From contig NZ_CP061205.1 in NCBI RefSeq assembly GCF_015240255.1, positions 1,509,501-1,573,500 of the forward strand: 64,000 bases of DNA. Direction: 5' to 3'. Under the pieces are notes generated by a model that did not search any database, was not told where the DNA came from, and saw only the letters and a program-made list of their open reading frames with translations. Within the stretch, counting starts at the first letter, position 1. Each line of letters starts with the position of its first letter. Positions 1 through 64,000 of the stretch are shown in pieces. Origin of the DNA: Kordiimonas pumila. Lineage in GTDB: Bacteria; Pseudomonadota; Alphaproteobacteria; Sphingomonadales; Kordiimonadaceae. The position numbers and the translations under genes were made by a program.

Positions 1-2
1 CT

Positions 3-107
3 TGTTTTGATGATGTGCTTGGTCGCGGTGCAGGGGAAACCTGGACTGGTACTCATGATGATCATGCTTACACTGGAATAGTACACGAAGGTCGTGAGGC
101 ATTTTAA
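3..107 (+). CDS. 3' end of an unidentified CDS
   Basis: The window opens inside a reading frame that stays open for 34 codons and stops with TAA at 105-107. The visible tail is rich in Asp, Gly and His (it contains GRGAGETWTGTHDDHAY and ends EGREAF) and reads like genuine protein. The part seen is too short to assign to a family. It points toward the VOC gene, 167 bp downstream. I see no clear terminator in between, so the two could be co-transcribed. Confidence 0.5.
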   Translation, partial: CFDDVLGRGAGETWTGTHDDHAYTGIVHEGREAF

Positions 108-274
108 CGCCAGATCTGAATTGATACAGGCAGGTGGCTAAGGCTATCTGCACTAATCAAAAGCCATGGTTGGTGATGTAACCCAACTGGGCAGCCTGAT
201 GGTTGGCCAGCAAGGTATCTGTCACGTCTGTGGTGGCTGCGGGGCGCAGCTAGAAAGGAAATACAGTACAGACT

Positions 275-1219
275 ATGATAGAAGATATAAACATAAAGCC
301 GATACGAGAATTTGATCATCTTATGTGCGGAGTGAAGGATGTAGAGGCAGTAGAAGATGCATTTAAGATGTTAGGCTTTACCATGGGGCCGGTTACACCA
401 CTAGAAGGCGTTGGTGTAGTAAATCGCCGTATCCTATTAACGCCCAAACATAAAAATATTGCGAATTATATTGAGTTTATGCAGCTTGGAGGGGCGTCTG
501 GAGATATTCCATCCTACCTGAAAAAATGGCTTGGTGCTAGCGTGCGAGGTGATGAGGGTATTCATTCTTTTATCATGCGTACCGATGACGCACGAGCCGC
601 CTTTACGCATTTTGAAAAACGACATCAGGCAGACCCGTCTGGTGGTTTTTCCCCTGTTTTGTTGGAACAGGATTTTGTGCAGAATGGGCCGGATGGTATG
701 CCGTACCGGGTGAATTTCAGTAATTGTATTATGCCTGATCTTGAGCCACCTTTATATATTTCTACATCGCAGATCAAAACGCTGGATTTTTATATGGATT
801 CTGTCTGGCGGACCCATCCGAACGGAGCCTGCTCATGGCTTTCTACAATAGCAGTATCAAAGACACCTCTGGAAACAGCTAAGGGTATGCAGGCTGTGTG
901 GGGTGGTGATATTCACCTTGATGATGAGGGTATGGTTGCGGTTGGTCCTAGCGAAATGCGCCTAAAGATTTTCACACCTGAAAGGTTCGAGCATACCTAT
1001 GGTGTTCCTGTTAAGACAGGCGCTGACAGGCAAGAAGTGCTTCCCTATGCTGCGGGTGTGCACATATCTGTTAATAATATTGATGAAACGCTCGATTTTT
1101 TATTAAAGCGACAGATCAAGCCTGTGCTGCGGGAGCACTATGTTATTATTCCACCTGAATATGCACATGGCATTCTGCTGTGCTTCGAACAAGAAAAAAC
1201 CAATGCAGCGGGTGAGTAA
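275..1219 (+). CDS. VOC (glyoxalase-like) family protein
   Basis: A 314-residue protein with the layout of a glyoxalase-like/VOC protein. An N-terminal module starts near residue 13 (FDHLMCGVKDVEAVEDAF), where a metal-binding His normally lies in the first beta strand. A second module starts around residue 165 (IKTLDFYMDSV). Members of this superfamily are metal-dependent lyases, isomerases or dioxygenases. The reaction cannot be read from sequence. It is soluble, with no signal peptide. The ATG is preceded by AAGGA at 255-259, a rather long spacing. The convergent IclR gene begins 67 bp after its stop. The neighbouring amide-hydrolase genes suggest a catabolic role, but that is inference. 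Confidence 0.7.
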   Translation: MIEDINIKPIREFDHLMCGVKDVEAVEDAFKMLGFTMGPVTPLEGVGVVNRRILLTPKHKNIANYIEFMQLGGASGDIPSYLKKWLGASVRGDEGIHSFIMRTDDARAAFTHFEKRHQADPSGGFSPVLLEQDFVQNGPDGMPYRVNFSNCIMPDLEPPLYISTSQIKTLDFYMDSVWRTHPNGACSWLSTIAVSKTPLETAKGMQAVWGGDIHLDDEGMVAVGPSEMRLKIFTPERFEHTYGVPVKTGADRQEVLPYAAGVHISVNNIDETLDFLLKRQIKPVLREHYVIIPPEYAHGILLCFEQEKTNAAGE

Positions 1220-1286
1220 GCGGTTATGCTCACGCTGGTGTATGAAGCTGAGTTGTTGCCCTTGATTTCAAAGGAGCACCTGAAAA

Positions 1287-2081
1287 TTAGGTGTCCTTAA
1301 AGCCCAAGTGATAGGAAAGGGCTGTAGTTGTTTCCAGCAAGTCCTTAAGTGCCGGGTGATCTGGGTCGTCCAGTTTTTCATTCTCACCTGTTACAGATAG
1401 GACTGCGCTGGCTTCGCCGTGAAAATTTAATATCGGGCTGGCAACGGCTTGAAGATGAGGCAAGACATCAACATCAATAAAGGAGAGGCGCGTTTTGCGT
1501 AAGTTTTCAAGGGATGACTCGATAGTCTTGAGTATAGCTTTTTGTGCGGCCTTTTCGCGCCTGGTCTTGAATTCCAAATCCACAGCAGGTTTGGTAACTT
1601 GCTCAGGGAGAAAGGCCCTGAAGATGCGCCCGGTTGCCGATCGCATCGGGAGTAGGGAACCCAGAGCAATAGAGGTGATTATTGGGGGGCTGCACTGCTC
1701 AAGCTTCACAATGGTAGGCCCTTGTACGCTATAAACAGTGAGTGCAACCATAACATGGTGCTCATGCGCTAAGCGCTTCATTTCCGGCGTGGCAATTTCC
1801 ACAATATTGGTGCGGCTGAGTGCTGATAGCCCAATATCGAGCGCGAGGGGGCCTAGGTCATAATGAGATGTGTAGGGGTCTTGCCGCAAAAGGCCAGACT
1901 GAAGAAAGCTGGACACGTACCTATGTACATTACTGGATGCCATCCCAACAGCTTCGCTGAGTTCCTTCAGGGGTAAGGGGCCGTTGGCCTTTGCCATTGC
2001 TTTCAATATAGAGACACCAATGTCAACTGATTGAACACCTCTGCGATTTTCAATCTTTGAGTCCGAAGATCTGCGTGCCAT
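1287..2081 (-). CDS. IclR family transcriptional regulator
   Basis: The N-terminal winged helix (GVQSVDIGVSILKAMAKANGPLPLKEL, then a recognition helix near NVHRYVSSF) is followed by the IclR effector-binding domain (YSVQGPTIVKLEQ, LPMRSATGRIFRAFLP). The frame is open upstream to 2228, but I choose the ATG at 2081 because AAGGA lies 11 bases before it and the product then starts MARRSSDSK, just before the helix-turn-helix. That gives 264 residues, the usual family length. It is divergent from the amidase unit. A palindromic element at 2282-2300, repeated upstream of 10305, is a plausible operator for it. IclR proteins usually sense small aromatic or organic acids. Confidence 0.9.
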   Translation of the reverse strand: MARRSSDSKIENRRGVQSVDIGVSILKAMAKANGPLPLKELSEAVGMASSNVHRYVSSFLQSGLLRQDPYTSHYDLGPLALDIGLSALSRTNIVEIATPEMKRLAHEHHVMVALTVYSVQGPTIVKLEQCSPPIITSIALGSLLPMRSATGRIFRAFLPEQVTKPAVDLEFKTRREKAAQKAILKTIESSLENLRKTRLSFIDVDVLPHLQAVASPILNFHGEASAVLSVTGENEKLDDPDHPALKDLLETTTALSYHLGFKDT

Positions 2082-2364
2082 TGGTGTTGTTATCCTTACG
2101 AAATTCCAGTCGTTTGGTCTGATCATATCTGACGTATTATTGTATGATATTGGTTTAAAGTTATACCAGCCCTGTTGACAAAGCTTATTCACTAAATTGG
2201 GGGTATTTGCAAGGCTTACTGTGAACAAGAGACCTAGTTGTTTACTACATGGCGTGATGATGTGATGTTATTTGTAAATAAACAATCAATTGTCTATTGT
2301 GGATTTATATGCGCCATGTTACGGTGTTGGCTATATTGAAATTGAATTGTATGGGATCGTGAAA
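2082..2364. other. Divergent intergenic region, IclR to amidase
   Basis: This 283-bp stretch separates the IclR start from the amidase ATG. Both flanking frames are technically open into it, but neither extension looks like protein. It holds the 19-bp repeated element at 2282-2300. I could not pick a convincing -35/-10 pair with standard spacing. Confidence 0.5.
2282..2300 (+). promoter_or_regulatory. Putative operator, copy 1 (ACAATCAATTGTCTATTGT)
   Basis: The 12-bp dyad ACAAT-CA-ATTGT is followed after two bases by a further ATTGT. The same 19-bp layout, with 16 of 19 identical positions, occurs at 10167-10185, where it lies across a -35/-10 pair. This copy ends 64 bases before the amidase ATG. 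The adjacent divergent IclR gene makes IclR the likeliest binder, which is inference. Confidence 0.5.
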
Positions 2365-3846
2365 ATGGATAGGCGGGAATTTGTTTTAAGTGCAGTAGGG
2401 GTTGCTGCTATGGCGGGTTTGCCCACAGCAGTTAGGGCGCTGACAAAAGATCAGGCATTATGGAAGTATGATGCGATTGGGTTAGCAGAACTGGTCCGCA
2501 CAGGGCAGATCTCTCCGCTTGAGTTGTTGAATGCAACAATAGCCCGATGCGAACACATAGATGAAAAGGTCAATGCTCTATCGATCAAGCATTATGAAAA
2601 AGCCCGTGCGGATATTGCAGCAGGCCTGCCTGATGGCCCTTTAAAAGGGGTCCCTTTTATACTGAAAGACCTTGAAGTTGAGCTTGCAGGCACTGTGACC
2701 ACTAACGGTAGCAAGCTTATGCAAAAAAAAGCAGATCAGGATAGCGAGCTGGTGGCGCGGTATCGCAAAGCAGGGCTTGTTATGTTTGCAAAAGCGGCGG
2801 CGCCGGAAGGTGGTACTGCGGGCTCTACGGAATCTATGATGCATGGCCTTACCTTAAATCCGTGGAACCCCGAGGTTGCAGCGGGTGGCTCGTCTGGCGG
2901 TTCCTGTGTGGCCGTTGCCTCTGGTATGGTGCCAGCGGCAGAGGCTTCTGATGGCGGGGGTTCCATTCGGGCGCCTGCATCACAGTGCGGCATATACGGC
3001 CTGAAAGTTAGTCGTGGGCTTACCCCTTATGGGGGCGACTTGAGTGTTGCGCATGCGGTAACAAAAACTGTGCGTGACAGTGCAGCCTTGCTGGATGCAG
3101 TTGCGGGGCCATATCACCGTAGCATGTACCGCGCACCCATGCCCGAAGACGATACGTATCTTGAGCTTTTGGACCGTGAACCTAAAAAATTGAAAATGGC
3201 ATTCTTTGACTCGTACGAAGGGTACGAAACGCATGAAGAATGCAAAATTGCCACGCGCAATGCTGTACGGCTGTGTGAAAGTCTAGGGCATCATGTGGAG
3301 GAGGTGAAACCCCCGGTTGATATGGCCGGGTTGTATCAGCCTTTCACGACCCTCTTTAAGGTGGGTATGCTGCGTCTCGTTCAGTTTCTTGAGCATATTC
3401 ACGGTCGTCCGATCCAGCCGGGTGATGTTGACGCAGGTAAATGGATTGCAGCTGAAGAGGGCAAAAAAATCGATGGAGCCACCTATATGGCAGCGCATTC
3501 AAAATTTGCTGAACTGACTGCAAAAATGGGTGATTTTTTTACCAATTACGATGTGCTTGTAACACCAACTCTTGGGCAGCCTCCTGTGCACCCAAGCAAG
3601 CTTAGCCCGCTTACTGGGCCAATTGATGGTGTGTCCAAGGTTACTCAGGTGTATGGCACAACGACTGTGTTAGGGTCTCTCTCAGGTATTCCGGGGGCAT
3701 CAGTGCCATTGCATTGGACGCCAGAGGGCTTGCCTGTTGGTGTACTGTTCCAATCTGCTATTGGGCAAGATGCACGTTTGCTGCAATTGTCCGCACAGCT
3801 TGAGAAGGCGCAGCCATGGATTAATAAATACCCTGATCTAGGATAG
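2365..3846 (+). CDS. Tat-exported amidase (amidase signature family)
   Basis: A 493-residue amidase-signature enzyme. The Ser-cisSer-Lys triad is visible: Lys101 in FILKDL, cis-Ser176 in GGSSGGS, and nucleophile Ser200 in DGGGSIRAP. The N-terminus MDRREFVLSAVGVAAMAG is a twin-arginine-type signal (RRxF plus hydrophobic stretch), so the enzyme probably acts in the periplasm. I chose the ATG at 2365 because upstream residues look non-coding and this start gives an intact Tat signal. Family members hydrolyse carboxamides, including cyclic amide dimers and peptide amides; the substrate here is unknown. It is followed with no gap by an MFS permease and heads a unit of hydrolases and permeases running to about 9088. 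Confidence 0.88.
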   Translation: MDRREFVLSAVGVAAMAGLPTAVRALTKDQALWKYDAIGLAELVRTGQISPLELLNATIARCEHIDEKVNALSIKHYEKARADIAAGLPDGPLKGVPFILKDLEVELAGTVTTNGSKLMQKKADQDSELVARYRKAGLVMFAKAAAPEGGTAGSTESMMHGLTLNPWNPEVAAGGSSGGSCVAVASGMVPAAEASDGGGSIRAPASQCGIYGLKVSRGLTPYGGDLSVAHAVTKTVRDSAALLDAVAGPYHRSMYRAPMPEDDTYLELLDREPKKLKMAFFDSYEGYETHEECKIATRNAVRLCESLGHHVEEVKPPVDMAGLYQPFTTLFKVGMLRLVQFLEHIHGRPIQPGDVDAGKWIAAEEGKKIDGATYMAAHSKFAELTAKMGDFFTNYDVLVTPTLGQPPVHPSKLSPLTGPIDGVSKVTQVYGTTTVLGSLSGIPGASVPLHWTPEGLPVGVLFQSAIGQDARLLQLSAQLEKAQPWINKYPDLG

Positions 3847-5145
3847 ATGAAAACCATGCCGGCAAAAAACAGGCATTCTTGGTATGTTGTTGGGCTATTG
3901 ACGGTCTGCTATGTTCTTTCGTTAATTGACCGGTTGATTGTTGGGCTGTTAGTGGAGCCCATGAAAGCATCGCTTGGTTTAAGCGACTTTGAAATCGCTT
4001 TGCTGCAAGGGCCTGCATTTGCGATTCTGTATGCAGTACTGGGCGTGCCCTTGGGGCGTGTCGCAGATATTTGGAACCGTAAAAATCTTATCTCAATTGC
4101 TATAGCGCTCTGGAGTGTTGCAACAATGGGGTGTGGCTTGGCAGGTGGTTTTATAAGCCTGCTGATTGCCCGCATCGGTGTTGGTGTTGGGGAAGCTGCT
4201 CTTAGCCCATCGGCATATTCCATGTTTGCGGATATGTTCGACAAAGGGCGATTGGGGCGTGCGATCTCTGTGTTTACCGTTGGAGGGATTGCGGGGGTTG
4301 GGCTTTCTCTGTTGCTGGGTGGGGCATTATTTGGCTATTTCAGTAGTATAGGGCCTGTTTCCCTCCTTGGCTTTGGTGTGCTTTTGCCGTGGCAAATGAC
4401 ATTCGTGGTGCTAGGCATTCCGGGCATAGCGATTGCCTTTGTAATTTACTTTGGTGTGCAGGAGCCAGAACGAGCGGGCGCACAACGAACAGTCGAACCT
4501 GTTGCTGCGGTTGCTGGGTATATTATAGGGCATGGTAGGTTCTATGCTTCCATCTTTGTTCTTCATGCCCTTATTGCTGGTGTGCTCTATGGTTTTTATA
4601 ATTGGGCACCGTCTTATTTAATCCGTGATTTTGCTATGGGGCCGCAAATTGTGGGGCCTCGGTTTGGCTTATTGGCTATTGCTGCGGGCATAACAGGCCC
4701 CTTGTTAGCTGGGTGGATTGCTGATCGCTTGCAGGTGCGGTACGGCGCCACGGCACCGCTGTTTACAGCCGGTGGCTTTTTTGCCGTACTAGCCGTGGTT
4801 TCCTTGTTTGCATTCCGTGCGGATACTTTTGAACTTGCGTTGGTTGGTTGTGGCATGGTTGCTTTGTTTGGGTCGGCAATGCTTGGGCTGCCGCCTATAG
4901 CGTTACAGCTTGCAACTCCTAACCGCATGCGTGGCCAAGTTTCTGGGCTAAGTCTGATGATCAGTAATTTGGTTGGCCTTGGTGCAGGCCCCGTTGTTAT
5001 TGCAGGCCTTTCAGAGTTTGTATTCCCTGATCAGGGGTTGGGCTTTGTTTTGATGGTTGTGATTGCTACTACATCTGTATGCGGTGCGGCCCTTGGGTTT
5101 TGGGCCACGTTAAAGGCAGACCGAAAGATATTGGGTAATGAGTAA
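3847..5145 (+). CDS. MFS transporter, spinster-like
   Basis: A 432-residue membrane protein with about 12 hydrophobic segments and the MFS loop 2-3 motif in the form GVPLGRVADIWNRKN (around residue 60). The first segment (WYVVGLLTVCYVLSLIDR) and the GEAALSP motif in helix 5 resemble spinster-type MFS permeases, which are common in alphaproteobacterial catabolic islands. The ATG immediately follows the amidase stop, and the gene overlaps the next by 8 bp (ATGAGTAA), so it is translationally coupled on both sides. A role importing the product of the periplasmic amidase, or a related substrate for the C45 enzyme downstream, is inferred from context. Confidence 0.85.
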   Translation: MKTMPAKNRHSWYVVGLLTVCYVLSLIDRLIVGLLVEPMKASLGLSDFEIALLQGPAFAILYAVLGVPLGRVADIWNRKNLISIAIALWSVATMGCGLAGGFISLLIARIGVGVGEAALSPSAYSMFADMFDKGRLGRAISVFTVGGIAGVGLSLLLGGALFGYFSSIGPVSLLGFGVLLPWQMTFVVLGIPGIAIAFVIYFGVQEPERAGAQRTVEPVAAVAGYIIGHGRFYASIFVLHALIAGVLYGFYNWAPSYLIRDFAMGPQIVGPRFGLLAIAAGITGPLLAGWIADRLQVRYGATAPLFTAGGFFAVLAVVSLFAFRADTFELALVGCGMVALFGSAMLGLPPIALQLATPNRMRGQVSGLSLMISNLVGLGAGPVVIAGLSEFVFPDQGLGFVLMVVIATTSVCGAALGFWATLKADRKILGNE

Positions 5146-7240
5146 TTTAAAGTTGCCGTCAGACTTAACCCTGCAGACCCAAAGCCTGATGTCGAGGGCT
5201 CATTATGCAATCTTGCAGGGGTCTATGTCTGTGAAAGACTTATCGGGTGATCATTATACTGCGCAGCTTGCATGTCTGGATAGGTCTATTTTACACCTAT
5301 CCCGCGGGAAATGGTTATATGGCCGTGCAACAGGGGAATTAGCAGATTTTGCATTAAGAAGCTTCTCAGTGGATGATTTAACCGAGGCTTGCAAAAGTTT
5401 TACCCAAGCGATCAGGATAATTGACGAGATAAGCGAAAGTACCCTCGCAGAACAGCCTGTTCCAGCTGACGGTATCACACAGAAAAACGAACTTACATGG
5501 TTTCAGGATACCCCCATTGTCCCCAGCATATGCCCGCTGGTGATTTTGGCAGGCTCTTCTGTGGATATGGGGCGGCAATATGCCAGCCAGTGCATTGAAA
5601 TTTTTGGCCCCTTTATTTTTGAAGCCTTTGCCGAAAAATGTTTTTCCAAGGCGGAAAAAGATCATTTAAACGCATGGGCGGATAAGATCCGGCAGTTCAC
5701 ACCTGAAGTACTTGATATGGCAACTGGCATTGCCGAAGGGGCAAGCCAGTGCGGCATTGCCCTAAGCCAAGATCAGGCATTATCCTTGTGGATAGGCACC
5801 CTGCAGCCTGCAACTTCTCCAGCGCCCATTGGTGTGCTTGATGCAGAAGGGGGCGGTGTTATGGGGGCATATTTTGGTAATGTTGAAGGTGCAGAGCCCC
5901 TGCACGGTGATATTGGGGAAGGGCTTTGCAGCGGTGCTGCGGCATGGGGCAGTGCCACCAAAGATGGGCATCTTTATTTCTCCTCCTCTACAGACCATGA
6001 TTGTACGTTTCAGGTAACGATTATTGCATACCCGGACGAGGGCTATCCTTTTATATATACACCCTTTTCCGTGAACGGGTCAGTGCCGGGGGTAGGTAGG
6101 TTTGGTTTGGCGGGCCATCCGGGTTTCAATAGCGCAGGGCTTGCTTATATTCATCATGGCGGCGGCGGTGCCTGCGCTGAAAATACCAAGGAGTGGGGCT
6201 ACGGTATTCCCAAAGGGGCATCCACATTTCATGTTTTACGGTATGCGAAATCAGCCGGGCAGGCGGAAAGCATGGAAGGTGATTTCCCAATTGGTAATGT
6301 AGGGCATGTGCTTGGCTCACCCGGTGGATTTTATGCTGATGATTGCGGTGGTTTTGTTTACGAATCCCGGGACCGGGATAAGCCTGTGATACGGTATGAT
6401 ACGCAAGATACTGCGGGCATTCGGCACCAATTTTTGTATGCGACCAATAATATAATCAGCAAAAATATATCCTCGCCTGTGTTCCCCGGTACAGTGGGGG
6501 AAACGTGGCACCCAGTTCAGGGCTGGATATGTGAACAGGCTGATAAAGCAGACGATGCTGGCCTATTAACGCGGCGGTTATGGTCTGTTTCAGCGGCTTC
6601 CAGAAACCAGTATCTGTATGATGCTTTAAGGGCCCATGAGGGTGCTCTTGATCTGCAGAAAATGGTGTCTTTGTTTCAACAAGGCCCAGATGTTGGTGCT
6701 GTGACTTGGGGTGAGGCCGAGGCGGATATGAATGCGGGTGGCCTACTTCCTCGTCACTCGGCAGCACACCGATTGAATGCTTTTGTTGCGGCGGGTGCCC
6801 CGGCAGACCGGAAATATCTGGCAGCAATCGGGCCTATAACGCACCGCTCTGTGTCTCCTAATCGTCCGGGGCATGGATACTTTATCTATGATGAAACGAA
6901 TGCTTACTGGGAAGTGACGCTGGCTGACAGCATTATTGATATGCTTGAAATTGCCAAAAGTGTTGCTTGTGAATTAGCGGCCAAAGCCGAGAAGGCAATG
7001 GGTCAGGCTTTGCGGGCTAAGCATGCGAATAAGAAAACGGCCGATCACTTTAAAGAAATACAGGCTCTTTTAGCGACAGAACTTCCTACGTTCAGCGACA
7101 CTAATCGAACAGATAAGGCGCTGTCATCTGCATCTAAGTGCTTACGCCGCTATACCCGTGCACAAGTGCGGGCACGGCAAATTCTTCAATCGCTTAATCC
7201 ACCAGAGGAGTGGGATATCAAGCGTATTTACTCATCTTAA
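5138..7240 (+). CDS. C45-type autoproteolytic acyltransferase/hydrolase with N-terminal extension
   Basis: A 700-residue protein, roughly twice the length of a simple C45 enzyme. Residues 1-125 are an unassigned, mostly helical region. The C45-like part starts near PLVILAGSSVDMGRQYASQ (residue 133), the usual location of the GxxxExG-type entry motif. Cys264 in GEGLCSGAAAWG fits the nucleophile exposed by Gly-Cys self-cleavage in penicillin-acyltransferase-like enzymes. The following block (TKDGHLYFSSSTDHD) fits the Ntn fold. Such enzymes cut or form amide bonds of acylated amines or peptides. A second, short C45 gene lies at 48222. It overlaps the MFS gene by 8 bp and ends 12 bp before the creatininase-like gene. 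The C-terminal 120 residues are helical and charged and not recognised. Confidence 0.7.
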   Translation: MSNLKLPSDLTLQTQSLMSRAHYAILQGSMSVKDLSGDHYTAQLACLDRSILHLSRGKWLYGRATGELADFALRSFSVDDLTEACKSFTQAIRIIDEISESTLAEQPVPADGITQKNELTWFQDTPIVPSICPLVILAGSSVDMGRQYASQCIEIFGPFIFEAFAEKCFSKAEKDHLNAWADKIRQFTPEVLDMATGIAEGASQCGIALSQDQALSLWIGTLQPATSPAPIGVLDAEGGGVMGAYFGNVEGAEPLHGDIGEGLCSGAAAWGSATKDGHLYFSSSTDHDCTFQVTIIAYPDEGYPFIYTPFSVNGSVPGVGRFGLAGHPGFNSAGLAYIHHGGGGACAENTKEWGYGIPKGASTFHVLRYAKSAGQAESMEGDFPIGNVGHVLGSPGGFYADDCGGFVYESRDRDKPVIRYDTQDTAGIRHQFLYATNNIISKNISSPVFPGTVGETWHPVQGWICEQADKADDAGLLTRRLWSVSAASRNQYLYDALRAHEGALDLQKMVSLFQQGPDVGAVTWGEAEADMNAGGLLPRHSAAHRLNAFVAAGAPADRKYLAAIGPITHRSVSPNRPGHGYFIYDETNAYWEVTLADSIIDMLEIAKSVACELAAKAEKAMGQALRAKHANKKTADHFKEIQALLATELPTFSDTNRTDKALSSASKCLRRYTRAQVRARQILQSLNPPEEWDIKRIYSS

Positions 7241-7252
7241 AAGGGCTAGCTT

Positions 7253-7957
7253 ATGCGTTTTTCTGAAATGAATTGGTCGCACATGGCAGACTATCTGGCG
7301 AGAGACGACAGGTGTGTCTTGCCCCTTGGCTGTGTTGAGCAGCATGCAGCACTGTCCCTCTGTGTGGATGCCATTGTTTCTGAGCGGATGGCGGTGGAGG
7401 CAGCAGAGCCGCTGGGCATTCCTGTTTGCCCGGTGCTGTCTTATTCTGCAACACCTTCTCATGCAGCATTTCCGGGTACGATATCGGTTCGGCTCAGTAC
7501 ATTTTTGAATATGGTGGAGGATATTTTAACATCCCTGCTGCAAGGCGGATTTCGTCGCATATTAATTGTAAATGGGCATGGGGGCAATACACCCGCCAAG
7601 ATTTTGGCACAGGAAATACTCGCTAAACATCCTTCCAGTTCCATCATTTTTCATAGTTGGTGGACGGGTCCTGAAACTGCGGCGGCGATCCGCAAAATAG
7701 GACCAGATGGTACCCACGCGAATTGGCTTGAGAATTTACCGTGGACCCGGCTTGATGCTGAAGCACGACCTCCTAAAGCCCCTATCAATGAAGGGCATAT
7801 GGATGCTTCCCCGCCGGAGCATGCAAAAAAAATGCTGGGTGATGGCAGCTATGGTGGGCGGTATGTAGCGCCGGAAGAAGACATGTTGGAAATGTGGCGT
7901 GTTGCAGTGGCAGAAACACGTGATTTGCTGGAAAATTCTTGGCCGTCAATAAACTAG
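7253..7957 (+). CDS. Creatininase family amidohydrolase
   Basis: A 234-residue protein with the creatininase-fold motifs in order: LPLGCVEQHAALSLCVDA (metal ligands Glu, His, Asp), SATPSHAAFPGTISVR, and VNGHGGN with its ligand His. The motif normally written HAGExETS appears as NEGHMDAS, so one metal ligand may have changed from Glu to His and activity may differ from true creatininase. Family members hydrolyse cyclic amides or formamides, or cleave peptides (MftE type). The gene sits 12 bp after the C45 gene, in the amidase-MFS-C45-permease unit, which supports a role in breaking an amide or lactam bond of the imported compound. Confidence 0.82.
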   Translation: MRFSEMNWSHMADYLARDDRCVLPLGCVEQHAALSLCVDAIVSERMAVEAAEPLGIPVCPVLSYSATPSHAAFPGTISVRLSTFLNMVEDILTSLLQGGFRRILIVNGHGGNTPAKILAQEILAKHPSSSIIFHSWWTGPETAAAIRKIGPDGTHANWLENLPWTRLDAEARPPKAPINEGHMDASPPEHAKKMLGDGSYGGRYVAPEEDMLEMWRVAVAETRDLLENSWPSIN

Positions 7958-7975
7958 TGAAGGGTGCTCTTTATC

Positions 7976-9088
7976 ATGGCTAAAAACACACGTTCCTTAC
8001 TGGCGCTCTATGTTCTTCCTGGTCTTGTGATGCAATCTATTGTCATCGGGGGTGGCTATGGTACCGGCCGGGAAATTGCTGAATTTCTGTTGTCTGAGGG
8101 GCCATACGGTGGCCTTTTTGCCTTGCTTGCCGCCACATTGGTGTGGAGCGCAGCTTTAGCCATCAGTTTTGAGTTGGCCCGGGTGTTCAAGGCGTATGAT
8201 TATATCAGTTTTATAAAATGCCTTCTTGGCCCGGGTTGGATTATGTTCGAGGCAGTTTATCTTCTTGGGACAGTTCTTGTTTTATCGATTGTCGGAGCCG
8301 CCTCGGGTGAATTGTTTCACAGCCTTACCGGCGCTCCCACCATTGTTGGGGTGGTGCTGGCTATGGTTTCCATTGCCTATATAACATATAGGGGCAGTGA
8401 GTTTATAAAGCGGTTGTTTGCGGCTTGGTCCATCCTCATTTATATTGCTTATGGCATCCTTATTTTTATTACGGTTAGCCGCTACGGCGAGAGTATTTTC
8501 GCGCAGTTCAAACCATCCCCTATTGAATTTAGTTGGTTTTTCAGTGGTGCTAAATATGCAGCATTAAATGCAGGTATTATTCCTGCTGCTTTGTTTTGCG
8601 TTGTGCATTTGCAGTCAAAAAAGAACGCATTAATTTCTGGCGCGCTTTCTGGGCCTATCATTATGGCACCTGCGCTTCTGCTCTTTTTGTCTTTGCTCAG
8701 CCAGTATCCATTGGTAATGTCAGAACCAATTCCAACCAACACGCTTTTGCAGGTGATTGATATGCCTGTTTTCTCTGTATTTTTTCAAATATTATTGATT
8801 GGAACGGTGATCAACACAGGCGCTGCTTTTATTCATGGTTTTAATGAACGTGTGAACCAAGCTTTTCACCATAAAAAGAAACCATTCACAGCCTTGCACC
8901 GCAGTGCTTTAAGCATAGGTATCACTATAATATCTGTTTTTGCTGCCGAACGCGTGGGCTTGATAGACTTGGTTTCAAAAGGGTACGGCGCTTTTACCCT
9001 CGTTTCACTAGCAGTATTTATTGTGCCTGTTTTAACGGTGGGGGCGTGGCGGGTTGTGGTGCCTAGGAAAAAGGCTAGTAAAGACTAA
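7976..9088 (+). CDS. YkvI-type membrane transporter (APC superfamily)
   Basis: A 370-residue inner-membrane protein with about 10 hydrophobic segments. The first helix carries an unwound, glycine-rich stretch (IVIGGGYGTGREIAEF), typical of YkvI/APC-fold permeases. A GTG at 7964 is in frame, but AAGGG at 7960-7964 is correctly spaced for the ATG at 7976, giving MAKNTRSLLALYVLPG. It is the last gene of the plus-strand unit and faces the racemase-family gene, with a hairpin at 9100-9128 between them. YkvI proteins lack a firmly established substrate; the context suggests an amino acid or amide. Confidence 0.75.
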   Translation: MAKNTRSLLALYVLPGLVMQSIVIGGGYGTGREIAEFLLSEGPYGGLFALLAATLVWSAALAISFELARVFKAYDYISFIKCLLGPGWIMFEAVYLLGTVLVLSIVGAASGELFHSLTGAPTIVGVVLAMVSIAYITYRGSEFIKRLFAAWSILIYIAYGILIFITVSRYGESIFAQFKPSPIEFSWFFSGAKYAALNAGIIPAALFCVVHLQSKKNALISGALSGPIIMAPALLLFLSLLSQYPLVMSEPIPTNTLLQVIDMPVFSVFFQILLIGTVINTGAAFIHGFNERVNQAFHHKKKPFTALHRSALSIGITIISVFAAERVGLIDLVSKGYGAFTLVSLAVFIVPVLTVGAWRVVVPRKKASKD

Positions 9089-9099
9089 TTGGGCTTTAT

Positions 9100-9128
9100 C
9101 ATTCGGTGCGGGCTGTTCACACCGAATG
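9100..9128. terminator. Hairpin between convergent genes
   Basis: A perfect 9-bp stem, CATTCGGTG/CACCGAATG, with an 11-base loop lies between the convergent YkvI and racemase-family genes. No T-run follows on either strand, so it is either a non-canonical terminator or an RNA-stabilising hairpin. Confidence 0.4.
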
Positions 9129-9156
9129 AAGCATATGTTGGTACTGTGGTCTGGCC

Positions 9157-9918
9157 TTAGGTAGACCGCATTAAGGCGCCAACAGGGTTGTGCGATGTTT
9201 GCCCGCAAAGGCGCAGCGCATGCCACGCCAGTGCATGGGTACTTGTTGTAATTGGTATACCTAATTCTTGCTCCAGTTCATCAATGATATCTATGGACCG
9301 AAGGCTGGTGCAGGACATGAATATAGCATCGCACGTTTCATTGCTTCCCACAGTTTTCATAGCCGCTTTAATAGATTCCAGATCAATTTTTGCGACAATG
9401 CTGTCAGCAGACTCGCAAAAAGAGCCCACTGAGACAACCTCAAACCCTTGATCTTCAAGGCGGGTTTGTATCAAGGAAGCCACTTCAGGAATATAAGGGG
9501 TCAACAACCCGATCCGGCGCGCGCCCAAATGCTTTAAGGCTGCACTTGCTGCTGTAAAGGGGTCAGTTACATGGGCGCCTGGGTGAACTTGCTGGATTTT
9601 TTCCGCAACCCGCTGCTCCCCGATAACGAGAGCAGCAGACGTGCAGGCAAAGGCTGCAACATTTATGTTTACACCGGGGGGTAGCATGGAAACGCAGTTA
9701 ATGATTTCGTCTTCCATTTTACCCAGTACTTCAGGCGTGACTTCGGGCAGGCTGCGTATGCGAGTACAATAAACACCCATACCTAGTTCCACGGTCAAGC
9801 GATAAAATTCATGCTCTATTGTTTGGTCATACTCTAGCGCAACCAGCGCTATATTACCGCGCAGACCAATTCCTTTATCTGTTTGAAAAGGAAGAACACC
9901 ATGGTTTGTGATGGACAT
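9157..9918 (-). CDS. Asp/Glu racemase family protein (maleate isomerase/EutA-like)
   Basis: A 253-residue protein of the aspartate/glutamate racemase superfamily, nearest in style to maleate cis-trans isomerase, arylmalonate decarboxylase and EutA. Both catalytic-Cys loops are visible: AAFACTSAALV and MSCTSLRSIDIID. The second is followed by TSTHALAWHALRLCG, typical of the isomerase/EutA branch. The frame extends upstream, but the ATG at 9918 has GGGGAG seven bases before it and gives MSITNHGVLPF, so I use that. The gene stands alone on the minus strand. It could isomerise or racemise an acid released by neighbouring hydrolases; this is inference. Confidence 0.82.
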   Translation of the reverse strand: MSITNHGVLPFQTDKGIGLRGNIALVALEYDQTIEHEFYRLTVELGMGVYCTRIRSLPEVTPEVLGKMEDEIINCVSMLPPGVNINVAAFACTSAALVIGEQRVAEKIQQVHPGAHVTDPFTAASAALKHLGARRIGLLTPYIPEVASLIQTRLEDQGFEVVSVGSFCESADSIVAKIDLESIKAAMKTVGSNETCDAIFMSCTSLRSIDIIDELEQELGIPITTSTHALAWHALRLCGQTSHNPVGALMRST

Positions 9919-10304
9919 TCTATAACTCCCCGGTTGTCGCGGTGCGTTTAGAAATACGGTCTGAATTTTCAAAAAAAACGTGCAAACATTTTATATGCAT
10001 ATGAATGGTTCCCTTATTTTTTACTGCCAAAGTAGCATCTGTGATCAAAGAACATTCGCGCTCTTGGCGCTTCTGTTGGGGCTTTTTTTGCCATTTTCTC
10101 TCTGATTTGAGCCATTTTTACGAGGCAAATTGCCGTGCAGTGGTTTATGTTTTAATTGTTAAATTGACAATCTATTGTTCATTGTATAATTATGTTTGAC
10201 ATAAAGCAACGCTAAATCATGGCAGCTTTGCAGTGGGTGATAGGTGTTTCGGAAAGCGCCAGCAGTAATGCTGCGCAGTAATTTTGTGCGAAAAAAGGTG
10301 AAGC
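9919..10304. other. Intergenic region, racemase-family gene to PaiB-like gene
   Basis: This 386-bp, AT-rich region contains no convincing gene. A 64-codon frame at 10005-10199 has no family-like features. It holds the promoter and operator at 10164-10190. The last 20 bases give AAGGTG before the PaiB-like ATG. Confidence 0.5.
10164..10190 (+). promoter_or_regulatory. Promoter with overlapping operator, copy 2
   Basis: A consensus -35 TTGACA (10164-10169) and a consensus -10 TATAAT (10185-10190) are separated by a short 15-base spacer. The element ACAATCTATTGTTCATTGT (10167-10185) covers the end of the -35, the whole spacer and the first base of the -10. This is the position expected of a repressor site or of an activator of the MerR geometry. 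The same element precedes the amidase gene at 2282-2300. Confidence 0.55.
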
Positions 10305-10922
10305 ATGGGCGTGGTTTTAACCGAAGATGAGGATAAAAATATTCTGGTTGATCTGGTGACAACCAACCCGCTTGCATGGCTTGTTTCGCCAAATTTGGTG
10401 GATGCTACTTTGCTGCCGCTCTTACCTATTGTTGATGACCAGCAGAATATTGTGGCGATTGAAGGCCATATGGCGCGGACTAACCCGCACATTAAAACCC
10501 TCGAAACAGAAAAATCAGCGACCATTCTATATAAAGGCCCTGATTCCTATATGCCGACAGCGTGGGTGGCAAATAAACGTCTGGCGCCAACATGGATGTT
10601 TTCATCGGCAACGTTTTTGGTTGATGTCACGTTACTGCCTGCTGAAAAGGACACCCAAGAACACTTGAAGCGCCTTGTTGTCTTTATGGAAAAGATCAAT
10701 GGATCAAGCTGGAGTGTGGACAGTATGGAAGAGCGCTTTGAGCCTATGTCGCGCTACGTTATTGGGTTCAGGGCAGCGGTTAAGTCCGTTAATCGCCGTT
10801 TCAAGCTTGGGCAAAATGAAGAACCTGATGTTCTGAAAGAGATGGTTGCGGGCCTTATGAGTGCGGATAAAGCTGATATCGCAGCGTGGATGAAAAGGGC
10901 CAATGGCCGTATCGATTGGTAG
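10305..10922 (+). CDS. FMN-binding PaiB-like protein
   Basis: A 205-residue protein of the PaiB/FMN-binding split-barrel family. Typical family segments are NPLAWLVSP near residue 24, GHMARTNPH near 59, ATILYKGPDSYMPTAWV near 75-92 and APTWMFSSA near 98. PaiB members are annotated as negative regulators, but the fold binds FMN and the biochemical role is often unclear. It is the first gene after the strong promoter at 10164-10190 and precedes a PepSY membrane protein, so a flavin/redox link is attractive. The ATG has AAGGTG upstream. Confidence 0.8.
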   Translation: MGVVLTEDEDKNILVDLVTTNPLAWLVSPNLVDATLLPLLPIVDDQQNIVAIEGHMARTNPHIKTLETEKSATILYKGPDSYMPTAWVANKRLAPTWMFSSATFLVDVTLLPAEKDTQEHLKRLVVFMEKINGSSWSVDSMEERFEPMSRYVIGFRAAVKSVNRRFKLGQNEEPDVLKEMVAGLMSADKADIAAWMKRANGRIDW

Positions 10923-10989
10923 TTTACAATAATAAAACCATGGCCCCTTGAAATCTACCGCCGTGGTAAATGCCGGGAGGGAACTGAGT

Positions 10990-12105
10990 ATGAGACGCCT
11001 GAGAATAAATATATCGATTTTGCATCGTTGGAGTGGGCTTGTTTTAGGCCTGTATGTGGCCCTTATGGGCATCAGCGGGACAGCGATGGTATTGCAGTCA
11101 ACGTTCTATGAGTGGGAATTTGGCGCGGATATCATGTCTTATGAAGACAAGCCTCAGGCGTGGGCTTTGCCGTCAGTTTGGCTTGAAAATGCACAGGCTA
11201 AGTATGGGCCTATCGAGCATATAGAGGGTATTTTTGGGCCAGAAACAACGCCTATGCGTATTGGGGCCCCAACTATTATATATGATACTGAACGTGCTGG
11301 CGGTGGCCACGGGCACGGGGTGGTTGTTGTAGATCCGTACACAGGTGAACCTAAGGCACATTTTATTGCGGAAGACACAGCAGCAGTTTGGCCTCTGTGG
11401 TTGCACCATAGTATGTTTATGGGGGATGCTGCGATACCCACGATAATGATTCTAAGTATTCTGATCATGGTGTTCTGCGTGTCTGGGGTATTTTTATGGC
11501 TTCAGCGACCAAAAACAAAAAAGTCAGATTTAAAAATCGCCGGATTTTCATCCCCTCCCAAAATGCGGCGCTCGCATGCCACATTGGGCATATGGTTGTG
11601 TGTCCCCCTTTTTCTTTTTGCCATTACAGGCTTTGGGTTGGCCCGGTTTGATATTTCCATGGCGTTTGCCAGCCTATTAGGTATGGCTGATGGCACTGTA
11701 GCATCTGAAAATCAGCAGATGTGTGCTACCCCTTCGGCTGACAGAGCATGGACAACGGCGCTTGAGGCCAACCCCGGTTCTGAGATTACAATGTTCTTTC
11801 TCCCGAGTGAGAGAAATGCTGGATATCAGATATTTATGGGCCCAGAGGGAACTCGCTATCCAACACGTGGAAATTCAGAGGTACGTGTTCTTTCAGAATG
11901 CTCAACATTAACACATTTTCGCCCCGCTGAAGCTAATAGGATTGGTGACGTGATGCTTAGCTACATGCTCGATTTTCATAATGGTAAAATCGGTGGTATC
12001 GTTGGTGAAACACTTGTTTTCATTTTGGGTCTGATTGTCTTTTTATTGCCGCTCGTTGGTATCGCGGCCCATGTGTGGCGAACCGCCCAAAAGAAGAAAC
12101 GCTGA
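10990..12105 (+). CDS. PepSY-associated TM protein (putative ferric-chelate reductase), copy 1
   Basis: A 371-residue inner-membrane protein of the PepSY-associated TM helix family. The first segment starts with the typical ISILHRWSGLVLGLYVALMG (around residues 9-28), carrying the His that in characterised members such as FoxB is thought to bind haem. A periplasmic PepSY-like region with a His/Gly-rich stretch (GGGHGHG) follows, then further helices near residues 150, 195 and 350. The ATG at 10990 is preceded by GGGAGGG. Members reduce or release metal from imported siderophores. It lies between the PaiB-like flavoprotein and an SDR. Two further copies lie at 13682 and 46302. Confidence 0.8.
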   Translation: MRRLRINISILHRWSGLVLGLYVALMGISGTAMVLQSTFYEWEFGADIMSYEDKPQAWALPSVWLENAQAKYGPIEHIEGIFGPETTPMRIGAPTIIYDTERAGGGHGHGVVVVDPYTGEPKAHFIAEDTAAVWPLWLHHSMFMGDAAIPTIMILSILIMVFCVSGVFLWLQRPKTKKSDLKIAGFSSPPKMRRSHATLGIWLCVPLFLFAITGFGLARFDISMAFASLLGMADGTVASENQQMCATPSADRAWTTALEANPGSEITMFFLPSERNAGYQIFMGPEGTRYPTRGNSEVRVLSECSTLTHFRPAEANRIGDVMLSYMLDFHNGKIGGIVGETLVFILGLIVFLLPLVGIAAHVWRTAQKKKR

Positions 12106-12149
12106 TGGTTTCAAGCTTGAAATGCGCATGAAAATATCAGAGGTCCATC

Positions 12150-12929
12150 ATGGATAAAAGCAGTCTATATTCCCTAAAACAGCAGCGGGCTGTAATCACT
12201 GGTGCGGCCAGTGGCATAGGGGCAGCAACCGCACGCCTCTTTGCCCGTGCGGGCGCGGACCTTGTTTTGCTGGATTTGAACGCTGAGAAACTAAAGTCAA
12301 TTGCAGAAGACCTTCAGGCTGATGGTGCGGTCGTGCATACATTATCAGTGGATGTTTCGAGGCCGGAACAGGTTAAAAAAACTATAGATGAAGCAAGCCA
12401 ACTGATGGGCGGCATCGATATCCTTGTTCACAGTGCAGGGGTAGGTGTAGAACGTGGTTTTCTAGAAACAACGGATGCAGACTGGCAGCGCATTATTGAT
12501 ATTGATCTTTCGGGAACCTTCTATGTCATGCGGGAGGCAGGGCGTATTATGGCGGAAGCCGGGTATGGCCGTATTGTTACTCTGTCTTCAACAGCGGGTG
12601 TTCGCGGCGGGACATTCCGTGCCGCGTACGGTGCGGCAAAGGCTGGGGTGATTATGCTCTCTCGCACCCTTGCGGTGGAGCTTGCCAGCAAGAATGTCAC
12701 GGTGAACTGTTTGGCACCCGGTGCAATAGATACGGAATTAGTTCAGGAAATGCATTCCAAGCTTACGAGGGAACTGTATCAAGCAGCCATTCCGGCCAAC
12801 CGGTATGGCTTGCCGGAAGATGTGGCGCACGCCGCGCTATTTTTGGCATTACCACAATCGGCCTATATAACAGGACATGTGCTGGCTGTAGATGGGGGCT
12901 TTCTTGGTGCAGGGCTTCAAATTCGGTAA
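12150..12929 (+). CDS. SDR family NAD(P)-dependent oxidoreductase
   Basis: A classical short-chain dehydrogenase of 259 residues. The cofactor-binding TGAASGIG is at residues 17-24. Asp42 in LLDLN at the end of beta 2 favours NAD(H). HSAG replaces the usual NNAG near residue 94. The catalytic Ser147, Tyr160 and Lys164 are present (YGAAK). GHVLAVDGG closes the fold. The substrate is unknown; such enzymes oxidise or reduce alcohols and ketones. The gene follows the PepSY gene by 44 bp with AGAGG before its ATG. A 14-bp palindrome, TTTCAAGCTTGAAA (12109-12122), lies in the gap. Confidence 0.9.
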   Translation: MDKSSLYSLKQQRAVITGAASGIGAATARLFARAGADLVLLDLNAEKLKSIAEDLQADGAVVHTLSVDVSRPEQVKKTIDEASQLMGGIDILVHSAGVGVERGFLETTDADWQRIIDIDLSGTFYVMREAGRIMAEAGYGRIVTLSSTAGVRGGTFRAAYGAAKAGVIMLSRTLAVELASKNVTVNCLAPGAIDTELVQEMHSKLTRELYQAAIPANRYGLPEDVAHAALFLALPQSAYITGHVLAVDGGFLGAGLQIR

Positions 12930-12940
12930 AGGAAGTGCTT

Positions 12941-13096
12941 TTATACTGTATTCTGGTGCGCCGTAGGCGTGAACGCAACAGCCAAAAGTGGGGCTTTCCT
13001 TAATATATAACCATTTTCTTCGAGGTTTTTTAGCCTTCGCCAGCCAGTATCCTCATAGAAATGGCCATCGGGAAACAGGGGCAGGACAAATACCAA
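12941..13096 (-). pseudogene. Possible gene remnant
   Basis: The 296-bp gap between SDR and RidA contains a 51-codon minus-strand frame bounded by TAG and TAA whose translation looks protein-like (LFPDGHFYEDTGWRRL, NLEENGYILRKAP). It lacks an ATG; a TTG at 13096 is possible. I do not recognise the family. It may be the C-terminal relic of a decayed gene, or chance. Confidence 0.25.
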
Positions 13097-13225
13097 CTAT
13101 GCGGTGGGGTGCAGTTCAGGCTAAACAGCTCGTAAATCTGAGCCTTACCACAGGTTTTTGAAATTGACCCTGCTATGGTTTCCAGGTGATTTTCGCGTAA
13201 CGTAAATCACATACAGGGTGTTATT

Positions 13226-13633
13226 ATGAGTATGATTTCTAAGGCAGGCTATGAACGTCAGAATATTTTTTCTGGCAGCGATTATGAAAAAACATATAGC
13301 TATAGCAGGGCTGTAAAAGTTGGGCCGCAAGTGTTTTTGTCAGGCACAACAGGCTACGATTATTCTACCGACACACTGGCAGCAGGTGCCGCCGCACAAA
13401 CCGCCCAGTTGATGCAGAATGCAAATAATGCACTGGTTAAGGCTGGCGGTAGCCTTTCAGATGTGGTGCGGGTCAGGATGTATATAGCGGAAGTTGATGA
13501 CTATGACGCTATCATGGATATTTTTGCAGAGACTTTCAAAGGTATTAGCCCCGCATGTACAACTGTTCAGGCTGGGCTGTTTGATCCGGAAATCAAGATC
13601 GAAATGGACATGGATGCTATTGTGGAAGCTTAG
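13226..13633 (+). CDS. RidA family enamine/imine deaminase
   Basis: A 135-residue RidA/YjgF-family protein. Family hallmarks are VFLSGTTG near residue 36, a helix with NANNALVKAGGSLSDVVRVRMYI (the Arg in VRVRMY is the carboxylate-binding Arg) and a C-terminal block KIEMDMDAIV corresponding to the usual VEIEAIA. RidA proteins hydrolyse reactive enamines and imines made by PLP enzymes and by FAD-dependent amino-acid dehydrogenases. The nearest candidates for such partners are the DauA-like and class III aminotransferase genes further downstream. It is transcribed alone and ends at the terminator at 13668. Confidence 0.88.
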   Translation: MSMISKAGYERQNIFSGSDYEKTYSYSRAVKVGPQVFLSGTTGYDYSTDTLAAGAAAQTAQLMQNANNALVKAGGSLSDVVRVRMYIAEVDDYDAIMDIFAETFKGISPACTTVQAGLFDPEIKIEMDMDAIVEA

Positions 13634-13667
13634 TATCTTGCACTAACGCATGAAGGTATAGATCAGT

Positions 13668-13699
13668 AAAATAACCAGCTATCAGCTGGTTATTTTTTT
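13668..13699 (+). terminator. Rho-independent terminator after RidA
   Basis: The perfect 13-bp stem AAAATAACCAGCT/AGCTGGTTATTTT has a 3-base loop and the T-run extends to TTTTTTT. The convergent PepSY gene ends inside the hairpin: its stop codon is 13682-13684 and its last Lys-Lys codons are the complement of the T-run. The A-rich 5' arm could also terminate the opposite transcript. Confidence 0.8.
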
Positions 13700-14779
13700 A
13701 CGGGTAGTACGCCTGCTTTTAAGCATCCACAAGCTTAAACCCATCACTGTTAACAGGACCAGTCCTATTGCTGCAATCAGGTATAGGATGCGGCCTGTAA
13801 GGCCCCAAAACTCACCTGTATGAAGTGGATAAAGGGCATCAAAGACTTTAAGTTTAAGGGACTTAGTGGTTAGCGGGTTATAGATGCGCAGAATACGGCC
13901 ATCCTGCTCGCTGATGTAAAGCGTTGTGGTGCCGTATACCAGCCTGCTTTCATCTGGTTGGGTAAGCCGCACCTGATAGTATGGTGTGGATGCTTGCGGA
14001 AAGCTAACCATAGCCAGTGCACTACCGGGAAATTCCTGTTTTGCGATATTGATGGCATCTGTCAGGGACAGGGTAAGGCCGCTGTTTTCTGCTCTTTCTA
14101 TGGTGGGGTTATGGGTAGCCCCTAACATAGACCGTAATGAAGATTGCCAAACCTGAATAGTGCCGGAAACAGTAATGAATAAAAGCAAAAACACACACCA
14201 CAGCCCTACTGCCCTGTGCCAAGCATACAAGCTGGCTATTTTAAATTTGAAGGCCTTTGGTTTTAAAACATGTTTTGCGGTTCTGTTTCGTGGCCAGCCG
14301 ATATAAAGGCCCAAGGCAAGAGATGTTGTTAAAAATATGCCACTTAGGCCTATTATCCAGTGCCCGAGATTACCGGCAAGCAACCGTGTGTGAAATAAAT
14401 GGAGGGCACGGAAAAAACTAAGCGTGGAAACTGACCCTTCCCAGTAATAGGTTTTGTATGTGTCCCCGGTTGTGGCCGATAGGCGGTATACAGGCAGTTC
14501 TTTTTCTGGGGTTTCTGTGATGAGGTCAAAGATATTATAACTGGTGCTGTTGTTAATCAGAAAAACCGGCTTATGGGTTGGGTTGGTTTGTTTTAGTTTC
14601 TCAATACCGATTGAAAGCCCGGCGTTGGTATAAGGCATGTCTTTGCCGTATGGTGCTATGGTCGTGAGGTCTGTTAGTTCGCGCTGAAATACAAGCAATG
14701 CGCCACTTACGGCCTGTAAGACCCAGAAAATGCCAAAGCCCAATGCGATCCATTTATGTATTTGTGCAAGTTTTTTCAT
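13682..14779 (-). CDS. PepSY-associated TM protein, copy 2
   Basis: A 365-residue PepSY-associated inner-membrane protein. The start is the common LAQIHKWIALGFGIFWVLQ, with the probable haem-ligand His, followed by a periplasmic PepSY region. Further helices occur near residues 130-155 (LFHTRLLAGNLGHWIIGLSG), 185-210 and 320-350. A TTG at 14815 would add 12 residues, but the ATG at 14779 gives the canonical family start. Neither has a strong ribosome site. Likely role: electron transfer to a metal chelate in the periplasm. It is downstream of a LysR gene in the same direction, 24 bp or more away, and its stop lies within the shared terminator hairpin. Confidence 0.78.
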   Translation of the reverse strand: MKKLAQIHKWIALGFGIFWVLQAVSGALLVFQRELTDLTTIAPYGKDMPYTNAGLSIGIEKLKQTNPTHKPVFLINNSTSYNIFDLITETPEKELPVYRLSATTGDTYKTYYWEGSVSTLSFFRALHLFHTRLLAGNLGHWIIGLSGIFLTTSLALGLYIGWPRNRTAKHVLKPKAFKFKIASLYAWHRAVGLWCVFLLLFITVSGTIQVWQSSLRSMLGATHNPTIERAENSGLTLSLTDAINIAKQEFPGSALAMVSFPQASTPYYQVRLTQPDESRLVYGTTTLYISEQDGRILRIYNPLTTKSLKLKVFDALYPLHTGEFWGLTGRILYLIAAIGLVLLTVMGLSLWMLKSRRTTRKKITS

Positions 14780-14839
14780 AGGGAAAAGCTTCGTGCGAAG
14801 CCGTTTTATTGTCAACCTGCAACAATTGATGCACTGGGT

Positions 14840-15733
14840 CTAATTATTGGGGCTTGGGCGGTCTTTGCTTTCTTTCAGAAGCCAGCTTTGCAGCTTGAGC
14901 ACCTGTTTGTTTTGCCCCCGGTGGGGCGGAACAGATATATAATACCGCGGTGTACGCGGTAGGCTTGAAGGGGCAATCAGAAAAGGAATGACAAGCTTTT
15001 TTGTATCTATCAGATGGTGGGCATTATGCCGGTTAGCAAGAGCAATGCCGATACCCCTTTGGGCAGCTTCTAAAGCATGAACTGTATGGTTCACGGTAAA
15101 GAACGGTTGCTGGCATAACCAATGTTTGCCTTCCAGTAGGTTATGCCATGAAACAAGCCGCCTAGATGTTTCTATAAGGGTAATTCCTTTTACACAGTCA
15201 AGCGTGGAAAGTGCCAAAACATTAAAATGGTTGGGTGATATCAAGGGCACAATTTCATCTCGGAGCAACAGTGTTGATGCTAGTTCTGGGGCTGGTTGAA
15301 AGCGGTACTCAATCGCACAGTCTATATCCTTCTTGGATGGATCAAAAGTCAGTCCCTCAACAAGGCGTATATCTATATCAGTGTTTTCGGCAAGAAAGCC
15401 TTTCAAGCGCGGAATAAGCCAGTTCGCTGTAAGGCTAAGCGGTGCAGAAAGCGTGAGTTGTGCGCGTTTTGAGCGATTTTTAATGGCAGCGGTGGCATTA
15501 CTGATTGTTTCAAACGCGTCTGCTATTTGCAGCAGATAATCTTCTCCTGCCTCTGTTAGCCTAAGGCCGCGTCCTTCACGGTAGAAAAGCTTTCTCTGTA
15601 AGTGGCCCTCCAGAATTGATACATGCCTGCTGATAGAAGACTGGGTCACATTCAGGATTTCGCTGGCAGCGCGAATGCTGCCGCTGCGGGCTACAACCTC
15701 GAAGGCGCGCAAGGCATTAAGCGGTGGGTACAT
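14840..15733 (-). CDS. LysR family regulator, GcvA-like
   Basis: A 297-residue LysR protein. The helix-turn-helix occupies residues 1-60 (LNALRAFEVVARSGSIRAASEIL, then SSISRHVSILE), and the substrate-binding domain runs from about residue 90. The opening PPLNALRAFEVVA is typical of the GcvA-like group. It is divergent from the CaiB/CitE/ABC transporter unit. The intergenic region holds the palindrome TTCTAATTTTTAGAA at 15742-15756, which fits the T-N11-A LysR box, so it probably controls both itself and the divergent unit. Confidence 0.9.
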   Translation of the reverse strand: MYPPLNALRAFEVVARSGSIRAASEILNVTQSSISRHVSILEGHLQRKLFYREGRGLRLTEAGEDYLLQIADAFETISNATAAIKNRSKRAQLTLSAPLSLTANWLIPRLKGFLAENTDIDIRLVEGLTFDPSKKDIDCAIEYRFQPAPELASTLLLRDEIVPLISPNHFNVLALSTLDCVKGITLIETSRRLVSWHNLLEGKHWLCQQPFFTVNHTVHALEAAQRGIGIALANRHNAHHLIDTKKLVIPFLIAPSSLPRTPRYYISVPPHRGQNKQVLKLQSWLLKESKDRPSPNN

Positions 15734-15741
15734 GTTTATAC

Positions 15742-15756
15742 TTCTAATTTTTAGAA
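15742..15756. promoter_or_regulatory. Putative LysR box (T-N11-A)
   Basis: The perfect 6-3-6 inverted repeat TTCTAA-TTT-TTAGAA lies nine bases upstream of the LysR ATG, in the LysR/CaiB divergent gap. The T at 15743 and A at 15755 give the T-N11-A spacing. Confidence 0.55.
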
Positions 15757-15859
15757 CTAATTCGTTACATCAAAGCAATTTTTAAAAGATAACTTTTGCT
15801 GTACCTCAATAGCAACGTATTTTTTATGCCGGTTCGGGCATTATAAAAGGATTGCTTCT

Positions 15860-16993
15860 ATGCAGGCTCTTACAGGGTTACTTGTTGTATCAGTTGAGCA
15901 GGCTGTTGCCGCACCGCTTTGTACCGCTCGGCTTGCAGAAGCGGGGGCGAGAGTGATAAAAATAGAGCGTCCTGAAGGTGACTTTGCCAGAGGGTATGAT
16001 ACAGCAGCAAAGGGTGACAGCGCTTACTTTGTTTGGGCAAACCAAAATAAAGAGTCTGTTGTGCTTGATTACAAGCAGCCTGCAGATAATGCGCTTTTAC
16101 ATACCCTAATTGCGAAAGCAGACGTTTTTGTACAAAACCTATCGCCCGGCACTCTGCAAAGGGCAGGTTTTGGCTCGGCTGACCTACGTGCAAGGCACCC
16201 TCGGCTTATTACATGTGACATTTCGGGCTACGGTGAAACCTCTGCTGCAACGGATATGAAAGCCTATGATTTTCTTGTTCAAGCAGAGAGCGGTTTGGTT
16301 AGTGTTTCTGGTGGGCCAACCGAACTGGGGCGAATTGGTGTTTCTGTGTGTGATATTGGTGCGGGCCTTTCTGCGCACGCGGGTATTCTTGAGGCCTTGC
16401 TTTATCGAAGTGTGAGCAGTGTGGGAACTGGTGTTAAAGTTTCCCTTTTTGATGTAGCCGCCGACTGGATGACAGTGCCTTTTCTGCAGAGTGAATACGG
16501 GCAAGGTGCGCCAGCGCGGCAAGGGTTGCAGCATTGTTCCATTGCGCCTTACGGTGCTTATCAAACGGCAGATAAGGCGCTGACCATACTCTCTATCCAA
16601 AATGAGCGGGAATGGCAGCGTTTGTGTGAAACTGTTCTCTTTTTGCCTGAGCTTGTTAACGACCCGCGTTTTTACAGTAATACTCAAAGGGTTCAAAACC
16701 GTGCAGATATGGACCAAAAGCTCAATGCAGTATTTATCACGCTAACAGCGAGTGAGCTGCGTATGCGGCTGCTTGATGCATCCATTGCTTTTGGCGCTTT
16801 AAATGATGTTGCAGGTCTGGCGAGGCACAAGGCGCTCAGGCTACGGCACACTATGACAAGCACAGGGCAACAGGTCGCGCTGCCTGCGTTGCCGGTGCAG
16901 TTTACGCATATGACAAACCCCAAAGTTCATGCAGTGCCCGGTTTGGGGGATGCAACGGACCGGGTGTGGGCCGAGTTTGAAGCCCAGAAATGA
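15860..16993 (+). CDS. CaiB/BaiF family CoA transferase
   Basis: A 377-residue class III CoA transferase. Family signatures are VVSVEQAVAAPLCTARLAE at the N-terminus, KIERPEGDFARGYD near residue 35, QNLSPG near 95 and the active-site block with the nucleophilic Asp in IGVSVCDIGAG (around residue 170). These enzymes move CoA between acyl-CoA and a free carboxylic acid. ATGA overlap with the CitE-like gene implies a coupled step: acid activation followed by CoA-ester lyase cleavage, as in itaconate/citramalate-type pathways. The specific acid is not determined. AAAGGA precedes the ATG. Confidence 0.88.
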   Translation: MQALTGLLVVSVEQAVAAPLCTARLAEAGARVIKIERPEGDFARGYDTAAKGDSAYFVWANQNKESVVLDYKQPADNALLHTLIAKADVFVQNLSPGTLQRAGFGSADLRARHPRLITCDISGYGETSAATDMKAYDFLVQAESGLVSVSGGPTELGRIGVSVCDIGAGLSAHAGILEALLYRSVSSVGTGVKVSLFDVAADWMTVPFLQSEYGQGAPARQGLQHCSIAPYGAYQTADKALTILSIQNEREWQRLCETVLFLPELVNDPRFYSNTQRVQNRADMDQKLNAVFITLTASELRMRLLDASIAFGALNDVAGLARHKALRLRHTMTSTGQQVALPALPVQFTHMTNPKVHAVPGLGDATDRVWAEFEAQK

Positions 16994-17853
16994 CAGATAA
17001 TGAAAGGCATTTTGGCACAGTGTGTCGCTCATTCCTGTTTGTGCCAGGGGATAGGCTCGATCTGGTTTCAAAGGCTGTAAAAGGCTCGTCGGATGCCATA
17101 TGTATTGACCTTGAAGACGGGGTGGCAGGCACGGCAAAAGATACGGCGCGCTACATGCTTCCTGAGGCTCTTCAGGTCGTGATAGAGGCAGGGTGCACGG
17201 CTTATGTTAGGGTTAACCCACTACAGGACAGGGCTAACCACGTGCAGGATTTAGCCGCTTTAACGGTACAGCCGGATGGTATTGTACTGCCAAAAGCAGA
17301 GGGGTGGTTGCAAGCGGCAAGTGTCACTAAAGGCTTGAGTCTGTCTGGTAATCTAAGGCTTGTCGCCATGATTGAAGACCCAAAGGCATTACTGGCATTT
17401 GAACAAGAAGCAATGATGCCAGGAGCAGTAGACGCGCTTTTGCTGGGAACGGAAGATTTTAGTGCATACTGTGGCTGTTCGCCTGATGCACCGCTCATTA
17501 CAGCTGCTTATGTGCGTATGGTAATGGTTGCTAAAGCAGCAGGCGTAAAGGCGTATGGTATGCCAATAGGTATTGCTGATTATAAAAACCTTGAGGCTTT
17601 CAACAAAGCTGCTTGTTTTGCCAAGCATGCGGGCGGTGATGGAGCCTTTGCCATTCACCCACGCCAGATTGAAATTTTGAATACAGTATTTTCTATTACA
17701 GAGGATGCAGTAGCTTGGGCGCAAAATGTGATTACTGTATTTGAAAAAGCGCGGGCAGCAGGGCAAGCAATTACAACTCTTGACGGCGAGATGGTTGATC
17801 AGCCTGTTTATGCTCGTGCGCGCAAATTACTGTCTGGCACAACGGCCTTATAA
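16990..17853 (+). CDS. CitE-like HpcH/HpaI aldolase/lyase
   Basis: A 287-residue CitE-type TIM-barrel lyase. RSFLFVPGDR near residue 12, the Mg-binding CIDLEDGV near 35, YVRVNPL near 73, the metal Glu in VAMIEDP near 120 and FAIHPRQIEILN near 218 are all in place. Family members cleave beta-hydroxyacyl-CoA esters such as citramalyl-CoA or malyl-CoA. It overlaps CaiB by 4 bp and is followed after 173 bp by the ABC transporter genes in the same direction. The pair may metabolise an acid brought in by that transporter or liberated from its substrate. Confidence 0.87.
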   Translation: MTDNERHFGTVCRSFLFVPGDRLDLVSKAVKGSSDAICIDLEDGVAGTAKDTARYMLPEALQVVIEAGCTAYVRVNPLQDRANHVQDLAALTVQPDGIVLPKAEGWLQAASVTKGLSLSGNLRLVAMIEDPKALLAFEQEAMMPGAVDALLLGTEDFSAYCGCSPDAPLITAAYVRMVMVAKAAGVKAYGMPIGIADYKNLEAFNKAACFAKHAGGDGAFAIHPRQIEILNTVFSITEDAVAWAQNVITVFEKARAAGQAITTLDGEMVDQPVYARARKLLSGTTAL

Positions 17854-18026
17854 ATGTGAGCTATAGCTTCATATTGAAAGGCGGTTTTAGGCATTACTCA
17901 AAAGCTGCTGAAATTTTTAAGACCCCCCATTCTCTTTATTGCAATGGACAAGCACAGTTATTTTGGCGCTACATAGGGGTGAAAATATTTATCTAACACA
18001 CAGATTTGTCAGGAGAGATAAAAGCC

Positions 18027-19637
18027 ATGCAAGGCAAGTGCCCTCAGAAAAAGAGCATATTCGATTTGCACCACTGCGGATTAAAAGTCTTTTTGCTGGG
18101 GCTGGTTTTATCTTGTTACAGTGTTGCAGTGCAGGCTGCTGAGATGGAGGTTATTGACGTTGCTCTAACCTCTGATATCAGAAGTACAGACCCAGGCGTA
18201 AACCGAGACGCCAATACAGATACAGTTATGATGCATGTTCTGGAAGGGCTGGTTGCTTACCGTGAAGATGGGAGCACAGGGCCGTTGCTTGCTGACTTTG
18301 TTGATATTTCAGAAGATGAAAAAACATATACTTTTCATTTACGCTCAGGGGTGCGCTTTCATAATGGTGATCTCTTAAAAGCAGAGCATGTGGTTTGGAC
18401 ATGGAAGCGATACCTTGACCCCGCTACAGGGTGGGGGTGTCTCGCAAGTTTTGATGGTTCAAACGGTGATAAAATTGAATCTATCGAAGCGGTGGGTGAT
18501 GATGCTGTTGTTTTCAAGCTAAACCATCCGCAGCCTATGTTTTTAAGCCAAATGGCTGTTATACACTGCGGCGCCAGCGGTATTATTCACCCCAGTTCCT
18601 TGAATGCAGATGGCAGCTGGAACAGGCCTGTTGCAACGGGGCCTTATATGCTGGGCAAGTGGGTTAGGGGCCAGTATATTGAGCTGGACGCCTTTGCGGA
18701 TTATCAAAGTCGTGTTGAGCCAAGGGATGGTAATACGGGCGGAAAAATTGCCTATGCCACTAAAATAAAGTGGTTGATTATTAGGGATTCTGCGGCGCGT
18801 TTGGCGGCTTTGTCCAAGGGGCAGGTGCAGGCTATGCCAGAACTTCCCGCCGCCGAGATGCTGCAAGTTAGGCGCATGCATAATGTGCAGATTATCAGCA
18901 AACCGATGCTGGTGAATTACGGCATTCTTATTCAAGACCGTGACACTTTATTATCAGATGTACGGATGCGTAAAGCGCTGGCAATGAGCATTGACCGAAC
19001 AACGGTGGCAAGCCTTGTCACGGAAGACGTGGGGGTTGCAAATGCTTCTGTGATCCCTAGTTCCAGTGTATTCCACAGCGATATTCAAAAGCAAAGTGAT
19101 GGCTTTCATCCAGATAGGGTGAAGAGGATTTTGGATGAGATCGGCTATAAGGGGCAGCCTATAAAATTGGTAACAAACCGCCGGTATCCGGCCATGTTTA
19201 ATCAGGCGCTTTTGGTGCAGGCTATGGCGCGGCAGGCAGGTATTAATATAGAACTTGAGGTAATAGAATGGGCTACACAAATCGATCGCTGGCGTTCCGG
19301 CAACTATCAATTGATGTCGTTTGGTTATTCAGCGCGCGCAGACCCGTATTTTAATTACCAATCTATTCTCGGTGATAGAGACGCCAATAAAACGAAGCTG
19401 TGGGACAAGCCTGAGGCGATTGACTTGTTGGCAGAGTCTGCGCGTGTTTCCGACCCAGACAAGCGCCAGCAATTGTTCAATGAATTACACACGCTGATGA
19501 TCGAGGATTGCCCCATCATTGTACTTTATAGCCTTTCAGATGTGAATGCTGTGCGCACCAGCATTAAGGGTTTTAATTCTTGGGTGTTTGGGCGAGCGCG
19601 CTTTTGGGGTGTGAAACGTATGGAAGAGGGCAGCTGA
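18027..19637 (+). CDS. ABC transporter substrate-binding protein, oligopeptide family, copy 1
   Basis: A 536-residue family 5 solute-binding protein. A signal peptide spans roughly residues 18-38 (LKVFLLGLVLSCYSVAVQA), followed by the binding domain with PMLA/GLLADF-type and RFHNGD motifs, as in DppA/OppA. The ATG at 18027 has AGGAGA ten bases upstream; an in-frame TTG at 18006 is rejected. Two Cys (in GWGCLASFDGS and VIHCGAS) are both matched in the paralogue at 49322 (WRCRHWYDGS and NVQCITA), suggesting a conserved disulphide. It opens the importer operon SBP-permease-permease-fused ATPase. Likely ligands are peptides or other oligomeric amides; metal chelates are possible. Confidence 0.9.
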   Translation: MQGKCPQKKSIFDLHHCGLKVFLLGLVLSCYSVAVQAAEMEVIDVALTSDIRSTDPGVNRDANTDTVMMHVLEGLVAYREDGSTGPLLADFVDISEDEKTYTFHLRSGVRFHNGDLLKAEHVVWTWKRYLDPATGWGCLASFDGSNGDKIESIEAVGDDAVVFKLNHPQPMFLSQMAVIHCGASGIIHPSSLNADGSWNRPVATGPYMLGKWVRGQYIELDAFADYQSRVEPRDGNTGGKIAYATKIKWLIIRDSAARLAALSKGQVQAMPELPAAEMLQVRRMHNVQIISKPMLVNYGILIQDRDTLLSDVRMRKALAMSIDRTTVASLVTEDVGVANASVIPSSSVFHSDIQKQSDGFHPDRVKRILDEIGYKGQPIKLVTNRRYPAMFNQALLVQAMARQAGINIELEVIEWATQIDRWRSGNYQLMSFGYSARADPYFNYQSILGDRDANKTKLWDKPEAIDLLAESARVSDPDKRQQLFNELHTLMIEDCPIIVLYSLSDVNAVRTSIKGFNSWVFGRARFWGVKRMEEGS

Positions 19638-19639
19638 TT

Positions 19640-20590
19640 ATGTCCATTGCAAAATATTTACTGATCCGGGTACTGCTGGCGTCGATGACGTTGTTTATAT
19701 CACTGGCTATCATCTTCTTCCTTATTCGCTTAATTCCCGGTGACCCGGCCCAGATCATGCTGGGTAATATTGATGATCCTGTCGCGCTGGAGAGAATGCG
19801 CGCGGCTCTTGCGCTTGACCAACCGGTGATCATGCAATTTTTAAATTGGCTGCACCGCCTTGTTCAGGGCGATCTTGGTGTCTCTATTACACAGGATAGG
19901 TCTGTGCTGAGCATTATTATCCCCAGTTTTGGTGTAACGGCGTCTCTTGTGATCCCGGCCGTTATTATTGCCGCCCTTATTGCAATTCCGGCGGGTTCGG
20001 TTGCAGCATGGAAACAAAACACAAAAATTGATGTTATTGTGATGACGGCTGCAACAATTGCGCTCTCGATACCAAGCTTTTGGCTAGGTCTTCTGTTCCT
20101 GTTGTTCTTTGGTCTTAAGCTAGAGTTCTTACCCGTTGTTGGGTATGTGTCCATGTTCGATAACTTTTGGGAAGGCGTCACCTACCTGATAATGCCAGTG
20201 AGTGCTCTGGCCTTAACTGAGGCGGGGGTTATTGTTCGATTGATGCGCTCTAGCACTATTGATGTGCTTCGGCTGGAATATATTACCCATGCCTATGCTA
20301 AAGGTTTAACGAACTGGACAGTTAGAACACGGCATGCATTGCCGAATGCCATAGCACCTACATGGACCATGATTGGCTTGATTTTGGGTGCGCTACTTGG
20401 CGGTGCGGTTGTAACGGAAACGGTGTTTACGCTGCCGGGGCTTGGCAGGCTGTTGGTGGAAAGCATTTTTGCCCGTGATTATCCGGTGATCCAAGGCTGT
20501 ATGCTTATCGTTACCCTTTCTTATGTATGTGTCAATGTGATCGTAGACACGACTTATTTACTCCTAAGCCCAGGAGCAAGCTATGATTAG
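19640..20590 (+). CDS. ABC transporter permease, DppB/OppB type, copy 1
   Basis: A 316-residue inner-membrane permease. The N-terminus (IRVLLASMTLFISLAIIFFLIRLIPGDPA) is the hallmark of the DppB/OppB group, whose first periplasmic stretch starts with PGDPA. The EAA-type coupling loop appears as THAYAKGLTNWTVRTRHALPNA near residue 215. The ATG is two bases after the SBP stop and the gene overlaps the next by 8 bp. It partners the DppC-type permease and the fused ATPase. Confidence 0.92.
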   Translation: MSIAKYLLIRVLLASMTLFISLAIIFFLIRLIPGDPAQIMLGNIDDPVALERMRAALALDQPVIMQFLNWLHRLVQGDLGVSITQDRSVLSIIIPSFGVTASLVIPAVIIAALIAIPAGSVAAWKQNTKIDVIVMTAATIALSIPSFWLGLLFLLFFGLKLEFLPVVGYVSMFDNFWEGVTYLIMPVSALALTEAGVIVRLMRSSTIDVLRLEYITHAYAKGLTNWTVRTRHALPNAIAPTWTMIGLILGALLGGAVVTETVFTLPGLGRLLVESIFARDYPVIQGCMLIVTLSYVCVNVIVDTTYLLLSPGASYD

Positions 20591-21419
20591 TGAATGGTGG
20601 AAAATTTGTAAAAGCAGGCCTAATGCCTTTGTGGGTAGCTTATTGATGCTACTGGTGTTTGTGGTTGCTGTTATTGGCAGTTTTTATACGCCCTACGATC
20701 CTATCGCGGTTAGTACGACCGAACGGCTTGCAGCCCCGTCTCTCGCGCATCTTTTAGGTACAGACGAATGGGGGCGTGATGTTCTGAGTAGGCTTTTATC
20801 TGCGGCAACAGTGAGTGTTGCGATAAGCGGTATTACGGCAATTATTGCTACGGCTATTGGTGCTTTTATTGGGGCAGCAACAGCTTTCTACGGCGGTTGG
20901 TTCGATAGAATAATGCTTGTATTTATGGACTCTCTCTTAGCGTTTCCTTCGCTTATATTAGCGCTGTCGGTTATTGCTATATATGGTTCTGGTGAGTACG
21001 CCGTTATCATTGCACTTAGTATTGCCTATGTGCCTTCCGTGGTGCGGGTTGTTCGCACTTCTGGCCTGTCACTGAAGCGGCGCGAGTTTATTGATGCGTC
21101 TGCAATTATGGGCAATAGCCGCTTTTTTACGCTTTTAAAACATATCCTGCCTAATACGCTCGCTCCCATTATTGTACTGGGTACATCGCTGTTTGGCTGG
21201 GCATTGCTTGCAGAGAGTGCTTTGTCCTTTCTGGGGCTCGGTGTTTCGCCGCCTGCTGCCAGTTGGGGCGGGATGCTTGCTGATAGTCGCTATTATTTTG
21301 AAAACGCCCCTTGGCTTGCGGTGGCACCGGGCCTTGCTATTTCTATCTCTTTACTCGGCATCAACCTTTTTGGTGATGCGCTGCGGGATTATCTTGATCC
21401 AAGGATGAAAAATCTGTGA
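20583..21419 (+). CDS. ABC transporter permease, DppC/OppC type, copy 1
   Basis: A 278-residue permease with DppC features: YTPYDPIAVSTTERLAAPS followed by LLGTDEWGRDVLSRLLSA near residues 55-75, the EAA loop EFIDASAIMGNSRFFTLLKHILPN near 170, and the C-terminal GINLFGDALRDYLDPRM. It overlaps the preceding permease by 8 bp and the ATPase by 4 bp, as is usual in a translationally coupled importer operon. Confidence 0.92.
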   Translation: MISEWWKICKSRPNAFVGSLLMLLVFVVAVIGSFYTPYDPIAVSTTERLAAPSLAHLLGTDEWGRDVLSRLLSAATVSVAISGITAIIATAIGAFIGAATAFYGGWFDRIMLVFMDSLLAFPSLILALSVIAIYGSGEYAVIIALSIAYVPSVVRVVRTSGLSLKRREFIDASAIMGNSRFFTLLKHILPNTLAPIIVLGTSLFGWALLAESALSFLGLGVSPPAASWGGMLADSRYYFENAPWLAVAPGLAISISLLGINLFGDALRDYLDPRMKNL

Positions 21420-23209
21420 CAAATTCTGTTCTTGCAAATGATACGGTGCTCGCAGTTGAGAACCTGCATATTGATATTACTGTGGCCGGTGAAAAGCCTA
21501 AACCTATTGTGAATGATGTAAGCTTTGGCATTCAAGCTGGTGGTATAACAGCCCTTGTTGGGGAATCTGGCAGCGGTAAAACCATGATAGGCCGCGCCTT
21601 GTTGAGGCTGTTACCTCCTGTGGCAAGAGTTAGCGCCGGGACTATGCTGTTTAAAGGTACAAACCTGCAGCTTGCGAATGATGCAGGCATGCGCAGCTTA
21701 AGGGGCAATCACATAGGTATGGTTTTTCAGGAGCCTATGTCTTCACTTAATCCGGCACTTCGAATTGGCTTCCAGATGTCAGAAGCGTTGATGCTGCATA
21801 AGAACATGACCAGAGAAGAAGCGCGCATACACAGTATTGAGATGCTTAAACGGGTGCAAATAACCAATCCGGAAGAAAGCTTTAATGCGTATCCTTACCA
21901 GTTTTCAGGTGGTATGCGGCAGCGCATCATGCTGGCATCGGTACTGGCAATGCGGCCGGCTTTATTGATCGCTGACGAACCAACAACAGCGCTTGATGCC
22001 CTCATCCGCAAAGAGATCATGGAGTTGATGCTGGAAATTACCAAAGATATAGGAACGGGTGTTTTGCTTATCAGCCATGACCTAGGCATGGTTGCACAGT
22101 ATGCCGAGGATGTGGTTGTGCTGCGTAAAGGGGTGCAAATTGAAAGCGGCAAGTGTTCTGATATTTTGCTAAGCCCACAACATGATTATACGCGTGACCT
22201 GATGGGGGCTTTGCCCGCGCGTAGAACAGATATGCTAGAAAAAACATATACTAAGCCACTTCTGGATATTAAAAACCTATGTGTTGACTTCAAACGGTCT
22301 GGCTCATCATTCTGGAAAAAATCGAATATGGTGCGGGCTGTTGACCGAGCCAGTTTTGCTGTTAATCAGGGTGAAATCCTTGCTGTAGTAGGCGAATCCG
22401 GTTCTGGTAAAACAACGATTGGCCGCACCATTATGCAGTTGTGTGCAAAGTCATCTGGCCAGATATTTTTTGAAGGTCAGGATTTGGATAGTATGGCAAA
22501 GGGGAAGCTCGCTTCCGTGCGCGGTAATATGCAAATGGTGTTTCAGGATCCCTTTTCTTCGCTTGACCCACGCATGACACTTGAAGCCACGGTGGCGGAA
22601 GGCCTGCGGCATAATAAATCCCTCACAGCGAAGGAAAAGCGTGCACAAGCACAGAATATGTTAACAGAAGTGGGTTTGCCGGGTGACTTTGCTGGCCGCT
22701 ACCCTCATGAGCTATCTGGCGGTCAGCGCCAACGTGTTTGTATCGCGCGGGCTATTGTCGCGCAGCCCATGTTTATTGTTGCTGACGAGCCGGTTTCTGC
22801 CCTTGATGTAACTATCCAGCATCAGGTTCTAAAACTACTTGCGCGGTTGCAGGAAAAATATGGTTTTAGCTATTTATTCATATCCCATGACCTAGGCGTG
22901 GTAGAGCAGGTTGCTGATCGGGTTGTGGTTATGTACAGAGGTAAAATTCTGGAGGTGGGTAGCCGCGATGATATTTTTGACAGGCCCTGCCATCCCTATA
23001 CAATACGCCTGCTAGAAGCCACCCCACGCTTGGTGAAGCAGGATGATACCTCTTACAGACTTGTTGATACGGTAGCCACAAGAACGAATGCCCCTGAAGG
23101 GTATGTGTTTTTTAACCACGGCAGTATTCCGGGCGCAGCTATAACTTCAGCAGAATCAGTTATGGTTGAGATAGCCCCTGGCCACATTGTGTGCTGTGCG
23201 GCGACATAG
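21416..23209 (+). CDS. Fused ABC ATPase (DppD-DppF type), copy 1
   Basis: A 597-residue protein with two complete ATPase domains in one chain. The first has Walker A GESGSGKT near residue 51, signature SGGMRQR and Walker B LLIADEP. The second repeats GESGSGKT near 325, SGGQRQR and VADEPVSALD. Each is followed by the oligopeptide-transporter C-terminal extension with its HPYT-type motif (HDYTRDLMGALP, HPYTIRLLEATP). It energises the two permeases upstream. The start is GTG, overlapping the previous stop (GTGA). The stop lies 2 bp from the stop of the convergent LysR gene, with no terminator between. Confidence 0.93.
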   Translation: MTNSVLANDTVLAVENLHIDITVAGEKPKPIVNDVSFGIQAGGITALVGESGSGKTMIGRALLRLLPPVARVSAGTMLFKGTNLQLANDAGMRSLRGNHIGMVFQEPMSSLNPALRIGFQMSEALMLHKNMTREEARIHSIEMLKRVQITNPEESFNAYPYQFSGGMRQRIMLASVLAMRPALLIADEPTTALDALIRKEIMELMLEITKDIGTGVLLISHDLGMVAQYAEDVVVLRKGVQIESGKCSDILLSPQHDYTRDLMGALPARRTDMLEKTYTKPLLDIKNLCVDFKRSGSSFWKKSNMVRAVDRASFAVNQGEILAVVGESGSGKTTIGRTIMQLCAKSSGQIFFEGQDLDSMAKGKLASVRGNMQMVFQDPFSSLDPRMTLEATVAEGLRHNKSLTAKEKRAQAQNMLTEVGLPGDFAGRYPHELSGGQRQRVCIARAIVAQPMFIVADEPVSALDVTIQHQVLKLLARLQEKYGFSYLFISHDLGVVEQVADRVVVMYRGKILEVGSRDDIFDRPCHPYTIRLLEATPRLVKQDDTSYRLVDTVATRTNAPEGYVFFNHGSIPGAAITSAESVMVEIAPGHIVCCAAT

Positions 23210-23211
23210 GT

Positions 23212-24117
23212 TTATTGGTAAGAGCTGATAATACGCTTGGTATCGCTCATTTCATCGCATATCCATTCACGCAGTAAGCGCACTTCTCGTCGTTGCTGTT
23301 GCATGGGGGGGTGGACAAGATAGTAGGATATATCGCTTGGAACAGCGATGTTCACTGGAGTTACCAACCTCCCGCTTTCAATGGCGTCAGCGCCTAGAAC
23401 AACATCGCTCATGGTAATGCCAAACCCAGCTTCAGCTGCGCGCAGTGCCATATCAAGCACGTCAAAATCAAGGCCATCTTCCGTGTTGAAGCTTTCGCCG
23501 CCCCACCTTTCTGACCACATTTTCCAGTCTTGGTGGCTGGGCAGCGGGTGTAAGAGAGTTACCTTGTCAAAGTCTGCTGCGCATTCCAGTTTGCGGCCAT
23601 TTAGATAGTCCGGTGCGCAAACAGGTGTTAGCCATTCTGGGTATAATTCCGTTACATATTCAGGGGACCAGTTGCCACGGCCATAGCGAATGCCAAGCTC
23701 TGCTTCACCGTCGCCCGAGATCATGTCGTGCCAGCGTGTTTGTACAATAACCTGAATTAAGGGGTATTGGCTTTGAAAGCGTTTTAGGCGGGGGTAAAAC
23801 CAGCGCAGCGCCATGGTAGGCAATACTTTTATTTGTACGGTATCTTTATCGCGCTGGAAAGTTTCAATGGTTTTGGCAATCTGGCTGAAAGCATCTTTGG
23901 TGCTTGCGGCGAGAGCAATACCCACATCAGTGATTTCAAGGCCGCTATGCTTGCGGTGGAATAAAGGGGTGCCAAGCTGTTCTTCCAGTATGCGTACCTG
24001 CCTGCTGACAGCACTTTCGCTGATGCGCATATAATTGGCTGCTTTTTTAATGCTCATCTGGTCAGCAACGATTTCAAAGCAGCGTAGAGCATTCAGGGAT
24101 GGAAGTCGGCGTGCCAT
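23212..24117 (-). CDS. LysR family regulator, GcvA-like, copy 2
   Basis: A 301-residue LysR protein: helix-turn-helix in residues 1-65 (LNALRCFEIVADQMSIKKAANYM, SESAVSRQVRILEEQL) and effector domain after about residue 90. The ATG at 24117 is preceded by AAGGGAG; the open frame up to 24156 has no ribosome site. It lies at the end of the minus-strand DauA-like/FAD/ALDH gene row, 108 bp below the ALDH stop, and may be co-transcribed with it. It is a candidate binder of the 15-mer upstream of that row, although GcvA-type proteins usually bind T-N11-A sites and the 15-mer is not a clear dyad. Confidence 0.9.
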   Translation of the reverse strand: MARRLPSLNALRCFEIVADQMSIKKAANYMRISESAVSRQVRILEEQLGTPLFHRKHSGLEITDVGIALAASTKDAFSQIAKTIETFQRDKDTVQIKVLPTMALRWFYPRLKRFQSQYPLIQVIVQTRWHDMISGDGEAELGIRYGRGNWSPEYVTELYPEWLTPVCAPDYLNGRKLECAADFDKVTLLHPLPSHQDWKMWSERWGGESFNTEDGLDFDVLDMALRAAEAGFGITMSDVVLGADAIESGRLVTPVNIAVPSDISYYLVHPPMQQQRREVRLLREWICDEMSDTKRIISSYQ

Positions 24118-24224
24118 AATGTACTCCCTTCGGTTAGGTACAGGTGCTACCGGCAAGCCTGTGTGGCAGTCCGATAAATCTTTGTACCATATTTTTCATA
24201 AAAAGGCTTTTTCATAAGCGTATT

Positions 24225-25730
24225 TTAGCCTTGGTTCACATTAATCCATATTGTTTTTGATTGCAGGTATTGGTCCATGGCTTCTGTTCCTTTGTCTCGG
24301 GCAAGGGAACCAGATTGCTTATAGCCACCAAATGGTGTTTTAATGTCGCCTTCTGTAAAGCCATTGATGCCTACTGTGCCACAAGCAAGCCGGCGGGCCA
24401 TGTATAATGCCTTATCTATGTCTTGTGTGAAGACAGTTGCGTGTAGGCCGTAATCGCTATTGTTAGCACAGGCGAGCGCTTCTTCCATGCCGTCTACAGT
24501 TAAAATGCCAAGAACCGGACCAAAGATTTCTTCGCGGGCAATTTTCATCTCTGGTGTCATATTTGTGAAAACAGAAGGGCCAACAAAACAGTCTGATGTG
24601 CTGGTGTAGGCATCAGCCATATCAAGGGCAATATCTGCTCCGCCAGTTCGGCCAGCTTCAACATAACGCATAACGGTATTACGGTGTTCCAGCGTTACCA
24701 TAGGACCAAGTTCCGTCAGAGGGTCTAGCGGGTTGCCAACAGCGATTTTTTTGGTTTTTTCAACAACACGGTGGGTGAATTCCTCCACTATTTTTTTATC
24801 GACAATCTGCCGCATGTTTGCTGAACAGTTTTGGCCGCCATTCCAAAAGGCGGATGATACAGCATTGTCTATAAGGTCGTCTGTTATTTTGGTATCACCG
24901 AGTATAATGAATGGGCTTTTACCACCCATTTCAAGGCCGATTGGCTTTAGGTTGCTTTCGCTTGAATATTTCAGGAAATACCGGCCAACTTCGGTAGAAC
25001 CTGTGAAAGAAACAACATCTATCCCGTGATGGCGGCCAATAGCCTGCCCTGTTGTTTCACCAAGGCCGGGGAGAATATTAAGCACTCCAGCCGGGATGCC
25101 AGCCTCTGCTGCGAGCTCAGCGAGGCGCAGTGCGGTATAGGATGTTTGTTCAGCGGGTTTTACAATGGCCGAGCATCCACTTGCTAAGGCTGGCGCCAGT
25201 TTCCATGCCGCCATTAAAAGCGGGAAGTTCCAAGGCAGCACAAGACCCGCTACGCCGATAGGCTCTTTTATTATCATGGCGCAGGCGCTGGCGTCAGTGG
25301 GGGCTATTTTACCAAAACTTTTATCTATCAGTTCTGCATACCACTGAAATGTGTTTGGTACTTCTGTTGAAATTTCATGGATGCAGTCTTTAATAGGTTT
25401 TCCACTATCAATGCTTTCCATAACGGCAAGTTCGTCTGAGTTTTCTCTGATCAGATTTGCAAGCTTCAGCAGCACTGCTTTGCGCTCTTCAGGGGCGCAG
25501 CGCGACCAAGTGCCTGCGCCGAATACACGACGCGCCGCTTTCACCGCCCGGTCTACATCCTCTGGCTGGCAGTGGCTAACAGTGCCAAGCGTTTCACCAG
25601 TTGCAGGGTTTATAGACCTTATAACCGCCCCGGATGCGGCAGGTGCAAAGCTTCCATCAATAAAAGCTTGCGACGGTAAAACCAGTTGGTCTGCAATGGC
25701 TTGATAATAAGCTTTGTCTTTTAGCGCCAT
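24225..25730 (-). CDS. Aldehyde dehydrogenase (PuuC-like)
   Basis: A 501-residue NAD(P)-dependent aldehyde dehydrogenase of normal length. The conserved PWNFP is near residue 166, KPAEQT near 191, FTGSTEVG near 242, general base Glu267 in LEMGGK, and nucleophile Cys302 in GGQNCSANMR. The combination with amine-oxidising flavoproteins directly upstream (gaps of 16 and 45 bp) suggests it oxidises the amino-aldehyde or aldehyde they make, as PuuC does in putrescine breakdown. Substrate specificity cannot be fixed from sequence. Confidence 0.9.
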   Translation of the reverse strand: MALKDKAYYQAIADQLVLPSQAFIDGSFAPAASGAVIRSINPATGETLGTVSHCQPEDVDRAVKAARRVFGAGTWSRCAPEERKAVLLKLANLIRENSDELAVMESIDSGKPIKDCIHEISTEVPNTFQWYAELIDKSFGKIAPTDASACAMIIKEPIGVAGLVLPWNFPLLMAAWKLAPALASGCSAIVKPAEQTSYTALRLAELAAEAGIPAGVLNILPGLGETTGQAIGRHHGIDVVSFTGSTEVGRYFLKYSSESNLKPIGLEMGGKSPFIILGDTKITDDLIDNAVSSAFWNGGQNCSANMRQIVDKKIVEEFTHRVVEKTKKIAVGNPLDPLTELGPMVTLEHRNTVMRYVEAGRTGGADIALDMADAYTSTSDCFVGPSVFTNMTPEMKIAREEIFGPVLGILTVDGMEEALACANNSDYGLHATVFTQDIDKALYMARRLACGTVGINGFTEGDIKTPFGGYKQSGSLARDKGTEAMDQYLQSKTIWINVNQG

Positions 25731-25746
25731 ACTATATTCTCCGGGT

Positions 25747-27102
25747 TTAAAGAGGTGCGTGGGGGGGCTTGAATGTGCCTAAAACGAAACGATCCAGCCG
25801 AAAATCGTTTAGGGATATATCTGACTTTCCCTCTGTTGCCAGTTGCGCAACGACGGTGCCAACGCCAGGCCCCAAGCCAAAGCCGTGCCCGGAAAAGCCG
25901 GTCGCAACAATTAACCCTGGTACAGAGGGGGGGCTGTCGATTACAGGGATGGCATCGGGTAACACGTCAATATAGCCTGCCCATGATTTTACAATTGCGG
26001 CCTCTTGCGGCATTTGAAAATGCCGCTTTAGCAGACCCAATGTCTCATTTACTTTTCGGGTGTTAGGTTTAATTTTAGGGCGACGGGGCTCTAGTAACCT
26101 ATCTTCTTTTGCAGCAAAAACTTTTCTGTGGAGGTCATCAATAAAAGGGGCACCCAAATTGAAGGAAAATGTACTCCAGTGGTTCAGAAGGCTGGGCAAA
26201 AAGAAACGCGCAGCACGCATGGTATCTAGGGTAAAATCAATATCAACATCTGACTCTGAAGACAGAATGCATGATCCATCTGGTCGTTGACGGATACCAA
26301 TGCCCATGCCGCAGAAACATGCTTCACTTAATAGGTTCAGGGGTTCTGTTAGCGAAACTGTGTTGCGCACAATTTGTTGTGGCAACTTTAACTTGAGTTT
26401 TGATAAGAACCGGTAAGATGTTGCGCCTGCCGCACATATAACAATAGGTGCCTTTATTAGGCCGTGCTCTGTTAAAACCCCTGATACACTGCGTGCGGTT
26501 GTTTCAATTTCTACAGCGCCGCAATCTTCCAGAATGTGCGCGCCGTTTTCGCTCGCGGCTTTTGCAAAAGCTATTGTTGCAAGGCACGGTTCTGCTTGGC
26601 CGTCAGTTTCAGTATAAAGGGCGCCGGCCACTTTTGTTTTTAAATTAGGAATATATTTTGCTGTCTCTGTGCTGGACAACATTCTAGCATCTGAGGCAAT
26701 GTCTTTTGCATCCAGTTGCCATGCTTTAAACTTTTCATGTTCAGCTTCGTTTTCCGCGACAAAAATACAGCCGTTTTTTTTCCAGCCAATGTCAACAGCT
26801 AGCTCTTTCTCAAGGTTAGGCCAAAGCGAAAGAGCAAGGCTTGCAAGGGGAAGTTCGGCCAAGTCACGATACTGGGTGCGCACAAAACCCCAGTTTCTGC
26901 CTGATTGCTGAGAGGCAACCTTGTCTTTTTCAACCAGAACAACGTTTAGGCCTTTTTTGCTTAAATAATAAGCTGATGTAGTGCCAACAATACCTCCGCC
27001 AATAATGATAACATCGGCATTTTTGGGCATAACCTCATGCTTCTGCTTTATGCGCGAGAGTACATCGTCGGGGCTATGAGGGTATAGACTAAGCGCCTGC
27101 AT
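25747..27102 (-). CDS. FAD-dependent oxidoreductase (DAO family)
   Basis: A 451-residue flavoprotein of the D-amino-acid oxidase/glycine oxidase fold. The dinucleotide motif is VIIIGGGIVGTTSAYYLSKKG near residues 31-50, followed by VVLVEKD, the SGRNWGFVRTQ block typical of amine/amino-acid oxidases, and the C-terminal FAD motif GLIVATGFSGHGFGLGPGVG. The first 28 residues precede the fold and are unusual; the ATG at 27102 has GGAG nine to ten bases before it, while a second Met (residue 25) is the alternative start. It sits between the DauA-like gene and ALDH. Likely role: oxidation of a secondary amine or amino acid to imine or aldehyde. Confidence 0.85.
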   Translation of the reverse strand: MQALSLYPHSPDDVLSRIKQKHEVMPKNADVIIIGGGIVGTTSAYYLSKKGLNVVLVEKDKVASQQSGRNWGFVRTQYRDLAELPLASLALSLWPNLEKELAVDIGWKKNGCIFVAENEAEHEKFKAWQLDAKDIASDARMLSSTETAKYIPNLKTKVAGALYTETDGQAEPCLATIAFAKAASENGAHILEDCGAVEIETTARSVSGVLTEHGLIKAPIVICAAGATSYRFLSKLKLKLPQQIVRNTVSLTEPLNLLSEACFCGMGIGIRQRPDGSCILSSESDVDIDFTLDTMRAARFFLPSLLNHWSTFSFNLGAPFIDDLHRKVFAAKEDRLLEPRRPKIKPNTRKVNETLGLLKRHFQMPQEAAIVKSWAGYIDVLPDAIPVIDSPPSVPGLIVATGFSGHGFGLGPGVGTVVAQLATEGKSDISLNDFRLDRFVLGTFKPPHAPL

Positions 27103-27147
27103 AAAAGGTTGTCTCCAAATTCATTTTATAAATGGTATCTTGGGGCC

Positions 27148-28278
27148 TTACACACGAAGGCTGGCGCGGTCTGGAGCCAAAGCTGCTACCGATATACCAA
27201 GGCTTTTTTGTTCTTCCGGCAGGTCGCTATTTAACAAGAGGGATGCCGCTGCTTGACCAAGGGCCGGGGATGTTAGTACCCCGCAGCCACCGTGGCCTGC
27301 TAGCCAGTAAAAACCTTCTGCATCTGGGCGAGTGCCCAGTACCGGGTTTTTATCGGCCATAAAACTTCTAAGGCCAGCCCACGTGCCTGTAGGCCGTCTG
27401 ATTTGGAATATGGTATCCTGCTCAATATTATAAATGCCCTGCGCAACATCCATGTCGTCAGGATAAACATCGCTCGGAGGTGTTGGAACGGTATCAACCG
27501 GGCTACCCATAAAGCCATGGCTTTCGGGGTGCAGATACCATTTATAGTCAGCATTGCTAACATGAGGCCACTGTGAAACATCTTGGTTGTCGGGAGATGC
27601 AAATGTGAAAGCAGTTCTGCGACAAGGGGTTAGGCCAATAGGTGGAAGGCCTGCAAGCTTGCCAACCTCATCAGTCCATGCGCCGGACGCGTTCAGCAGG
27701 AGCGGCGCTGAAATGGCCTCATCCGGTGTTTCAACTGCCCATTTCCCTGAGGTTCGACGAATAGAATTCACTTGAATATTGGTCAGTATTTTAGCGCCGT
27801 TTGCCTTTGCGCCCTTAGCATAACTTTGCAGCAACAGGTCAACATCAATATCCATTGCATTCTCTTCATAGACTCCGCAGTGAACATTCTCTGGGCGCAG
27901 AGCTGGGAACAGGCTCAAAGCTTCTTCTCCGCTTACGCGGCGCAGAGCTGCACCGGCCTCATCAAGATAGTCATATAGTTTATCAAGCTTGTCCTGCTGG
28001 TCTCGGCGACCAACAGTTAGGCAGCCTCGCGGTGATAAAAGTGGATAATCGGCAAAGCCTGCAGGCGGTGTTTCTAAAAATGAGCGGCTCGCCTTTGCCA
28101 ACCGCCGCATGGTATCTGCGTATATACCAACAGTAAACTGCCCGGCAGTTCGTGACGAGCTGTGTGTGCCAATAGCTGTTTCACGCTCAACAACAACCAC
28201 AGAAGCATATTTTGAAATAAAATATGCCGCAGATATACCCGCTATACCCCCACCAACAATTATAATATCTGCCTGCAT
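27148..28278 (-). CDS. dauA: D-arginine dehydrogenase-like flavoprotein
   Basis: A 376-residue FAD protein whose length and motifs follow D-arginine dehydrogenase (DauA) of Pseudomonas. FAD motif IIIVGGGIAGISAAYF starts at residue 4; then VVVVERE, HSSSRTAGQF, the characteristic SRSFLETPPAGFADYPLLSPRG, NASGAWTDEVGKLAG, IRRPTGTWAGLRSF and the C-terminal EGFYWLAGHGGCGV. DauA oxidises D-arginine and other D-amino acids to imino acids, which hydrolyse to 2-oxo acids. It is first in the minus-strand row; the repeated 15-mer is centred about 95 bp upstream. The symbol is by resemblance; substrate preference may differ. Confidence 0.8.
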   Translation of the reverse strand: MQADIIIVGGGIAGISAAYFISKYASVVVVERETAIGTHSSSRTAGQFTVGIYADTMRRLAKASRSFLETPPAGFADYPLLSPRGCLTVGRRDQQDKLDKLYDYLDEAGAALRRVSGEEALSLFPALRPENVHCGVYEENAMDIDVDLLLQSYAKGAKANGAKILTNIQVNSIRRTSGKWAVETPDEAISAPLLLNASGAWTDEVGKLAGLPPIGLTPCRRTAFTFASPDNQDVSQWPHVSNADYKWYLHPESHGFMGSPVDTVPTPPSDVYPDDMDVAQGIYNIEQDTIFQIRRPTGTWAGLRSFMADKNPVLGTRPDAEGFYWLAGHGGCGVLTSPALGQAAASLLLNSDLPEEQKSLGISVAALAPDRASLRV

Positions 28279-28365
28279 ATGTTTGGTACCCTTACTTAGA
28301 TTAGTGCAACGAATGGTGTGCTATGTGTAAAATCAGCTACAATAAGGGCCATAATTTTGGTGTAT

Positions 28366-28380
28366 TGTCGATTTCAATAA
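28366..28380 (-). promoter_or_regulatory. 15-mer element TTATTGAAATCGACA, copy 1
   Basis: On the minus strand this reads TTATTGAAATCGACA, pointing at the DauA-like gene, whose ATG is 87 bases away. It is identical to the copies at 28509 and 29938. TTGAAA inside it could serve as a -35. Confidence 0.7.
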
Positions 28381-28508
28381 ATTGAACCGGGCGCCTCAAA
28401 AATGTTGGGTGCGAATTTTGTCGGGCGTTTTCTGTGATGAAAACCACCTATGTTGAGAGGCTGATTATTATATGCCCCACGAAGTGTTTTTTGTAACCGG
28501 GCATCTAT

Positions 28509-28523
28509 TTATTGAAATCGACA
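28509..28523 (+). promoter_or_regulatory. 15-mer element TTATTGAAATCGACA, copy 2
   Basis: An exact copy facing the serine hydrolase gene, ending 77 bases before its ATG. The match with copy 1 extends to 17 bases (ATTTATTGAAATCGACA). A -10-like CATTAT lies 18 bases after the internal TTGAAA. Confidence 0.7.
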
Positions 28524-28600
28524 CAGGGGGGTATTCATTATAGTCAAAAGATAAGAGGTCATGCGTGTGTGGCCATGATAAAACCTAAAAGGTACCTAAA

Positions 28601-29746
28601 ATGAGTATGATAAATCCCCCTATTGCTAGCCTTCAGGATATGTTTGGTGGCAAAATGCGGCCTTCAGTGGCTGTAAGTACCCTTATGAATAGTGACCAGC
28701 TATTTCCTACCGCAAAGGTAGCAAGGGGAGATAATGCGAAACCGCTTGCTGTATCTGGTACGCCGTTCCCTGCTATTAGCTTTGAAAGCCATGACCGGAT
28801 TTGTGACCTGAATGATTACTTGACTATAAACCGGGTTGCGGGGCTGCTTGTTTTGAAAAATGGTGCTGTTGCGCTTGAAAATTATGAATATGGACTAAAC
28901 CCTGATCAGCACTGGGCTTCGTGCTCAGTCGCGAAATCTATTGCGTCAACATTGATTGGTGTTGCTGTAAAAGAAGGGGCGATTGGCAGTGTAGACGACC
29001 CCGTAACCCAGTATGTGCCAGAGCTTGTTGGCAGTGCCTATGAAGGTGTTAGTGTGCGCCATGTTCTTATGATGGCATCGGGAGTTGAATGGGACGAAAC
29101 ATACATAGACCCAACATCACACAGGCGTCGCCTGCTTGAGGCGACACTTTCTGGCGGTAAAGGCAGTATCGTTGGCTATATGAAGACATTGAAGCGTGCG
29201 TGCGCGCCGGGTATAAAGTCTGTTTATAATACAGGTGAAAGTTACATAATGGGTGCAATCCTCGAGAATGCCACCGGCATGTCTGGTGCACAGTATCTTT
29301 CTGAAAAGCTGTGGTCAAAACTTGGCATGGAGCAAGCGGCAGGATGGTGGCTTGAGGCACCGGGCGGTATGATACTGGCCGGTAGTGGTATTTGTGCCTC
29401 GCTGCGTGATTATGGCCGGTTTGGCCAATTTGTGGTTGATGACGGCGTTGTGGACGGTGAGCGCCTTGTGCCCGAAGGTTGGTTTAAAGAGGCTGGAGCA
29501 CCACTTTTGCCTGCTGTTCAAGGGTATGATTATGGATATATGTGGTGGGTGCCTGACCAAAATGTGCCAGAACATGAAGGGGCGTTTATTGCCTTTGGTA
29601 TTTACGGGCAGGCTATTTATGTAAACCCCAAAAAGCAGCTTGTTATTGTAACTCTGTGTGCTCGTTCAAAGCCTAGTTCTCTGAATAGGGTAGAGCTTGA
29701 TGATGATGCTTTTTATGCGGCAGTTGGTCGTGCTCTTGATGACTAG
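28601..29746 (+). CDS. Class C beta-lactamase-fold serine hydrolase
   Basis: A 381-residue serine hydrolase of the beta-lactamase/6-aminohexanoate-dimer hydrolase (NylB-like) group. The nucleophile motif S-V-A-K is at residues 109-112 and the Tyr motif is YNTG (about residue 208, in SVYNTGESYIMG). No signal peptide is visible, so it is probably cytoplasmic, unlike true beta-lactamases. NylB-type enzymes cut linear amide or ester oligomers. It is monocistronic, bounded by the terminator at 29782, and preceded by the 15-mer shared with the DauA-like and TonB receptor genes. The Tat amidase at 2365 belongs to the family of NylA, so amide-oligomer degradation is a reasonable but unproven theme. 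Confidence 0.85.
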   Translation: MSMINPPIASLQDMFGGKMRPSVAVSTLMNSDQLFPTAKVARGDNAKPLAVSGTPFPAISFESHDRICDLNDYLTINRVAGLLVLKNGAVALENYEYGLNPDQHWASCSVAKSIASTLIGVAVKEGAIGSVDDPVTQYVPELVGSAYEGVSVRHVLMMASGVEWDETYIDPTSHRRRLLEATLSGGKGSIVGYMKTLKRACAPGIKSVYNTGESYIMGAILENATGMSGAQYLSEKLWSKLGMEQAAGWWLEAPGGMILAGSGICASLRDYGRFGQFVVDDGVVDGERLVPEGWFKEAGAPLLPAVQGYDYGYMWWVPDQNVPEHEGAFIAFGIYGQAIYVNPKKQLVIVTLCARSKPSSLNRVELDDDAFYAAVGRALDD

Positions 29747-29781
29747 CCAGAAGTTTTTCAAAAGACCAAGCTGACTATGTG

Positions 29782-29815
29782 AAAGGGGCTTCTTTGCGAG
29801 CCCCTTTTCTTATTT
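29782..29815 (+). terminator. Rho-independent terminator after serine hydrolase
   Basis: The 9-bp stem AAAGGGGCT/AGCCCCTTT encloses an 8-base loop and is followed by TTTTCTTATTTT-like sequence. It lies 35 bases after the serine hydrolase stop. Confidence 0.85.
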
Positions 29816-29856
29816 TAAAAGCATTTAGTTTGTAATTGGGGTGTGTGTTTCTGGTT

Positions 29857-29885
29857 TTGTTATATTTAACATATTGTTTTATAAT
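29857..29885 (+). promoter_or_regulatory. Putative promoter for the TonB receptor unit
   Basis: TTGTTA (29857-29862) and TATAAT (29880-29885) are separated by 17 bases. If used, the 15-mer at 29938-29952 would lie in the early transcribed region, as a repressor roadblock might. Confidence 0.4.
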
Positions 29886-29937
29886 GAAAATTTAAGGTGT
29901 AATTTGAACCCAACTTTTTTGCGCCCCATGCTTCCAC

Positions 29938-29952
29938 TTATTGAAATCGACA
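29938..29952 (+). promoter_or_regulatory. 15-mer element TTATTGAAATCGACA, copy 3
   Basis: The third exact copy lies 154 bases before the TonB receptor ATG, in the same sense as the gene. Confidence 0.7.
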
Positions 29953-30106
29953 TTCCCAAGCGCATCTGGTTTCATTAATTGACTGATAAATTTGATTGAT
30001 CAACGGGAGAGATCGGTCATGGCTGTCGGGCTTATTTGTTTGCGGCGCTGTTTTTGAAAACAGCAAAAGCCCGATGTTAAAAACAATATTTAATGGGAGA
30101 TTTAAC

Positions 30107-32236
30107 ATGTCTGCGGAATTGATTGCGTCTGAGAGCGCTCGGAAAAAAAGTAATTTTATATCATTGGTGCTGTCTGGTACCGCCTTGCTGAGTGGTACAG
30201 CTTTCATGCCGGTTGCTGTTCAGGCCGCCGATAAGGACGAAGGGGTTGTGCTGGAAGAAATTATTGTATCTGCAGATAGAAAAAGCAGCTTCAGTGCTGA
30301 TTTTGTTCAGGCGGGAACATTTCGGAATGCGCGTTTGATTGATACACCGTTAACAGCAACAGTGATGACGAAAGAGCTGTTGGAATCGCAGCAGGCGCTG
30401 AATATGTCAGACGCCATGAAAAATACTGCTGGTGTCACGACATCGCAAATTAACACGGTTATTTATAGCAACCTCGCAGTTCGAGGGATCAGCCTTGGTA
30501 ACCTGAGCAACTACCGGATGAATGGTGTGTTGCCTGTCGTGAACTATATTCATATGCCGCTTGAAAATAAAAGCCGGGTTGAAGTGTTGAAAGGTGCTGC
30601 CGGTTTGTACTATGGCTTTGCTTCGCCTTCTGGTGTTGTGAACTTGGTGACAGAACGCCCCGATGATAATGAAATAGGTATTTCTGCCAGCGTTAATAGC
30701 CATGGTGGTTACGGCGGCGATGTTGATATTAGCCATGTTTGGGGCAACAGTGGCCTGCGCGTAAACTTGGCCGCAGCGAATACTGAAATTGGCGTTGATA
30801 ATACGGGTGGTGATCGTTTTTTTGTATCGGCCGCTTATGACTGGCGCCCTACTGACCAGTTCTCTTTAGAGCTAGACGGTGAGTATATCGATAACACTGT
30901 TACCGAAGCCACGCTTGTACGTATTAACCCGGTTGCTGCTGCGGATTATGAACTGCCGCCACTATTACCATCCTCTGCTAATCTGGGTTCAGAATGGCTT
31001 TATGCAGATGGTAAAGAGCTGAACTTAATGGGTAAGGCTACTTATAAGTTTAATTCTGCTATATCTGCCTCTGTGAGTGCTGGGCGTTCTTACCTTAACA
31101 GAACGCGCCGTTTCTCGTGGTTCCGTGATTATGATCTGGATACAGGTGATGGTACTGTTCAGGTCTTTACGTACCCGGAAAATACATTTGAAAGCTCTAT
31201 CATTCGGGGTGATCTGGCAGCTGCTGCAGAAACCGCAGGTATTGAGCACGAGTTTATTGTTGGTATTTCAAAGCAGTTTCTTACCGTTGTAAACCCAGCG
31301 GGTGTTGGGCAAGGCGTCATCACACAAAACTATTATACGCAAAATGGTGATTTGCCTGTAATGGGCGATGCTGCCTTCACTCTTGGTGTTAAGTCAAAAA
31401 CAACAGATTTTGGTGTGTTTCTTGCTGACCGCATGCAAATTACAGAGTGGTTGCAGGCAACAATTGGCTATCGCTTTACCAAATATACCAACGAATCTAA
31501 TACCTCCACTTATGAAACATCACCGGGAACTTTGTCTGCCAGTGTTCTGTTTAAGCCAATGGAAAACATAAGTCTTTACGGTACATATATTGAGGGCCTT
31601 GAAGAAGGCGGTATTGCACCTGGTATTGCTAATAATACAGGGGAGGTTCTACCCGCAGCTCTGAGTACACAGTGGGAAGGTGGTATCAAGTTCGAGCCTA
31701 AACGCGGCCTGCTAATGACAGTGGCTTATTTTAATATTGAACGGTCATCCTCGTATATTAACGCAGCTAATTTCTTCGTGCAGGATGGTCAGGCTGTTTA
31801 TCAGGGGTTTGAGTTTAATCTGGCGGGTGAGATAACCAAAGATTTGGCGATCGCTACAAGTGCTACGTACATTGACGCAAAAATGGATAGCGGTGCAGCC
31901 TCCATTGTTGGCAAGCTTATTGAAAACACACCTAAATATACAGGATCTTTCTTCCTTGAGTATAAAGTACCAGCTCTTGAGGGCTTAAGCTTGAATGGCG
32001 GTGTGTTTTATACCGGTAAACGCGCAGTAAACCCTGCAAATGATGGCTTTACACCTGCTTACACGCTGCTTGATTTAGGGGCGAACTATAGCTTTGACGC
32101 TGACGGCCATCCGGTTGTGCTGCGCCTGAATGCAGAAAATGTTACGGGCAAACGCTACTGGGAGGCAACTGGGGCAGGACTTCTTGCTCAGGGCAAGCCT
32201 AGCACCGTTAAATTCTCAGTTTCTACATCATTCTAA
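30107..32236 (+). CDS. TonB-dependent siderophore-type receptor
   Basis: A 709-residue outer-membrane receptor. The signal peptide lies around residues 15-42 (FISLVLSGTALLSGTAFMPVAVQA). The TonB box is near VVLEEIIVSADR, the plug domain follows (NMSDAMKNTAGV, then NYRMNGVLPVV and VEVLKGAAGLYYGFASPSGVVNLVTERP) and the 22-strand barrel ends with Phe (KFSVSTSF). The plug motifs place it in the siderophore-receptor group. The ATG at 30107 has GGGAGA six bases upstream; earlier in-frame codons are rejected. It is the first gene of a set with HupE, a His-rich small protein, DUF4198 and OprB, which together suggest uptake of a metal (nickel or cobalt possible) or its chelate. Confidence 0.9.
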   Translation: MSAELIASESARKKSNFISLVLSGTALLSGTAFMPVAVQAADKDEGVVLEEIIVSADRKSSFSADFVQAGTFRNARLIDTPLTATVMTKELLESQQALNMSDAMKNTAGVTTSQINTVIYSNLAVRGISLGNLSNYRMNGVLPVVNYIHMPLENKSRVEVLKGAAGLYYGFASPSGVVNLVTERPDDNEIGISASVNSHGGYGGDVDISHVWGNSGLRVNLAAANTEIGVDNTGGDRFFVSAAYDWRPTDQFSLELDGEYIDNTVTEATLVRINPVAAADYELPPLLPSSANLGSEWLYADGKELNLMGKATYKFNSAISASVSAGRSYLNRTRRFSWFRDYDLDTGDGTVQVFTYPENTFESSIIRGDLAAAAETAGIEHEFIVGISKQFLTVVNPAGVGQGVITQNYYTQNGDLPVMGDAAFTLGVKSKTTDFGVFLADRMQITEWLQATIGYRFTKYTNESNTSTYETSPGTLSASVLFKPMENISLYGTYIEGLEEGGIAPGIANNTGEVLPAALSTQWEGGIKFEPKRGLLMTVAYFNIERSSSYINAANFFVQDGQAVYQGFEFNLAGEITKDLAIATSATYIDAKMDSGAASIVGKLIENTPKYTGSFFLEYKVPALEGLSLNGGVFYTGKRAVNPANDGFTPAYTLLDLGANYSFDADGHPVVLRLNAENVTGKRYWEATGAGLLAQGKPSTVKFSVSTSF

Positions 32237-32272
32237 GGATAATAACATCAACCTTAAGGGAGCCGAGCTGTT

Positions 32273-33172
32273 ATGTTTATCTCTTACCTTAAACGGTTGA
32301 ACGCTGTGGCAACTACACATGGGACTAATCCCATGTGTAGGACTTCAGGTGTTTCTGAAAAAGCAGGCACATCTGCACCGTTCAATAATCTCTCAAAATA
32401 TCTTGGAATGTTTTCGATTGGTATTCTGGCGTGCCTTTTAACGCCTAGTGCTGCTTTTGCTCACGGTGTACCGCTAGAAGATATTCAAGCACTTATTGAA
32501 GGCGGAAACTGGGCATTTGTTAAGTCTGGCGCCAAGCATATGGTTACAGGATACGACCATATATTGTTCCTTTTTGGCGTAATGTTTTTTCTAACAAAAA
32601 TGGGCGAAATCGTTAAGTTTATAACGGCTTTCACTCTTGGGCACAGTATCACGCTTTTGTTTGGTACATTAATGGGGATATCAGCTAATCCTTATTTGGT
32701 GGATGCGTTTATTGCACTTACTGTTGCTTATAAAGGCCTTGAAAATATTAAAGGATTTCAGCGATATTTTCATTTTACGCCGCCAAACTTGGTTACCATG
32801 GTGTTCCTTTTTGGTCTGGTCCACGGATTTGGGTTAGCCACTAGGCTTTCAGTTTTGCCGCTCGGTGATGAAGGTCTGGTGTTAAAGATCTTATCTTTCA
32901 ACCTTGGTGTTGAACTAGGGCAAATAGCGGCACTCACAGTTATTCTGGTGTTGCTTGCTGCGTGGCGCAAGCTGCCGTCCTTCGATAAATTCAGCGATGT
33001 TGCCAATAAGGCTCTTATCTTTGCGGGCTTTATGCTGCTGTTGTTCCAGCTACATGGTTATGCCCATACAGCATACCCTGACGACTTTGGCTTTAGTGAA
33101 GATATGCACAGCCATGCTCATGCCGATATGGAGCGTGAAGCGCTGAAATCACGGCATAATTCAATCGATTAA
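32273..33172 (+). CDS. HupE/UreJ family metal permease
   Basis: A 299-residue inner-membrane protein of the HupE/UreJ family. Family motifs are KHMVTGYDHILFLFGVMFF (His and Asp-His for metal), FTLGHSITLLFG, and LVHGFGLA, with about seven helices and a C-terminal His cluster (DMHSHAHADM). These proteins are linked to Ni/Co entry. The ATG at 32273 has AAGGGAG ten bases upstream. It places a 45-residue hydrophilic leader before a perfect-looking signal peptide (MFSIGILACLLTPSAAFAHG), whose own Met is at 32408 but lacks a ribosome site. The leader-coding region contains the hairpin at 32313-32340, so the true start is uncertain. Confidence 0.82.
   Translation: MFISYLKRLNAVATTHGTNPMCRTSGVSEKAGTSAPFNNLSKYLGMFSIGILACLLTPSAAFAHGVPLEDIQALIEGGNWAFVKSGAKHMVTGYDHILFLFGVMFFLTKMGEIVKFITAFTLGHSITLLFGTLMGISANPYLVDAFIALTVAYKGLENIKGFQRYFHFTPPNLVTMVFLFGLVHGFGLATRLSVLPLGDEGLVLKILSFNLGVELGQIAALTVILVLLAAWRKLPSFDKFSDVANKALIFAGFMLLLFQLHGYAHTAYPDDFGFSEDMHSHAHADMEREALKSRHNSID
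32313..32340. repeat. Perfect 12-bp inverted repeat in the HupE leader
   Basis: CTACACATGGGA-CTAA-TCCCATGTGTAG: a perfect 12-bp stem with a 4-base loop, 40 bases after the annotated HupE ATG and before the signal-peptide Met. No T-run follows, so it is not an ordinary terminator. It could be a translational attenuator, an RNA-processing site between receptor and permease, or a protein-binding dyad. Confidence 0.7.
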
Positions 33173-33181
33173 GGAAAAGCA

Positions 33182-33514
33182 ATGCTTAAAAAGACTTTAC
33201 TATCAGTGTGCTTGTTGGTGGCAGCAACGTTTTCTGCAAATGCTCATCCTGGCGGGCACGGCGGAGTTATCCCTGAGGATGAAGCGGCCATGATTGCAAC
33301 CCAGCAAATTACACGGCTGGTTGATGCCGAAAAATTACCAAGTTCATGGGCTCTGTCAAAACTGGAAAAGGTTGAACTGAGAGAGGATGAGGAGGCAAAC
33401 GAGTATATCGTTGTTTTCACAAACCCAAAAGCTACCGACCCTACGCAGCAAACGCTTTACATTTTTCTGACTGAATCAGGGGAATATATCGCCGCTAATT
33501 ATAGCGGGCTGTAG
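33182..33514 (+). CDS. Small periplasmic His/Gly-rich protein (DUF6488-like)
   Basis: A 110-residue protein. The signal peptide is MLKKTLLSVCLLVAATFSANA, and the mature protein starts HPGGHGG, a likely metal-binding N-terminus. The remainder (AATQQITRLVDAEKLPSSWALSKLEK region and VVFTNP, YIFLTESGEYIAANYSG) resembles small PepSY-like periplasmic domains and DUF6488 proteins, which often sit next to HupE and DUF4198 genes. The ATG is 9 bp after the HupE stop. A periplasmic metal-handling role is inferred from the His-rich start and neighbours. Confidence 0.65.
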   Translation: MLKKTLLSVCLLVAATFSANAHPGGHGGVIPEDEAAMIATQQITRLVDAEKLPSSWALSKLEKVELREDEEANEYIVVFTNPKATDPTQQTLYIFLTESGEYIAANYSGL

Positions 33515-33549
33515 AACATAAAACTTCTAACCAATAATGAGGACAGATG

Positions 33550-34416
33550 ATGAAAAACCGGATTAAAGCTTTAATTACTGGTGCGAGTGCCTTTGCGTTT
33601 CTTACAGTGCCTGCACAAGCGCATACAATGTGGATTAATGTTATTCCTGAGTTTGATAAGCACGTATTGGCCGCAATTGCATACGGTGATGCTATGTCAG
33701 GCAGTGAACTGTTAACACCAGACTGGTGGCCAATGTATATTGCCGAATATGATGTTATTGACCCAGAAGGTACACGGACAGCACTGGGTGTTCCACAGCT
33801 TGTAACCAAGGAAAAACAAAAGCTTTCTTCAGGTATGGAATTTCAGGCTGGCGGTGATACAGGTAGGCGCAAGTTTGTTATCAAGCCTGATACACTGAAA
33901 GGCACCTACCAGTTATATGCCACAACACCAGTTGCCCATGTTATTAATTATATGGATAAAGACGGCAAGCCTGGCTTTATAGATGCTAACCTTACAAAGT
34001 TGCCAAAAGGCGTTAAGGTTACGAAAGAAAAGCTGGGCGTAAACCTGATGAAGGCGTCATTCAGTGTTGGTGCGTGGAGCGACCCAGAACCAGTTGGCAT
34101 GCCTCTTGAAATTGTTCCTCTTACTGATCTTCACAAAACCCGCGTAGGGGATGTTGTTCGCTTTAAAGTTATGTTGAACGGCGAAACCCTTTCGGATGAA
34201 TCCCACATTGTTGCCTATAACATGAGCTTTGGGGATCGCTGGGGTTTGTTTTCAGAACTGAAACACGGTGAGGGTGAGTTCCGCGTGCCGGTTGCTGGCC
34301 TGTGGCGTGTTGATGTTGCTTACCAAGGATCTAGCAATGATGTTGATGCTTACAAAAGCGATAAAGAGCTGCCTATCAGCATAGAAAGCAGCTTTGTCTT
34401 TAATATCAAGCCTTAA
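33550..34416 (+). CDS. DUF4198 periplasmic protein (NikK-like)
   Basis: A 288-residue exported protein. The signal peptide ends at PAQA and the mature chain starts HTMWINV, the usual beginning of DUF4198 proteins, in which the N-terminal His contributes to metal binding. Beta-rich repeats follow, with the typical tail GLWRVDVAYQG. DUF4198 proteins (including NikK) accompany nickel/cobalt transporters and TonB receptors. Two adjacent ATGs exist; the second, at 33550, has the better GAGGA spacing. It lies 35 bp after the small His-rich gene. Confidence 0.8.
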   Translation: MKNRIKALITGASAFAFLTVPAQAHTMWINVIPEFDKHVLAAIAYGDAMSGSELLTPDWWPMYIAEYDVIDPEGTRTALGVPQLVTKEKQKLSSGMEFQAGGDTGRRKFVIKPDTLKGTYQLYATTPVAHVINYMDKDGKPGFIDANLTKLPKGVKVTKEKLGVNLMKASFSVGAWSDPEPVGMPLEIVPLTDLHKTRVGDVVRFKVMLNGETLSDESHIVAYNMSFGDRWGLFSELKHGEGEFRVPVAGLWRVDVAYQGSSNDVDAYKSDKELPISIESSFVFNIKP

Positions 34417-34546
34417 TAAACAAGGTCAGCGTCTCTTTGATCAGGCTCAGTACTGTGTGCTTATTTCCCTTGAACGAAATATAACACTCTGGGTCTGATC
34501 TATAACTCCCCCCTTTACGGGCCAAATTTAACCAAGTGATTTTAGA

Positions 34547-35707
34547 ATGAAAAAAACTGCAGCGGGTCTGTTCGCTGGCATGGCACTTACTTGTGCCGGT
34601 AATGCGGAGCAGGCTCTTGAATTTGATGCATCACACATCAGCGAGGTCTGGTCAAATGTTGATGGTGGTATTAAAGAAGACACCAGATATCTGGCATATG
34701 GTGACCTTGGAATTAGCGTTGACGGCATGGCGGCGTTAGGCTGGAAAGGCATGAAGGCCAGAGTTTCCGCGATTTACAGCAATGGTGTTTCTGTTACAGA
34801 AATGGCTGGTGCATCACAGCCGCTTAGTAATATCGAAACTGATGTTAGTTCTGTATGGCTTTATGAAGCTTGGGTGGAACATGTATTTTCCAACAAGATT
34901 TCGGTGAAGGTAGGGTTGCAGGAAATCAATGAAGAATTTGATGCCAGCGAAACACGGGCAGTGTTTCTGCATTCTTCGCACGGCGTAGGCGGTGAATTTG
35001 GTTCAAGTGGCGTAACCGGGCCTTCCACATACCCCTATACTGGTCTGGGTATTCGCGTAAAGCAAAGCTATAAAGAAGGCTATTATGTGCAGCTGGGCGT
35101 TTTTGATGGTGTTCCTGGCAATCCTGCTGCCCCCAAAAGCACAGCAATTAAACTTGATAGTCAAGAGGGTGCTCTAATCGTTATTGAAGCGGGTTACGAA
35201 CAAGGTAACGTGAAGGTTTCTGGGGGTGTGTGGCGTTATACGGCGACATATGACGATATTCTGGAAGTTGATTCCTCCGCGCAACCATTGAACCGTAAAG
35301 GAAACGATGGTTTTTACGGTCTTGTTGAAGTGCCAGTTTGGACTGAGGCTGATGGGCAAGGTCTGGTGGGCTTCATTCGAGCTGGTGTTGCCGATAGTGA
35401 TTTTAATACTATTGACGGATACTGGAGCGCAGGCGGTGTCTACACAGGGCTGTTTTCTGGGCGTGATACAGACCAGATCGGCTTTGCAGTTGTTGTAACC
35501 GAAGCAGGTCAGCCTTACAGGCAGTCGCAGGCTCTTATAGGTGAGCAAACAAATAAGAGAGAAGTCTCTGTCGAGCTTACCTATAAAGCGCCGCTTGCAA
35601 ACTGGGCTTATATTCAGCCAGACATACAGTATGTGATTAATCCGGGCATGAACCCGGTGACCGATAATACCTTGCTGTTTGGCCTAAGACTTGGGCTTGA
35701 GTGGTAA
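34547..35707 (+). CDS. OprB-family carbohydrate porin-like protein
   Basis: A 386-residue outer-membrane beta-barrel of the OprB type. It has a short signal peptide (MKKTAAGLFAGMALTCAGNA), a region with LYEAWVEHVFSNKISVKVGLQEINEEFDAS (the OprB hallmark of a strand carrying W/L-G-K and a following E-F loop), RVKQSYKEGYYVQLGVFDG and a final strand ending GLRLGLEW. OprB porins pass sugars, but the position at the end of a receptor/HupE/DUF4198 set suggests passage of another small ligand. It is 130 bp from DUF4198 with no clear terminator between. Confidence 0.8.
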   Translation: MKKTAAGLFAGMALTCAGNAEQALEFDASHISEVWSNVDGGIKEDTRYLAYGDLGISVDGMAALGWKGMKARVSAIYSNGVSVTEMAGASQPLSNIETDVSSVWLYEAWVEHVFSNKISVKVGLQEINEEFDASETRAVFLHSSHGVGGEFGSSGVTGPSTYPYTGLGIRVKQSYKEGYYVQLGVFDGVPGNPAAPKSTAIKLDSQEGALIVIEAGYEQGNVKVSGGVWRYTATYDDILEVDSSAQPLNRKGNDGFYGLVEVPVWTEADGQGLVGFIRAGVADSDFNTIDGYWSAGGVYTGLFSGRDTDQIGFAVVVTEAGQPYRQSQALIGEQTNKREVSVELTYKAPLANWAYIQPDIQYVINPGMNPVTDNTLLFGLRLGLEW

Positions 35708-35945
35708 TCACTGGGCACAATTGGGAGATAAAGTAACATGATTAAGCATGCCTGCAGATGAACCTATGCAGGGTGTATTGCTGTGTTTTCCCTATGCAAT
35801 GACATATTTATTGACGTTAAGGTGCATGCAGATACGTTGGCGCTGGTTAGCATGCTGCTTTCGGGGGCATGAGCCTTTCAGTCTGTGGCATGTGTTTTTC
35901 TCTTTAAAATTATCTGCAGGCGATAGCTGAGGGCAAGGTTGTGTA

Positions 35946-36200
35946 TTATCTTGCTACCATCTGTATCCGTGTCGCCTCTTTCAGTGAAATAGAATCCCTC
36001 TCCCTTATTATATTCCTTACAGTACCCATAACTAGCGTAGCAAGCTTGTGCTTATCTCTGTGCCACATGGCATAGTAACATACCAAAAGCCTTGTGGATT
36101 TATAGTGTGCTCTGGAGCTTGTTTCAGGCAGGCACGCTCTTGTTAGGTATGCTTCAAAAAGATTTCTATCTAATGGGAAAATTATTTTTGGTATTTGTAA
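35946..36200 (-). pseudogene. Possible protein remnant on the minus strand
   Basis: An 84-codon frame is open between TAA stops and its translation looks like a real helical protein C-terminus (segments PLDRNLFEAYLTRA, TRLLVCYYAMWHRDKHK, TVRNIIRERDSISLKEA). It has no good start codon upstream of the protein-like part. I do not recognise the family. It may be the 3' relic of a decayed gene, or an unusual chance frame. Confidence 0.3.
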
Positions 36201-36220
36201 TTAATTAGTACCAAAAATAA
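36182..36220. promoter_or_regulatory. Putative GntR operator, site 1
   Basis: A perfect 12-bp inverted repeat, TTATTTTTGGTA/TACCAAAAATAA, flanks a 15-base AT-rich centre. The G of GGTA to the last C of TACC spans 23 bp, as in the site at 46130-46163. It lies about 410 bp upstream of the TonB receptor. Confidence 0.6.
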
Positions 36221-36360
36221 ACACCATCAATTTTGTGCGTATTTTGGCATACTTTTAACGTTAACTAATTATTATAAATGTATTTATTTTTATTTAACGT
36301 CTCCTTTTAGAGGGGGTATCTGGCGTAAAATTGGCCTTGCTTACGTTCGTGTAAAAGTTT

Positions 36361-36394
36361 TTATTTGGTATATCTCATGCTATAAATACAAAAA
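36361..36394. promoter_or_regulatory. Putative GntR operator, site 2 (degenerate)
   Basis: TTATTTGGTA is followed after 16 bases by TACAAAAA. The left half-site matches site 1; the right half has one base changed (TACA for TACC). Confidence 0.35.
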
Positions 36395-36399
36395 TGCAC

Positions 36400-36434
36400 T
36401 TGCTATTTGGTACTTTTTAATATAAATACCATAA
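36400..36434 (+). promoter_or_regulatory. Putative GntR operator, site 3, over a promoter
   Basis: TATTTGGTA (36404-36412) and TACCATAA (from 36427) flank 14 bases. A promoter-like TTGCTA (36400-36405) with TATAAA (36421-36426) or TAAATA (36423-36428) coincides with the dyad, the same arrangement as at 46179-46218. Confidence 0.5.
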
Positions 36435-36632
36435 TTATAAGTAAATTCGCCAAAAATAAGGTATTTTATAATAATTAATGACCATATTGGTGTGTAGGTT
36501 ATTTATACCTAAATGATAAAGTGGTGGAGGGCTTAGGTTCGAAAGTGAAGGGATGGATTTTGCAATAGGCAGTTTTCAGTTGCCAGCAAGGTTTATTGGA
36601 TACGAGACTGAAACATTACAGGGAGATGTGAG

Positions 36633-38798
36633 TTGAAAAGTTATAAAATTAAAAAGAACATGTTAAGGGCTGGCGCGGGCATTATGTCCCTTGCGCTTGG
36701 TATGCCGGCAATTGCACAGTCAAGCGATGCTGATGCCCCAGAGCAACTGGAAGAAATTATCATTCAGTCATTCCGTGCAGGTAAAAGCGGTAAAGATATT
36801 CCAATCAAGATTGATGTTTTCAGGGAAGATGAAGTGCGTTTGCAGCAGTCTCTGTCAACTAACCCGGCGGAAGCGCTGGCGAACATGGTACCAAGCTTTG
36901 CGCCAAGCCGGCAAAAGCTTACAGGGTCTGGCGAGACATTCCGTGGTCGGACCCCTTTGTTCCTGATTGACGGTGTGCCGCAATCAACACCGCTGCGCCC
37001 TGGTGCCCGCGAAGGCTTCACGATTGATCTTGAGGTTATTGAGCGTATTGAGGTTATTTTTGGTGCGAATGCTATTCAGGGTCTTGGTGGTACCGGTGGT
37101 ATGATCAACTATATTACCGTTAGCCCGCCAAAAACCGGTGAGTTGCATCAGCGGGCGTCTGTTTCTCTTACCTCTAATGATGATTTTAACGGCGATAGCT
37201 TTGGCTGGCGTGCGCATTATCTGGTCGCGAAAAAGTTTGAAAAATGGGATGTCACTGCATCAGCAAGCTATGAAGAGCGTGGTTTGATGTTTGATGCAAA
37301 TGATAATGCCATTGGTATTTCAAACTTTCAGGGTGATGTGGCAGATTCCTATAGTCGTAACTTCTTTGGTAAGGTTGGCTACGAGCCAGATGAAGACCAG
37401 CGCTTTCAGTTTATGGTAAATGACTTTTATCTGGAACAGAACGGTAATTACATCCCGCTAGACGGCGACCGTACGCTTGGTATTCCTACAACTTCGATTG
37501 AGGGCGATCCAGAGGGCGGCCTACCGTACAACGATGTGACGACCATGTCGTTTGATTACCACCATGATGATTTTATGGGTGGCCGGTTTGTGCTTCAGGC
37601 TTATTACCAGAAATTTCAGGCCCTTTACGGTGCTGATATTGTAGCATCCTTTCAAGATCCAGCTATTGCTGTTGTTGGTACACTACTGGAGCAATCCCAG
37701 AATAATTCTGAAAAATATGGATCACGCTTAACATACGGGCTTGATGATATAGGCGGTCTGCCCTTGAACCTTATTCTTGGTTTTGACTTCCTGCGTGACC
37801 AGACAGCGCAGCCGCTTGTGTTGACAGGACGAGTTTCAGTACCGCCAACCACATTCTTTAACTATGCACCATTTATGCAGTTAAACTATGAGCTTGCTGA
37901 ATGGGCAACACTGTCTGGCGGTATCCGCTGGGAAGTGGCAAACCTGAAAGTGCCAGACTATATCACGCGCGCAGGTAACCGTGCGAGCAGTGACTTCCTG
38001 CCTGTGCCTGTTGAAGGTGGTAAGCGTAGTTTTGATGATTTCTTGTTTAATGCAGGCCTGGTTATTACGCCAACTGACAAATTAACTGTTTATGCTTCCT
38101 ATGCTGAGGCCTTCTCAATGCCTGATGTTGGGCGTGTGCTGCGCTCTGTTTCAACGTTTGGTGAAAGCATTAACACGCTTCTGGATATTGGGCCGCTTGT
38201 GACGGCTAACAAAGAAGTGGGTGCCTCCTATGTTGCTGACAAGTGGGAACTTCGACTGAACTATTTTGAATCGTCTTCTGACTTTGGTTCACGGTTGATA
38301 GCGCGGGACGACGGTACATTTGACCTTGCTCGCCAAGCAACAAAAACCAGTGGTTGGGAAGTTTCCGGTAAATTACGCCCAGCTGAATGGCTCTCTTTGG
38401 GGGCTGGCTACTCTCTGTTGAACGGTGTGTATGACAGCAATGACGACGGTGTGCTGGACAGGGACCTTGGTGCAAGTGAAATTGGGCCAGACCGTTTAAG
38501 TCTGTCTATGGATATTACACCAAAAGGCAAATTTAGTGGTCGCGTTCAAGCTTTCACATACTTCAGCAAGTCGTTCCTGAATGCTGCTGGTGCTGAGGTT
38601 GCAAGCTTCGATAACTATACAACGGTCGATGCCTCTGTATCTGTTGATCTGAGCCCGTTTGAAGTGAGCTTGTCTGTTAGTAACCTTCTTGATCAGCAGT
38701 ATATTACATATTTTGCGCAAGCCGCTACTTCAGCGAACTCGCTGTATGATGCAGGGCGAGGCCGTACAATTATTCTACGAACCGGCGTGACATTCTAA
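36633..38798 (+). CDS. TonB-dependent receptor (FecA/PupA-like)
   Basis: A 721-residue outer-membrane receptor. The signal peptide is within residues 1-28 (ending MPAIAQS), the TonB box lies near EQLEEIIIQSF, the plug includes PAEALANMVPSFAPS, FLIDGVPQSTP and IERIEVIFGANAIQGLGGTGGMINYIT, and the barrel ends TIILRTGVTF with C-terminal Phe. The start is a TTG: GGGAGA lies six bases before it, while a closer GTG would run into a stop; the next Met is residue 10. It opens the operon receptor, FG-GAP lipoprotein, Nramp-like carrier, amidohydrolase. Several GGTA...TACC dyads upstream point to control by the GntR protein encoded at 45111. Confidence 0.9.
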   Translation: MKSYKIKKNMLRAGAGIMSLALGMPAIAQSSDADAPEQLEEIIIQSFRAGKSGKDIPIKIDVFREDEVRLQQSLSTNPAEALANMVPSFAPSRQKLTGSGETFRGRTPLFLIDGVPQSTPLRPGAREGFTIDLEVIERIEVIFGANAIQGLGGTGGMINYITVSPPKTGELHQRASVSLTSNDDFNGDSFGWRAHYLVAKKFEKWDVTASASYEERGLMFDANDNAIGISNFQGDVADSYSRNFFGKVGYEPDEDQRFQFMVNDFYLEQNGNYIPLDGDRTLGIPTTSIEGDPEGGLPYNDVTTMSFDYHHDDFMGGRFVLQAYYQKFQALYGADIVASFQDPAIAVVGTLLEQSQNNSEKYGSRLTYGLDDIGGLPLNLILGFDFLRDQTAQPLVLTGRVSVPPTTFFNYAPFMQLNYELAEWATLSGGIRWEVANLKVPDYITRAGNRASSDFLPVPVEGGKRSFDDFLFNAGLVITPTDKLTVYASYAEAFSMPDVGRVLRSVSTFGESINTLLDIGPLVTANKEVGASYVADKWELRLNYFESSSDFGSRLIARDDGTFDLARQATKTSGWEVSGKLRPAEWLSLGAGYSLLNGVYDSNDDGVLDRDLGASEIGPDRLSLSMDITPKGKFSGRVQAFTYFSKSFLNAAGAEVASFDNYTTVDASVSVDLSPFEVSLSVSNLLDQQYITYFAQAATSANSLYDAGRGRTIILRTGVTF

Positions 38799-38904
38799 AC
38801 AACTTAGAATGGCTATTAAATAAAATATGTGTTGGGGGAATGCGGTGTGTGTTCCCCCGTTACTCAAGTTTTGTTATTTTCAGGAGTTGCAGGTGTATAT
38901 ATCC

Positions 38905-40413
38905 ATGACCAAGTCTTTCTTAAATCGTTTTGTACTACTTTCTTCAATGGCCTTAGGGGTGTCGGCATGTGCTAACTCATTAAGCCCTACGGAGATCAAG
39001 TTCACCTCCGTTCAAACGGAGCTTTTTGCAACACCAGGCGCTTTGTCAAATGCTTGGGGTGATTATGATAATGATGGCGACCTAGATTTTGTTGTGACAT
39101 TCGGAAATGGTGAAATTCGCCTTTTCCAAAATAATAACAATGTTTTTAAGAATGTTGGCGCTGTTGCAGGTTTGCCAACGGAAGGCCCTCAGCAGGTACG
39201 GTCCGCCGCATGGGGCGATTATGATGGAGACGGCGATCTGGATTTGTATGTAGGTACACAGATCAGGCCATTACCAAGTTATAACACTTTATATAGAAAT
39301 GATCAGGGAACAAAATTTGTTGCGGTTAGTGACGGGACAGCTCTAGCCCTTGAAAATGTTAATAGCCGTCAGGCCAGCATGATTGACTATGATGGAGACG
39401 GCGATCTGGACATTTTTGTTCCCGATAGAAGTGGGCCAAATCACTTGCTGCAAAACCATAATGGTACTTTTACCGATGTCAGTGAGAGCGTAGGTTTTAC
39501 AGAGAAACGTCATACTGTAGGTGCTTGCTGGTTTGATATGGATGAAGATGGTGATCTAGATCTGTTTACGACCAACATGAGCGGTGACAATGATGCTCTG
39601 TATGAAAACACCAATGGAACATTCTCAGATATTGCTGCTAAAAGTGACATTGGGAAAATTGCAAGAACTACAGAAGAAGGCGGCGTTGGCTGTACCGTTG
39701 GTGATTTTGACAATGACGGCCACCTAGACCTGTTTGTCCCTACATACGGTGCCGACCTTTTATATCGTAATGTCGGAAATGGGATCTTTAAAGAAATCGC
39801 TGCTATTTCTGGCATAACTGGGGCCAACCATATGGTTGGGGCAAGCTGGGCAGATTATGATAACGATGGTGATCTTGACCTGTATGTAGCGGGTTATATG
39901 ACAGTGGATGAAGCTTCAAAAGCAGATGATCGGTTATATGAGAATGAAAATGGTAAATTTACCAATATTCTCACGGCAGACAGCCCGCTAAACGCTTCTG
40001 ATCACGGTATACAATGGGTTGATTTTGACAATGATGGCGATCTGGATGTCTCGCTGACAGAAGGGTACCCTGAGGATGGGTCTCACCCATTGTTACGGAG
40101 TGAAATGCCGCTTGAGGGCAGGCAAAATTCCTTGAAGGTTCTGGTGCTAGATTCAGCTGGAAACTATACCAAAGCCGGGTCAGAAGTACGTATCTTTGAT
40201 GCAAAAGGTAATATACTTGCAACCCGCTTGGTTTCGACCGGTGATGGTTATAATTCACAAAGCGCTGTCCCTGTCCATTTTGGATTGAAAGATACGGCTC
40301 CAGTAAAAATCGAGGTTTCTTTTCTGGTTAACGGCAAGAGGGTGCCCCATGTGGTTGATGCCGTAGACCCATTGGAGTGGACCGGTAAGGCTATTGTTAT
40401 CAAACAACCGTAA
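38905..40413 (+). CDS. CRTAC1-like FG-GAP/VCBS repeat lipoprotein
   Basis: A 502-residue lipoprotein. The lipobox is VSAC near residue 22, following FLNRFVLLSSMALG. Seven Asp-rich calcium-binding repeats of the type DxDxDGDLDL occur (for example DYDNDGDLDF, DYDGDGDLDLY, DMDEDGDLDLF, DFDNDGHLDLF), consistent with an FG-GAP beta-propeller. The C-terminal 100 residues resemble the ASPIC/UnbV domain. I chose the ATG at 38905 because it gives a proper lipoprotein signal. At DNA level a 23-bp exact repeat links 39220-39242 and 39388-39410. It is probably anchored to the outer membrane with the TonB receptor encoded 106 bp upstream, perhaps as a surface ligand-binding partner. Confidence 0.85.
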   Translation: MTKSFLNRFVLLSSMALGVSACANSLSPTEIKFTSVQTELFATPGALSNAWGDYDNDGDLDFVVTFGNGEIRLFQNNNNVFKNVGAVAGLPTEGPQQVRSAAWGDYDGDGDLDLYVGTQIRPLPSYNTLYRNDQGTKFVAVSDGTALALENVNSRQASMIDYDGDGDLDIFVPDRSGPNHLLQNHNGTFTDVSESVGFTEKRHTVGACWFDMDEDGDLDLFTTNMSGDNDALYENTNGTFSDIAAKSDIGKIARTTEEGGVGCTVGDFDNDGHLDLFVPTYGADLLYRNVGNGIFKEIAAISGITGANHMVGASWADYDNDGDLDLYVAGYMTVDEASKADDRLYENENGKFTNILTADSPLNASDHGIQWVDFDNDGDLDVSLTEGYPEDGSHPLLRSEMPLEGRQNSLKVLVLDSAGNYTKAGSEVRIFDAKGNILATRLVSTGDGYNSQSAVPVHFGLKDTAPVKIEVSFLVNGKRVPHVVDAVDPLEWTGKAIVIKQP

Positions 40414-40446
40414 GTAACTGATTTTAATGCCTGGAAAGGTAATGTC

Positions 40447-41772
40447 ATGAGTACAGTGAGTACGATTAGAAATGCCCCGTCAGGTTTTAAGCACATACTC
40501 AAAAACATAGGCCCTGGGATTGTTATCTCAGGGTCTGTGGTAGGCTCTGGCGAATTGTTGGTAACGACAAGAATGGGCGCTGAAGTGGGTTTTGTTTTCC
40601 TGTGGGGTGTTATTCTTGCGTGTATCGTGAAGTTCTTCATTCAACTGGAATTAGGCAGGCAAGCCATCATTGGTAACAGTTCAACGATCGATATTTTAGA
40701 CAAAGTTTCAGGCGTTCGCTTTGTTGGTATATCTTGGATGGTATGGGTCTGTGTGATTGGTTTTTTCGCCGTCATGCTCTCCCTTATTGGCATATTGGGT
40801 TCTGTGTCCGGCCTTATGGCTACCATTTTCCCATTTGGTTCTGAAAAATTGTGGGCTGTTGTAGTCTTTTTGATTATGACGGCATTGTTATGGCGCGGCC
40901 TTTACAGCGACCTTGAAACGATGGTTATGGTTCTTGTTACTGGTTTTAGTCTTATCGTGATTGGCTCTGTGTTTGTGCTTCAATGGACACCTTACGCAAT
41001 TTCACCTGATGATATTCTCTCTGGCCTAACATTTGAATTGCCCGCAGAGGGCGCTTTTGTGGCACTTGCCCTGATGGGGGCAGTGGGCACCACTGCTACT
41101 GAACTCTTTATGTACCCATATTTGATACAAGAAAAGGGCTACCCGGGTTTTGTGGGGAAGCCGGATGGTTCTGCTGAATGGGAAGAGCGCTATAAAGGTT
41201 GGATGCGTGTTGTCAAGCTAGATGCGCTGGTATGTATGGCAATCGCTCTGTCGATCACGAGTTCATATTATGTGTTGGGAGCCTCAGTATTGGCAGACAA
41301 CAATATCATCCCGCAGGGTATGCGTGTTGTTGAGCAGGTGTCTCTCATCTTTACGGAAACAATCGGTTCTTGGGCATACTATATTTTTATGCTTGGTGGG
41401 TTTTGCACTTTGTTTTCGTCATTGCTTGTTGTTGCTGCGGCCTCAGCACGCATTGCTGTGGACTTTCTACAAAAAGCTGGCGTGAAACCTATAGTAGATG
41501 CAGCGGGGAAAACACGGTGGGTTCGTATTTTACAAATCTTTTTCCCGTTTGTGTGGTTGCTTTTTATTCTTGTTAACCCCGGTGCACTGGAGCTTGTTTT
41601 AAAGGGCGCTAATATTAATAATATTTTATTGTTGCCTCTTTCATATGCCGTTTTACACGTTAGCATGAAAACAATTGGTAAAGCCCGGATGTCGGTAGGG
41701 TATGAAATTTCCCTATTGGTTACGATTTGGGCTATTTTAACTTTCACCGTAGTAAATCTTTCACGTATGTAA
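40447..41772 (+). CDS. Nramp-family transporter lacking the DPGN motif
   Basis: A 441-residue inner-membrane protein with about 11 helices and Nramp-family character: the first helix reads NIGPGIVISGSVVGSGELL. Canonical Nramp proteins carry DPGN there to bind Mn/Fe; here the segment is GSGE, so classical divalent metal transport is doubtful. Helix 6, which normally holds the MPH motif, reads FVALALMGAVGTTATELFMYPYL, with no MPH. The protein therefore belongs to a divergent Nramp-related branch whose substrates are unknown. It is placed between the lipoprotein and a secreted amidohydrolase, 33 bp after the former, and may import the amidohydrolase product. Confidence 0.8.
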   Translation: MSTVSTIRNAPSGFKHILKNIGPGIVISGSVVGSGELLVTTRMGAEVGFVFLWGVILACIVKFFIQLELGRQAIIGNSSTIDILDKVSGVRFVGISWMVWVCVIGFFAVMLSLIGILGSVSGLMATIFPFGSEKLWAVVVFLIMTALLWRGLYSDLETMVMVLVTGFSLIVIGSVFVLQWTPYAISPDDILSGLTFELPAEGAFVALALMGAVGTTATELFMYPYLIQEKGYPGFVGKPDGSAEWEERYKGWMRVVKLDALVCMAIALSITSSYYVLGASVLADNNIIPQGMRVVEQVSLIFTETIGSWAYYIFMLGGFCTLFSSLLVVAAASARIAVDFLQKAGVKPIVDAAGKTRWVRILQIFFPFVWLLFILVNPGALELVLKGANINNILLLPLSYAVLHVSMKTIGKARMSVGYEISLLVTIWAILTFTVVNLSRM

Positions 41773-41789
41773 AAAGTGGGCGGTTAAAC

Positions 41790-44700
41790 GTGTCTATTTG
41801 CCATCATCTATATTGTCTTCTTCTTCTGCTGGCCTTGTGCGCGAGAGCACATACTAGCGCATCTGCAATAGAGTGGCCTGTGGATGCTATACGCGGGTCA
41901 TCTATTCCCTTTGAAGTATCACTGGATGAAGCGACATGGGTATCTCTCGATGTCTCTCCCGATGGCGAACAAGTGGTTTTTGATATTTTGGGCGACCTTT
42001 ATATCATGCCTATCAAGGGTGGTGCGGCAAAGCGGCTTACAAATGGACCAGCATACGATGGCCAGCCACGCTTTTCACCAGACGGAAAACGCATTGTTTT
42101 TGTATCAGATCGCAGCGGTACCAGTAACATATGGCTCATTGCGCCTGACGGGGAAGGCTTGCAAAAACTAACCGAGGAAGCGGATGCCAGTTTCTTTTCG
42201 CCAGAGTGGAGTGCAGACGGTCAAGATATTCTTGTAAGCCGTCATGATGATTTACTATTTACAAACTCAAGTGCTTTATACGCCTATAGCATAGAGGGTG
42301 GGGAAGGCGTTGCTTTGGTTGACAAAGCTCGCAGCCCGTTAGGTGCTGCCCCGTCACCTGATGGCAAATGGGTATATTACACAGAGAGTAGCAATACAGC
42401 TAAAGCGACTATCGAGCGGTATAATCTTCTAACAGGCGAAACGTACACAGTTGCAGACGCGTACGGCGGATCTGTAAGGCCAGCCGTAAGCCCGGATGGG
42501 CGCTTTCTCGCGTTTGGGCGTCGCTTCGATAATCAGGAACGCATGGTTCTACGTGATATAAGTTCAGGTGCAGAACAGGTGCTGGACGTTGAACTAGACT
42601 GGGACCAGCAAGATAATGCCTTTCGCGACGGCGACCAACTGCCGGGCTATAGCTTTTTGCCAGATGGGTCTGCAATTATATATGCGTCACACGGTAAAAT
42701 ACGGCGCTATAACTTAAAGAATAAAGACACTAGGATTATACCGTTCAAGGCCACATTTACGCAGACACTGCATAAGGCAGTACATTTTAAAAGAAAGATA
42801 GAAGACGGCCCGGTTACGCCTAAGTTATTACGTTGGACCCACGAAGCACCTGACGGAAAAACGCTATTTTTCAGTGCGGCAGGTAAAAACTATCAGTATA
42901 CGCTTGATACCGGAAAGGTTACCCCGGTTGGGGAAGCCTACGGTCTTGGGTATTCGCCCACTGTTTCGCCAGACGGTAAATGGCTGGCCTATACGGCGTG
43001 GACAGATGCAGGCCTTGGCCATATATACAAAACCTCTCTTGTGACCAAGGAAACGGTGCGTCTTACACAAAGCGCGGGGCTTTATGAAAATCTGGCATGG
43101 TCTGCCGATAATGCGAAACTGGTTTTTCTGAAAAGCTCAGGCGGTGAACAGCGCGGTGAAGGAAATCTGGAAGAAACGCTCCAAAAATCTATCTGTTGGA
43201 TATCAAGTGACGGCGGGGTAGCGCAGCATGTGATTACAGTGCAGCCACGCGGCGACCGGCGGCAGGCTATTCGGCCGGTTTTTAATGCAGATGCAACCCG
43301 GGTGTTTTTTGCCGAAACACCGGTAAAGCGGCAATCAACCTATTTCAATTCGGTCCGGCTTGATGGTAGCGATAAGCAACAGTATCTCGAATTTCGGTTT
43401 GCTGACGATGTTATACCGTCGCCTGACGGTAAATGGGTTGTTTTCACTGAGCATTTTGAAACCTATCTTGTGCCAATGCCTTTGGCGCACAGCAAGCCCG
43501 TTTATGTGAGCCCTGAGAGAAAAGGCGCACTACCGGTTATCAAGCTTAGTAAAGCGGGTGGCTATTTTGTAAATTGGGCTGAAAATGGCAATATGATTAC
43601 ATGGAGCTGGGGGCCTGAATATTTTCGGCTTTCGCTTCAGGATGCTCTGCTGTTAGGGGAAAACGCGAAACCTGAAATGGCTTCTATTTCCTTTACTGAA
43701 CCCAGAGTTATGGGAATAGGGCAGGTTTTGCTGCAAGGCGCCCGTATTGTGACAATGGGCGGCGCTGGTGTCATCGAGAAGGGGGATATTCTTGTAGAGA
43801 ATAACCGGATTAAAGCGCTGGGTGATACAGGCACACTTGAGGTGCCTGCTACAGCAAAGGTTATAGATGTTACAGGGAAAACAATTATCCCCGGTTTGAT
43901 TGATGTGCATTACCATTATCGTACCAGTTATAATACGGAAGTATTCCCGGAAAATGATTGGGGTTATGTTGCCCAGCTTGCTTACGGGGTAACCACGGTA
44001 CGAAACCCTTCAGCCCGTTCGCAAGCGGTTTTCACCCAAGCTGAAATGATAGAAATGGGCCGTACATTAGGGCCACGTAGCTATAGCACGGGCGAGGTTA
44101 TGTATTATGTGCGCATGCCTTTTTCTAACCCAGTTAAAAGCCTTGATGATGCACGCATTCAAGTGAAACGCATGAAAAAACTGGGGGCAACCGCTGTGAA
44201 GCAGTATAGCCAGCGCCGCCGCGAACAGCGCCAATGGGTGCTGGAGGCTGCACGCGAGGAAGGTATGAATGCAGTTGCTGAAGGCGCATCAAAAGTTTTC
44301 ATGAACATGACACTTTTGATGGATGGGTATACAAACCTTGAGCATGCGGTGAAAACCAAAGTTCTTTATAAAGACATGCGGTCACTTTTAACCGCTACTG
44401 GGACATCTTATACCCCAACCCTTATCATTTCGACCGGTGGTTCAGCACAAGATTACTTTTTTCAGCAAAGCGACGTTTTCCGCGATGAAAAGCTGCGGCG
44501 CTTTACTCCATATACAGTTTTGGCAGACTTGGGCCGCAACCGTACCATGCGCCCTGAGGAGGACTTTTATTTTAAATGGTTGGCAAAATCGACAGCCGAA
44601 GTTTTTCATGAAGGTGGCAAAGTGGTTATGGGGGCACACGGTAATCTTCAGGGGCTAGGTGCCCACTGGGAGATGTGGGCAATGGCGATGGGGGGCTTAA

Positions 44701-44972
44701 CACCTTTGGAAACATTGCAAGCTTCAACAATTAATGCAGCTTTTGCCTTGGGGTTAGATTCTGATATTGGCTCTTTGGAGGCAGGTAAATATGCTGACCT
44801 GGTGATATTGAACCAAAATCCACTTGCCGATATTCGTCATACAAACACTGTTAGCTATGTTATGAAGGGTGGCCAGATGTGGGAGGGCGCGACCATGAAT
44901 CAGGTTTGGCCTGTACAGAAAAAATTCTCTGGCTTTTACTGGCAAACGGAAGGGAAGGTGCCTTCGCGGTAA
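41790..44972 (+). CDS. Secreted amidohydrolase with N-terminal PD40 beta-propeller
   Basis: A 1060-residue exported enzyme. After a GTG start at 41790 and signal peptide (LYCLLLLLALCARAHTSASA) come about ten TolB/PD40-type blades with SPDGK motifs (FSPDGKRIVF, PSPDGKWVYY, VSPDGKWLAY and others) up to around residue 620. An amidohydrolase domain follows: GARIVTMGG, metal-binding HxH in GLIDVHYHYR, a Lys in AVKQYSQ, and the late GAHGNLQGLGAHWE and GSLEAGKYADLVIL. This architecture is known among secreted prolidase/imidazolonepropionase-like amidohydrolases. It probably hydrolyses a peptide or cyclic amide in the periplasm. The frame is open upstream to 41727, overlapping the Nramp gene, but only the GTG gives a signal peptide. 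It is last in the receptor operon. Confidence 0.82.
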   Translation: MSICHHLYCLLLLLALCARAHTSASAIEWPVDAIRGSSIPFEVSLDEATWVSLDVSPDGEQVVFDILGDLYIMPIKGGAAKRLTNGPAYDGQPRFSPDGKRIVFVSDRSGTSNIWLIAPDGEGLQKLTEEADASFFSPEWSADGQDILVSRHDDLLFTNSSALYAYSIEGGEGVALVDKARSPLGAAPSPDGKWVYYTESSNTAKATIERYNLLTGETYTVADAYGGSVRPAVSPDGRFLAFGRRFDNQERMVLRDISSGAEQVLDVELDWDQQDNAFRDGDQLPGYSFLPDGSAIIYASHGKIRRYNLKNKDTRIIPFKATFTQTLHKAVHFKRKIEDGPVTPKLLRWTHEAPDGKTLFFSAAGKNYQYTLDTGKVTPVGEAYGLGYSPTVSPDGKWLAYTAWTDAGLGHIYKTSLVTKETVRLTQSAGLYENLAWSADNAKLVFLKSSGGEQRGEGNLEETLQKSICWISSDGGVAQHVITVQPRGDRRQAIRPVFNADATRVFFAETPVKRQSTYFNSVRLDGSDKQQYLEFRFADDVIPSPDGKWVVFTEHFETYLVPMPLAHSKPVYVSPERKGALPVIKLSKAGGYFVNWAENGNMITWSWGPEYFRLSLQDALLLGENAKPEMASISFTEPRVMGIGQVLLQGARIVTMGGAGVIEKGDILVENNRIKALGDTGTLEVPATAKVIDVTGKTIIPGLIDVHYHYRTSYNTEVFPENDWGYVAQLAYGVTTVRNPSARSQAVFTQAEMIEMGRTLGPRSYSTGEVMYYVRMPFSNPVKSLDDARIQVKRMKKLGATAVKQYSQRRREQRQWVLEAAREEGMNAVAEGASKVFMNMTLLMDGYTNLEHAVKTKVLYKDMRSLLTATGTSYTPTLIISTGGSAQDYFFQQSDVFRDEKLRRFTPYTVLADLGRNRTMRPEEDFYFKWLAKSTAEVFHEGGKVVMGAHGNLQGLGAHWEMWAMAMGGLTPLETLQASTINAAFALGLDSDIGSLEAGKYADLVILNQNPLADIRHTNTVSYVMKGGQMWEGATMNQVWPVQKKFSGFYWQTEGKVPSR

Positions 44973-45018
44973 GGCGTTTCACGTATGGGCGCATGGTAGG
45001 TGTATGGATAAATTAGCT

Positions 45019-45042
45019 GGTTTTTTTTCTTTATATTGAACC
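45019..45042. promoter_or_regulatory. Putative GntR operator near its own gene (weak)
   Basis: GCTGGTT is followed after 16 bases by AACCAAAC. Outer GGT to ACC spans 24 bp, close to the 22-24 bp of the other dyads, but the inner A/T is changed. It lies about 70 bp before the GntR ATG and may give autoregulation. Confidence 0.35.
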
Positions 45043-45110
45043 AAACTTTACAAGCCTGTATAGGCTAAGGGAAGGTTCTAAAGCGGGGCCAACGACGCAG
45101 GAAGCACACA

Positions 45111-46016
45111 ATGACCACTGATAATGCAAACCTTTTACCCATGGATTTGTCAAAGCAGATTATAGGCTACTTGCGGCAGATCTCTGCCGAGCCTGGTTAT
45201 CGTTTGACAGAGCGTGCGCTTGCAAAACAGTTTGATGTTTCCCGTTCACCAGTGCGTATTGCGCTTAATTTACTCGCAGATGAAGGTGTTGTTGAGGCAA
45301 AAGAAAGTGGTGGGCGCTTCTTGGCGGTTGACCAAAAGGAACTTGAAAAATATGCTATTTCTGCGCCCGCGAACCCGCTTGGCGATCTCTATGATACAAT
45401 TATCAATGAGCAAATAGCCGGTAAACTACCAGAGCAGTTTACAGAGGCGGATTTGCTGCGCCGGTATGATGTGGCAAGGGGCCTTTTAATGAAGGTTCTG
45501 GGTAAAATGTCCAATGAAGGTCTCATTGAGCGGCGGCAGGGCCATGGATGGCGCTGCCTTCCTATCATTAATACCATGGAAGCTAATTTTAAAAGTTATG
45601 AGTTCCGCTTGGCGTTAGAGCCCAGAATTATTTTATCTGATAGCTTTGTGGTTGATAAGGCAAGGTTACAGCGCTGTTATAATTTGCAAAAAGAAATGAG
45701 CGAAGGCCGCTTGCAATATATGTCGAGCAGTGAGGTGTTTGAAGCAAACGCAGAAGTGCATCAAATGCTGGCTGACTTTTCGAATAATGATTTTTTCCAT
45801 GAAGCTATTCGCAAGCAAAACCAGCTTCGCCTTATTATGGAAAACAGGGCTGCAAGACACGCTGCACGCATGATGGACTCTTGTCAGGAACATATGCGCA
45901 TTTTAGAGGCTGTTGCAGACGGAAACCGAACCACTGCAGCAAACTTAATGTTTAGCCACCTTACCAAAGCATCGCAGAGCAGCTTTGGTTTGGCCAAGCT
46001 ATCGTTTGGTTCATAA
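45111..46016 (+). CDS. GntR family regulator with apparent tandem winged helices
   Basis: A 301-residue protein, longer than the usual 230-250 of FadR-type GntR regulators. Residues 12-70 form a winged helix (IIGYLRQISAEPGYRLTERALA, RSPVRIALNLLADEGVV). Residues 85-152 look like a second, degenerate one (LYDTIINEQIAGKL, DVARGLLMKVLGKMSNEGLIERR). An FCD-like helical effector domain follows (VFEANAEVHQMLADFSNNDFF, EHMRILEAVADGN). It lies between the receptor operon and the 46302 operon, both preceded by wide GGTA...TACC dyads. A two-headed monomer could suit the unusually wide spacing. FCD domains commonly sense carboxylic acids. Confidence 0.85.
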   Translation: MTTDNANLLPMDLSKQIIGYLRQISAEPGYRLTERALAKQFDVSRSPVRIALNLLADEGVVEAKESGGRFLAVDQKELEKYAISAPANPLGDLYDTIINEQIAGKLPEQFTEADLLRRYDVARGLLMKVLGKMSNEGLIERRQGHGWRCLPIINTMEANFKSYEFRLALEPRIILSDSFVVDKARLQRCYNLQKEMSEGRLQYMSSSEVFEANAEVHQMLADFSNNDFFHEAIRKQNQLRLIMENRAARHAARMMDSCQEHMRILEAVADGNRTTAANLMFSHLTKASQSSFGLAKLSFGS

Positions 46017-46129
46017 AGCCGCTGCTACTCCAGTAAAAAGCACATGATTTTGTAAGGCTGCACCATTGTTGCGGCCTTTTTAAATTTGCCATGCATGTAG
46101 CATAGCAGGAACCACATTTCAGAAAATGC

Positions 46130-46163
46130 TATTTTGGTACTTATTTTAACAAAATACCAAATA
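46130..46163. promoter_or_regulatory. Putative GntR operator, site 4
   Basis: TATTTTGGTA and TACCAAATA flank a 15-base centre; G to C spans 23 bp, as in site 1 (36182-36220). It lies 114 bases after the GntR stop and just upstream of the 46179 promoter. Confidence 0.6.
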
Positions 46164-46178
46164 TTTCACTTAATATAT

Positions 46179-46218
46179 TTGACTTGAGGTACTTATTATA
46201 TATTATAAACCAAAATAA
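46179..46218 (+). promoter_or_regulatory. Promoter of the PepSY-ABC operon with GntR site 5
   Basis: TTGACT (46179-46184) and TATTAT (46201-46206) are 16 bases apart. The dyad TTGAGGTA (46184-46191), a 16-base centre and AACCAAAATAA (46208-46218) covers this promoter. Binding would block RNA polymerase, suggesting repression. Confidence 0.55.
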
Positions 46219-46301
46219 AGGTTTGTGACTTTCACGTTTCTACTATTTTTAAAAAAACTTGGATCATGTGCTTGGTTGCGATGTTTCGGTAAGAGGCAGG
46301 G

Positions 46302-47396
46302 ATGCAAAAGAAGGTATTTACAGTACATAAGTGGGTGGGGCTTTCTGCGGCAGCATTTCTTTTATTGCAGGCTGTTACTGGCTTGGCCCTCGTTTACCGT
46401 GCTGATATTTTGCATATGGCTGGCGCTGGTATTTCTGTTGCAGAAGTACCAGTTCTGGAAAGTGAAGAGCGCGCTTTAGAAACCACCATCGATTTGATAG
46501 CAAATCAATACCCCAAGTGGTCTGTTCGGCGGATCGATTTTCCCGCAAGTCCTGGTGCCCCCTATGTTGGTAGAATGATCACAGATACAGGTGCCGCAGG
46601 GTTTCTCATGGTGCGCCCTGAACTAGGCACTGTGTCCGAACAAAATTTTGCAGACCGGGCTTTGCAATTTGTGTTCGATCTTCATGTTGATTTGTTGGCG
46701 GGGCAGGCGGGCGCTTATTTTATTGGCATTATGGGTATAATACTGGTTGTTGGTATTGTGACGGGTATTATCATTGCGTGGCCAGGCTTTAAGCGATTAA
46801 AGCGATCCTTAAAAGTTACATTTAAAAATACAACGCGCACACTCTTTGAACTGCACCGCAGTGCGGGCATGGTGTCTCTGGTTGTTATTTTCTTGTTGGC
46901 GTTCACTGGCATATTTTTGATTTTTGGATCGAAGATAAAACCTTTTCTAGGGGTGACATCACCGAAAGCCATTGCTGTGCAAGAAGGGGAAGTCGCGCTT
47001 CCTAATGCTCAATTGCTCAAGCTTGCAAAAGAGGCAATACCGTTTGCCAAAGTGCGAAATGTTCGTTTTACGTCAGGTGCCGTATTAAACCGGGTGGTTT
47101 TTTATCATAGCACCCTCGGCGCAACCGCGCCAGCTTCGCAGGTTTGGATTAACCCTGTGACAGGTGCAGTCACCGCACAGAAGCAGGCGTCAGACATGAG
47201 CTTTGTTGAAGCGTTCTTTGCGTGGATGTACCCACTTCATGTTGATTTTGCATTGGGTCGCTTTGGTCAGTTGTTAAGCTTTTTGGGTGGTTTGGTGATT
47301 ACGCTTTTAACAATCACTGGCCCGATTTTATGGTGGCGTCGGTATCAAATTAGGAAGCCCAAAGTGCACCGCGCAAAAGGAGCTGGCAATGCTTAA
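46302..47396 (+). CDS. PepSY-associated TM protein, copy 3
   Basis: A 364-residue PepSY-associated inner-membrane protein. The first helix is VHKWVGLSAAAFLLLQAVTG with the His at residue 7. A second His-bearing helix group lies near residue 128 (FVFDLHVDLLAGQAGAYFIG), a third starts ELHRSAGMVSLVVIFLLAF near 185, and the last is near 325-345. As in FoxB-like proteins it probably reduces or helps release metal from an imported chelate. It is the first gene of the operon running to 58630, under the putative GntR-controlled promoter, and its end overlaps the esterase start by 8 bp. It is a third PepSY copy in 37 kb. Confidence 0.8.
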   Translation: MQKKVFTVHKWVGLSAAAFLLLQAVTGLALVYRADILHMAGAGISVAEVPVLESEERALETTIDLIANQYPKWSVRRIDFPASPGAPYVGRMITDTGAAGFLMVRPELGTVSEQNFADRALQFVFDLHVDLLAGQAGAYFIGIMGIILVVGIVTGIIIAWPGFKRLKRSLKVTFKNTTRTLFELHRSAGMVSLVVIFLLAFTGIFLIFGSKIKPFLGVTSPKAIAVQEGEVALPNAQLLKLAKEAIPFAKVRNVRFTSGAVLNRVVFYHSTLGATAPASQVWINPVTGAVTAQKQASDMSFVEAFFAWMYPLHVDFALGRFGQLLSFLGGLVITLLTITGPILWWRRYQIRKPKVHRAKGAGNA

Positions 47397-48219
47397 TGTT
47401 TATGAAAAGGGCGCAACTGCTTATGTCGCATCAAGGTATGATCAGCGCTTTGGGTATTATCTTTATGTGCCTGAGGCTTTTAGCTTTGACTGTGCAGCAG
47501 ACTATCAGCTTATTGTTGTTATTCATGGTTCAAACCGGACGCCTCAAACCTACCGCGACCTGTTCAAGGATTTTGCAACCGCACATAAGTGTATTGTTTT
47601 AACGCCGCTTTTCCCAGCGGGCATTTATGAAGACGGTACCGAGGCGAATTATAAGTTTCTTCGTTCGGGTGGTCTCAATTTTGATACCATTTTGCTTGAA
47701 ATGGTGAAGGAAGTACGCGGGCGCTACATGCTTCCAGATGTGCCGTTCTATATGCATGGTTTTTCTGGTGGCGGTCACTTTGCTCACAGGTTTTTCTATT
47801 TCCACCCACAGGCCCTGAAGGCTGTTTCAATTGGCGCGCCGGGCATGGTGACTTTACTGGACGCAAGTCAGAACTGGCACTGCGGTGTGAAAGACTTTGA
47901 AGGCCGCTTTGGTCAAGCACTTGATTATGAATCGATGCGCGGTGTTGCGGTCCACATGGTTGTTGGCGCAGATGATACCGAGACATGGGAAATCACTATT
48001 GAAGAAGATGACCCCCTCTGGATGCCGGGTGTAAACGATGCAGGCCGTACGAGGTTAGAGCGGCTAGCCGCGCTTAGGCACAGTTACGAGGCACAAGGCG
48101 TGTCGGTACAGTACAGCCTTGTAACGGGTGTGGGACACGACGGGTTTAAGCTTCTTGAGCCAGTAAAAGCCTTCTTCGCCAGCATTTTAAAACAATCTCA
48201 ATCACATAATAGACAGTAA
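47389..48219 (+). CDS. Alpha/beta hydrolase (esterase/depolymerase-like)
   Basis: A 276-residue alpha/beta hydrolase. VVIHGSNRTP near residue 43 forms the oxyanion region, the nucleophile elbow is GFSGGG with Ser126, a likely acid lies near Asp196 (VGADDTE) and the His in TGVGHDGFK near residue 257 completes the triad. The pattern recalls PHB-depolymerase/esterase D-like enzymes. No signal peptide is visible, so it is cytoplasmic. It overlaps the PepSY gene by 8 bp and is followed 3 bp later by the C45 hydrolase. Siderophore operons often include an esterase that opens the chelator to release metal; that analogy is inference. Confidence 0.82.
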   Translation: MLNVYEKGATAYVASRYDQRFGYYLYVPEAFSFDCAADYQLIVVIHGSNRTPQTYRDLFKDFATAHKCIVLTPLFPAGIYEDGTEANYKFLRSGGLNFDTILLEMVKEVRGRYMLPDVPFYMHGFSGGGHFAHRFFYFHPQALKAVSIGAPGMVTLLDASQNWHCGVKDFEGRFGQALDYESMRGVAVHMVVGADDTETWEITIEEDDPLWMPGVNDAGRTRLERLAALRHSYEAQGVSVQYSLVTGVGHDGFKLLEPVKAFFASILKQSQSHNRQ

Positions 48220-48221
48220 CA

Positions 48222-49322
48222 GTGGATAATATTTCTATGACAACGCCTTTCCCTTTAATTGATGTATCTGGTTCACCGTTTGAATGCGGTGAGCAGCATG
48301 GTCGGCTTGCTGGCGAGCGCATTGTTCGTGGGCTTCAATTATATCAGGCAGATTTTGAGCGCCGGGGCATCTCGTGGGCAGATGCGCTGCTGGCTGCAAA
48401 ACATTATGAGCCTGTTATTGCTGCATATTCAGATGATCTATGGCAGGAAATACGCGGTATCGCGGCGGGTAGTGAGCAGCCAACAGAAGCGATCCTGCTG
48501 CTAAATGCCCGTACAGAATTGGCGTTCTCGAAAAAAGATACAGCCTCCTTGGATGTTGATGGCTGTACTGCTATTTTGGCCCTGCCTGAGGCAACGGCGG
48601 CAGGTAATCTGTTGCACGGCCAAAGCTGGGATTGGCGCCCAGACTGTGCGCACACCTCTATCGTTTTGCGTATTACACCTAAAACTGGCCCGCGCATGCT
48701 ATTGTTTTGCGAGGCTGGGCAATTGGCGCGCCACGGTATGAACAGTGCAGGCTTGGCACTTACCGCAAATGGTTTACAAAGTAATCATGATACCACCAGC
48801 AACGGTATTCCAACACCTTTTACGCGCCGTAAAATGTTCACACAGGATAATTATTCGGCAGCGATTGGTATTTTGCTTAATAGTAAACGGTCTTTTTCCC
48901 ATAATATTATAATCAGCCACCGGGAAGGTGAGGCTATCTGCCTTGAAACGACACCAAAATCAGCTTTCTGGATTGAGCCGCAAAAAGGCATTTTGAGCCA
49001 TGCTAACCATTTCAAGCACCCAACAGCGCTGTTATCTGTTGAAGATTTAAGCTTGGCCCGGCACCCGGAATCATTGCACCGCGATGGCCGTGCCCGACGC
49101 CAGCTTGAGGCGGCTAATGGCAAGATAACCGCAGAGACTTTTAAAACCATTCTTGCGGACAAATTTGACAGCCCTAATGCAATATGTCGCACACCTGCTT
49201 ACCGGGCAGACGGCGCTTATTCATGCACTGTCGCAAACTTGATCATGGATACGACAGCCGGCAAAATGTGGCTTGCGCCCGCTCCTTACGACGGGGCTGT
49301 TTATACAGAGTATAGCCTGTAA
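48222..49322 (+). CDS. C45 family autoproteolytic acyltransferase/hydrolase
   Basis: A 366-residue enzyme of standard C45 length. The N-terminal ECGEQHGRLAGERI near residue 21 is the family entry motif. The self-cleavage site is DVDGCTAILAL with nucleophile Cys115 (cut before Cys). HGQSWDWRPD near 137 is the conserved GQNWDW-type block, and SAGLALTANGL near 180 completes the pattern. These Ntn hydrolases cut N-acyl amides or form them. The start shown is GTG; an ATG at 48237 is an alternative with equally weak ribosome site. Its stop overlaps the SBP start (TAATG). A larger relative lies at 5138. Confidence 0.85.
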   Translation: MDNISMTTPFPLIDVSGSPFECGEQHGRLAGERIVRGLQLYQADFERRGISWADALLAAKHYEPVIAAYSDDLWQEIRGIAAGSEQPTEAILLLNARTELAFSKKDTASLDVDGCTAILALPEATAAGNLLHGQSWDWRPDCAHTSIVLRITPKTGPRMLLFCEAGQLARHGMNSAGLALTANGLQSNHDTTSNGIPTPFTRRKMFTQDNYSAAIGILLNSKRSFSHNIIISHREGEAICLETTPKSAFWIEPQKGILSHANHFKHPTALLSVEDLSLARHPESLHRDGRARRQLEAANGKITAETFKTILADKFDSPNAICRTPAYRADGAYSCTVANLIMDTTAGKMWLAPAPYDGAVYTEYSL

Positions 49323-50935
49323 TGATTTTACCTGTGCCAAATATATCTTTGTTTTCCCTAAGGCGAGGTCAGGGGCTTTTGTTTCTTGCCTTTGTGACTT
49401 TACTGTTGGGATCATTGCCAGTTGGTGCATGGGCACCCAGTGAAGCAGATGAGCTGAAGGTTGTTTTGCAGGGTGATATTAAAGGTACAAACCCCGGTGT
49501 AACCCGCGACGGTAATACTGACACTGTTATACATCATATTGCGGAATCGCTGGTTGCCTACAGATCTGATTTATCGGTTGCCCCTATGCTTGCTAAAAGC
49601 ATTCAGGTTTCAGACGATATGACACGATTTACCTTTACCTTGCGGGGCGGGGTGAAATTTCATAACGGATCCGTTATGACGTCGAAAGAAGTGAAATGGA
49701 GCTGGGACCGCATGTTAGACCCGGCAACACGCTGGCGGTGCAGGCACTGGTATGACGGCAGCAATGTGCAAAGCAGCAAAATAGAAGAAATCACAACACC
49801 AGACCCGCAAACTATTGTCTTTCAGCTTGAAAAACCAAGCTCTGTTTTTCTCGATCGAATGGCTAATGTGCAGTGTATTACAGCCATTTTACACCCGGAT
49901 TCTGTAAGCGCTGATGGAACGTGGATAGAGCCTATTGCAACCGGGCCTTATAAGTTTGAGGAATGGAAACGCGGTGAATATGTGCTGCTGACTAAATTTG
50001 ATGAATATTCAGCACGCACGGAACCGCGGGATGGTTATGCTGGCCGCCGTGAAGCTCTTGTTCCCCGTATAAGGTTTATGGTGGTGGGTGAAATGGCGAT
50101 TGGTGTTGCCAGTATTCTCTCGGGCAATATTGATATTTTACCGCTTTTACCGCTGCATTTGGTGCCTGACTTTAAAAGAAGGCCAGATGTTAAAATTCAG
50201 GGTAAAAACCTTCTTTCCTGGTCTGTACTTTTGATGCAGTCAAACGATGAAACCCTGAAGGATGTTCGCATTAGGAAGGCGATAGCCCACGCTATCAATA
50301 TTGATCAGGTCGCGGCTATTTCTACATTTGGTAATGCGCAGGCAAACCCTTCTGCTATACCCCTTGATAGTCCCTTTCATACCCCTGTTCATAAGACATG
50401 GTACGAATATAGCCCGGCAAAGGCAAAGGCGCTGCTGAAAGAGGCGGGCTATCACGGCCAAGCGCTAACGATCAAAACTAACCGCAAAATTCCGTACATG
50501 TTTGAAAATGCCATTGCAATTCAAGCAATGCTAACAGCGGTTGGCATAAATGCTCCACTCGAGGTGGTAGACTGGGCAACCCAGCTTAGTGATTTTTTCA
50601 GTGGAAATTTTCAGCTTTCGGCATTTGGGTATTCTGGCCGTACACATCCTGCATTGAACTATGACAGCTTTCTCGGGCTTAAGGACGACAAGCCAAATAT
50701 GCAGTGGGATAATCATGCCATGCTGGAACTGCTGCAAAAGGCAGAGCAGGAGCCCCTTGTTGAGCGCCAAAAACAGCTATTTGAGCAAATCCATCTCGCC
50801 ATGTACGACGAGGTCCCCATCATCGGGCTTTTCAACGAATACGGTGCCGACGTAACCCGCACGAACATCCAAGGGTACGAACCATGGGTTATGGGGCGGC
50901 CCCGTTTATGGGGTGTGCGGAAAGAGGAGCGCTAA
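49322..50935 (+). CDS. ABC transporter substrate-binding protein, copy 2
   Basis: A 537-residue family 5 SBP with signal peptide (LLFLAFVTLLLGSLPVGAWA). It is a clear paralogue of the SBP at 18027: shared segments are NPGVTRDGNTDTVI against DPGVNRDANTDTVM, FHNG, ATGPY and EPRDG, and the two Cys positions are kept (WRCRHWYDGS, VQCITA). The shared features suggest related ligands. It is coupled to the C45 gene by TAATG and followed by two permeases and a fused ATPase. Confidence 0.9.
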   Translation: MILPVPNISLFSLRRGQGLLFLAFVTLLLGSLPVGAWAPSEADELKVVLQGDIKGTNPGVTRDGNTDTVIHHIAESLVAYRSDLSVAPMLAKSIQVSDDMTRFTFTLRGGVKFHNGSVMTSKEVKWSWDRMLDPATRWRCRHWYDGSNVQSSKIEEITTPDPQTIVFQLEKPSSVFLDRMANVQCITAILHPDSVSADGTWIEPIATGPYKFEEWKRGEYVLLTKFDEYSARTEPRDGYAGRREALVPRIRFMVVGEMAIGVASILSGNIDILPLLPLHLVPDFKRRPDVKIQGKNLLSWSVLLMQSNDETLKDVRIRKAIAHAINIDQVAAISTFGNAQANPSAIPLDSPFHTPVHKTWYEYSPAKAKALLKEAGYHGQALTIKTNRKIPYMFENAIAIQAMLTAVGINAPLEVVDWATQLSDFFSGNFQLSAFGYSGRTHPALNYDSFLGLKDDKPNMQWDNHAMLELLQKAEQEPLVERQKQLFEQIHLAMYDEVPIIGLFNEYGADVTRTNIQGYEPWVMGRPRLWGVRKEER

Positions 50936-50947
50936 CAGGCGATTGTT

Positions 50948-51889
50948 ATGTTTAGTTATACACTTAAAAAAATAATCATGACGATACCGACGCTGTTCAT
51001 TCTTGCGCTCCTTATTTTCATGTTGATGCGGTCTGTCCCCGGTGATCCTGCCGTTCTTATTGTGGGCGACCTTGCAGACCCTGCGGTACTGGCACAAGTG
51101 CGGTTGGAACTTGGTTTGGATAAACCCGCTTATGTGCAGTTTTGGCTATGGCTTAGCCGCGCCCTTGGGGGCGATCTTGGGGTTTCGCTTATTACCGGCG
51201 AGGATATTTTAACGGGGCTTCTATCGCGGTTTACTGTTACGGCTCAGGTGGTTCTTGTTGCAATCCTCTTTTCTGCGTCGATTGCAATTCCTGCAGGTAT
51301 GGTAGCGGCGTGGCGGCAAAATAGGCCGACAGATTTCTCCATCGTGTTTTTGATGAATGTATTTTTGTCTATTCCGGGTTTTTGGATGGCCCTGATGTTC
51401 ATCTTTTTGTTTGGGGTTTATCTTAACTGGTTACCTACTATTGGCTATGTATCGCTTGCCGAGGACTTCAGCGGCGGTATGAAATATCTACTGATGCCGG
51501 TTTTGTCTCTGGTGTTTCTGGAGGTTGCTACCCTTACACGGATGATGCGTGCCAGTTCTATTGAAGTTCTGCGTCAGGAATATGTGACGCACGCCCGTGC
51601 AAAAGGTCTTAGTGAAGGTGTGGTGCTGAGGCGGCATGTGTTTAAAAATGCTTTTGCACCCACACTTACAATGCTGGGCTTAACGCTTGGCTCGCTCCTT
51701 GGCGGCGCAGCGGTTATTGAAACTGTCTTCACATTACCGGGTTTGGGGCGTTTCCTTGTCGAGGCGATATACGCTCGCGACTATGCTGTTGTGCAGGGTG
51801 TGTTGATATTTGTGGCAGGGGTTTACGTGCTTGTAAACTTGTGTGTGGACCTGCTGTATCCAGTACTTGATCCAAGGGTAAGACTATGA
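50948..51889 (+). CDS. ABC transporter permease, DppB/OppB type, copy 2
   Basis: A 313-residue permease with the DppB-type start (LILLIF region, MRSVPGDPAVLIVGDL) and coupling loop THARAKGLSEGVVLRRHVFKNA near residue 215, nearly matching the copy 1 loop. It begins 12 bp after the SBP stop and overlaps the next permease by 4 bp (ATGA). Its first 25 residues are hydrophobic, as expected for the first transmembrane helix. Confidence 0.92.
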   Translation: MFSYTLKKIIMTIPTLFILALLIFMLMRSVPGDPAVLIVGDLADPAVLAQVRLELGLDKPAYVQFWLWLSRALGGDLGVSLITGEDILTGLLSRFTVTAQVVLVAILFSASIAIPAGMVAAWRQNRPTDFSIVFLMNVFLSIPGFWMALMFIFLFGVYLNWLPTIGYVSLAEDFSGGMKYLLMPVLSLVFLEVATLTRMMRASSIEVLRQEYVTHARAKGLSEGVVLRRHVFKNAFAPTLTMLGLTLGSLLGGAAVIETVFTLPGLGRFLVEAIYARDYAVVQGVLIFVAGVYVLVNLCVDLLYPVLDPRVRL

Positions 51890-52719
51890 CGAGTAGCCGT
51901 CCATGGTACCTGCGCCGTGTAAACGGAGCAGTAGGCCTTTTCCTTATTAGTGTTGCGTTTATTCTGGCGGTGATGGCACAGATTTATACGCCCTACAGCC
52001 CTATTGCGTTAGATTTTGAGGCATATCTAGCGGCCCCTTCTGCTGATCACTGGTTTGGTACTGATCAGTTTGGCCGCGATGTTTTTAGCCGTCTTATGTC
52101 GGCCTCGTGGGTTAGTTTAAGTGTAAGTTTTTATGTTGTTGCTTTTGCTATGCTGCTTGGTGTGCCCATTGGTGCGCTGGCAGGGTATTGCGGTAACTGG
52201 GTTGACCGGGTGGTTATGTCTGTAACGGATGCGTTTATGGCGCTTCCCAGTTTGCTTCTTGCGCTTGCTATCATGAGCGCGATCGGCCCGGGTAAATGGG
52301 GTGTGGTTCTGGCACTGGGTCTTGCTTATACACCGAGTGTAATCAGGGTTGTGCGGGGGTCTGTCCTTTCTATCCGGGAAAAAGAGTATGTCGATGCCTC
52401 GCGGGTTATGGGCAATAGCGAGCTTTACACAGTTATTCGGCACGTTATTCCTAACTGCGTTGGTCCCCTTATTGTGCTGGGTACCGTTTTTTTTGCGCTC
52501 TCCATTCTATCAGAAAGTGCGCTTAGCTTTTTGGGTTTAGGCGTGCCGCCACCATACCCAAGCTGGGGCGGCATGCTTTCTGATGCGCGCATATATTTTT
52601 CGATCGCGCCGTGGCTTGTTATTTTCCCCGGCCTTGCCATCACTGTAACGCTACTGGGGATTAACCTGTTCGGCGATGCCCTAAGAGATCGCTACGACCC
52701 GAGGATGTCAGGGCTATGA
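51886..52719 (+). CDS. ABC transporter permease, DppC/OppC type, copy 2
   Basis: A 277-residue permease. YTPYSPIALDFEAYLAAPS and WFGTDQFGRDVFSRLMSASW near residues 35-75, coupling loop EYVDASRVMGNSELYTVIRHVIPN near 170 and the C-terminal GINLFGDALRDRYDPRM match DppC proteins and copy 1. It overlaps both neighbours by 4 bp. Confidence 0.92.
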   Translation: MTSSRPWYLRRVNGAVGLFLISVAFILAVMAQIYTPYSPIALDFEAYLAAPSADHWFGTDQFGRDVFSRLMSASWVSLSVSFYVVAFAMLLGVPIGALAGYCGNWVDRVVMSVTDAFMALPSLLLALAIMSAIGPGKWGVVLALGLAYTPSVIRVVRGSVLSIREKEYVDASRVMGNSELYTVIRHVIPNCVGPLIVLGTVFFALSILSESALSFLGLGVPPPYPSWGGMLSDARIYFSIAPWLVIFPGLAITVTLLGINLFGDALRDRYDPRMSGL

Positions 52720-54551
52720 CAGATGTGATGACAGCACCAGATACCATAGCCAAAGAAACCGCAGAACCGCTCTTGCGCTTTGAGGGCTTGAGTATTCGCT
52801 TTGGTAGTGCAGACTACGGTGTATCCGTAGTGAAGGGCTTTTCTGCGAGCCTGCATGCAGGTAAGATTCTGGCATTAGTCGGCGAATCCGGTAGCGGTAA
52901 AACCATGGTCTCCAGAGCTGTGCTGAGATTACTGCCCCCTGGCGGGCACATATCTGGTGGGCGTATTCTGTTTAAGGGCAAAGACCTGGCTGCTCTTTCA
53001 GCCCGCGAGATGCAAGACGTTAGAGGTGTCAGCATAGGCATGGTTTTCCAAGAGCCAATGACTTCCCTCAACCCTACTTTAACGGTTGGGTTTCAAATGG
53101 CAGAGGCCCTGAAATGGCACTTTAACCTGCCCGACGGGGAATGCCGCGAACGATCTATTGCTATGCTGAAGCGGGTGCGGATTACCGACCCTGAAACCTG
53201 CCTTGCAAAATTTCCGCATGAGTTTTCGGGCGGCATGCGCCAGCGTATTCTGCTTGCAAGTGTTTTGCTGATGAAACCTGCGGTGCTGATTGCAGATGAA
53301 CCGACAACTGCTCTTGATGTTCTCGCACAAAAGCAGGTGATGGATATTATGTGCGAAATTGTGCACGAACTGGGTGTTGCTGTGCTGTTGATTACCCATG
53401 ATCTGGGCCTCGTTGCGCAGTATGCAGATCAGGTTGCTGTTATAAAAAAAGGCGATCTGATAGAAATGGGGTCTATCAGCGACACTTTGCTAGCCCCCAA
53501 GCATGCTTATACACAGTCACTAATGGGCGCTCTGCCTGTTCGCTACACTGATATAAAAGCCGAAGTGAAAACACCGCCGCTTTGCGAAATAAAAGGGGTG
53601 TCTGTTGCTTATAGGGGGCGGCGTCAGTGGCCGTGGCAAGCACAGCCTGTGCATAAAGTACTGCATGATGTCAGCCTTGATTTGCGGCAAGGCGAAACCT
53701 TTGTTGTCGTGGGCGAGTCTGGTTCGGGCAAAACAACATTGGCCCGAACAATGCTGGGTTTGATCAGGCCTGATTCTGGTTCTGTTATCTATAATGGAAC
53801 CGATATTGGGACATTAGATAAAAGTGCTTTTCTGGTGCTTCGTCAGAAAATGCAAATGGTATTTCAGGATCCATATTCTGCACTTGATCCCCGGATGTTT
53901 GTTGGGGCAACCATTGCCGAAGGCCTGCGTCATGAAAGCAACATGACGAGAGCCAAGGTTAGGGCTGCCACACTTGATATTCTGCGCGAGGTTGGCCTTG
54001 ATGAAAGCTATTATGACAGGTTCCCTCACGAGCTTTCAGGGGGGCAGCGGCAGCGGGTGAACATTGCACGGGCACTTGTTTCGCAGCCTGATTTTGTTGT
54101 TGCTGATGAGCCTGTTTCGGCACTGGATATAACTGTGCAGGAAGAGATTTTAGAGCTGTTCAAGGCCTTGCAGCAGCGCCACAAGTTTGCGTGTCTTTTT
54201 ATTACACATGACCTGAGTGTAGCAGAGCAAGTCGGCGATAGAATTGCCGTTATGTATCAGGGCAAACTGGTAGAAGCCGGTACACGTGATCAGGTTTTTG
54301 ATGACCCGCGTCATCCCTATACATGTGCGCTTCTTGAAGCGGCACCCAGGCTTGTGAAGTCTAGAGGCGACAGCTACGAGCTTATATCCCTTAAAGAACA
54401 AAACCCAAGGCCCCCAGAGGGCTTTATGTTTGGCGGTTGGCACCCTGAATTGGCAGTGACCAGAAGCGTGGGAGAAGCAACGTTACACGATGTGGGAGCT
54501 GGGCATTTGGTTGCGTTTCAGGCTTTGTCAGAAAAGGAAAGAAATGTTTGA
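52716..54551 (+). CDS. Fused ABC ATPase (DppD-DppF type), copy 2
   Basis: A 611-residue protein with two ATPase domains. Domain 1 has GESGSGKT near residue 57, SGGMRQR and LIADEPTTALD. Domain 2 has GESGSGKT near 335, SGGQRQR and VADEPVSALD. Both carry the oligopeptide-specific extensions (HAYTQSLMGALP, HPYTCALLEAAP). The same fused layout as copy 1 supports duplication of the entire four-gene importer. Its stop overlaps the RraA-like start. Confidence 0.93.
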   Translation: MTDVMTAPDTIAKETAEPLLRFEGLSIRFGSADYGVSVVKGFSASLHAGKILALVGESGSGKTMVSRAVLRLLPPGGHISGGRILFKGKDLAALSAREMQDVRGVSIGMVFQEPMTSLNPTLTVGFQMAEALKWHFNLPDGECRERSIAMLKRVRITDPETCLAKFPHEFSGGMRQRILLASVLLMKPAVLIADEPTTALDVLAQKQVMDIMCEIVHELGVAVLLITHDLGLVAQYADQVAVIKKGDLIEMGSISDTLLAPKHAYTQSLMGALPVRYTDIKAEVKTPPLCEIKGVSVAYRGRRQWPWQAQPVHKVLHDVSLDLRQGETFVVVGESGSGKTTLARTMLGLIRPDSGSVIYNGTDIGTLDKSAFLVLRQKMQMVFQDPYSALDPRMFVGATIAEGLRHESNMTRAKVRAATLDILREVGLDESYYDRFPHELSGGQRQRVNIARALVSQPDFVVADEPVSALDITVQEEILELFKALQQRHKFACLFITHDLSVAEQVGDRIAVMYQGKLVEAGTRDQVFDDPRHPYTCALLEAAPRLVKSRGDSYELISLKEQNPRPPEGFMFGGWHPELAVTRSVGEATLHDVGAGHLVAFQALSEKERNV

Positions 54552-55203
54552 TGTTCATAAAATGCCCGAGCAAATTTCCCCTAGTTTGGTGGAACTTTTG
54601 CAGCAAGTTGAAACAGCCACTGTTGGTCATTTCCTGCACACAGGATTTATAGACCGCGATATTCGGGCAGTATTGCCAGAAGCGCGGGTTGCAGGAACGG
54701 CTGTAACAGTTCGCATACCGCATGCAGACTCAACAGCCTTGCATTATTTACTGAAAACCGTACGCCCGGGCGATTTTGTTGTTGTGGAGCGTTGCGGCGA
54801 TAGCCGGCATGCCTGCTGGGGCGGGGTTGTTACCCATGCCATGAAACGTGCGGGCATTGTGGGCGCGGTTATTGATGGGCCTGCAACAGATTTTGCAGAA
54901 ATACGCTCTCTTGGGTTGCCAGTGTGGTGCAGGGGGCCTTCATCTATCACAACAAAACTGCTTGGGCTCGACGGTGCCATTAATGTGCCGGTTACTGTGG
55001 GCGGGCAAATTGTTCATCCTGGTGACGCTATTTTGGCCGATGAAAGCGGCGTTATCGCTCTCTCGAAAGCCGATGCAATAATGGTTGCTAATACGGCGCT
55101 CGATATGCAGCAGCGTGAAATTGAGGTGCTGGCCCGTTTATACGGCGGTGAATGCCTGCCTGATATTACCGGTGCGACCCAGATGGTCGAAAAATCTGCC
55201 TGA
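54544..55203 (+). CDS. RraA/HMG-aldolase-fold protein without the usual Arg
   Basis: A 219-residue RraA-like protein. GDFVVVERCGDSRHACWGGV near residue 76, GAVIDG near 107, INVPVTVGGQIVHPGDAILADESG near 145-170 are family blocks. In HMG/CHA aldolases and RraA the loop reads DGxxRD; here it is DGPATD (residues 111-116), replacing the Arg with Thr. That Arg is important for the aldolase reaction in characterised enzymes, so another activity, or a binding role, is likely. The ATG at 54544 has AAAGGA and lies within the end of the ATPase gene (overlap 8 bp). A longer frame upstream is not protein-like. Confidence 0.8.
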   Translation: MFDVHKMPEQISPSLVELLQQVETATVGHFLHTGFIDRDIRAVLPEARVAGTAVTVRIPHADSTALHYLLKTVRPGDFVVVERCGDSRHACWGGVVTHAMKRAGIVGAVIDGPATDFAEIRSLGLPVWCRGPSSITTKLLGLDGAINVPVTVGGQIVHPGDAILADESGVIALSKADAIMVANTALDMQQREIEVLARLYGGECLPDITGATQMVEKSA

Positions 55204-55240
55204 AACCTGTTTGAATATTTTAGAATATGTAGGAAAAAAA

Positions 55241-56056
55241 ATGAAAGTTTGCCTAATACAAATGAACTCTCGCGATAGCCTCGTTGAAAATCTGCAACAG
55301 GCAGAAAACGCAGTGCGTTCAGCCGTTGCAGATACACACGCAAGGCTGGTTGTTTTGCCAGAGCTGTTTACATATCTTGGTGGCACAAAGGAAGGTAAAC
55401 GCGAGGCTGGGCAGGTTTTCCCTGAAAGTGGTGCGTATCGGCTTTTACAGTCGCTTGCCAAAGAGTATGGTGTTTATCTGCACGGCGGAAGCATGATCGA
55501 ACGGGACGGCGACCGGCTTTACAATACAACAGTTGTGTTTGACCCCAAGGGCAGCGAAATTGCCAAATACCGGAAAATTCACCTGTTTGATGTTGTGGCA
55601 CCTGACGGCGCTGTCTTCCGGGAATCCGATGTGTTTGGGCGCGGTGAAAATATTGTCACTTACAAGGTAGATGATCATATAGTTGGCTGCAGTATTTGCT
55701 ACGATTTGCGTTTCCCTGAACTTTATGCCGAATTAAGCAAGGCTGGCGCCGACATTATTATTGCCCCGGCAGCCTTTACGCTTATGACAGGCAAAGATCA
55801 CTGGGAAATATTGTGCCGGTCGCGCGCAATGGAGACCCAAACCTATGTACTGGCAACAAATCAAGTGGGCACATACTCTGAAAATGGTGAACCACGGGCT
55901 TCTTATGGTCATTCAATGGTGGTTGACCCGTGGGGCACAGTGTTGGCCCGCGCACAGGCGAGAACAGGCCATATTGTTGCCTCACTAGACTTTGATTACT
56001 TGAATAAAGTGCGAGCAGACATCCCTGTTCAGCGGCACCATGTTTTGGGCCAGTAG
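55241..56056 (+). CDS. Carbon-nitrogen hydrolase (nitrilase superfamily)
   Basis: A 271-residue Nit-type amidase. The Glu-Lys-Cys triad is complete: Glu41 in VLPELF, Lys112 in KYRKIHLFD, and Cys153 in CSICYDLRFPEL. The length and motifs suit Nit1/Nit2 and omega-amidase branches that hydrolyse small amides such as deaminated glutathione or 2-oxoglutaramate. The ATG at 55241 follows AGGAAAAAAA, 37 bp after the RraA-like gene. In this operon it could remove an amide group from a fragment of the imported molecule. Confidence 0.88.
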   Translation: MKVCLIQMNSRDSLVENLQQAENAVRSAVADTHARLVVLPELFTYLGGTKEGKREAGQVFPESGAYRLLQSLAKEYGVYLHGGSMIERDGDRLYNTTVVFDPKGSEIAKYRKIHLFDVVAPDGAVFRESDVFGRGENIVTYKVDDHIVGCSICYDLRFPELYAELSKAGADIIIAPAAFTLMTGKDHWEILCRSRAMETQTYVLATNQVGTYSENGEPRASYGHSMVVDPWGTVLARAQARTGHIVASLDFDYLNKVRADIPVQRHHVLGQ

Positions 56057-56070
56057 AAAGGGATATCAAA

Positions 56071-56811
56071 ATGCATAGTAAATTTAAGAATTTTGCTTTC
56101 TGGCTCTCAACGCCTAACCCGATGATGGTGGAAGCTGCACACGATAAAGGGCTAACACGGCTAGTGCTGGATCTTGAGCACGGGGCGTTTGACCAGTCCC
56201 AGTTGAATATGTTTATTCCTTTTTGCAAAGCGCTTGGCTTTGAAATTTGCGCCAAGGTTTTGGCACCAGAAGCCATGGCAATCCAGCAGGCGCTGGATTT
56301 TGGCGCGGACGCTGTAATTATTCCCCATGTGGAGGGCGTTGATCATGCCCGTGAAGTAACGGCACATGCAAAATATCCCCCGCTTGGTAACCGTAGTTAT
56401 GCAGCGGGGCGCATAGTGCGCTATGATGCTTTGCCTGCGGGTTTTTTTCAAAACGAAAATAACCGGGTTAAATGTTACCCAATGGTTGAATCTTCTGCGG
56501 CACTCACTGATGTGGAAGCAATTTTGGCTTTGCCAACAGTGGACGGCCTTTTTGTTGGCCCGTCAGACCTTGCGCTTTCAAGGGGCCGGTCAACTTACTG
56601 TTTTGACGGTGACGACAGGACAGACATTAAACGTATCGCAGTAGCGGCGGAAAAATTTAAAAAACCATGGATAATGCCAGCATGGACGCAAGCGGAAAGG
56701 CAGTTTTCTCTTGAAAACAACGCGGCCTGGCTTGTTGCTTTAAATGAATTTGGTGTTGCTATGGCCGGACTTGGTGCGGGGCTTACACAAATAGAAAATA
56801 ACCATTTATAG
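56071..56811 (+). CDS. HpcH/HpaI-type aldolase
   Basis: A 246-residue class II pyruvate aldolase-like TIM barrel. LVLDLEHGAF near residue 29, the metal-binding Glu in YPMVESSAAL near 141 and LFVGPSDLALSRG near 166 are in place. The usual catalytic Arg of the R-V-P segment appears as Lys in CAKVLAPEA, a possible change of substrate. Aldolases of this family split 2-oxo-4-hydroxy acids. It starts 14 bp after the nitrilase-like gene. Confidence 0.85.
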   Translation: MHSKFKNFAFWLSTPNPMMVEAAHDKGLTRLVLDLEHGAFDQSQLNMFIPFCKALGFEICAKVLAPEAMAIQQALDFGADAVIIPHVEGVDHAREVTAHAKYPPLGNRSYAAGRIVRYDALPAGFFQNENNRVKCYPMVESSAALTDVEAILALPTVDGLFVGPSDLALSRGRSTYCFDGDDRTDIKRIAVAAEKFKKPWIMPAWTQAERQFSLENNAAWLVALNEFGVAMAGLGAGLTQIENNHL

Positions 56812-56863
56812 CGTACGCGGTGTGTCGTTTTGTTATGGTATGAAAGAGGTAAGGGATTTTGAA

Positions 56864-58630
56864 ATGCAAAGACTGATCTTTAAAGTATTAATGTTTGCCG
56901 CACTTGTGGCTCCGGCGTATCTGCACGGCGCATATGCTGCTGACCCCATTCACTTTGGGAATAAATCCGTGATCCCGGAATATAATGTAATGGTACCCAT
57001 GCGGGACGGCGTACGCCTTTCAACGGATATTTACAGGCCAGCAAAACCCGGTAAATACCCCGTTATTTTAACGCGAGATACCTATGATAATGGATCGCGT
57101 GATCAGGATATTGCAGAAGGCTATACATGGGCAGAACGAGGCTATGTTTTTATCCACCAGGACGTGCGCGGCCGTTATGATTCTGACGGCGGTCAGCATT
57201 ACCCTTATAAATATGAAGCTGAAGATGGCTATGATACGCAGGTTTGGGCAGGTGAACAGCCTTGGTCAAACGGTAAAGTTGGCATGATGGGGGGGTCATA
57301 CCTTGCATCTGTACAGTGGTTAAGCGCACCGCTGCGGGCGCCTTCCCTCACAGCCCTTGCACCGCGCATGACACCCTATAATTATTATCAGGATGTGGCT
57401 TACACCGGGGGGGCATTCCAGCTTTCATCTCGCATTGGTTGGGCGGCGCTTATTAGTGGCCGCACAAACCAGATTCGCCATTATGACTGGGATGAAAAGC
57501 TTTTACATTTACCGCTGAAAACCCTTGATAAAGCGATTGGTCACGACCTGCCTCATTTCCGCGATTGGCTGGCACATCCGTCTCATGATGAGTACTGGAT
57601 GGAATATAATGTAGAGGCTCAGGCCGACCAGATTGATGTTCCGGCCTATAATATTGCGGGCTGGTATGATGTTTTCTTACGCGGCAACCTTACAAGCTTT
57701 GCTGATATGGGTAAAAAAGCCCGCAGCGAGAAAAACCGGCATGCTCAAAAGCTCATTATTGGGCCGTGGCCGCACACAGCAGCCCCGTCAGCCAAATTAG
57801 GTGAATTAGACTTTACAGACGCGGCTGTTGTTAGCTTTGACGATATACATATCAAATGGTTCGACTACTGGCTGAAGGGCACAGAAAACGGCGTACTAAA
57901 TGAGGCACCCGTACGCCTGTTTGTGATGGGCGAAAATAAGTGGCGTGATGAGCAGGAATGGCCGCTCGCCCGCACGCAGTACACAAAATATTATTTTAAC
58001 AGCAAAGGCAGCGCTAACAGTGCGCAAGGTAACGGCACGCTAAGTACAGAAAAGCCTGAAGCCAAAAAAGGTCATGACCAGTTTGTATATGACCCGAATA
58101 ACCCAGTACCTACTCTGGGCGGCAACCTGATGTTTAAAACAACACCTGCGGGGCCATATGACCAAGCTGCCCTTGAAGAGCGTAAAGACATTCTTGTCTA
58201 TACGACAGGGCCACTGGAGGCTGATACAGAGGTGACAGGGCCAATAGAGGTTACGTTATATGCGGCGTCTTCTGCGCTCGATACAGACTTTACAGCAAAG
58301 CTTGTTGATGTGCATCCAGACGGCAAAGCCTATAATTTGGCTGATGGTATTATCAGGGCGCGCCACCGGGAATCTTTCAAGTCTGAAAAGCTGCTCACAC
58401 CGGGTAAAGTGTATGAATATACAATTGACCTTTGGGCAACAAGCAACCTGTTTAAAAAGGGGCACAAGATACGGGTGGATATTTCCAGCAGTAATTTCCC
58501 GCGCTTTGACCGTAACCCAAATACCGGGCATAAATTTGCTGAGGATGCAGAAATACAGACCGCAGAACAAACGATCTACCACACGGCCGAATATCCATCA
58601 TATATAACTTTGCCGATAATACCGAGGTAG
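56864..58630 (+). CDS. Secreted CocE/NonD family hydrolase
   Basis: A 588-residue exported serine hydrolase of the CocE/X-Pro dipeptidyl-peptidase family. Signal peptide: LIFKVLMFAALVAPAYLHGAYA. MVPMRDGVRLSTDIYRP near residue 42 is the standard family start; the nucleophile elbow is MMGGSYLASVQW near 145; GPWPH near 300 supplies the His region; and the C-terminal jelly-roll spans about 430-588 (ends AEYPSYITLPIIP). The ATG at 56864 has AAGGG eight bases away. Substrates include esters, peptides and acylated amides. Being exported, it acts before uptake, which contrasts with the cytoplasmic hydrolases in the same operon. It is the last gene in the operon. Confidence 0.87.
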   Translation: MQRLIFKVLMFAALVAPAYLHGAYAADPIHFGNKSVIPEYNVMVPMRDGVRLSTDIYRPAKPGKYPVILTRDTYDNGSRDQDIAEGYTWAERGYVFIHQDVRGRYDSDGGQHYPYKYEAEDGYDTQVWAGEQPWSNGKVGMMGGSYLASVQWLSAPLRAPSLTALAPRMTPYNYYQDVAYTGGAFQLSSRIGWAALISGRTNQIRHYDWDEKLLHLPLKTLDKAIGHDLPHFRDWLAHPSHDEYWMEYNVEAQADQIDVPAYNIAGWYDVFLRGNLTSFADMGKKARSEKNRHAQKLIIGPWPHTAAPSAKLGELDFTDAAVVSFDDIHIKWFDYWLKGTENGVLNEAPVRLFVMGENKWRDEQEWPLARTQYTKYYFNSKGSANSAQGNGTLSTEKPEAKKGHDQFVYDPNNPVPTLGGNLMFKTTPAGPYDQAALEERKDILVYTTGPLEADTEVTGPIEVTLYAASSALDTDFTAKLVDVHPDGKAYNLADGIIRARHRESFKSEKLLTPGKVYEYTIDLWATSNLFKKGHKIRVDISSSNFPRFDRNPNTGHKFAEDAEIQTAEQTIYHTAEYPSYITLPIIPR

Positions 58631-58676
58631 GGTAAAGATGTGTGCTTGTGATGCTTTTGATAAATAGGTGCCTGTG

Positions 58677-59159
58677 ATGACACATAAACTTGACCGCTTT
58701 GATGTGGCTATACTCGAGGCTTTGCAGCGAGATGGCCGCATGACGCGTGTCAAACTGTCTGAAGTTGTGGGGCTTTCCCCTACACCGTGTCACGAACGCG
58801 TCAAGCGCCTTGAAAAAGATAAATACATTAAAAGCTACCACGCACAGGTTGATATTAACCGCTTCATGAAAATCTCCCTTGTGTATGTTACCATCACACT
58901 GGGGAGCCACAGGGCGAGTGACTTTACGATATTTGAACGTAATATAAAGCAGTATCCTGAGGTGCTCGAGTGCCACGCACTTGGTGGGGGCATTGACTAT
59001 ATTCTAAAGGTTATTGCTCATAATATTACGGACTATCAGAACTTTATGGAAGGTTTGCTTGAAAGCAATATTGGCATTAACCAGTATTTCACCCACTTTG
59101 TTACCAAGCCGGTTAAAGAATATGCTGGCTACCCTCTGTCTGATCTGATGATGAAATAA
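58677..59159 (+). CDS. Lrp/AsnC family transcriptional regulator
   Basis: A 160-residue Lrp-type regulator. The helix-turn-helix is in residues 6-55 (DRFDVAILEALQRDGRMTRVKLSEVVGLSPTPCHERVKRLE in segments) and the RAM effector domain follows (YPEVLECHALGGGIDYILKV). The ATG at 58677 has AGGTG eight bases before it. It converges on the aminotransferase/SSADH row, separated by a bidirectional-looking terminator. Lrp members here typically sense amino acids; control of the neighbouring amine catabolic genes is plausible. Confidence 0.92.
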   Translation: MTHKLDRFDVAILEALQRDGRMTRVKLSEVVGLSPTPCHERVKRLEKDKYIKSYHAQVDINRFMKISLVYVTITLGSHRASDFTIFERNIKQYPEVLECHALGGGIDYILKVIAHNITDYQNFMEGLLESNIGINQYFTHFVTKPVKEYAGYPLSDLMMK

Positions 59160-59183
59160 CGAGGCTTAAGCCCTTGTGATAGC

Positions 59184-59217
59184 AAAAGGCCCGCTTTGTT
59201 AAGCGGGCCTTTCTTTA
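59184..59217. terminator. Rho-independent terminator between convergent genes
   Basis: A perfect 12-bp stem, AAAGGCCCGCTT/AAGCGGGCCTTT, with TGTT loop and TTTCTTT following. On the minus strand an A/T-rich flank (AAAGG preceded by GCA) also gives a short U-tract, so it can serve both the Lrp and aminotransferase transcripts. Confidence 0.85.
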
Positions 59218-59240
59218 TGACAGCAGTGTTTTCTATACCG

Positions 59241-60632
59241 TTAGGCCAATTTTACACCTTGCGCTGTTAGGGTGTCAGTAACTTCGTTTACTGCTTCTGC
59301 CACAGTTTTGATAATGTGATCGACATCCTCTTTTGTGGTAATCAGCGGCGGGGCAAACCCTAAAATATCGCCGTGTGGCATGGCGCGGGCAATAATGCCG
59401 CGTTTCAGGGTGGCAGCAGAAACTTGTGCCCCCACTTTAAGGGCTGCATCAAAGCGCTGTTTTTGGCTTCTGTCTTGAACAAACTCAAGTGCGCCCAGCA
59501 TGCCTTGGCCGCGCACTTCACCAACAAGGGGGTGTTGGCTAAAGGCTTTTCTCAGTTCACTATTGAAGTAAGCGCCGGTGTCTTTGGCGTTTGCAACAAT
59601 GTTATTGTCTTTCAAAACTTTCAGGTTGGCAAGGCCCGCTGCCGCACACAAAGGGTGCGCTGTGTATGTGTAGCCGTGGCTAAACGGGCCGTATTTCTCA
59701 GATCCCTGTTTCAGCACGTCCCATACTTTATCGCCGACAATAGAACCAGATAGCGGCAGGTATGCACTTGTCAGGCCTTTGGCTATTGTGATCAGGTCAG
59801 GTTTCATGCCGTAGAGGTGCGAACCAAAGTTTTCGCCCGTGCGCCCAAAGCCGCAAACCACTTCATCTGCGATCAGCAGAATATCATATTTGTTCAGAAC
59901 GGCCTGTATTTCTGCCCAGTAATTTTCTGGCGGTGTAATAATGCCGCCTGTGCCCAGCATAGGCTCGCCGATAAAGGCTGCAACCGTGTCTGGCCCTTCT
60001 CTCAAAATCATTTCTTCAAGATCGCGCGCACATTTTTTTGAAAACTCGGCTTCTGTCATGCCGTCTTCTGCTTCAAAATAATAATGCGGGTTGGTTGTGT
60101 GCAATATGGGGCCACACGGCATATCAAAAGCAGTGTGGTAAAACGGCAGGCCTGTCATGCTGCCAGAGATAACAGTGGCCCCGTGATAGCCACGCAGGCG
60201 TGAGATAATTTTCTTCTTAGCCGGGCGGCCAAGGACATTATTATAGTACCATACAATCTTGGCCTGTGTTTCATTGGCATCAGACCCCGAAAGGCCATAA
60301 AATACCCGTGCCATGCCGGGGCCATACCACTTTAAAATTTCGTCTGAAAGCTTAATGGATGGCTCGCTGCCGTGGCCAGCATAGGCATGATAGTAAGCAA
60401 GTTCGCGTGCTTGCTCTGCAATCGCATCCGCTACAGCTTCATTGCCGTAGCCAATGTTGACGCAGTAAAGGCCTGAGAAGGCATCAATCAGCTCAATGCC
60501 GTCCGTGTCGTAAATACGGATACCTTTACCCTTTTTAATCACGCGTGAGGGCGTGTTACCTGCATCGTGGTCTGCAAGGTGTGCAAAGGGGTGGACCAGT
60601 GTTTTCCTGTCTAGGTCATTGATTGTTGTCAT
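59241..60632 (-). CDS. Class III aminotransferase (omega-amino acid type)
   Basis: A 463-residue PLP class III aminotransferase. The Schiff-base Lys is Lys285 in TIAKGLTSAYLPLSG, Asp256 lies in ADEVVCGFGRTG, and GSDANETQAKIV near 117 holds the phosphate-binding turn. Such enzymes move amino groups from diamines, beta-alanine, GABA or similar amines to pyruvate or 2-oxoglutarate. The ATG at 60632 (AGGAG eight bases away) overlaps the SSADH stop (ATGA), so amine is converted to semialdehyde here and oxidised by its partner. It resembles SpuC/putrescine-pyruvate transaminases, but the substrate is not fixed. Confidence 0.9.
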   Translation of the reverse strand: MTTINDLDRKTLVHPFAHLADHDAGNTPSRVIKKGKGIRIYDTDGIELIDAFSGLYCVNIGYGNEAVADAIAEQARELAYYHAYAGHGSEPSIKLSDEILKWYGPGMARVFYGLSGSDANETQAKIVWYYNNVLGRPAKKKIISRLRGYHGATVISGSMTGLPFYHTAFDMPCGPILHTTNPHYYFEAEDGMTEAEFSKKCARDLEEMILREGPDTVAAFIGEPMLGTGGIITPPENYWAEIQAVLNKYDILLIADEVVCGFGRTGENFGSHLYGMKPDLITIAKGLTSAYLPLSGSIVGDKVWDVLKQGSEKYGPFSHGYTYTAHPLCAAAGLANLKVLKDNNIVANAKDTGAYFNSELRKAFSQHPLVGEVRGQGMLGALEFVQDRSQKQRFDAALKVGAQVSAATLKRGIIARAMPHGDILGFAPPLITTKEDVDHIIKTVAEAVNEVTDTLTAQGVKLA

Positions 60633-62119
60633 GCTGCATCTCCTGCAAATTCTGGTGCTAGGGTCGACATATTCCCAAGGCACATATATTTAATTTCAGT
60701 ATATTCATCGAGGCCGTGCTTGCTGCCCTCACGGCCAAGGCCAGATTGCTTGAACCCGCCAAAAGGAGCAGGCGGGCCGGTAAAGGAAGGTGTGTTCACA
60801 GCAATCATGCCGTATTCCAGTTTTTCGCCCACATGCCACAGGGCGGCAATATCGCGGCCATATACATAGGCGGCAAGGCCGTAGGGGCTCGTGTTGGCAT
60901 CCTTAATAACGTCTGTCAGGTTCGAATAGCGGCTTACAGGCAGAATAGGCCCAAATGTCTCGTCTGTGTGGATAAGCATATCGGGCGTAACATCTGTGAG
61001 TACGGTGGGTTCATAAAACAGGCTGCCAGCCTTTTGGCGTTTACCGCCACAGGTCAGCTTTGCTGTTTTTGCTAGGGCGTCAGCAACATGCTCTTCACAC
61101 TTCAGTACGGCGTTTTCATGCATAAGCGGGCCAATATCAACCCCGTCTGCCATGCCGTTACCCACTTTAAGAGCTTTTACACGCTTGGTGATGCGTTCGC
61201 AAAAGTCGGTATAGAGTGTTTCAGGAATATAGCATTTGTTAACAGCAAGGCAGTCTTGCCCGGATGTCGCAAATTTGGCTGCCATGACACCCTCTACTAT
61301 ATCATCGAGCTTAGCGTCAGGCAGGGCGATGAACGGGGCATGGCCGCCAAGTTCCATTGATACTTTCTTCAGTGTATCCATGCTGCTTTTCGCCAGCATT
61401 TTACCAATATGTGTTGAGCCAGTAAAACTAAGGGCACGGACCCTGTCACTTTTTACCAGTTCACCAACAATAGGCTCAGGGTCGCCTGTAATCGTTTGAA
61501 AAACACCACCCGGAACACCAGCTTGCTGTGCCAGATATTGCAGCGCGATGGCTGAAAAAGGGGTTTCATTTGCTGGGCGTACAATCATACTGCAGCCAGC
61601 AGCAAGGGCAGCCCCTGCTTTCCGCGTGATCATGGCGGAAGGAAAGTTCCACGGGGTAATGGCAGCTGTAACGCCGATAGGCTGACGCATTGTTAAAAGT
61701 CGCGCCCCGTCTTTGTGCGAGGGTATTGTTTCGCCGTAATGGCGTTTGCCTTCTTCTGCAAACCAGTGCAAGAATGAAAGCGCATAATCGATCTCGCCGC
61801 GCGCTTCAAACAGTGGTTTGCCTTGCTCAAGGGTCATGATAACGGCGAGATCTTCCTTGTTCTCTGCCATTAGGCTTGCCCATTTATGCAAAATATCGCC
61901 GCGTTTGTAAGCGCCTAGCGCTTGCCAGCCATCAAGCGCACCCTCAGCGTGCGCGATAGCAGCAACAGTTTCCCGTGCGCCCATATTGGCAACAGTTCCC
62001 AGCACATCCCCTGTAGCTGGGTTGGTAATAGAAAAGCTAGTGCCAGCATGTTCAAGCTGCAAGACATCCAACAAAGCGTTGTTTTTGATGTGTGACAGGA
62101 TTGCCTGTTTTTGCGTCAT
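60629..62119 (-). CDS. gabD: Succinate-semialdehyde dehydrogenase-like ALDH
   Basis: A 496-residue ALDH with GabD style: TPWNFP near 155, FTGSTHIGK near 232, Glu256 in MELGGHAPF and Cys290 in SGQDCLAVNK. The loop usually written KPAxxTP reads RPANETP (Lys to Arg at residue 181), which may alter cofactor preference. MELGGHAPF and the following CxxxN spacing suit SSADH rather than betaine aldehyde dehydrogenase. It is upstream of the aminotransferase with 4-bp overlap, matching the GABA-shunt pair. A dyad TATTC-C-GAATA lies about 85 bp upstream. Confidence 0.88.
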   Translation of the reverse strand: MTQKQAILSHIKNNALLDVLQLEHAGTSFSITNPATGDVLGTVANMGARETVAAIAHAEGALDGWQALGAYKRGDILHKWASLMAENKEDLAVIMTLEQGKPLFEARGEIDYALSFLHWFAEEGKRHYGETIPSHKDGARLLTMRQPIGVTAAITPWNFPSAMITRKAGAALAAGCSMIVRPANETPFSAIALQYLAQQAGVPGGVFQTITGDPEPIVGELVKSDRVRALSFTGSTHIGKMLAKSSMDTLKKVSMELGGHAPFIALPDAKLDDIVEGVMAAKFATSGQDCLAVNKCYIPETLYTDFCERITKRVKALKVGNGMADGVDIGPLMHENAVLKCEEHVADALAKTAKLTCGGKRQKAGSLFYEPTVLTDVTPDMLIHTDETFGPILPVSRYSNLTDVIKDANTSPYGLAAYVYGRDIAALWHVGEKLEYGMIAVNTPSFTGPPAPFGGFKQSGLGREGSKHGLDEYTEIKYMCLGNMSTLAPEFAGDAA

Positions 62120-62202
62120 ATCATTTTAACCATTAAACGAATTTAAGTTTGATCGATATGATAGCAATCGGCAGAAGTAGGATTTATCTGATTAGGGTGG
62201 AG

Positions 62203-62213
62203 TATTCCGAATA
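62203..62213. promoter_or_regulatory. Small palindrome upstream of gabD
   Basis: TATTCCGAATA, a 5-1-5 inverted repeat, is in the gap before gabD. It could be an Lrp/AsnC site because an Lrp gene neighbours the unit, but a single dyad this short is weak evidence. Confidence 0.25.
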
Positions 62214-62232
62214 ATTAACCTGCCAAAGGTGG

Positions 62233-62274
62233 GAAAAAAAAGAAAAGGCTCAGCTTTTAGTGTGCTGAGCCTTT
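62233..62274 (-). terminator. Rho-independent terminator after the iron alcohol dehydrogenase
   Basis: On the minus strand the 11-bp stem AAAGGCTCAGC/GCTGAGCCTTT is followed by TTCTTTTTTTT. It ends the iron alcohol dehydrogenase transcript and isolates gabD. Confidence 0.85.
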
Positions 62275-62321
62275 AAGGCGCTGCATTTTTTGCAGGCGTA
62301 TTATATGTCTATCTTTTAGCG

Positions 62322-63497
62322 TTATAGATTACCTAATATTGCCGATGAGTAGAGCTTTTGTACGGTATCTATGTTCAGGGGTTTTGGGTTACCGGCCATT
62401 GAGGGGTCGAGTGTTGCAGCGAGGGCGAGGTCTGGTATGTCTGCATCCTTGATGCCGAGAGATTTAGCATCGTGGGGTATGCCAAGGCTTTCGCGGAAGG
62501 CGAGCACCCAGTCGAGCACCTCATTGAAGCCATTTTGGCCGAGGTCGAGATAGGCGGCGAGCCGTTCCATCTTTGCAGCGATCAGGGGGCGGTTCTCCTG
62601 CATCACATAGGGTAGGAAGATCGCATTGGTCAGACCGTGATGGGCGTTGTAGACGGCACCAACCGGATGGCTGAGCGCATGTACAGCCCCTAACCCTTTC
62701 TGGAAGGCGGTAGCCCCCATGCTGGCCGCTGTCAGCATATGGGTGCGCGCTGTAACATTGGTGCCTTCTCTGTAGGCGACCGGCAACCAGTCTTTAATCA
62801 GGCGCATGCCCTCTAGCGCAATACCATCTGCCATCGGGTGATAGGACGGCGCACAGAAAGCCTCAAAACAGTGGGTGAAGGCATCAACCCCGGTCGCTGC
62901 CGTCAGGTGAGCGGGAAGCCCCACCGTCAGCACCGGATCACTGATCACCGCAACAGGCATCATCTTCGGGTGGAAGATGATCTTCTTCTCATGGGTGGCG
63001 GTGAAGGTAATGACCGAAGCCCTGCCTACCTCTGAACCGGTCCCCGCAGTGGTGGGAACCGCAATCACCGGTGCAATCCTGTTGGCATCCGCCCGTAGCC
63101 AGTTATCGCCGACATCCTCAAAGTCAGCAAGCGGCCGGCCCTGCCCCGCCAACAGCGCAATCGCTTTCCCGGCATCAAGCCCGCTCCCGCCGCCAAGTGC
63201 GATCACACCGTCATAGTCACCGTCCCTGTATAGGTCTGTGCCCTCGGTGATAGAGGCATCGGTCGGGTTGCTGGGCACATTGCTATATAGGCCAGCCTTC
63301 AGCCCAGCCTCTGTCAGCAGTTCCATAATCTGGGCCGTGAACGGCAGGCTGGCTGCACCCGTATCTGTTACCACCAGGGGGCGGCTCATACCGTGTTCTG
63401 TGCAGATCGCCGCAATCTCCTGAATGCGCCCTGCACCTAAATGCATGCGGGTTGGGTAGTTCCAGTTCGCCGTAAGGCTGGGGGATGATGGTACCAT
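62322..63497 (-). CDS. Iron-containing alcohol dehydrogenase
   Basis: A 391-residue group III alcohol dehydrogenase. The cofactor motif is GGGSGLDAGKAIA near residue 100, and the iron ligands lie in TGVDAFTHCFEAF (Asp/His near 208) and HALSHPVGAVYNAHHG (His cluster near 270-285). The family interconverts alcohols and aldehydes, including 4-hydroxybutyrate/SSA in some members, fitting the SSADH neighbour. The GC content is visibly higher than nearby genes: 37 of 60 bases in 63001-63060. It follows the partial ALDH with 11 bp between them. Confidence 0.9.
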   Translation of the reverse strand: MVPSSPSLTANWNYPTRMHLGAGRIQEIAAICTEHGMSRPLVVTDTGAASLPFTAQIMELLTEAGLKAGLYSNVPSNPTDASITEGTDLYRDGDYDGVIALGGGSGLDAGKAIALLAGQGRPLADFEDVGDNWLRADANRIAPVIAVPTTAGTGSEVGRASVITFTATHEKKIIFHPKMMPVAVISDPVLTVGLPAHLTAATGVDAFTHCFEAFCAPSYHPMADGIALEGMRLIKDWLPVAYREGTNVTARTHMLTAASMGATAFQKGLGAVHALSHPVGAVYNAHHGLTNAIFLPYVMQENRPLIAAKMERLAAYLDLGQNGFNEVLDWVLAFRESLGIPHDAKSLGIKDADIPDLALAATLDPSMAGNPKPLNIDTVQKLYSSAILGNL

Positions 63498-63508
63498 GGG
63501 ATCTCTCT

Positions 63509-64000
63509 TTATGAACGGTCAATAATGTTGAAGGATTTGGCGCGGGTCAGAGCATCATAGCCATAGCGCGACAGCGTACAGCCCCGGCCAGAGTGTTTTA
63601 CCCCGGCCCAGGCAAGTGCTGGCTCAAGCGCATCACAGCGGTTAAGATACACCGTCCCGGTATTTACCTGGTCAGCAAGGGCTAGCCCTGTGGCTGTGTC
63701 TTCCGTCCAGAGGCTGGCGGTCAAGCCGTACGGGCTGTCGTTGATACGGCTAATGGCTTCCCCGTCTGACTGTACCGCCATAATCCCGACACAAGGCCCA
63801 AAGGTCTCCTCGCGCATAAAGGCCATGGTGTGATCAACCTTCACTAGCACCTGCGGTGCCACATAGGCAGTGCCCGCTTTTGCTGCCGGGAACAGGTTTT
63901 CAGGGATCAATGCTTCAGCACCCGCCGCGCAGGCTGCCCCAATCTCGGCCCGTATCCGCTCTGCCGCCTGAACACTCACCACCGGCCCCAGCGTTGTTGC
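63509..64000 (-). CDS. Aldehyde dehydrogenase family protein (C-terminal part, runs off the window)
   Basis: The last 163 codons of an ALDH are visible; the frame continues past base 64000. The visible part starts TTLGPVVSVQAAERI, then MREETFGPCVGIMAV, NDSPYGLTASLWTED and VKHSGRGCTLSRYGYDALTRAKSFN, all typical of the ALDH C-terminal domain. The active-site Cys lies outside the window. GC is high like the adjacent iron alcohol dehydrogenase, which it precedes in the same direction, so the two are probably one transcript and may form an alcohol-to-acid pair. Confidence 0.88.
   Translation of the reverse strand, partial: ATTLGPVVSVQAAERIRAEIGAACAAGAEALIPENLFPAAKAGTAYVAPQVLVKVDHTMAFMREETFGPCVGIMAVQSDGEAISRINDSPYGLTASLWTEDTATGLALADQVNTGTVYLNRCDALEPALAWAGVKHSGRGCTLSRYGYDALTRAKSFNIIDRS

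Follow-up and report, generated by a model that had tools for sequence, protein, structure and literature searches.

The 64-kb window (the whole stretch of Kordiimonas pumila DNA analysed here) contains a set of wide inverted repeats, built on GGTA and TACC boxes 14 to 16 bases apart, which precede two presumed operons separated by a gntR gene. We consider it likely that the gntR product is an FCD repressor with tandem heads, the four winged helices of its dimer lying along a dyad of about 28 bp. Judged from sequence, this protein is the most likely ligand of the dyads, and its doubled head would most likely account for the width of the operator.

The first presumed regulated operon opens with the gene of a TonB-dependent receptor (36633..38798, + strand; PF00593 and PF07715) and continues on the same strand (38827..44972) with those of an FG-GAP protein with an ASPIC/UnbV match, an Nramp-like transporter and a propeller-amidohydrolase protein. 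The latter (41787-44972) has 1061 residues, its propeller (PD40, DPPIV_N) being fused to the amidohydrolase domain, and shows a sub-threshold likeness to lasso peptide isopeptidase and Xaa-Pro dipeptidase models. Then come gntR (45111..46016, +), which codes for 301 amino acids with winged helices at about 8-72 and 89-150 and an FCD domain at 163-285, and the presumed regulated PepSY operon (46302..55203, +). This second operon encodes a PepSY protein (46302-47396), a hydrolase with a weak PHB-depolymerase-type match, a C45 acyltransferase/hydrolase, a family-5 solute-binding protein, two permease-like proteins and a double ATPase (both named by eye), and an RraA-like protein. These coordinates agree with the original prediction, made on this DNA before our analysis, that the sites precede the TonB receptor and PepSY operons with the GntR gene in between. 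An Rfam scan of the window at gathering thresholds gave no match.

Site s1 (36182..36220) has the perfect 12-bp arms (36182-36193 and 36209-36220) and the 15-base centre that had been predicted, and reads GGTA-N15-TACC at 36190. Dyads proposed at 36404-36434 and 46130-46163, with centres of 14 and 15 bases, were likewise recovered with exact boxes as s2 (36403..36436; GGTA-N14-TACC at 36409) and s3 (46130..46164; GGTA-N15-TACC at 46136). The fourth (46184-46218, centre of 16) exists as an N16 site, s4 (46182..46217; GGTA-N16-AACC at 46188), but its right half AACC is imperfect. For the two weaker dyads proposed, that at 36361 holds as a one-mismatch N16 site, s5 (36361..36396; GGTA-N16-TACA, match at 36367), whereas that at 45019, 5' of gntR (s6, 45013..45048; GGTT..AACC), is doubtful and much weaker: under a matrix trained on the five clear sites, it scores 12.3 bits and these five score 26.8-35.4. 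A weak candidate absent from the earlier list, s7 (36454..36489; GGTA-N16-GACC at 36460), lies close by. Measured from inner G to inner C, the distance between the boxes of a dyad in the window is 19-21 bp, or roughly two helical turns. The centres of s3 and s4 are about 52.5 bp apart, or five turns, a piece of arithmetic on two sites which may be due to chance.

Two sites had also been said to lie on -35/-10 pairs. Promoter-like sequences indeed overlap s2 (TTGGTA-17-CATAAT, 36407-36435) and s4 (TTGACT-16-TATTAT, 46179-46206), but such pairs only modestly exceed their number in shuffled sequence (6 vs 3.3, sd 2.1; 6 vs 2.4, sd 1.7). The centre of s1 lies about 430 bp 5' of the start of the TonB receptor gene, which is distant for straightforward blocking at the start itself; a transcript that has escaped notice, or a loop to s2 or s5, is possible.

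The number of dyads was compared with dinucleotide-preserving shuffles of three intergenic stretches (35708-36632, 44973-45110 and 46017-46301). Exact GGTA-N14-16-TACC occurs three times in them, against a shuffle mean of 0.05, and eight dyads are found when one mismatch is allowed, against a mean of 1.24; two of the eight, at 35937 and 44995, are in our judgement unrelated. These one-mismatch dyads number 2, 3 and 3 at spacings 14, 15 and 16, and 3 at spacing 9, the remaining spacings giving 0-2. Across the whole 64 kb the exact pattern occurs seven times, four of them outside the sites of the locus, so that the bare pattern is not diagnostic.

Relatives of the regulator were then a source of independent sites. 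Full-length homologs (E<=1e-35) were present in 20 of 385 genomes of a class sample, 20 of 398 of a phylum sample and 4 of 196 of an order sample, the genome of K. pumila being included in each count, and at least nine in named genomes such as those of Bosea, Variovorax, Tistrella and Pseudoroseomonas. Loci with their flanks were fetched for 20 of the 22 matches that the class search gave outside this genome (both copies of genome G296 were omitted), for 18 of the 21 given by the phylum search (G468, G714 and G475 omitted) and for both copies of G815 from the order search, those of G035 being also in the set. A scan of genome contigs gave at least 79 distinct loci from at least 337 relatives, of which the best nine were used, the rest having E of 4e-10 or worse. 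Of 51 near-full-length loci analysed, 12 were set aside for their identity of at least 70% to another, leaving 39, the window excluded.

A model of palindromes, its half-sites 10 bases long and its spacer free between 2 and 15, was trained on the region -350..+60 of the estimated gntR starts of these 39 loci, with the window left out. It converged on half-sites ATTGTATTTT with a modal spacer of 8 and a score of 231-234 bits (231 being the best of 12 starts), as compared with 69-103 in 20 shuffled sets; per sequence, this is 5.9 bits, whereas other upstream regions of these loci, drawn 16 times, gave 2.0-3.0. The best site had a spacer of 8 in 11 loci and of 7-9 in 20, and 27 of the 39 loci reached p<=0.05 when left out of the training. 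After single-linkage clustering at 50% (24 sequences), the motif retained 5.13 bits per sequence, none of 10 shuffled sets exceeding 2.73; 11/24 left-out loci reached p<=0.05, and three of the 24 leave-one-out trainings converged on another, aTTTTGG-like motif. Sites of at least 20 bits numbered 45 in the 39 loci, against 8, spread out, in one shuffled set (the matrix had been trained on portions of these loci), and among the 45 the spacer was 8 in 20, 7 in 5 and 9 in 3. The modal form in homologs is GT-N18-AC, an architecture like that of the window, with boxes some two helical turns from each other. The middle of the motif is poor in base information, with 0.14-0.48 bits at the centre positions, save in the outer boxes and in a T tract. 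Shorter half-sites with spacers of 0-24 gave a less distinct picture: a 6-base search gave no peaked spacing in either the tandem-headed or the single-headed group, and a 7-base search in the tandem group gave TTGTATT, with spacers of 11-14 in 18/39.

The homolog half-site TTGTATTTT is the counterpart of TTGGTAYTT in the window, which carries a G where T stands in most homologs; the G form is also found in relatives L038 (TTTGGATTTATAATATTATAAAATACCAA) and L187 (ATGGTATTATATTCATGTTAAATACCAT). No significant site was found near gntR in 12 of the 39 homologs, including the closest (L188, 47% identity), for which 195 of 200 shuffles scored as well and whose operon starts at a contig end. When the homolog-trained matrix was run over the window with spacers of 6-9, s2, s3 and s5 ranked 2, 4 and 5 with 16.9, 15.9 and 14.8 bits, s5 being tied with a match inside the PepSY gene and the top match being intragenic; s1 and s4 were outside the top 15. 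The mean maximum of 40 shuffled windows was 16.7 bits, about equal to these scores, and when the two site-bearing regions were shuffled by themselves, 39 and 70 of 2000 shuffles scored as high as the true best match. With this matrix by itself, the sites of the window would not stand out. Elsewhere in the homolog loci, 21 of 179 other upstream regions reached 15 bits, some of them probably as true neighbouring sites.

The architecture of the protein was examined by domain search and modelling. Pfam recognised PF00392 in two stretches (65.8 bits) followed by PF07729 (FCD; 48.9 bits), and the protein thus has the N-terminal GntR winged helix and the C-terminal all-helical FCD domain of the FadR/FCD subfamily; typical members, though this is no defining trait, have one winged helix per subunit, and this protein has two. 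In the AlphaFold model (mean pLDDT 85, pTM 0.64, from a ten-sequence alignment), head 1 is predicted with helices 8-23, 34-41 and 45-57 and strands 61-63 and 69-71, head 2 with helices 89-102, 112-119 and 123-135 and strands 139-142 and 146-149, and the C-terminal domain as all-helical, its helices lying within 156-298. A structure search with this model returned GntR-family regulators of ordinary size at ranks 1-49 of the best 50; no solved protein with the layout of two heads and an FCD domain appeared among these or among 13 sequence matches in solved structures (chains of 77-265 residues). Glu34, Arg45 and Gly68 of head 1 are repeated 78 residues further on as Glu112, Arg123 and Gly146 of head 2. 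As described for FadR and Atu1419, Glu34, Arg45 and the wing glycine contact DNA, and Arg45 of Atu1419 reads the guanine of the half-site (PMC7797058). Since the DNA-contacting residues of head 1 are mirrored in head 2, both heads look able to bind DNA.

It is possible, if clearly less probable, that the gntR product binds with one winged helix per subunit on the DNA, the second acting as a spacer or a dimer contact that widens the separation of the heads. The scarcity of base information outside the outer boxes and the T tract would fit such an arrangement, as would the looser recognition helix of head 2, in which positions 122 and 124 vary. The conservation of the second head argues against it: its Arg, Glu and Gly signature is retained in 33, 30 and 34 of 39 homologs, Trp147 is invariant (39/39), and the mean majority fraction is about the same in the two heads (0.55 in head 2 vs 0.53 in head 1). 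Arg45 is found in 39/39 and Arg123 in 33/39, at 77-79 residues from each other in 35/39; two PF00392 stretches were recognised in seven of ten homologs scanned, and one in the remaining three.

If two ordinary dimers bound side by side, each wide dyad would be formed by the outer boxes of compact operators that are themselves weak. Extra boxes at 7-12 nt from the centre are reported for the FadR, HutC and YtrA groups (PMC4494728), and the outer boxes lie here at about 10 nt. We regard this arrangement as unlikely: the near-empty centre of the motif holds no compact core, and at equal half-site length compact models fit the tandem group less well than wide ones, although still above their shuffles (4.62 vs 6.32 bits per sequence with 10-base half-sites, 3.06 vs 4.52 with 8-base half-sites). 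Single-headed FCD regulators served as controls, of which 5/30 reached 15 bits, while 20/39 tandem loci did so with matrices trained without them, as counted from the leave-one-out list. An initial comparison of 24/39 with 5/30 (p = 5.5e-5) was set aside, its matrix having been trained on the tandem loci that it scored and being biased. The controls are a mixed set from which no clean compact motif emerged; their wide model (3.54) exceeds both their shuffles (2.19) and their compact models (3.05 and 2.57), so that the contrast between wide operators for tandem heads and compact ones for single heads is suggestive only.

The genes that adjoin the dyads in relatives, called mechanically as open frames, were also examined. 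In L038, a block resembling that of the window (TonB receptor, PepSY, hydrolase, C45, solute-binding protein, permease, ATPase) lies on one strand; one dyad precedes an aminotransferase-like gene, recognised by eye, at its head, and another lies between gntR and a divergent gene. A dyad stands between gntR and a divergent C45 gene in L199, and dyads precede class-III aminotransferase genes in L187, L043 and L048, a solute-binding/ABC operon in L040, an amidase gene in L039 and, in L204, a TonB receptor gene and an undecaprenyl-phosphate-translocase-like gene. They flank gntR on both sides in L038, L039, L040, L157, L158 and L204. Aconitase and isocitrate/isopropylmalate-dehydrogenase genes adjoin the dyad in L157 and L158, and the differing neighbours of L157, L158 and L204 indicate that the regulated pathway varies between relatives. 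In L042, L044 and L047 the dyad overlaps a possible start codon of gntR, which suggests self-control through blocking of the start region. The original prediction was to fall if the dyad were not enriched upstream of transcription units in homologous loci; the wide dyad was recovered de novo 5' of gntR in distant homologs, and is found before neighbouring genes as well. In its core, that prediction is supported; it did not include the two winged helices per subunit, which are the probable cause of the width.

Within the genome of K. pumila, the N15 consensus TTNGGTAYTT-N9-AARTACCNAA with at most one mismatch was found at this locus only, which fits the predicted local character of the regulon. 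With up to three mismatches there were 9 forward matches vs 13 in the reversed control. A genome-wide regulon was rejected, as nothing rises above the background but the two local sites, with 0 and 1 mismatch, in the N15 register to which this search was confined. Exact TTGGTA-N12-20-TACCAA occurs ten times, two of them at this locus, vs four in the control; of the eight distant sites, the one that was scored, an A/T-rich site at 3991466, obtained a low 5.3 bits with the window matrix. Among 18 congeners, none carried the N15 pattern with 0-1 mismatch, and two mismatches gave nine sites in six genomes, vs seven sites in six genomes for the reversed control; these matches include L243-L245 and G018:C4:35239-35267, in congeners lacking a full-length regulator, the one in G018 being a clean inverted repeat. 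A full-length regulator at E<=1e-35 was present in 0/18 congeners (four of these genomes are 76-83% complete), six of which gave partial matches (E 6e-5 to 6e-4), and the C45 gene had a single weak match (25% identity) among the 18. The gene set at 45111-55203 therefore looks gained by K. pumila or lost by its congeners.

These data also bear on the idea that another regulator binds the dyads and gntR is a bystander. The doubtful site 5' of gntR, which leaves self-control unproved here, and the clean dyad of G018 speak for it. Against it, most of the distant genomes tested have the wide dyad alongside the regulator, and a second C45-hydrolase-ABC module of K. pumila (G000:C1:3286500-3306400, L249; identities of 48%, 43% and 43%), which adjoins single-headed FCD regulators, shows no comparable dyad: its best match has 15.3 bits, vs 26.8-35.4 for the window sites on which that matrix was trained, and no inverted repeat of at least 8 precedes its ATPase gene. 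We thus hold a bystander role to be improbable, and the second module offers a natural comparison between a single-headed regulator and the tandem-headed one of the window. Finally, chance inverted repeats from A/T-rich intergenic sequence are a very improbable source of the sites, even with G+C contents of 26-37% in the site-bearing 250-base blocks and homolog-matrix matches near the shuffle maximum, as none of 1000 shuffles attained the count of exact or of one-mismatch dyads.

In the preferred reading, the regulator encoded by gntR, of FadR/FCD type with its winged helix duplicated, has the dyads as its operators; we infer binding, repression, occupancy by four heads and an effector. A dimer joined through its FCD domains would present four winged helices in line: two would read the outer TTGGTA boxes (TTGTA in most relatives), about two turns apart on one face of the DNA, and the remaining two would sit over the A/T-rich middle. 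Once bound, the protein would cover the promoters of both operons, the one headed by the TonB receptor and the PepSY-hydrolase-C45-peptide-ABC one, and repress them, repression being suggested by the overlap of two sites with promoter-like pairs and by the general habit of the family. Release would follow when the FCD domain binds the substrate of the pathway or one of its breakdown products.

More broadly, the homologs may well represent, by a slight balance of probability, a widespread unnamed FCD branch with a duplicated winged helix, its own class of four-head operators of about 28 bp and peptide/amide-uptake gene sets, in several proteobacterial lineages. Within a large bacterial regulator family, this would connect a second winged helix with boxes set two turns apart, so that protein and operator architecture change together, and the system lends itself to a simple experimental test of whether duplicating a domain can yield new DNA specificity. 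The homolog matrix can be used to annotate the targets of tandem-headed regulators. Among the matches listed from the open-licence literature, no title or abstract opening describes this architecture.

The original prediction had called the wide spacing unusual for GntR operators, which holds for the FadR/FCD subfamily, while wide operators are described for YtrA (PMC4494728). According to the same source, half-site spacing is nearly constant in the FadR and HutC subfamilies, and FadR-type operators have 2-3 nt between GT and AC. The sites of the window are GT-N16-18-AC and depart from the compact GT-N2/3-AC that is typical, with known exceptions, of FadR/FCD operators. Measured against YtrA, the wide palindrome is present, and the short two-helix C-terminal part is not, an FCD domain occupying 163-285. 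YtrA proteins have one winged helix. As in YtrA, whose contact positions are given as 12-13/29-30 (PMC4494728), the palindromes are long and hold their GT and AC at a large distance from the centre; unlike YtrA, with a C-terminal part of about 50 residues (PMC4494728), the gntR product has an FCD domain and two winged helices. NanR, listed as a member of the FadR subfamily, shares boxes of the GGTATA type (PMC4494728), but binds direct repeats as three dimers (PMC8012715), whereas the sites of the window are inverted and wide. With FadR, LldR, PdhR and the VanR-type Atu1419, the protein shares the winged helix and FCD domain, as well as boxes of the TKGT/ACMA type whose guanine is read by a conserved Arg in the systems described (PMC4494728, PMC7797058); it differs from them by its two winged helices per subunit and by a GT-AC distance of 16-18 nt instead of 2-3. 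By its domains the gntR product belongs to the FCD branch of GntR, and by its inferred operator it would depart from that branch.
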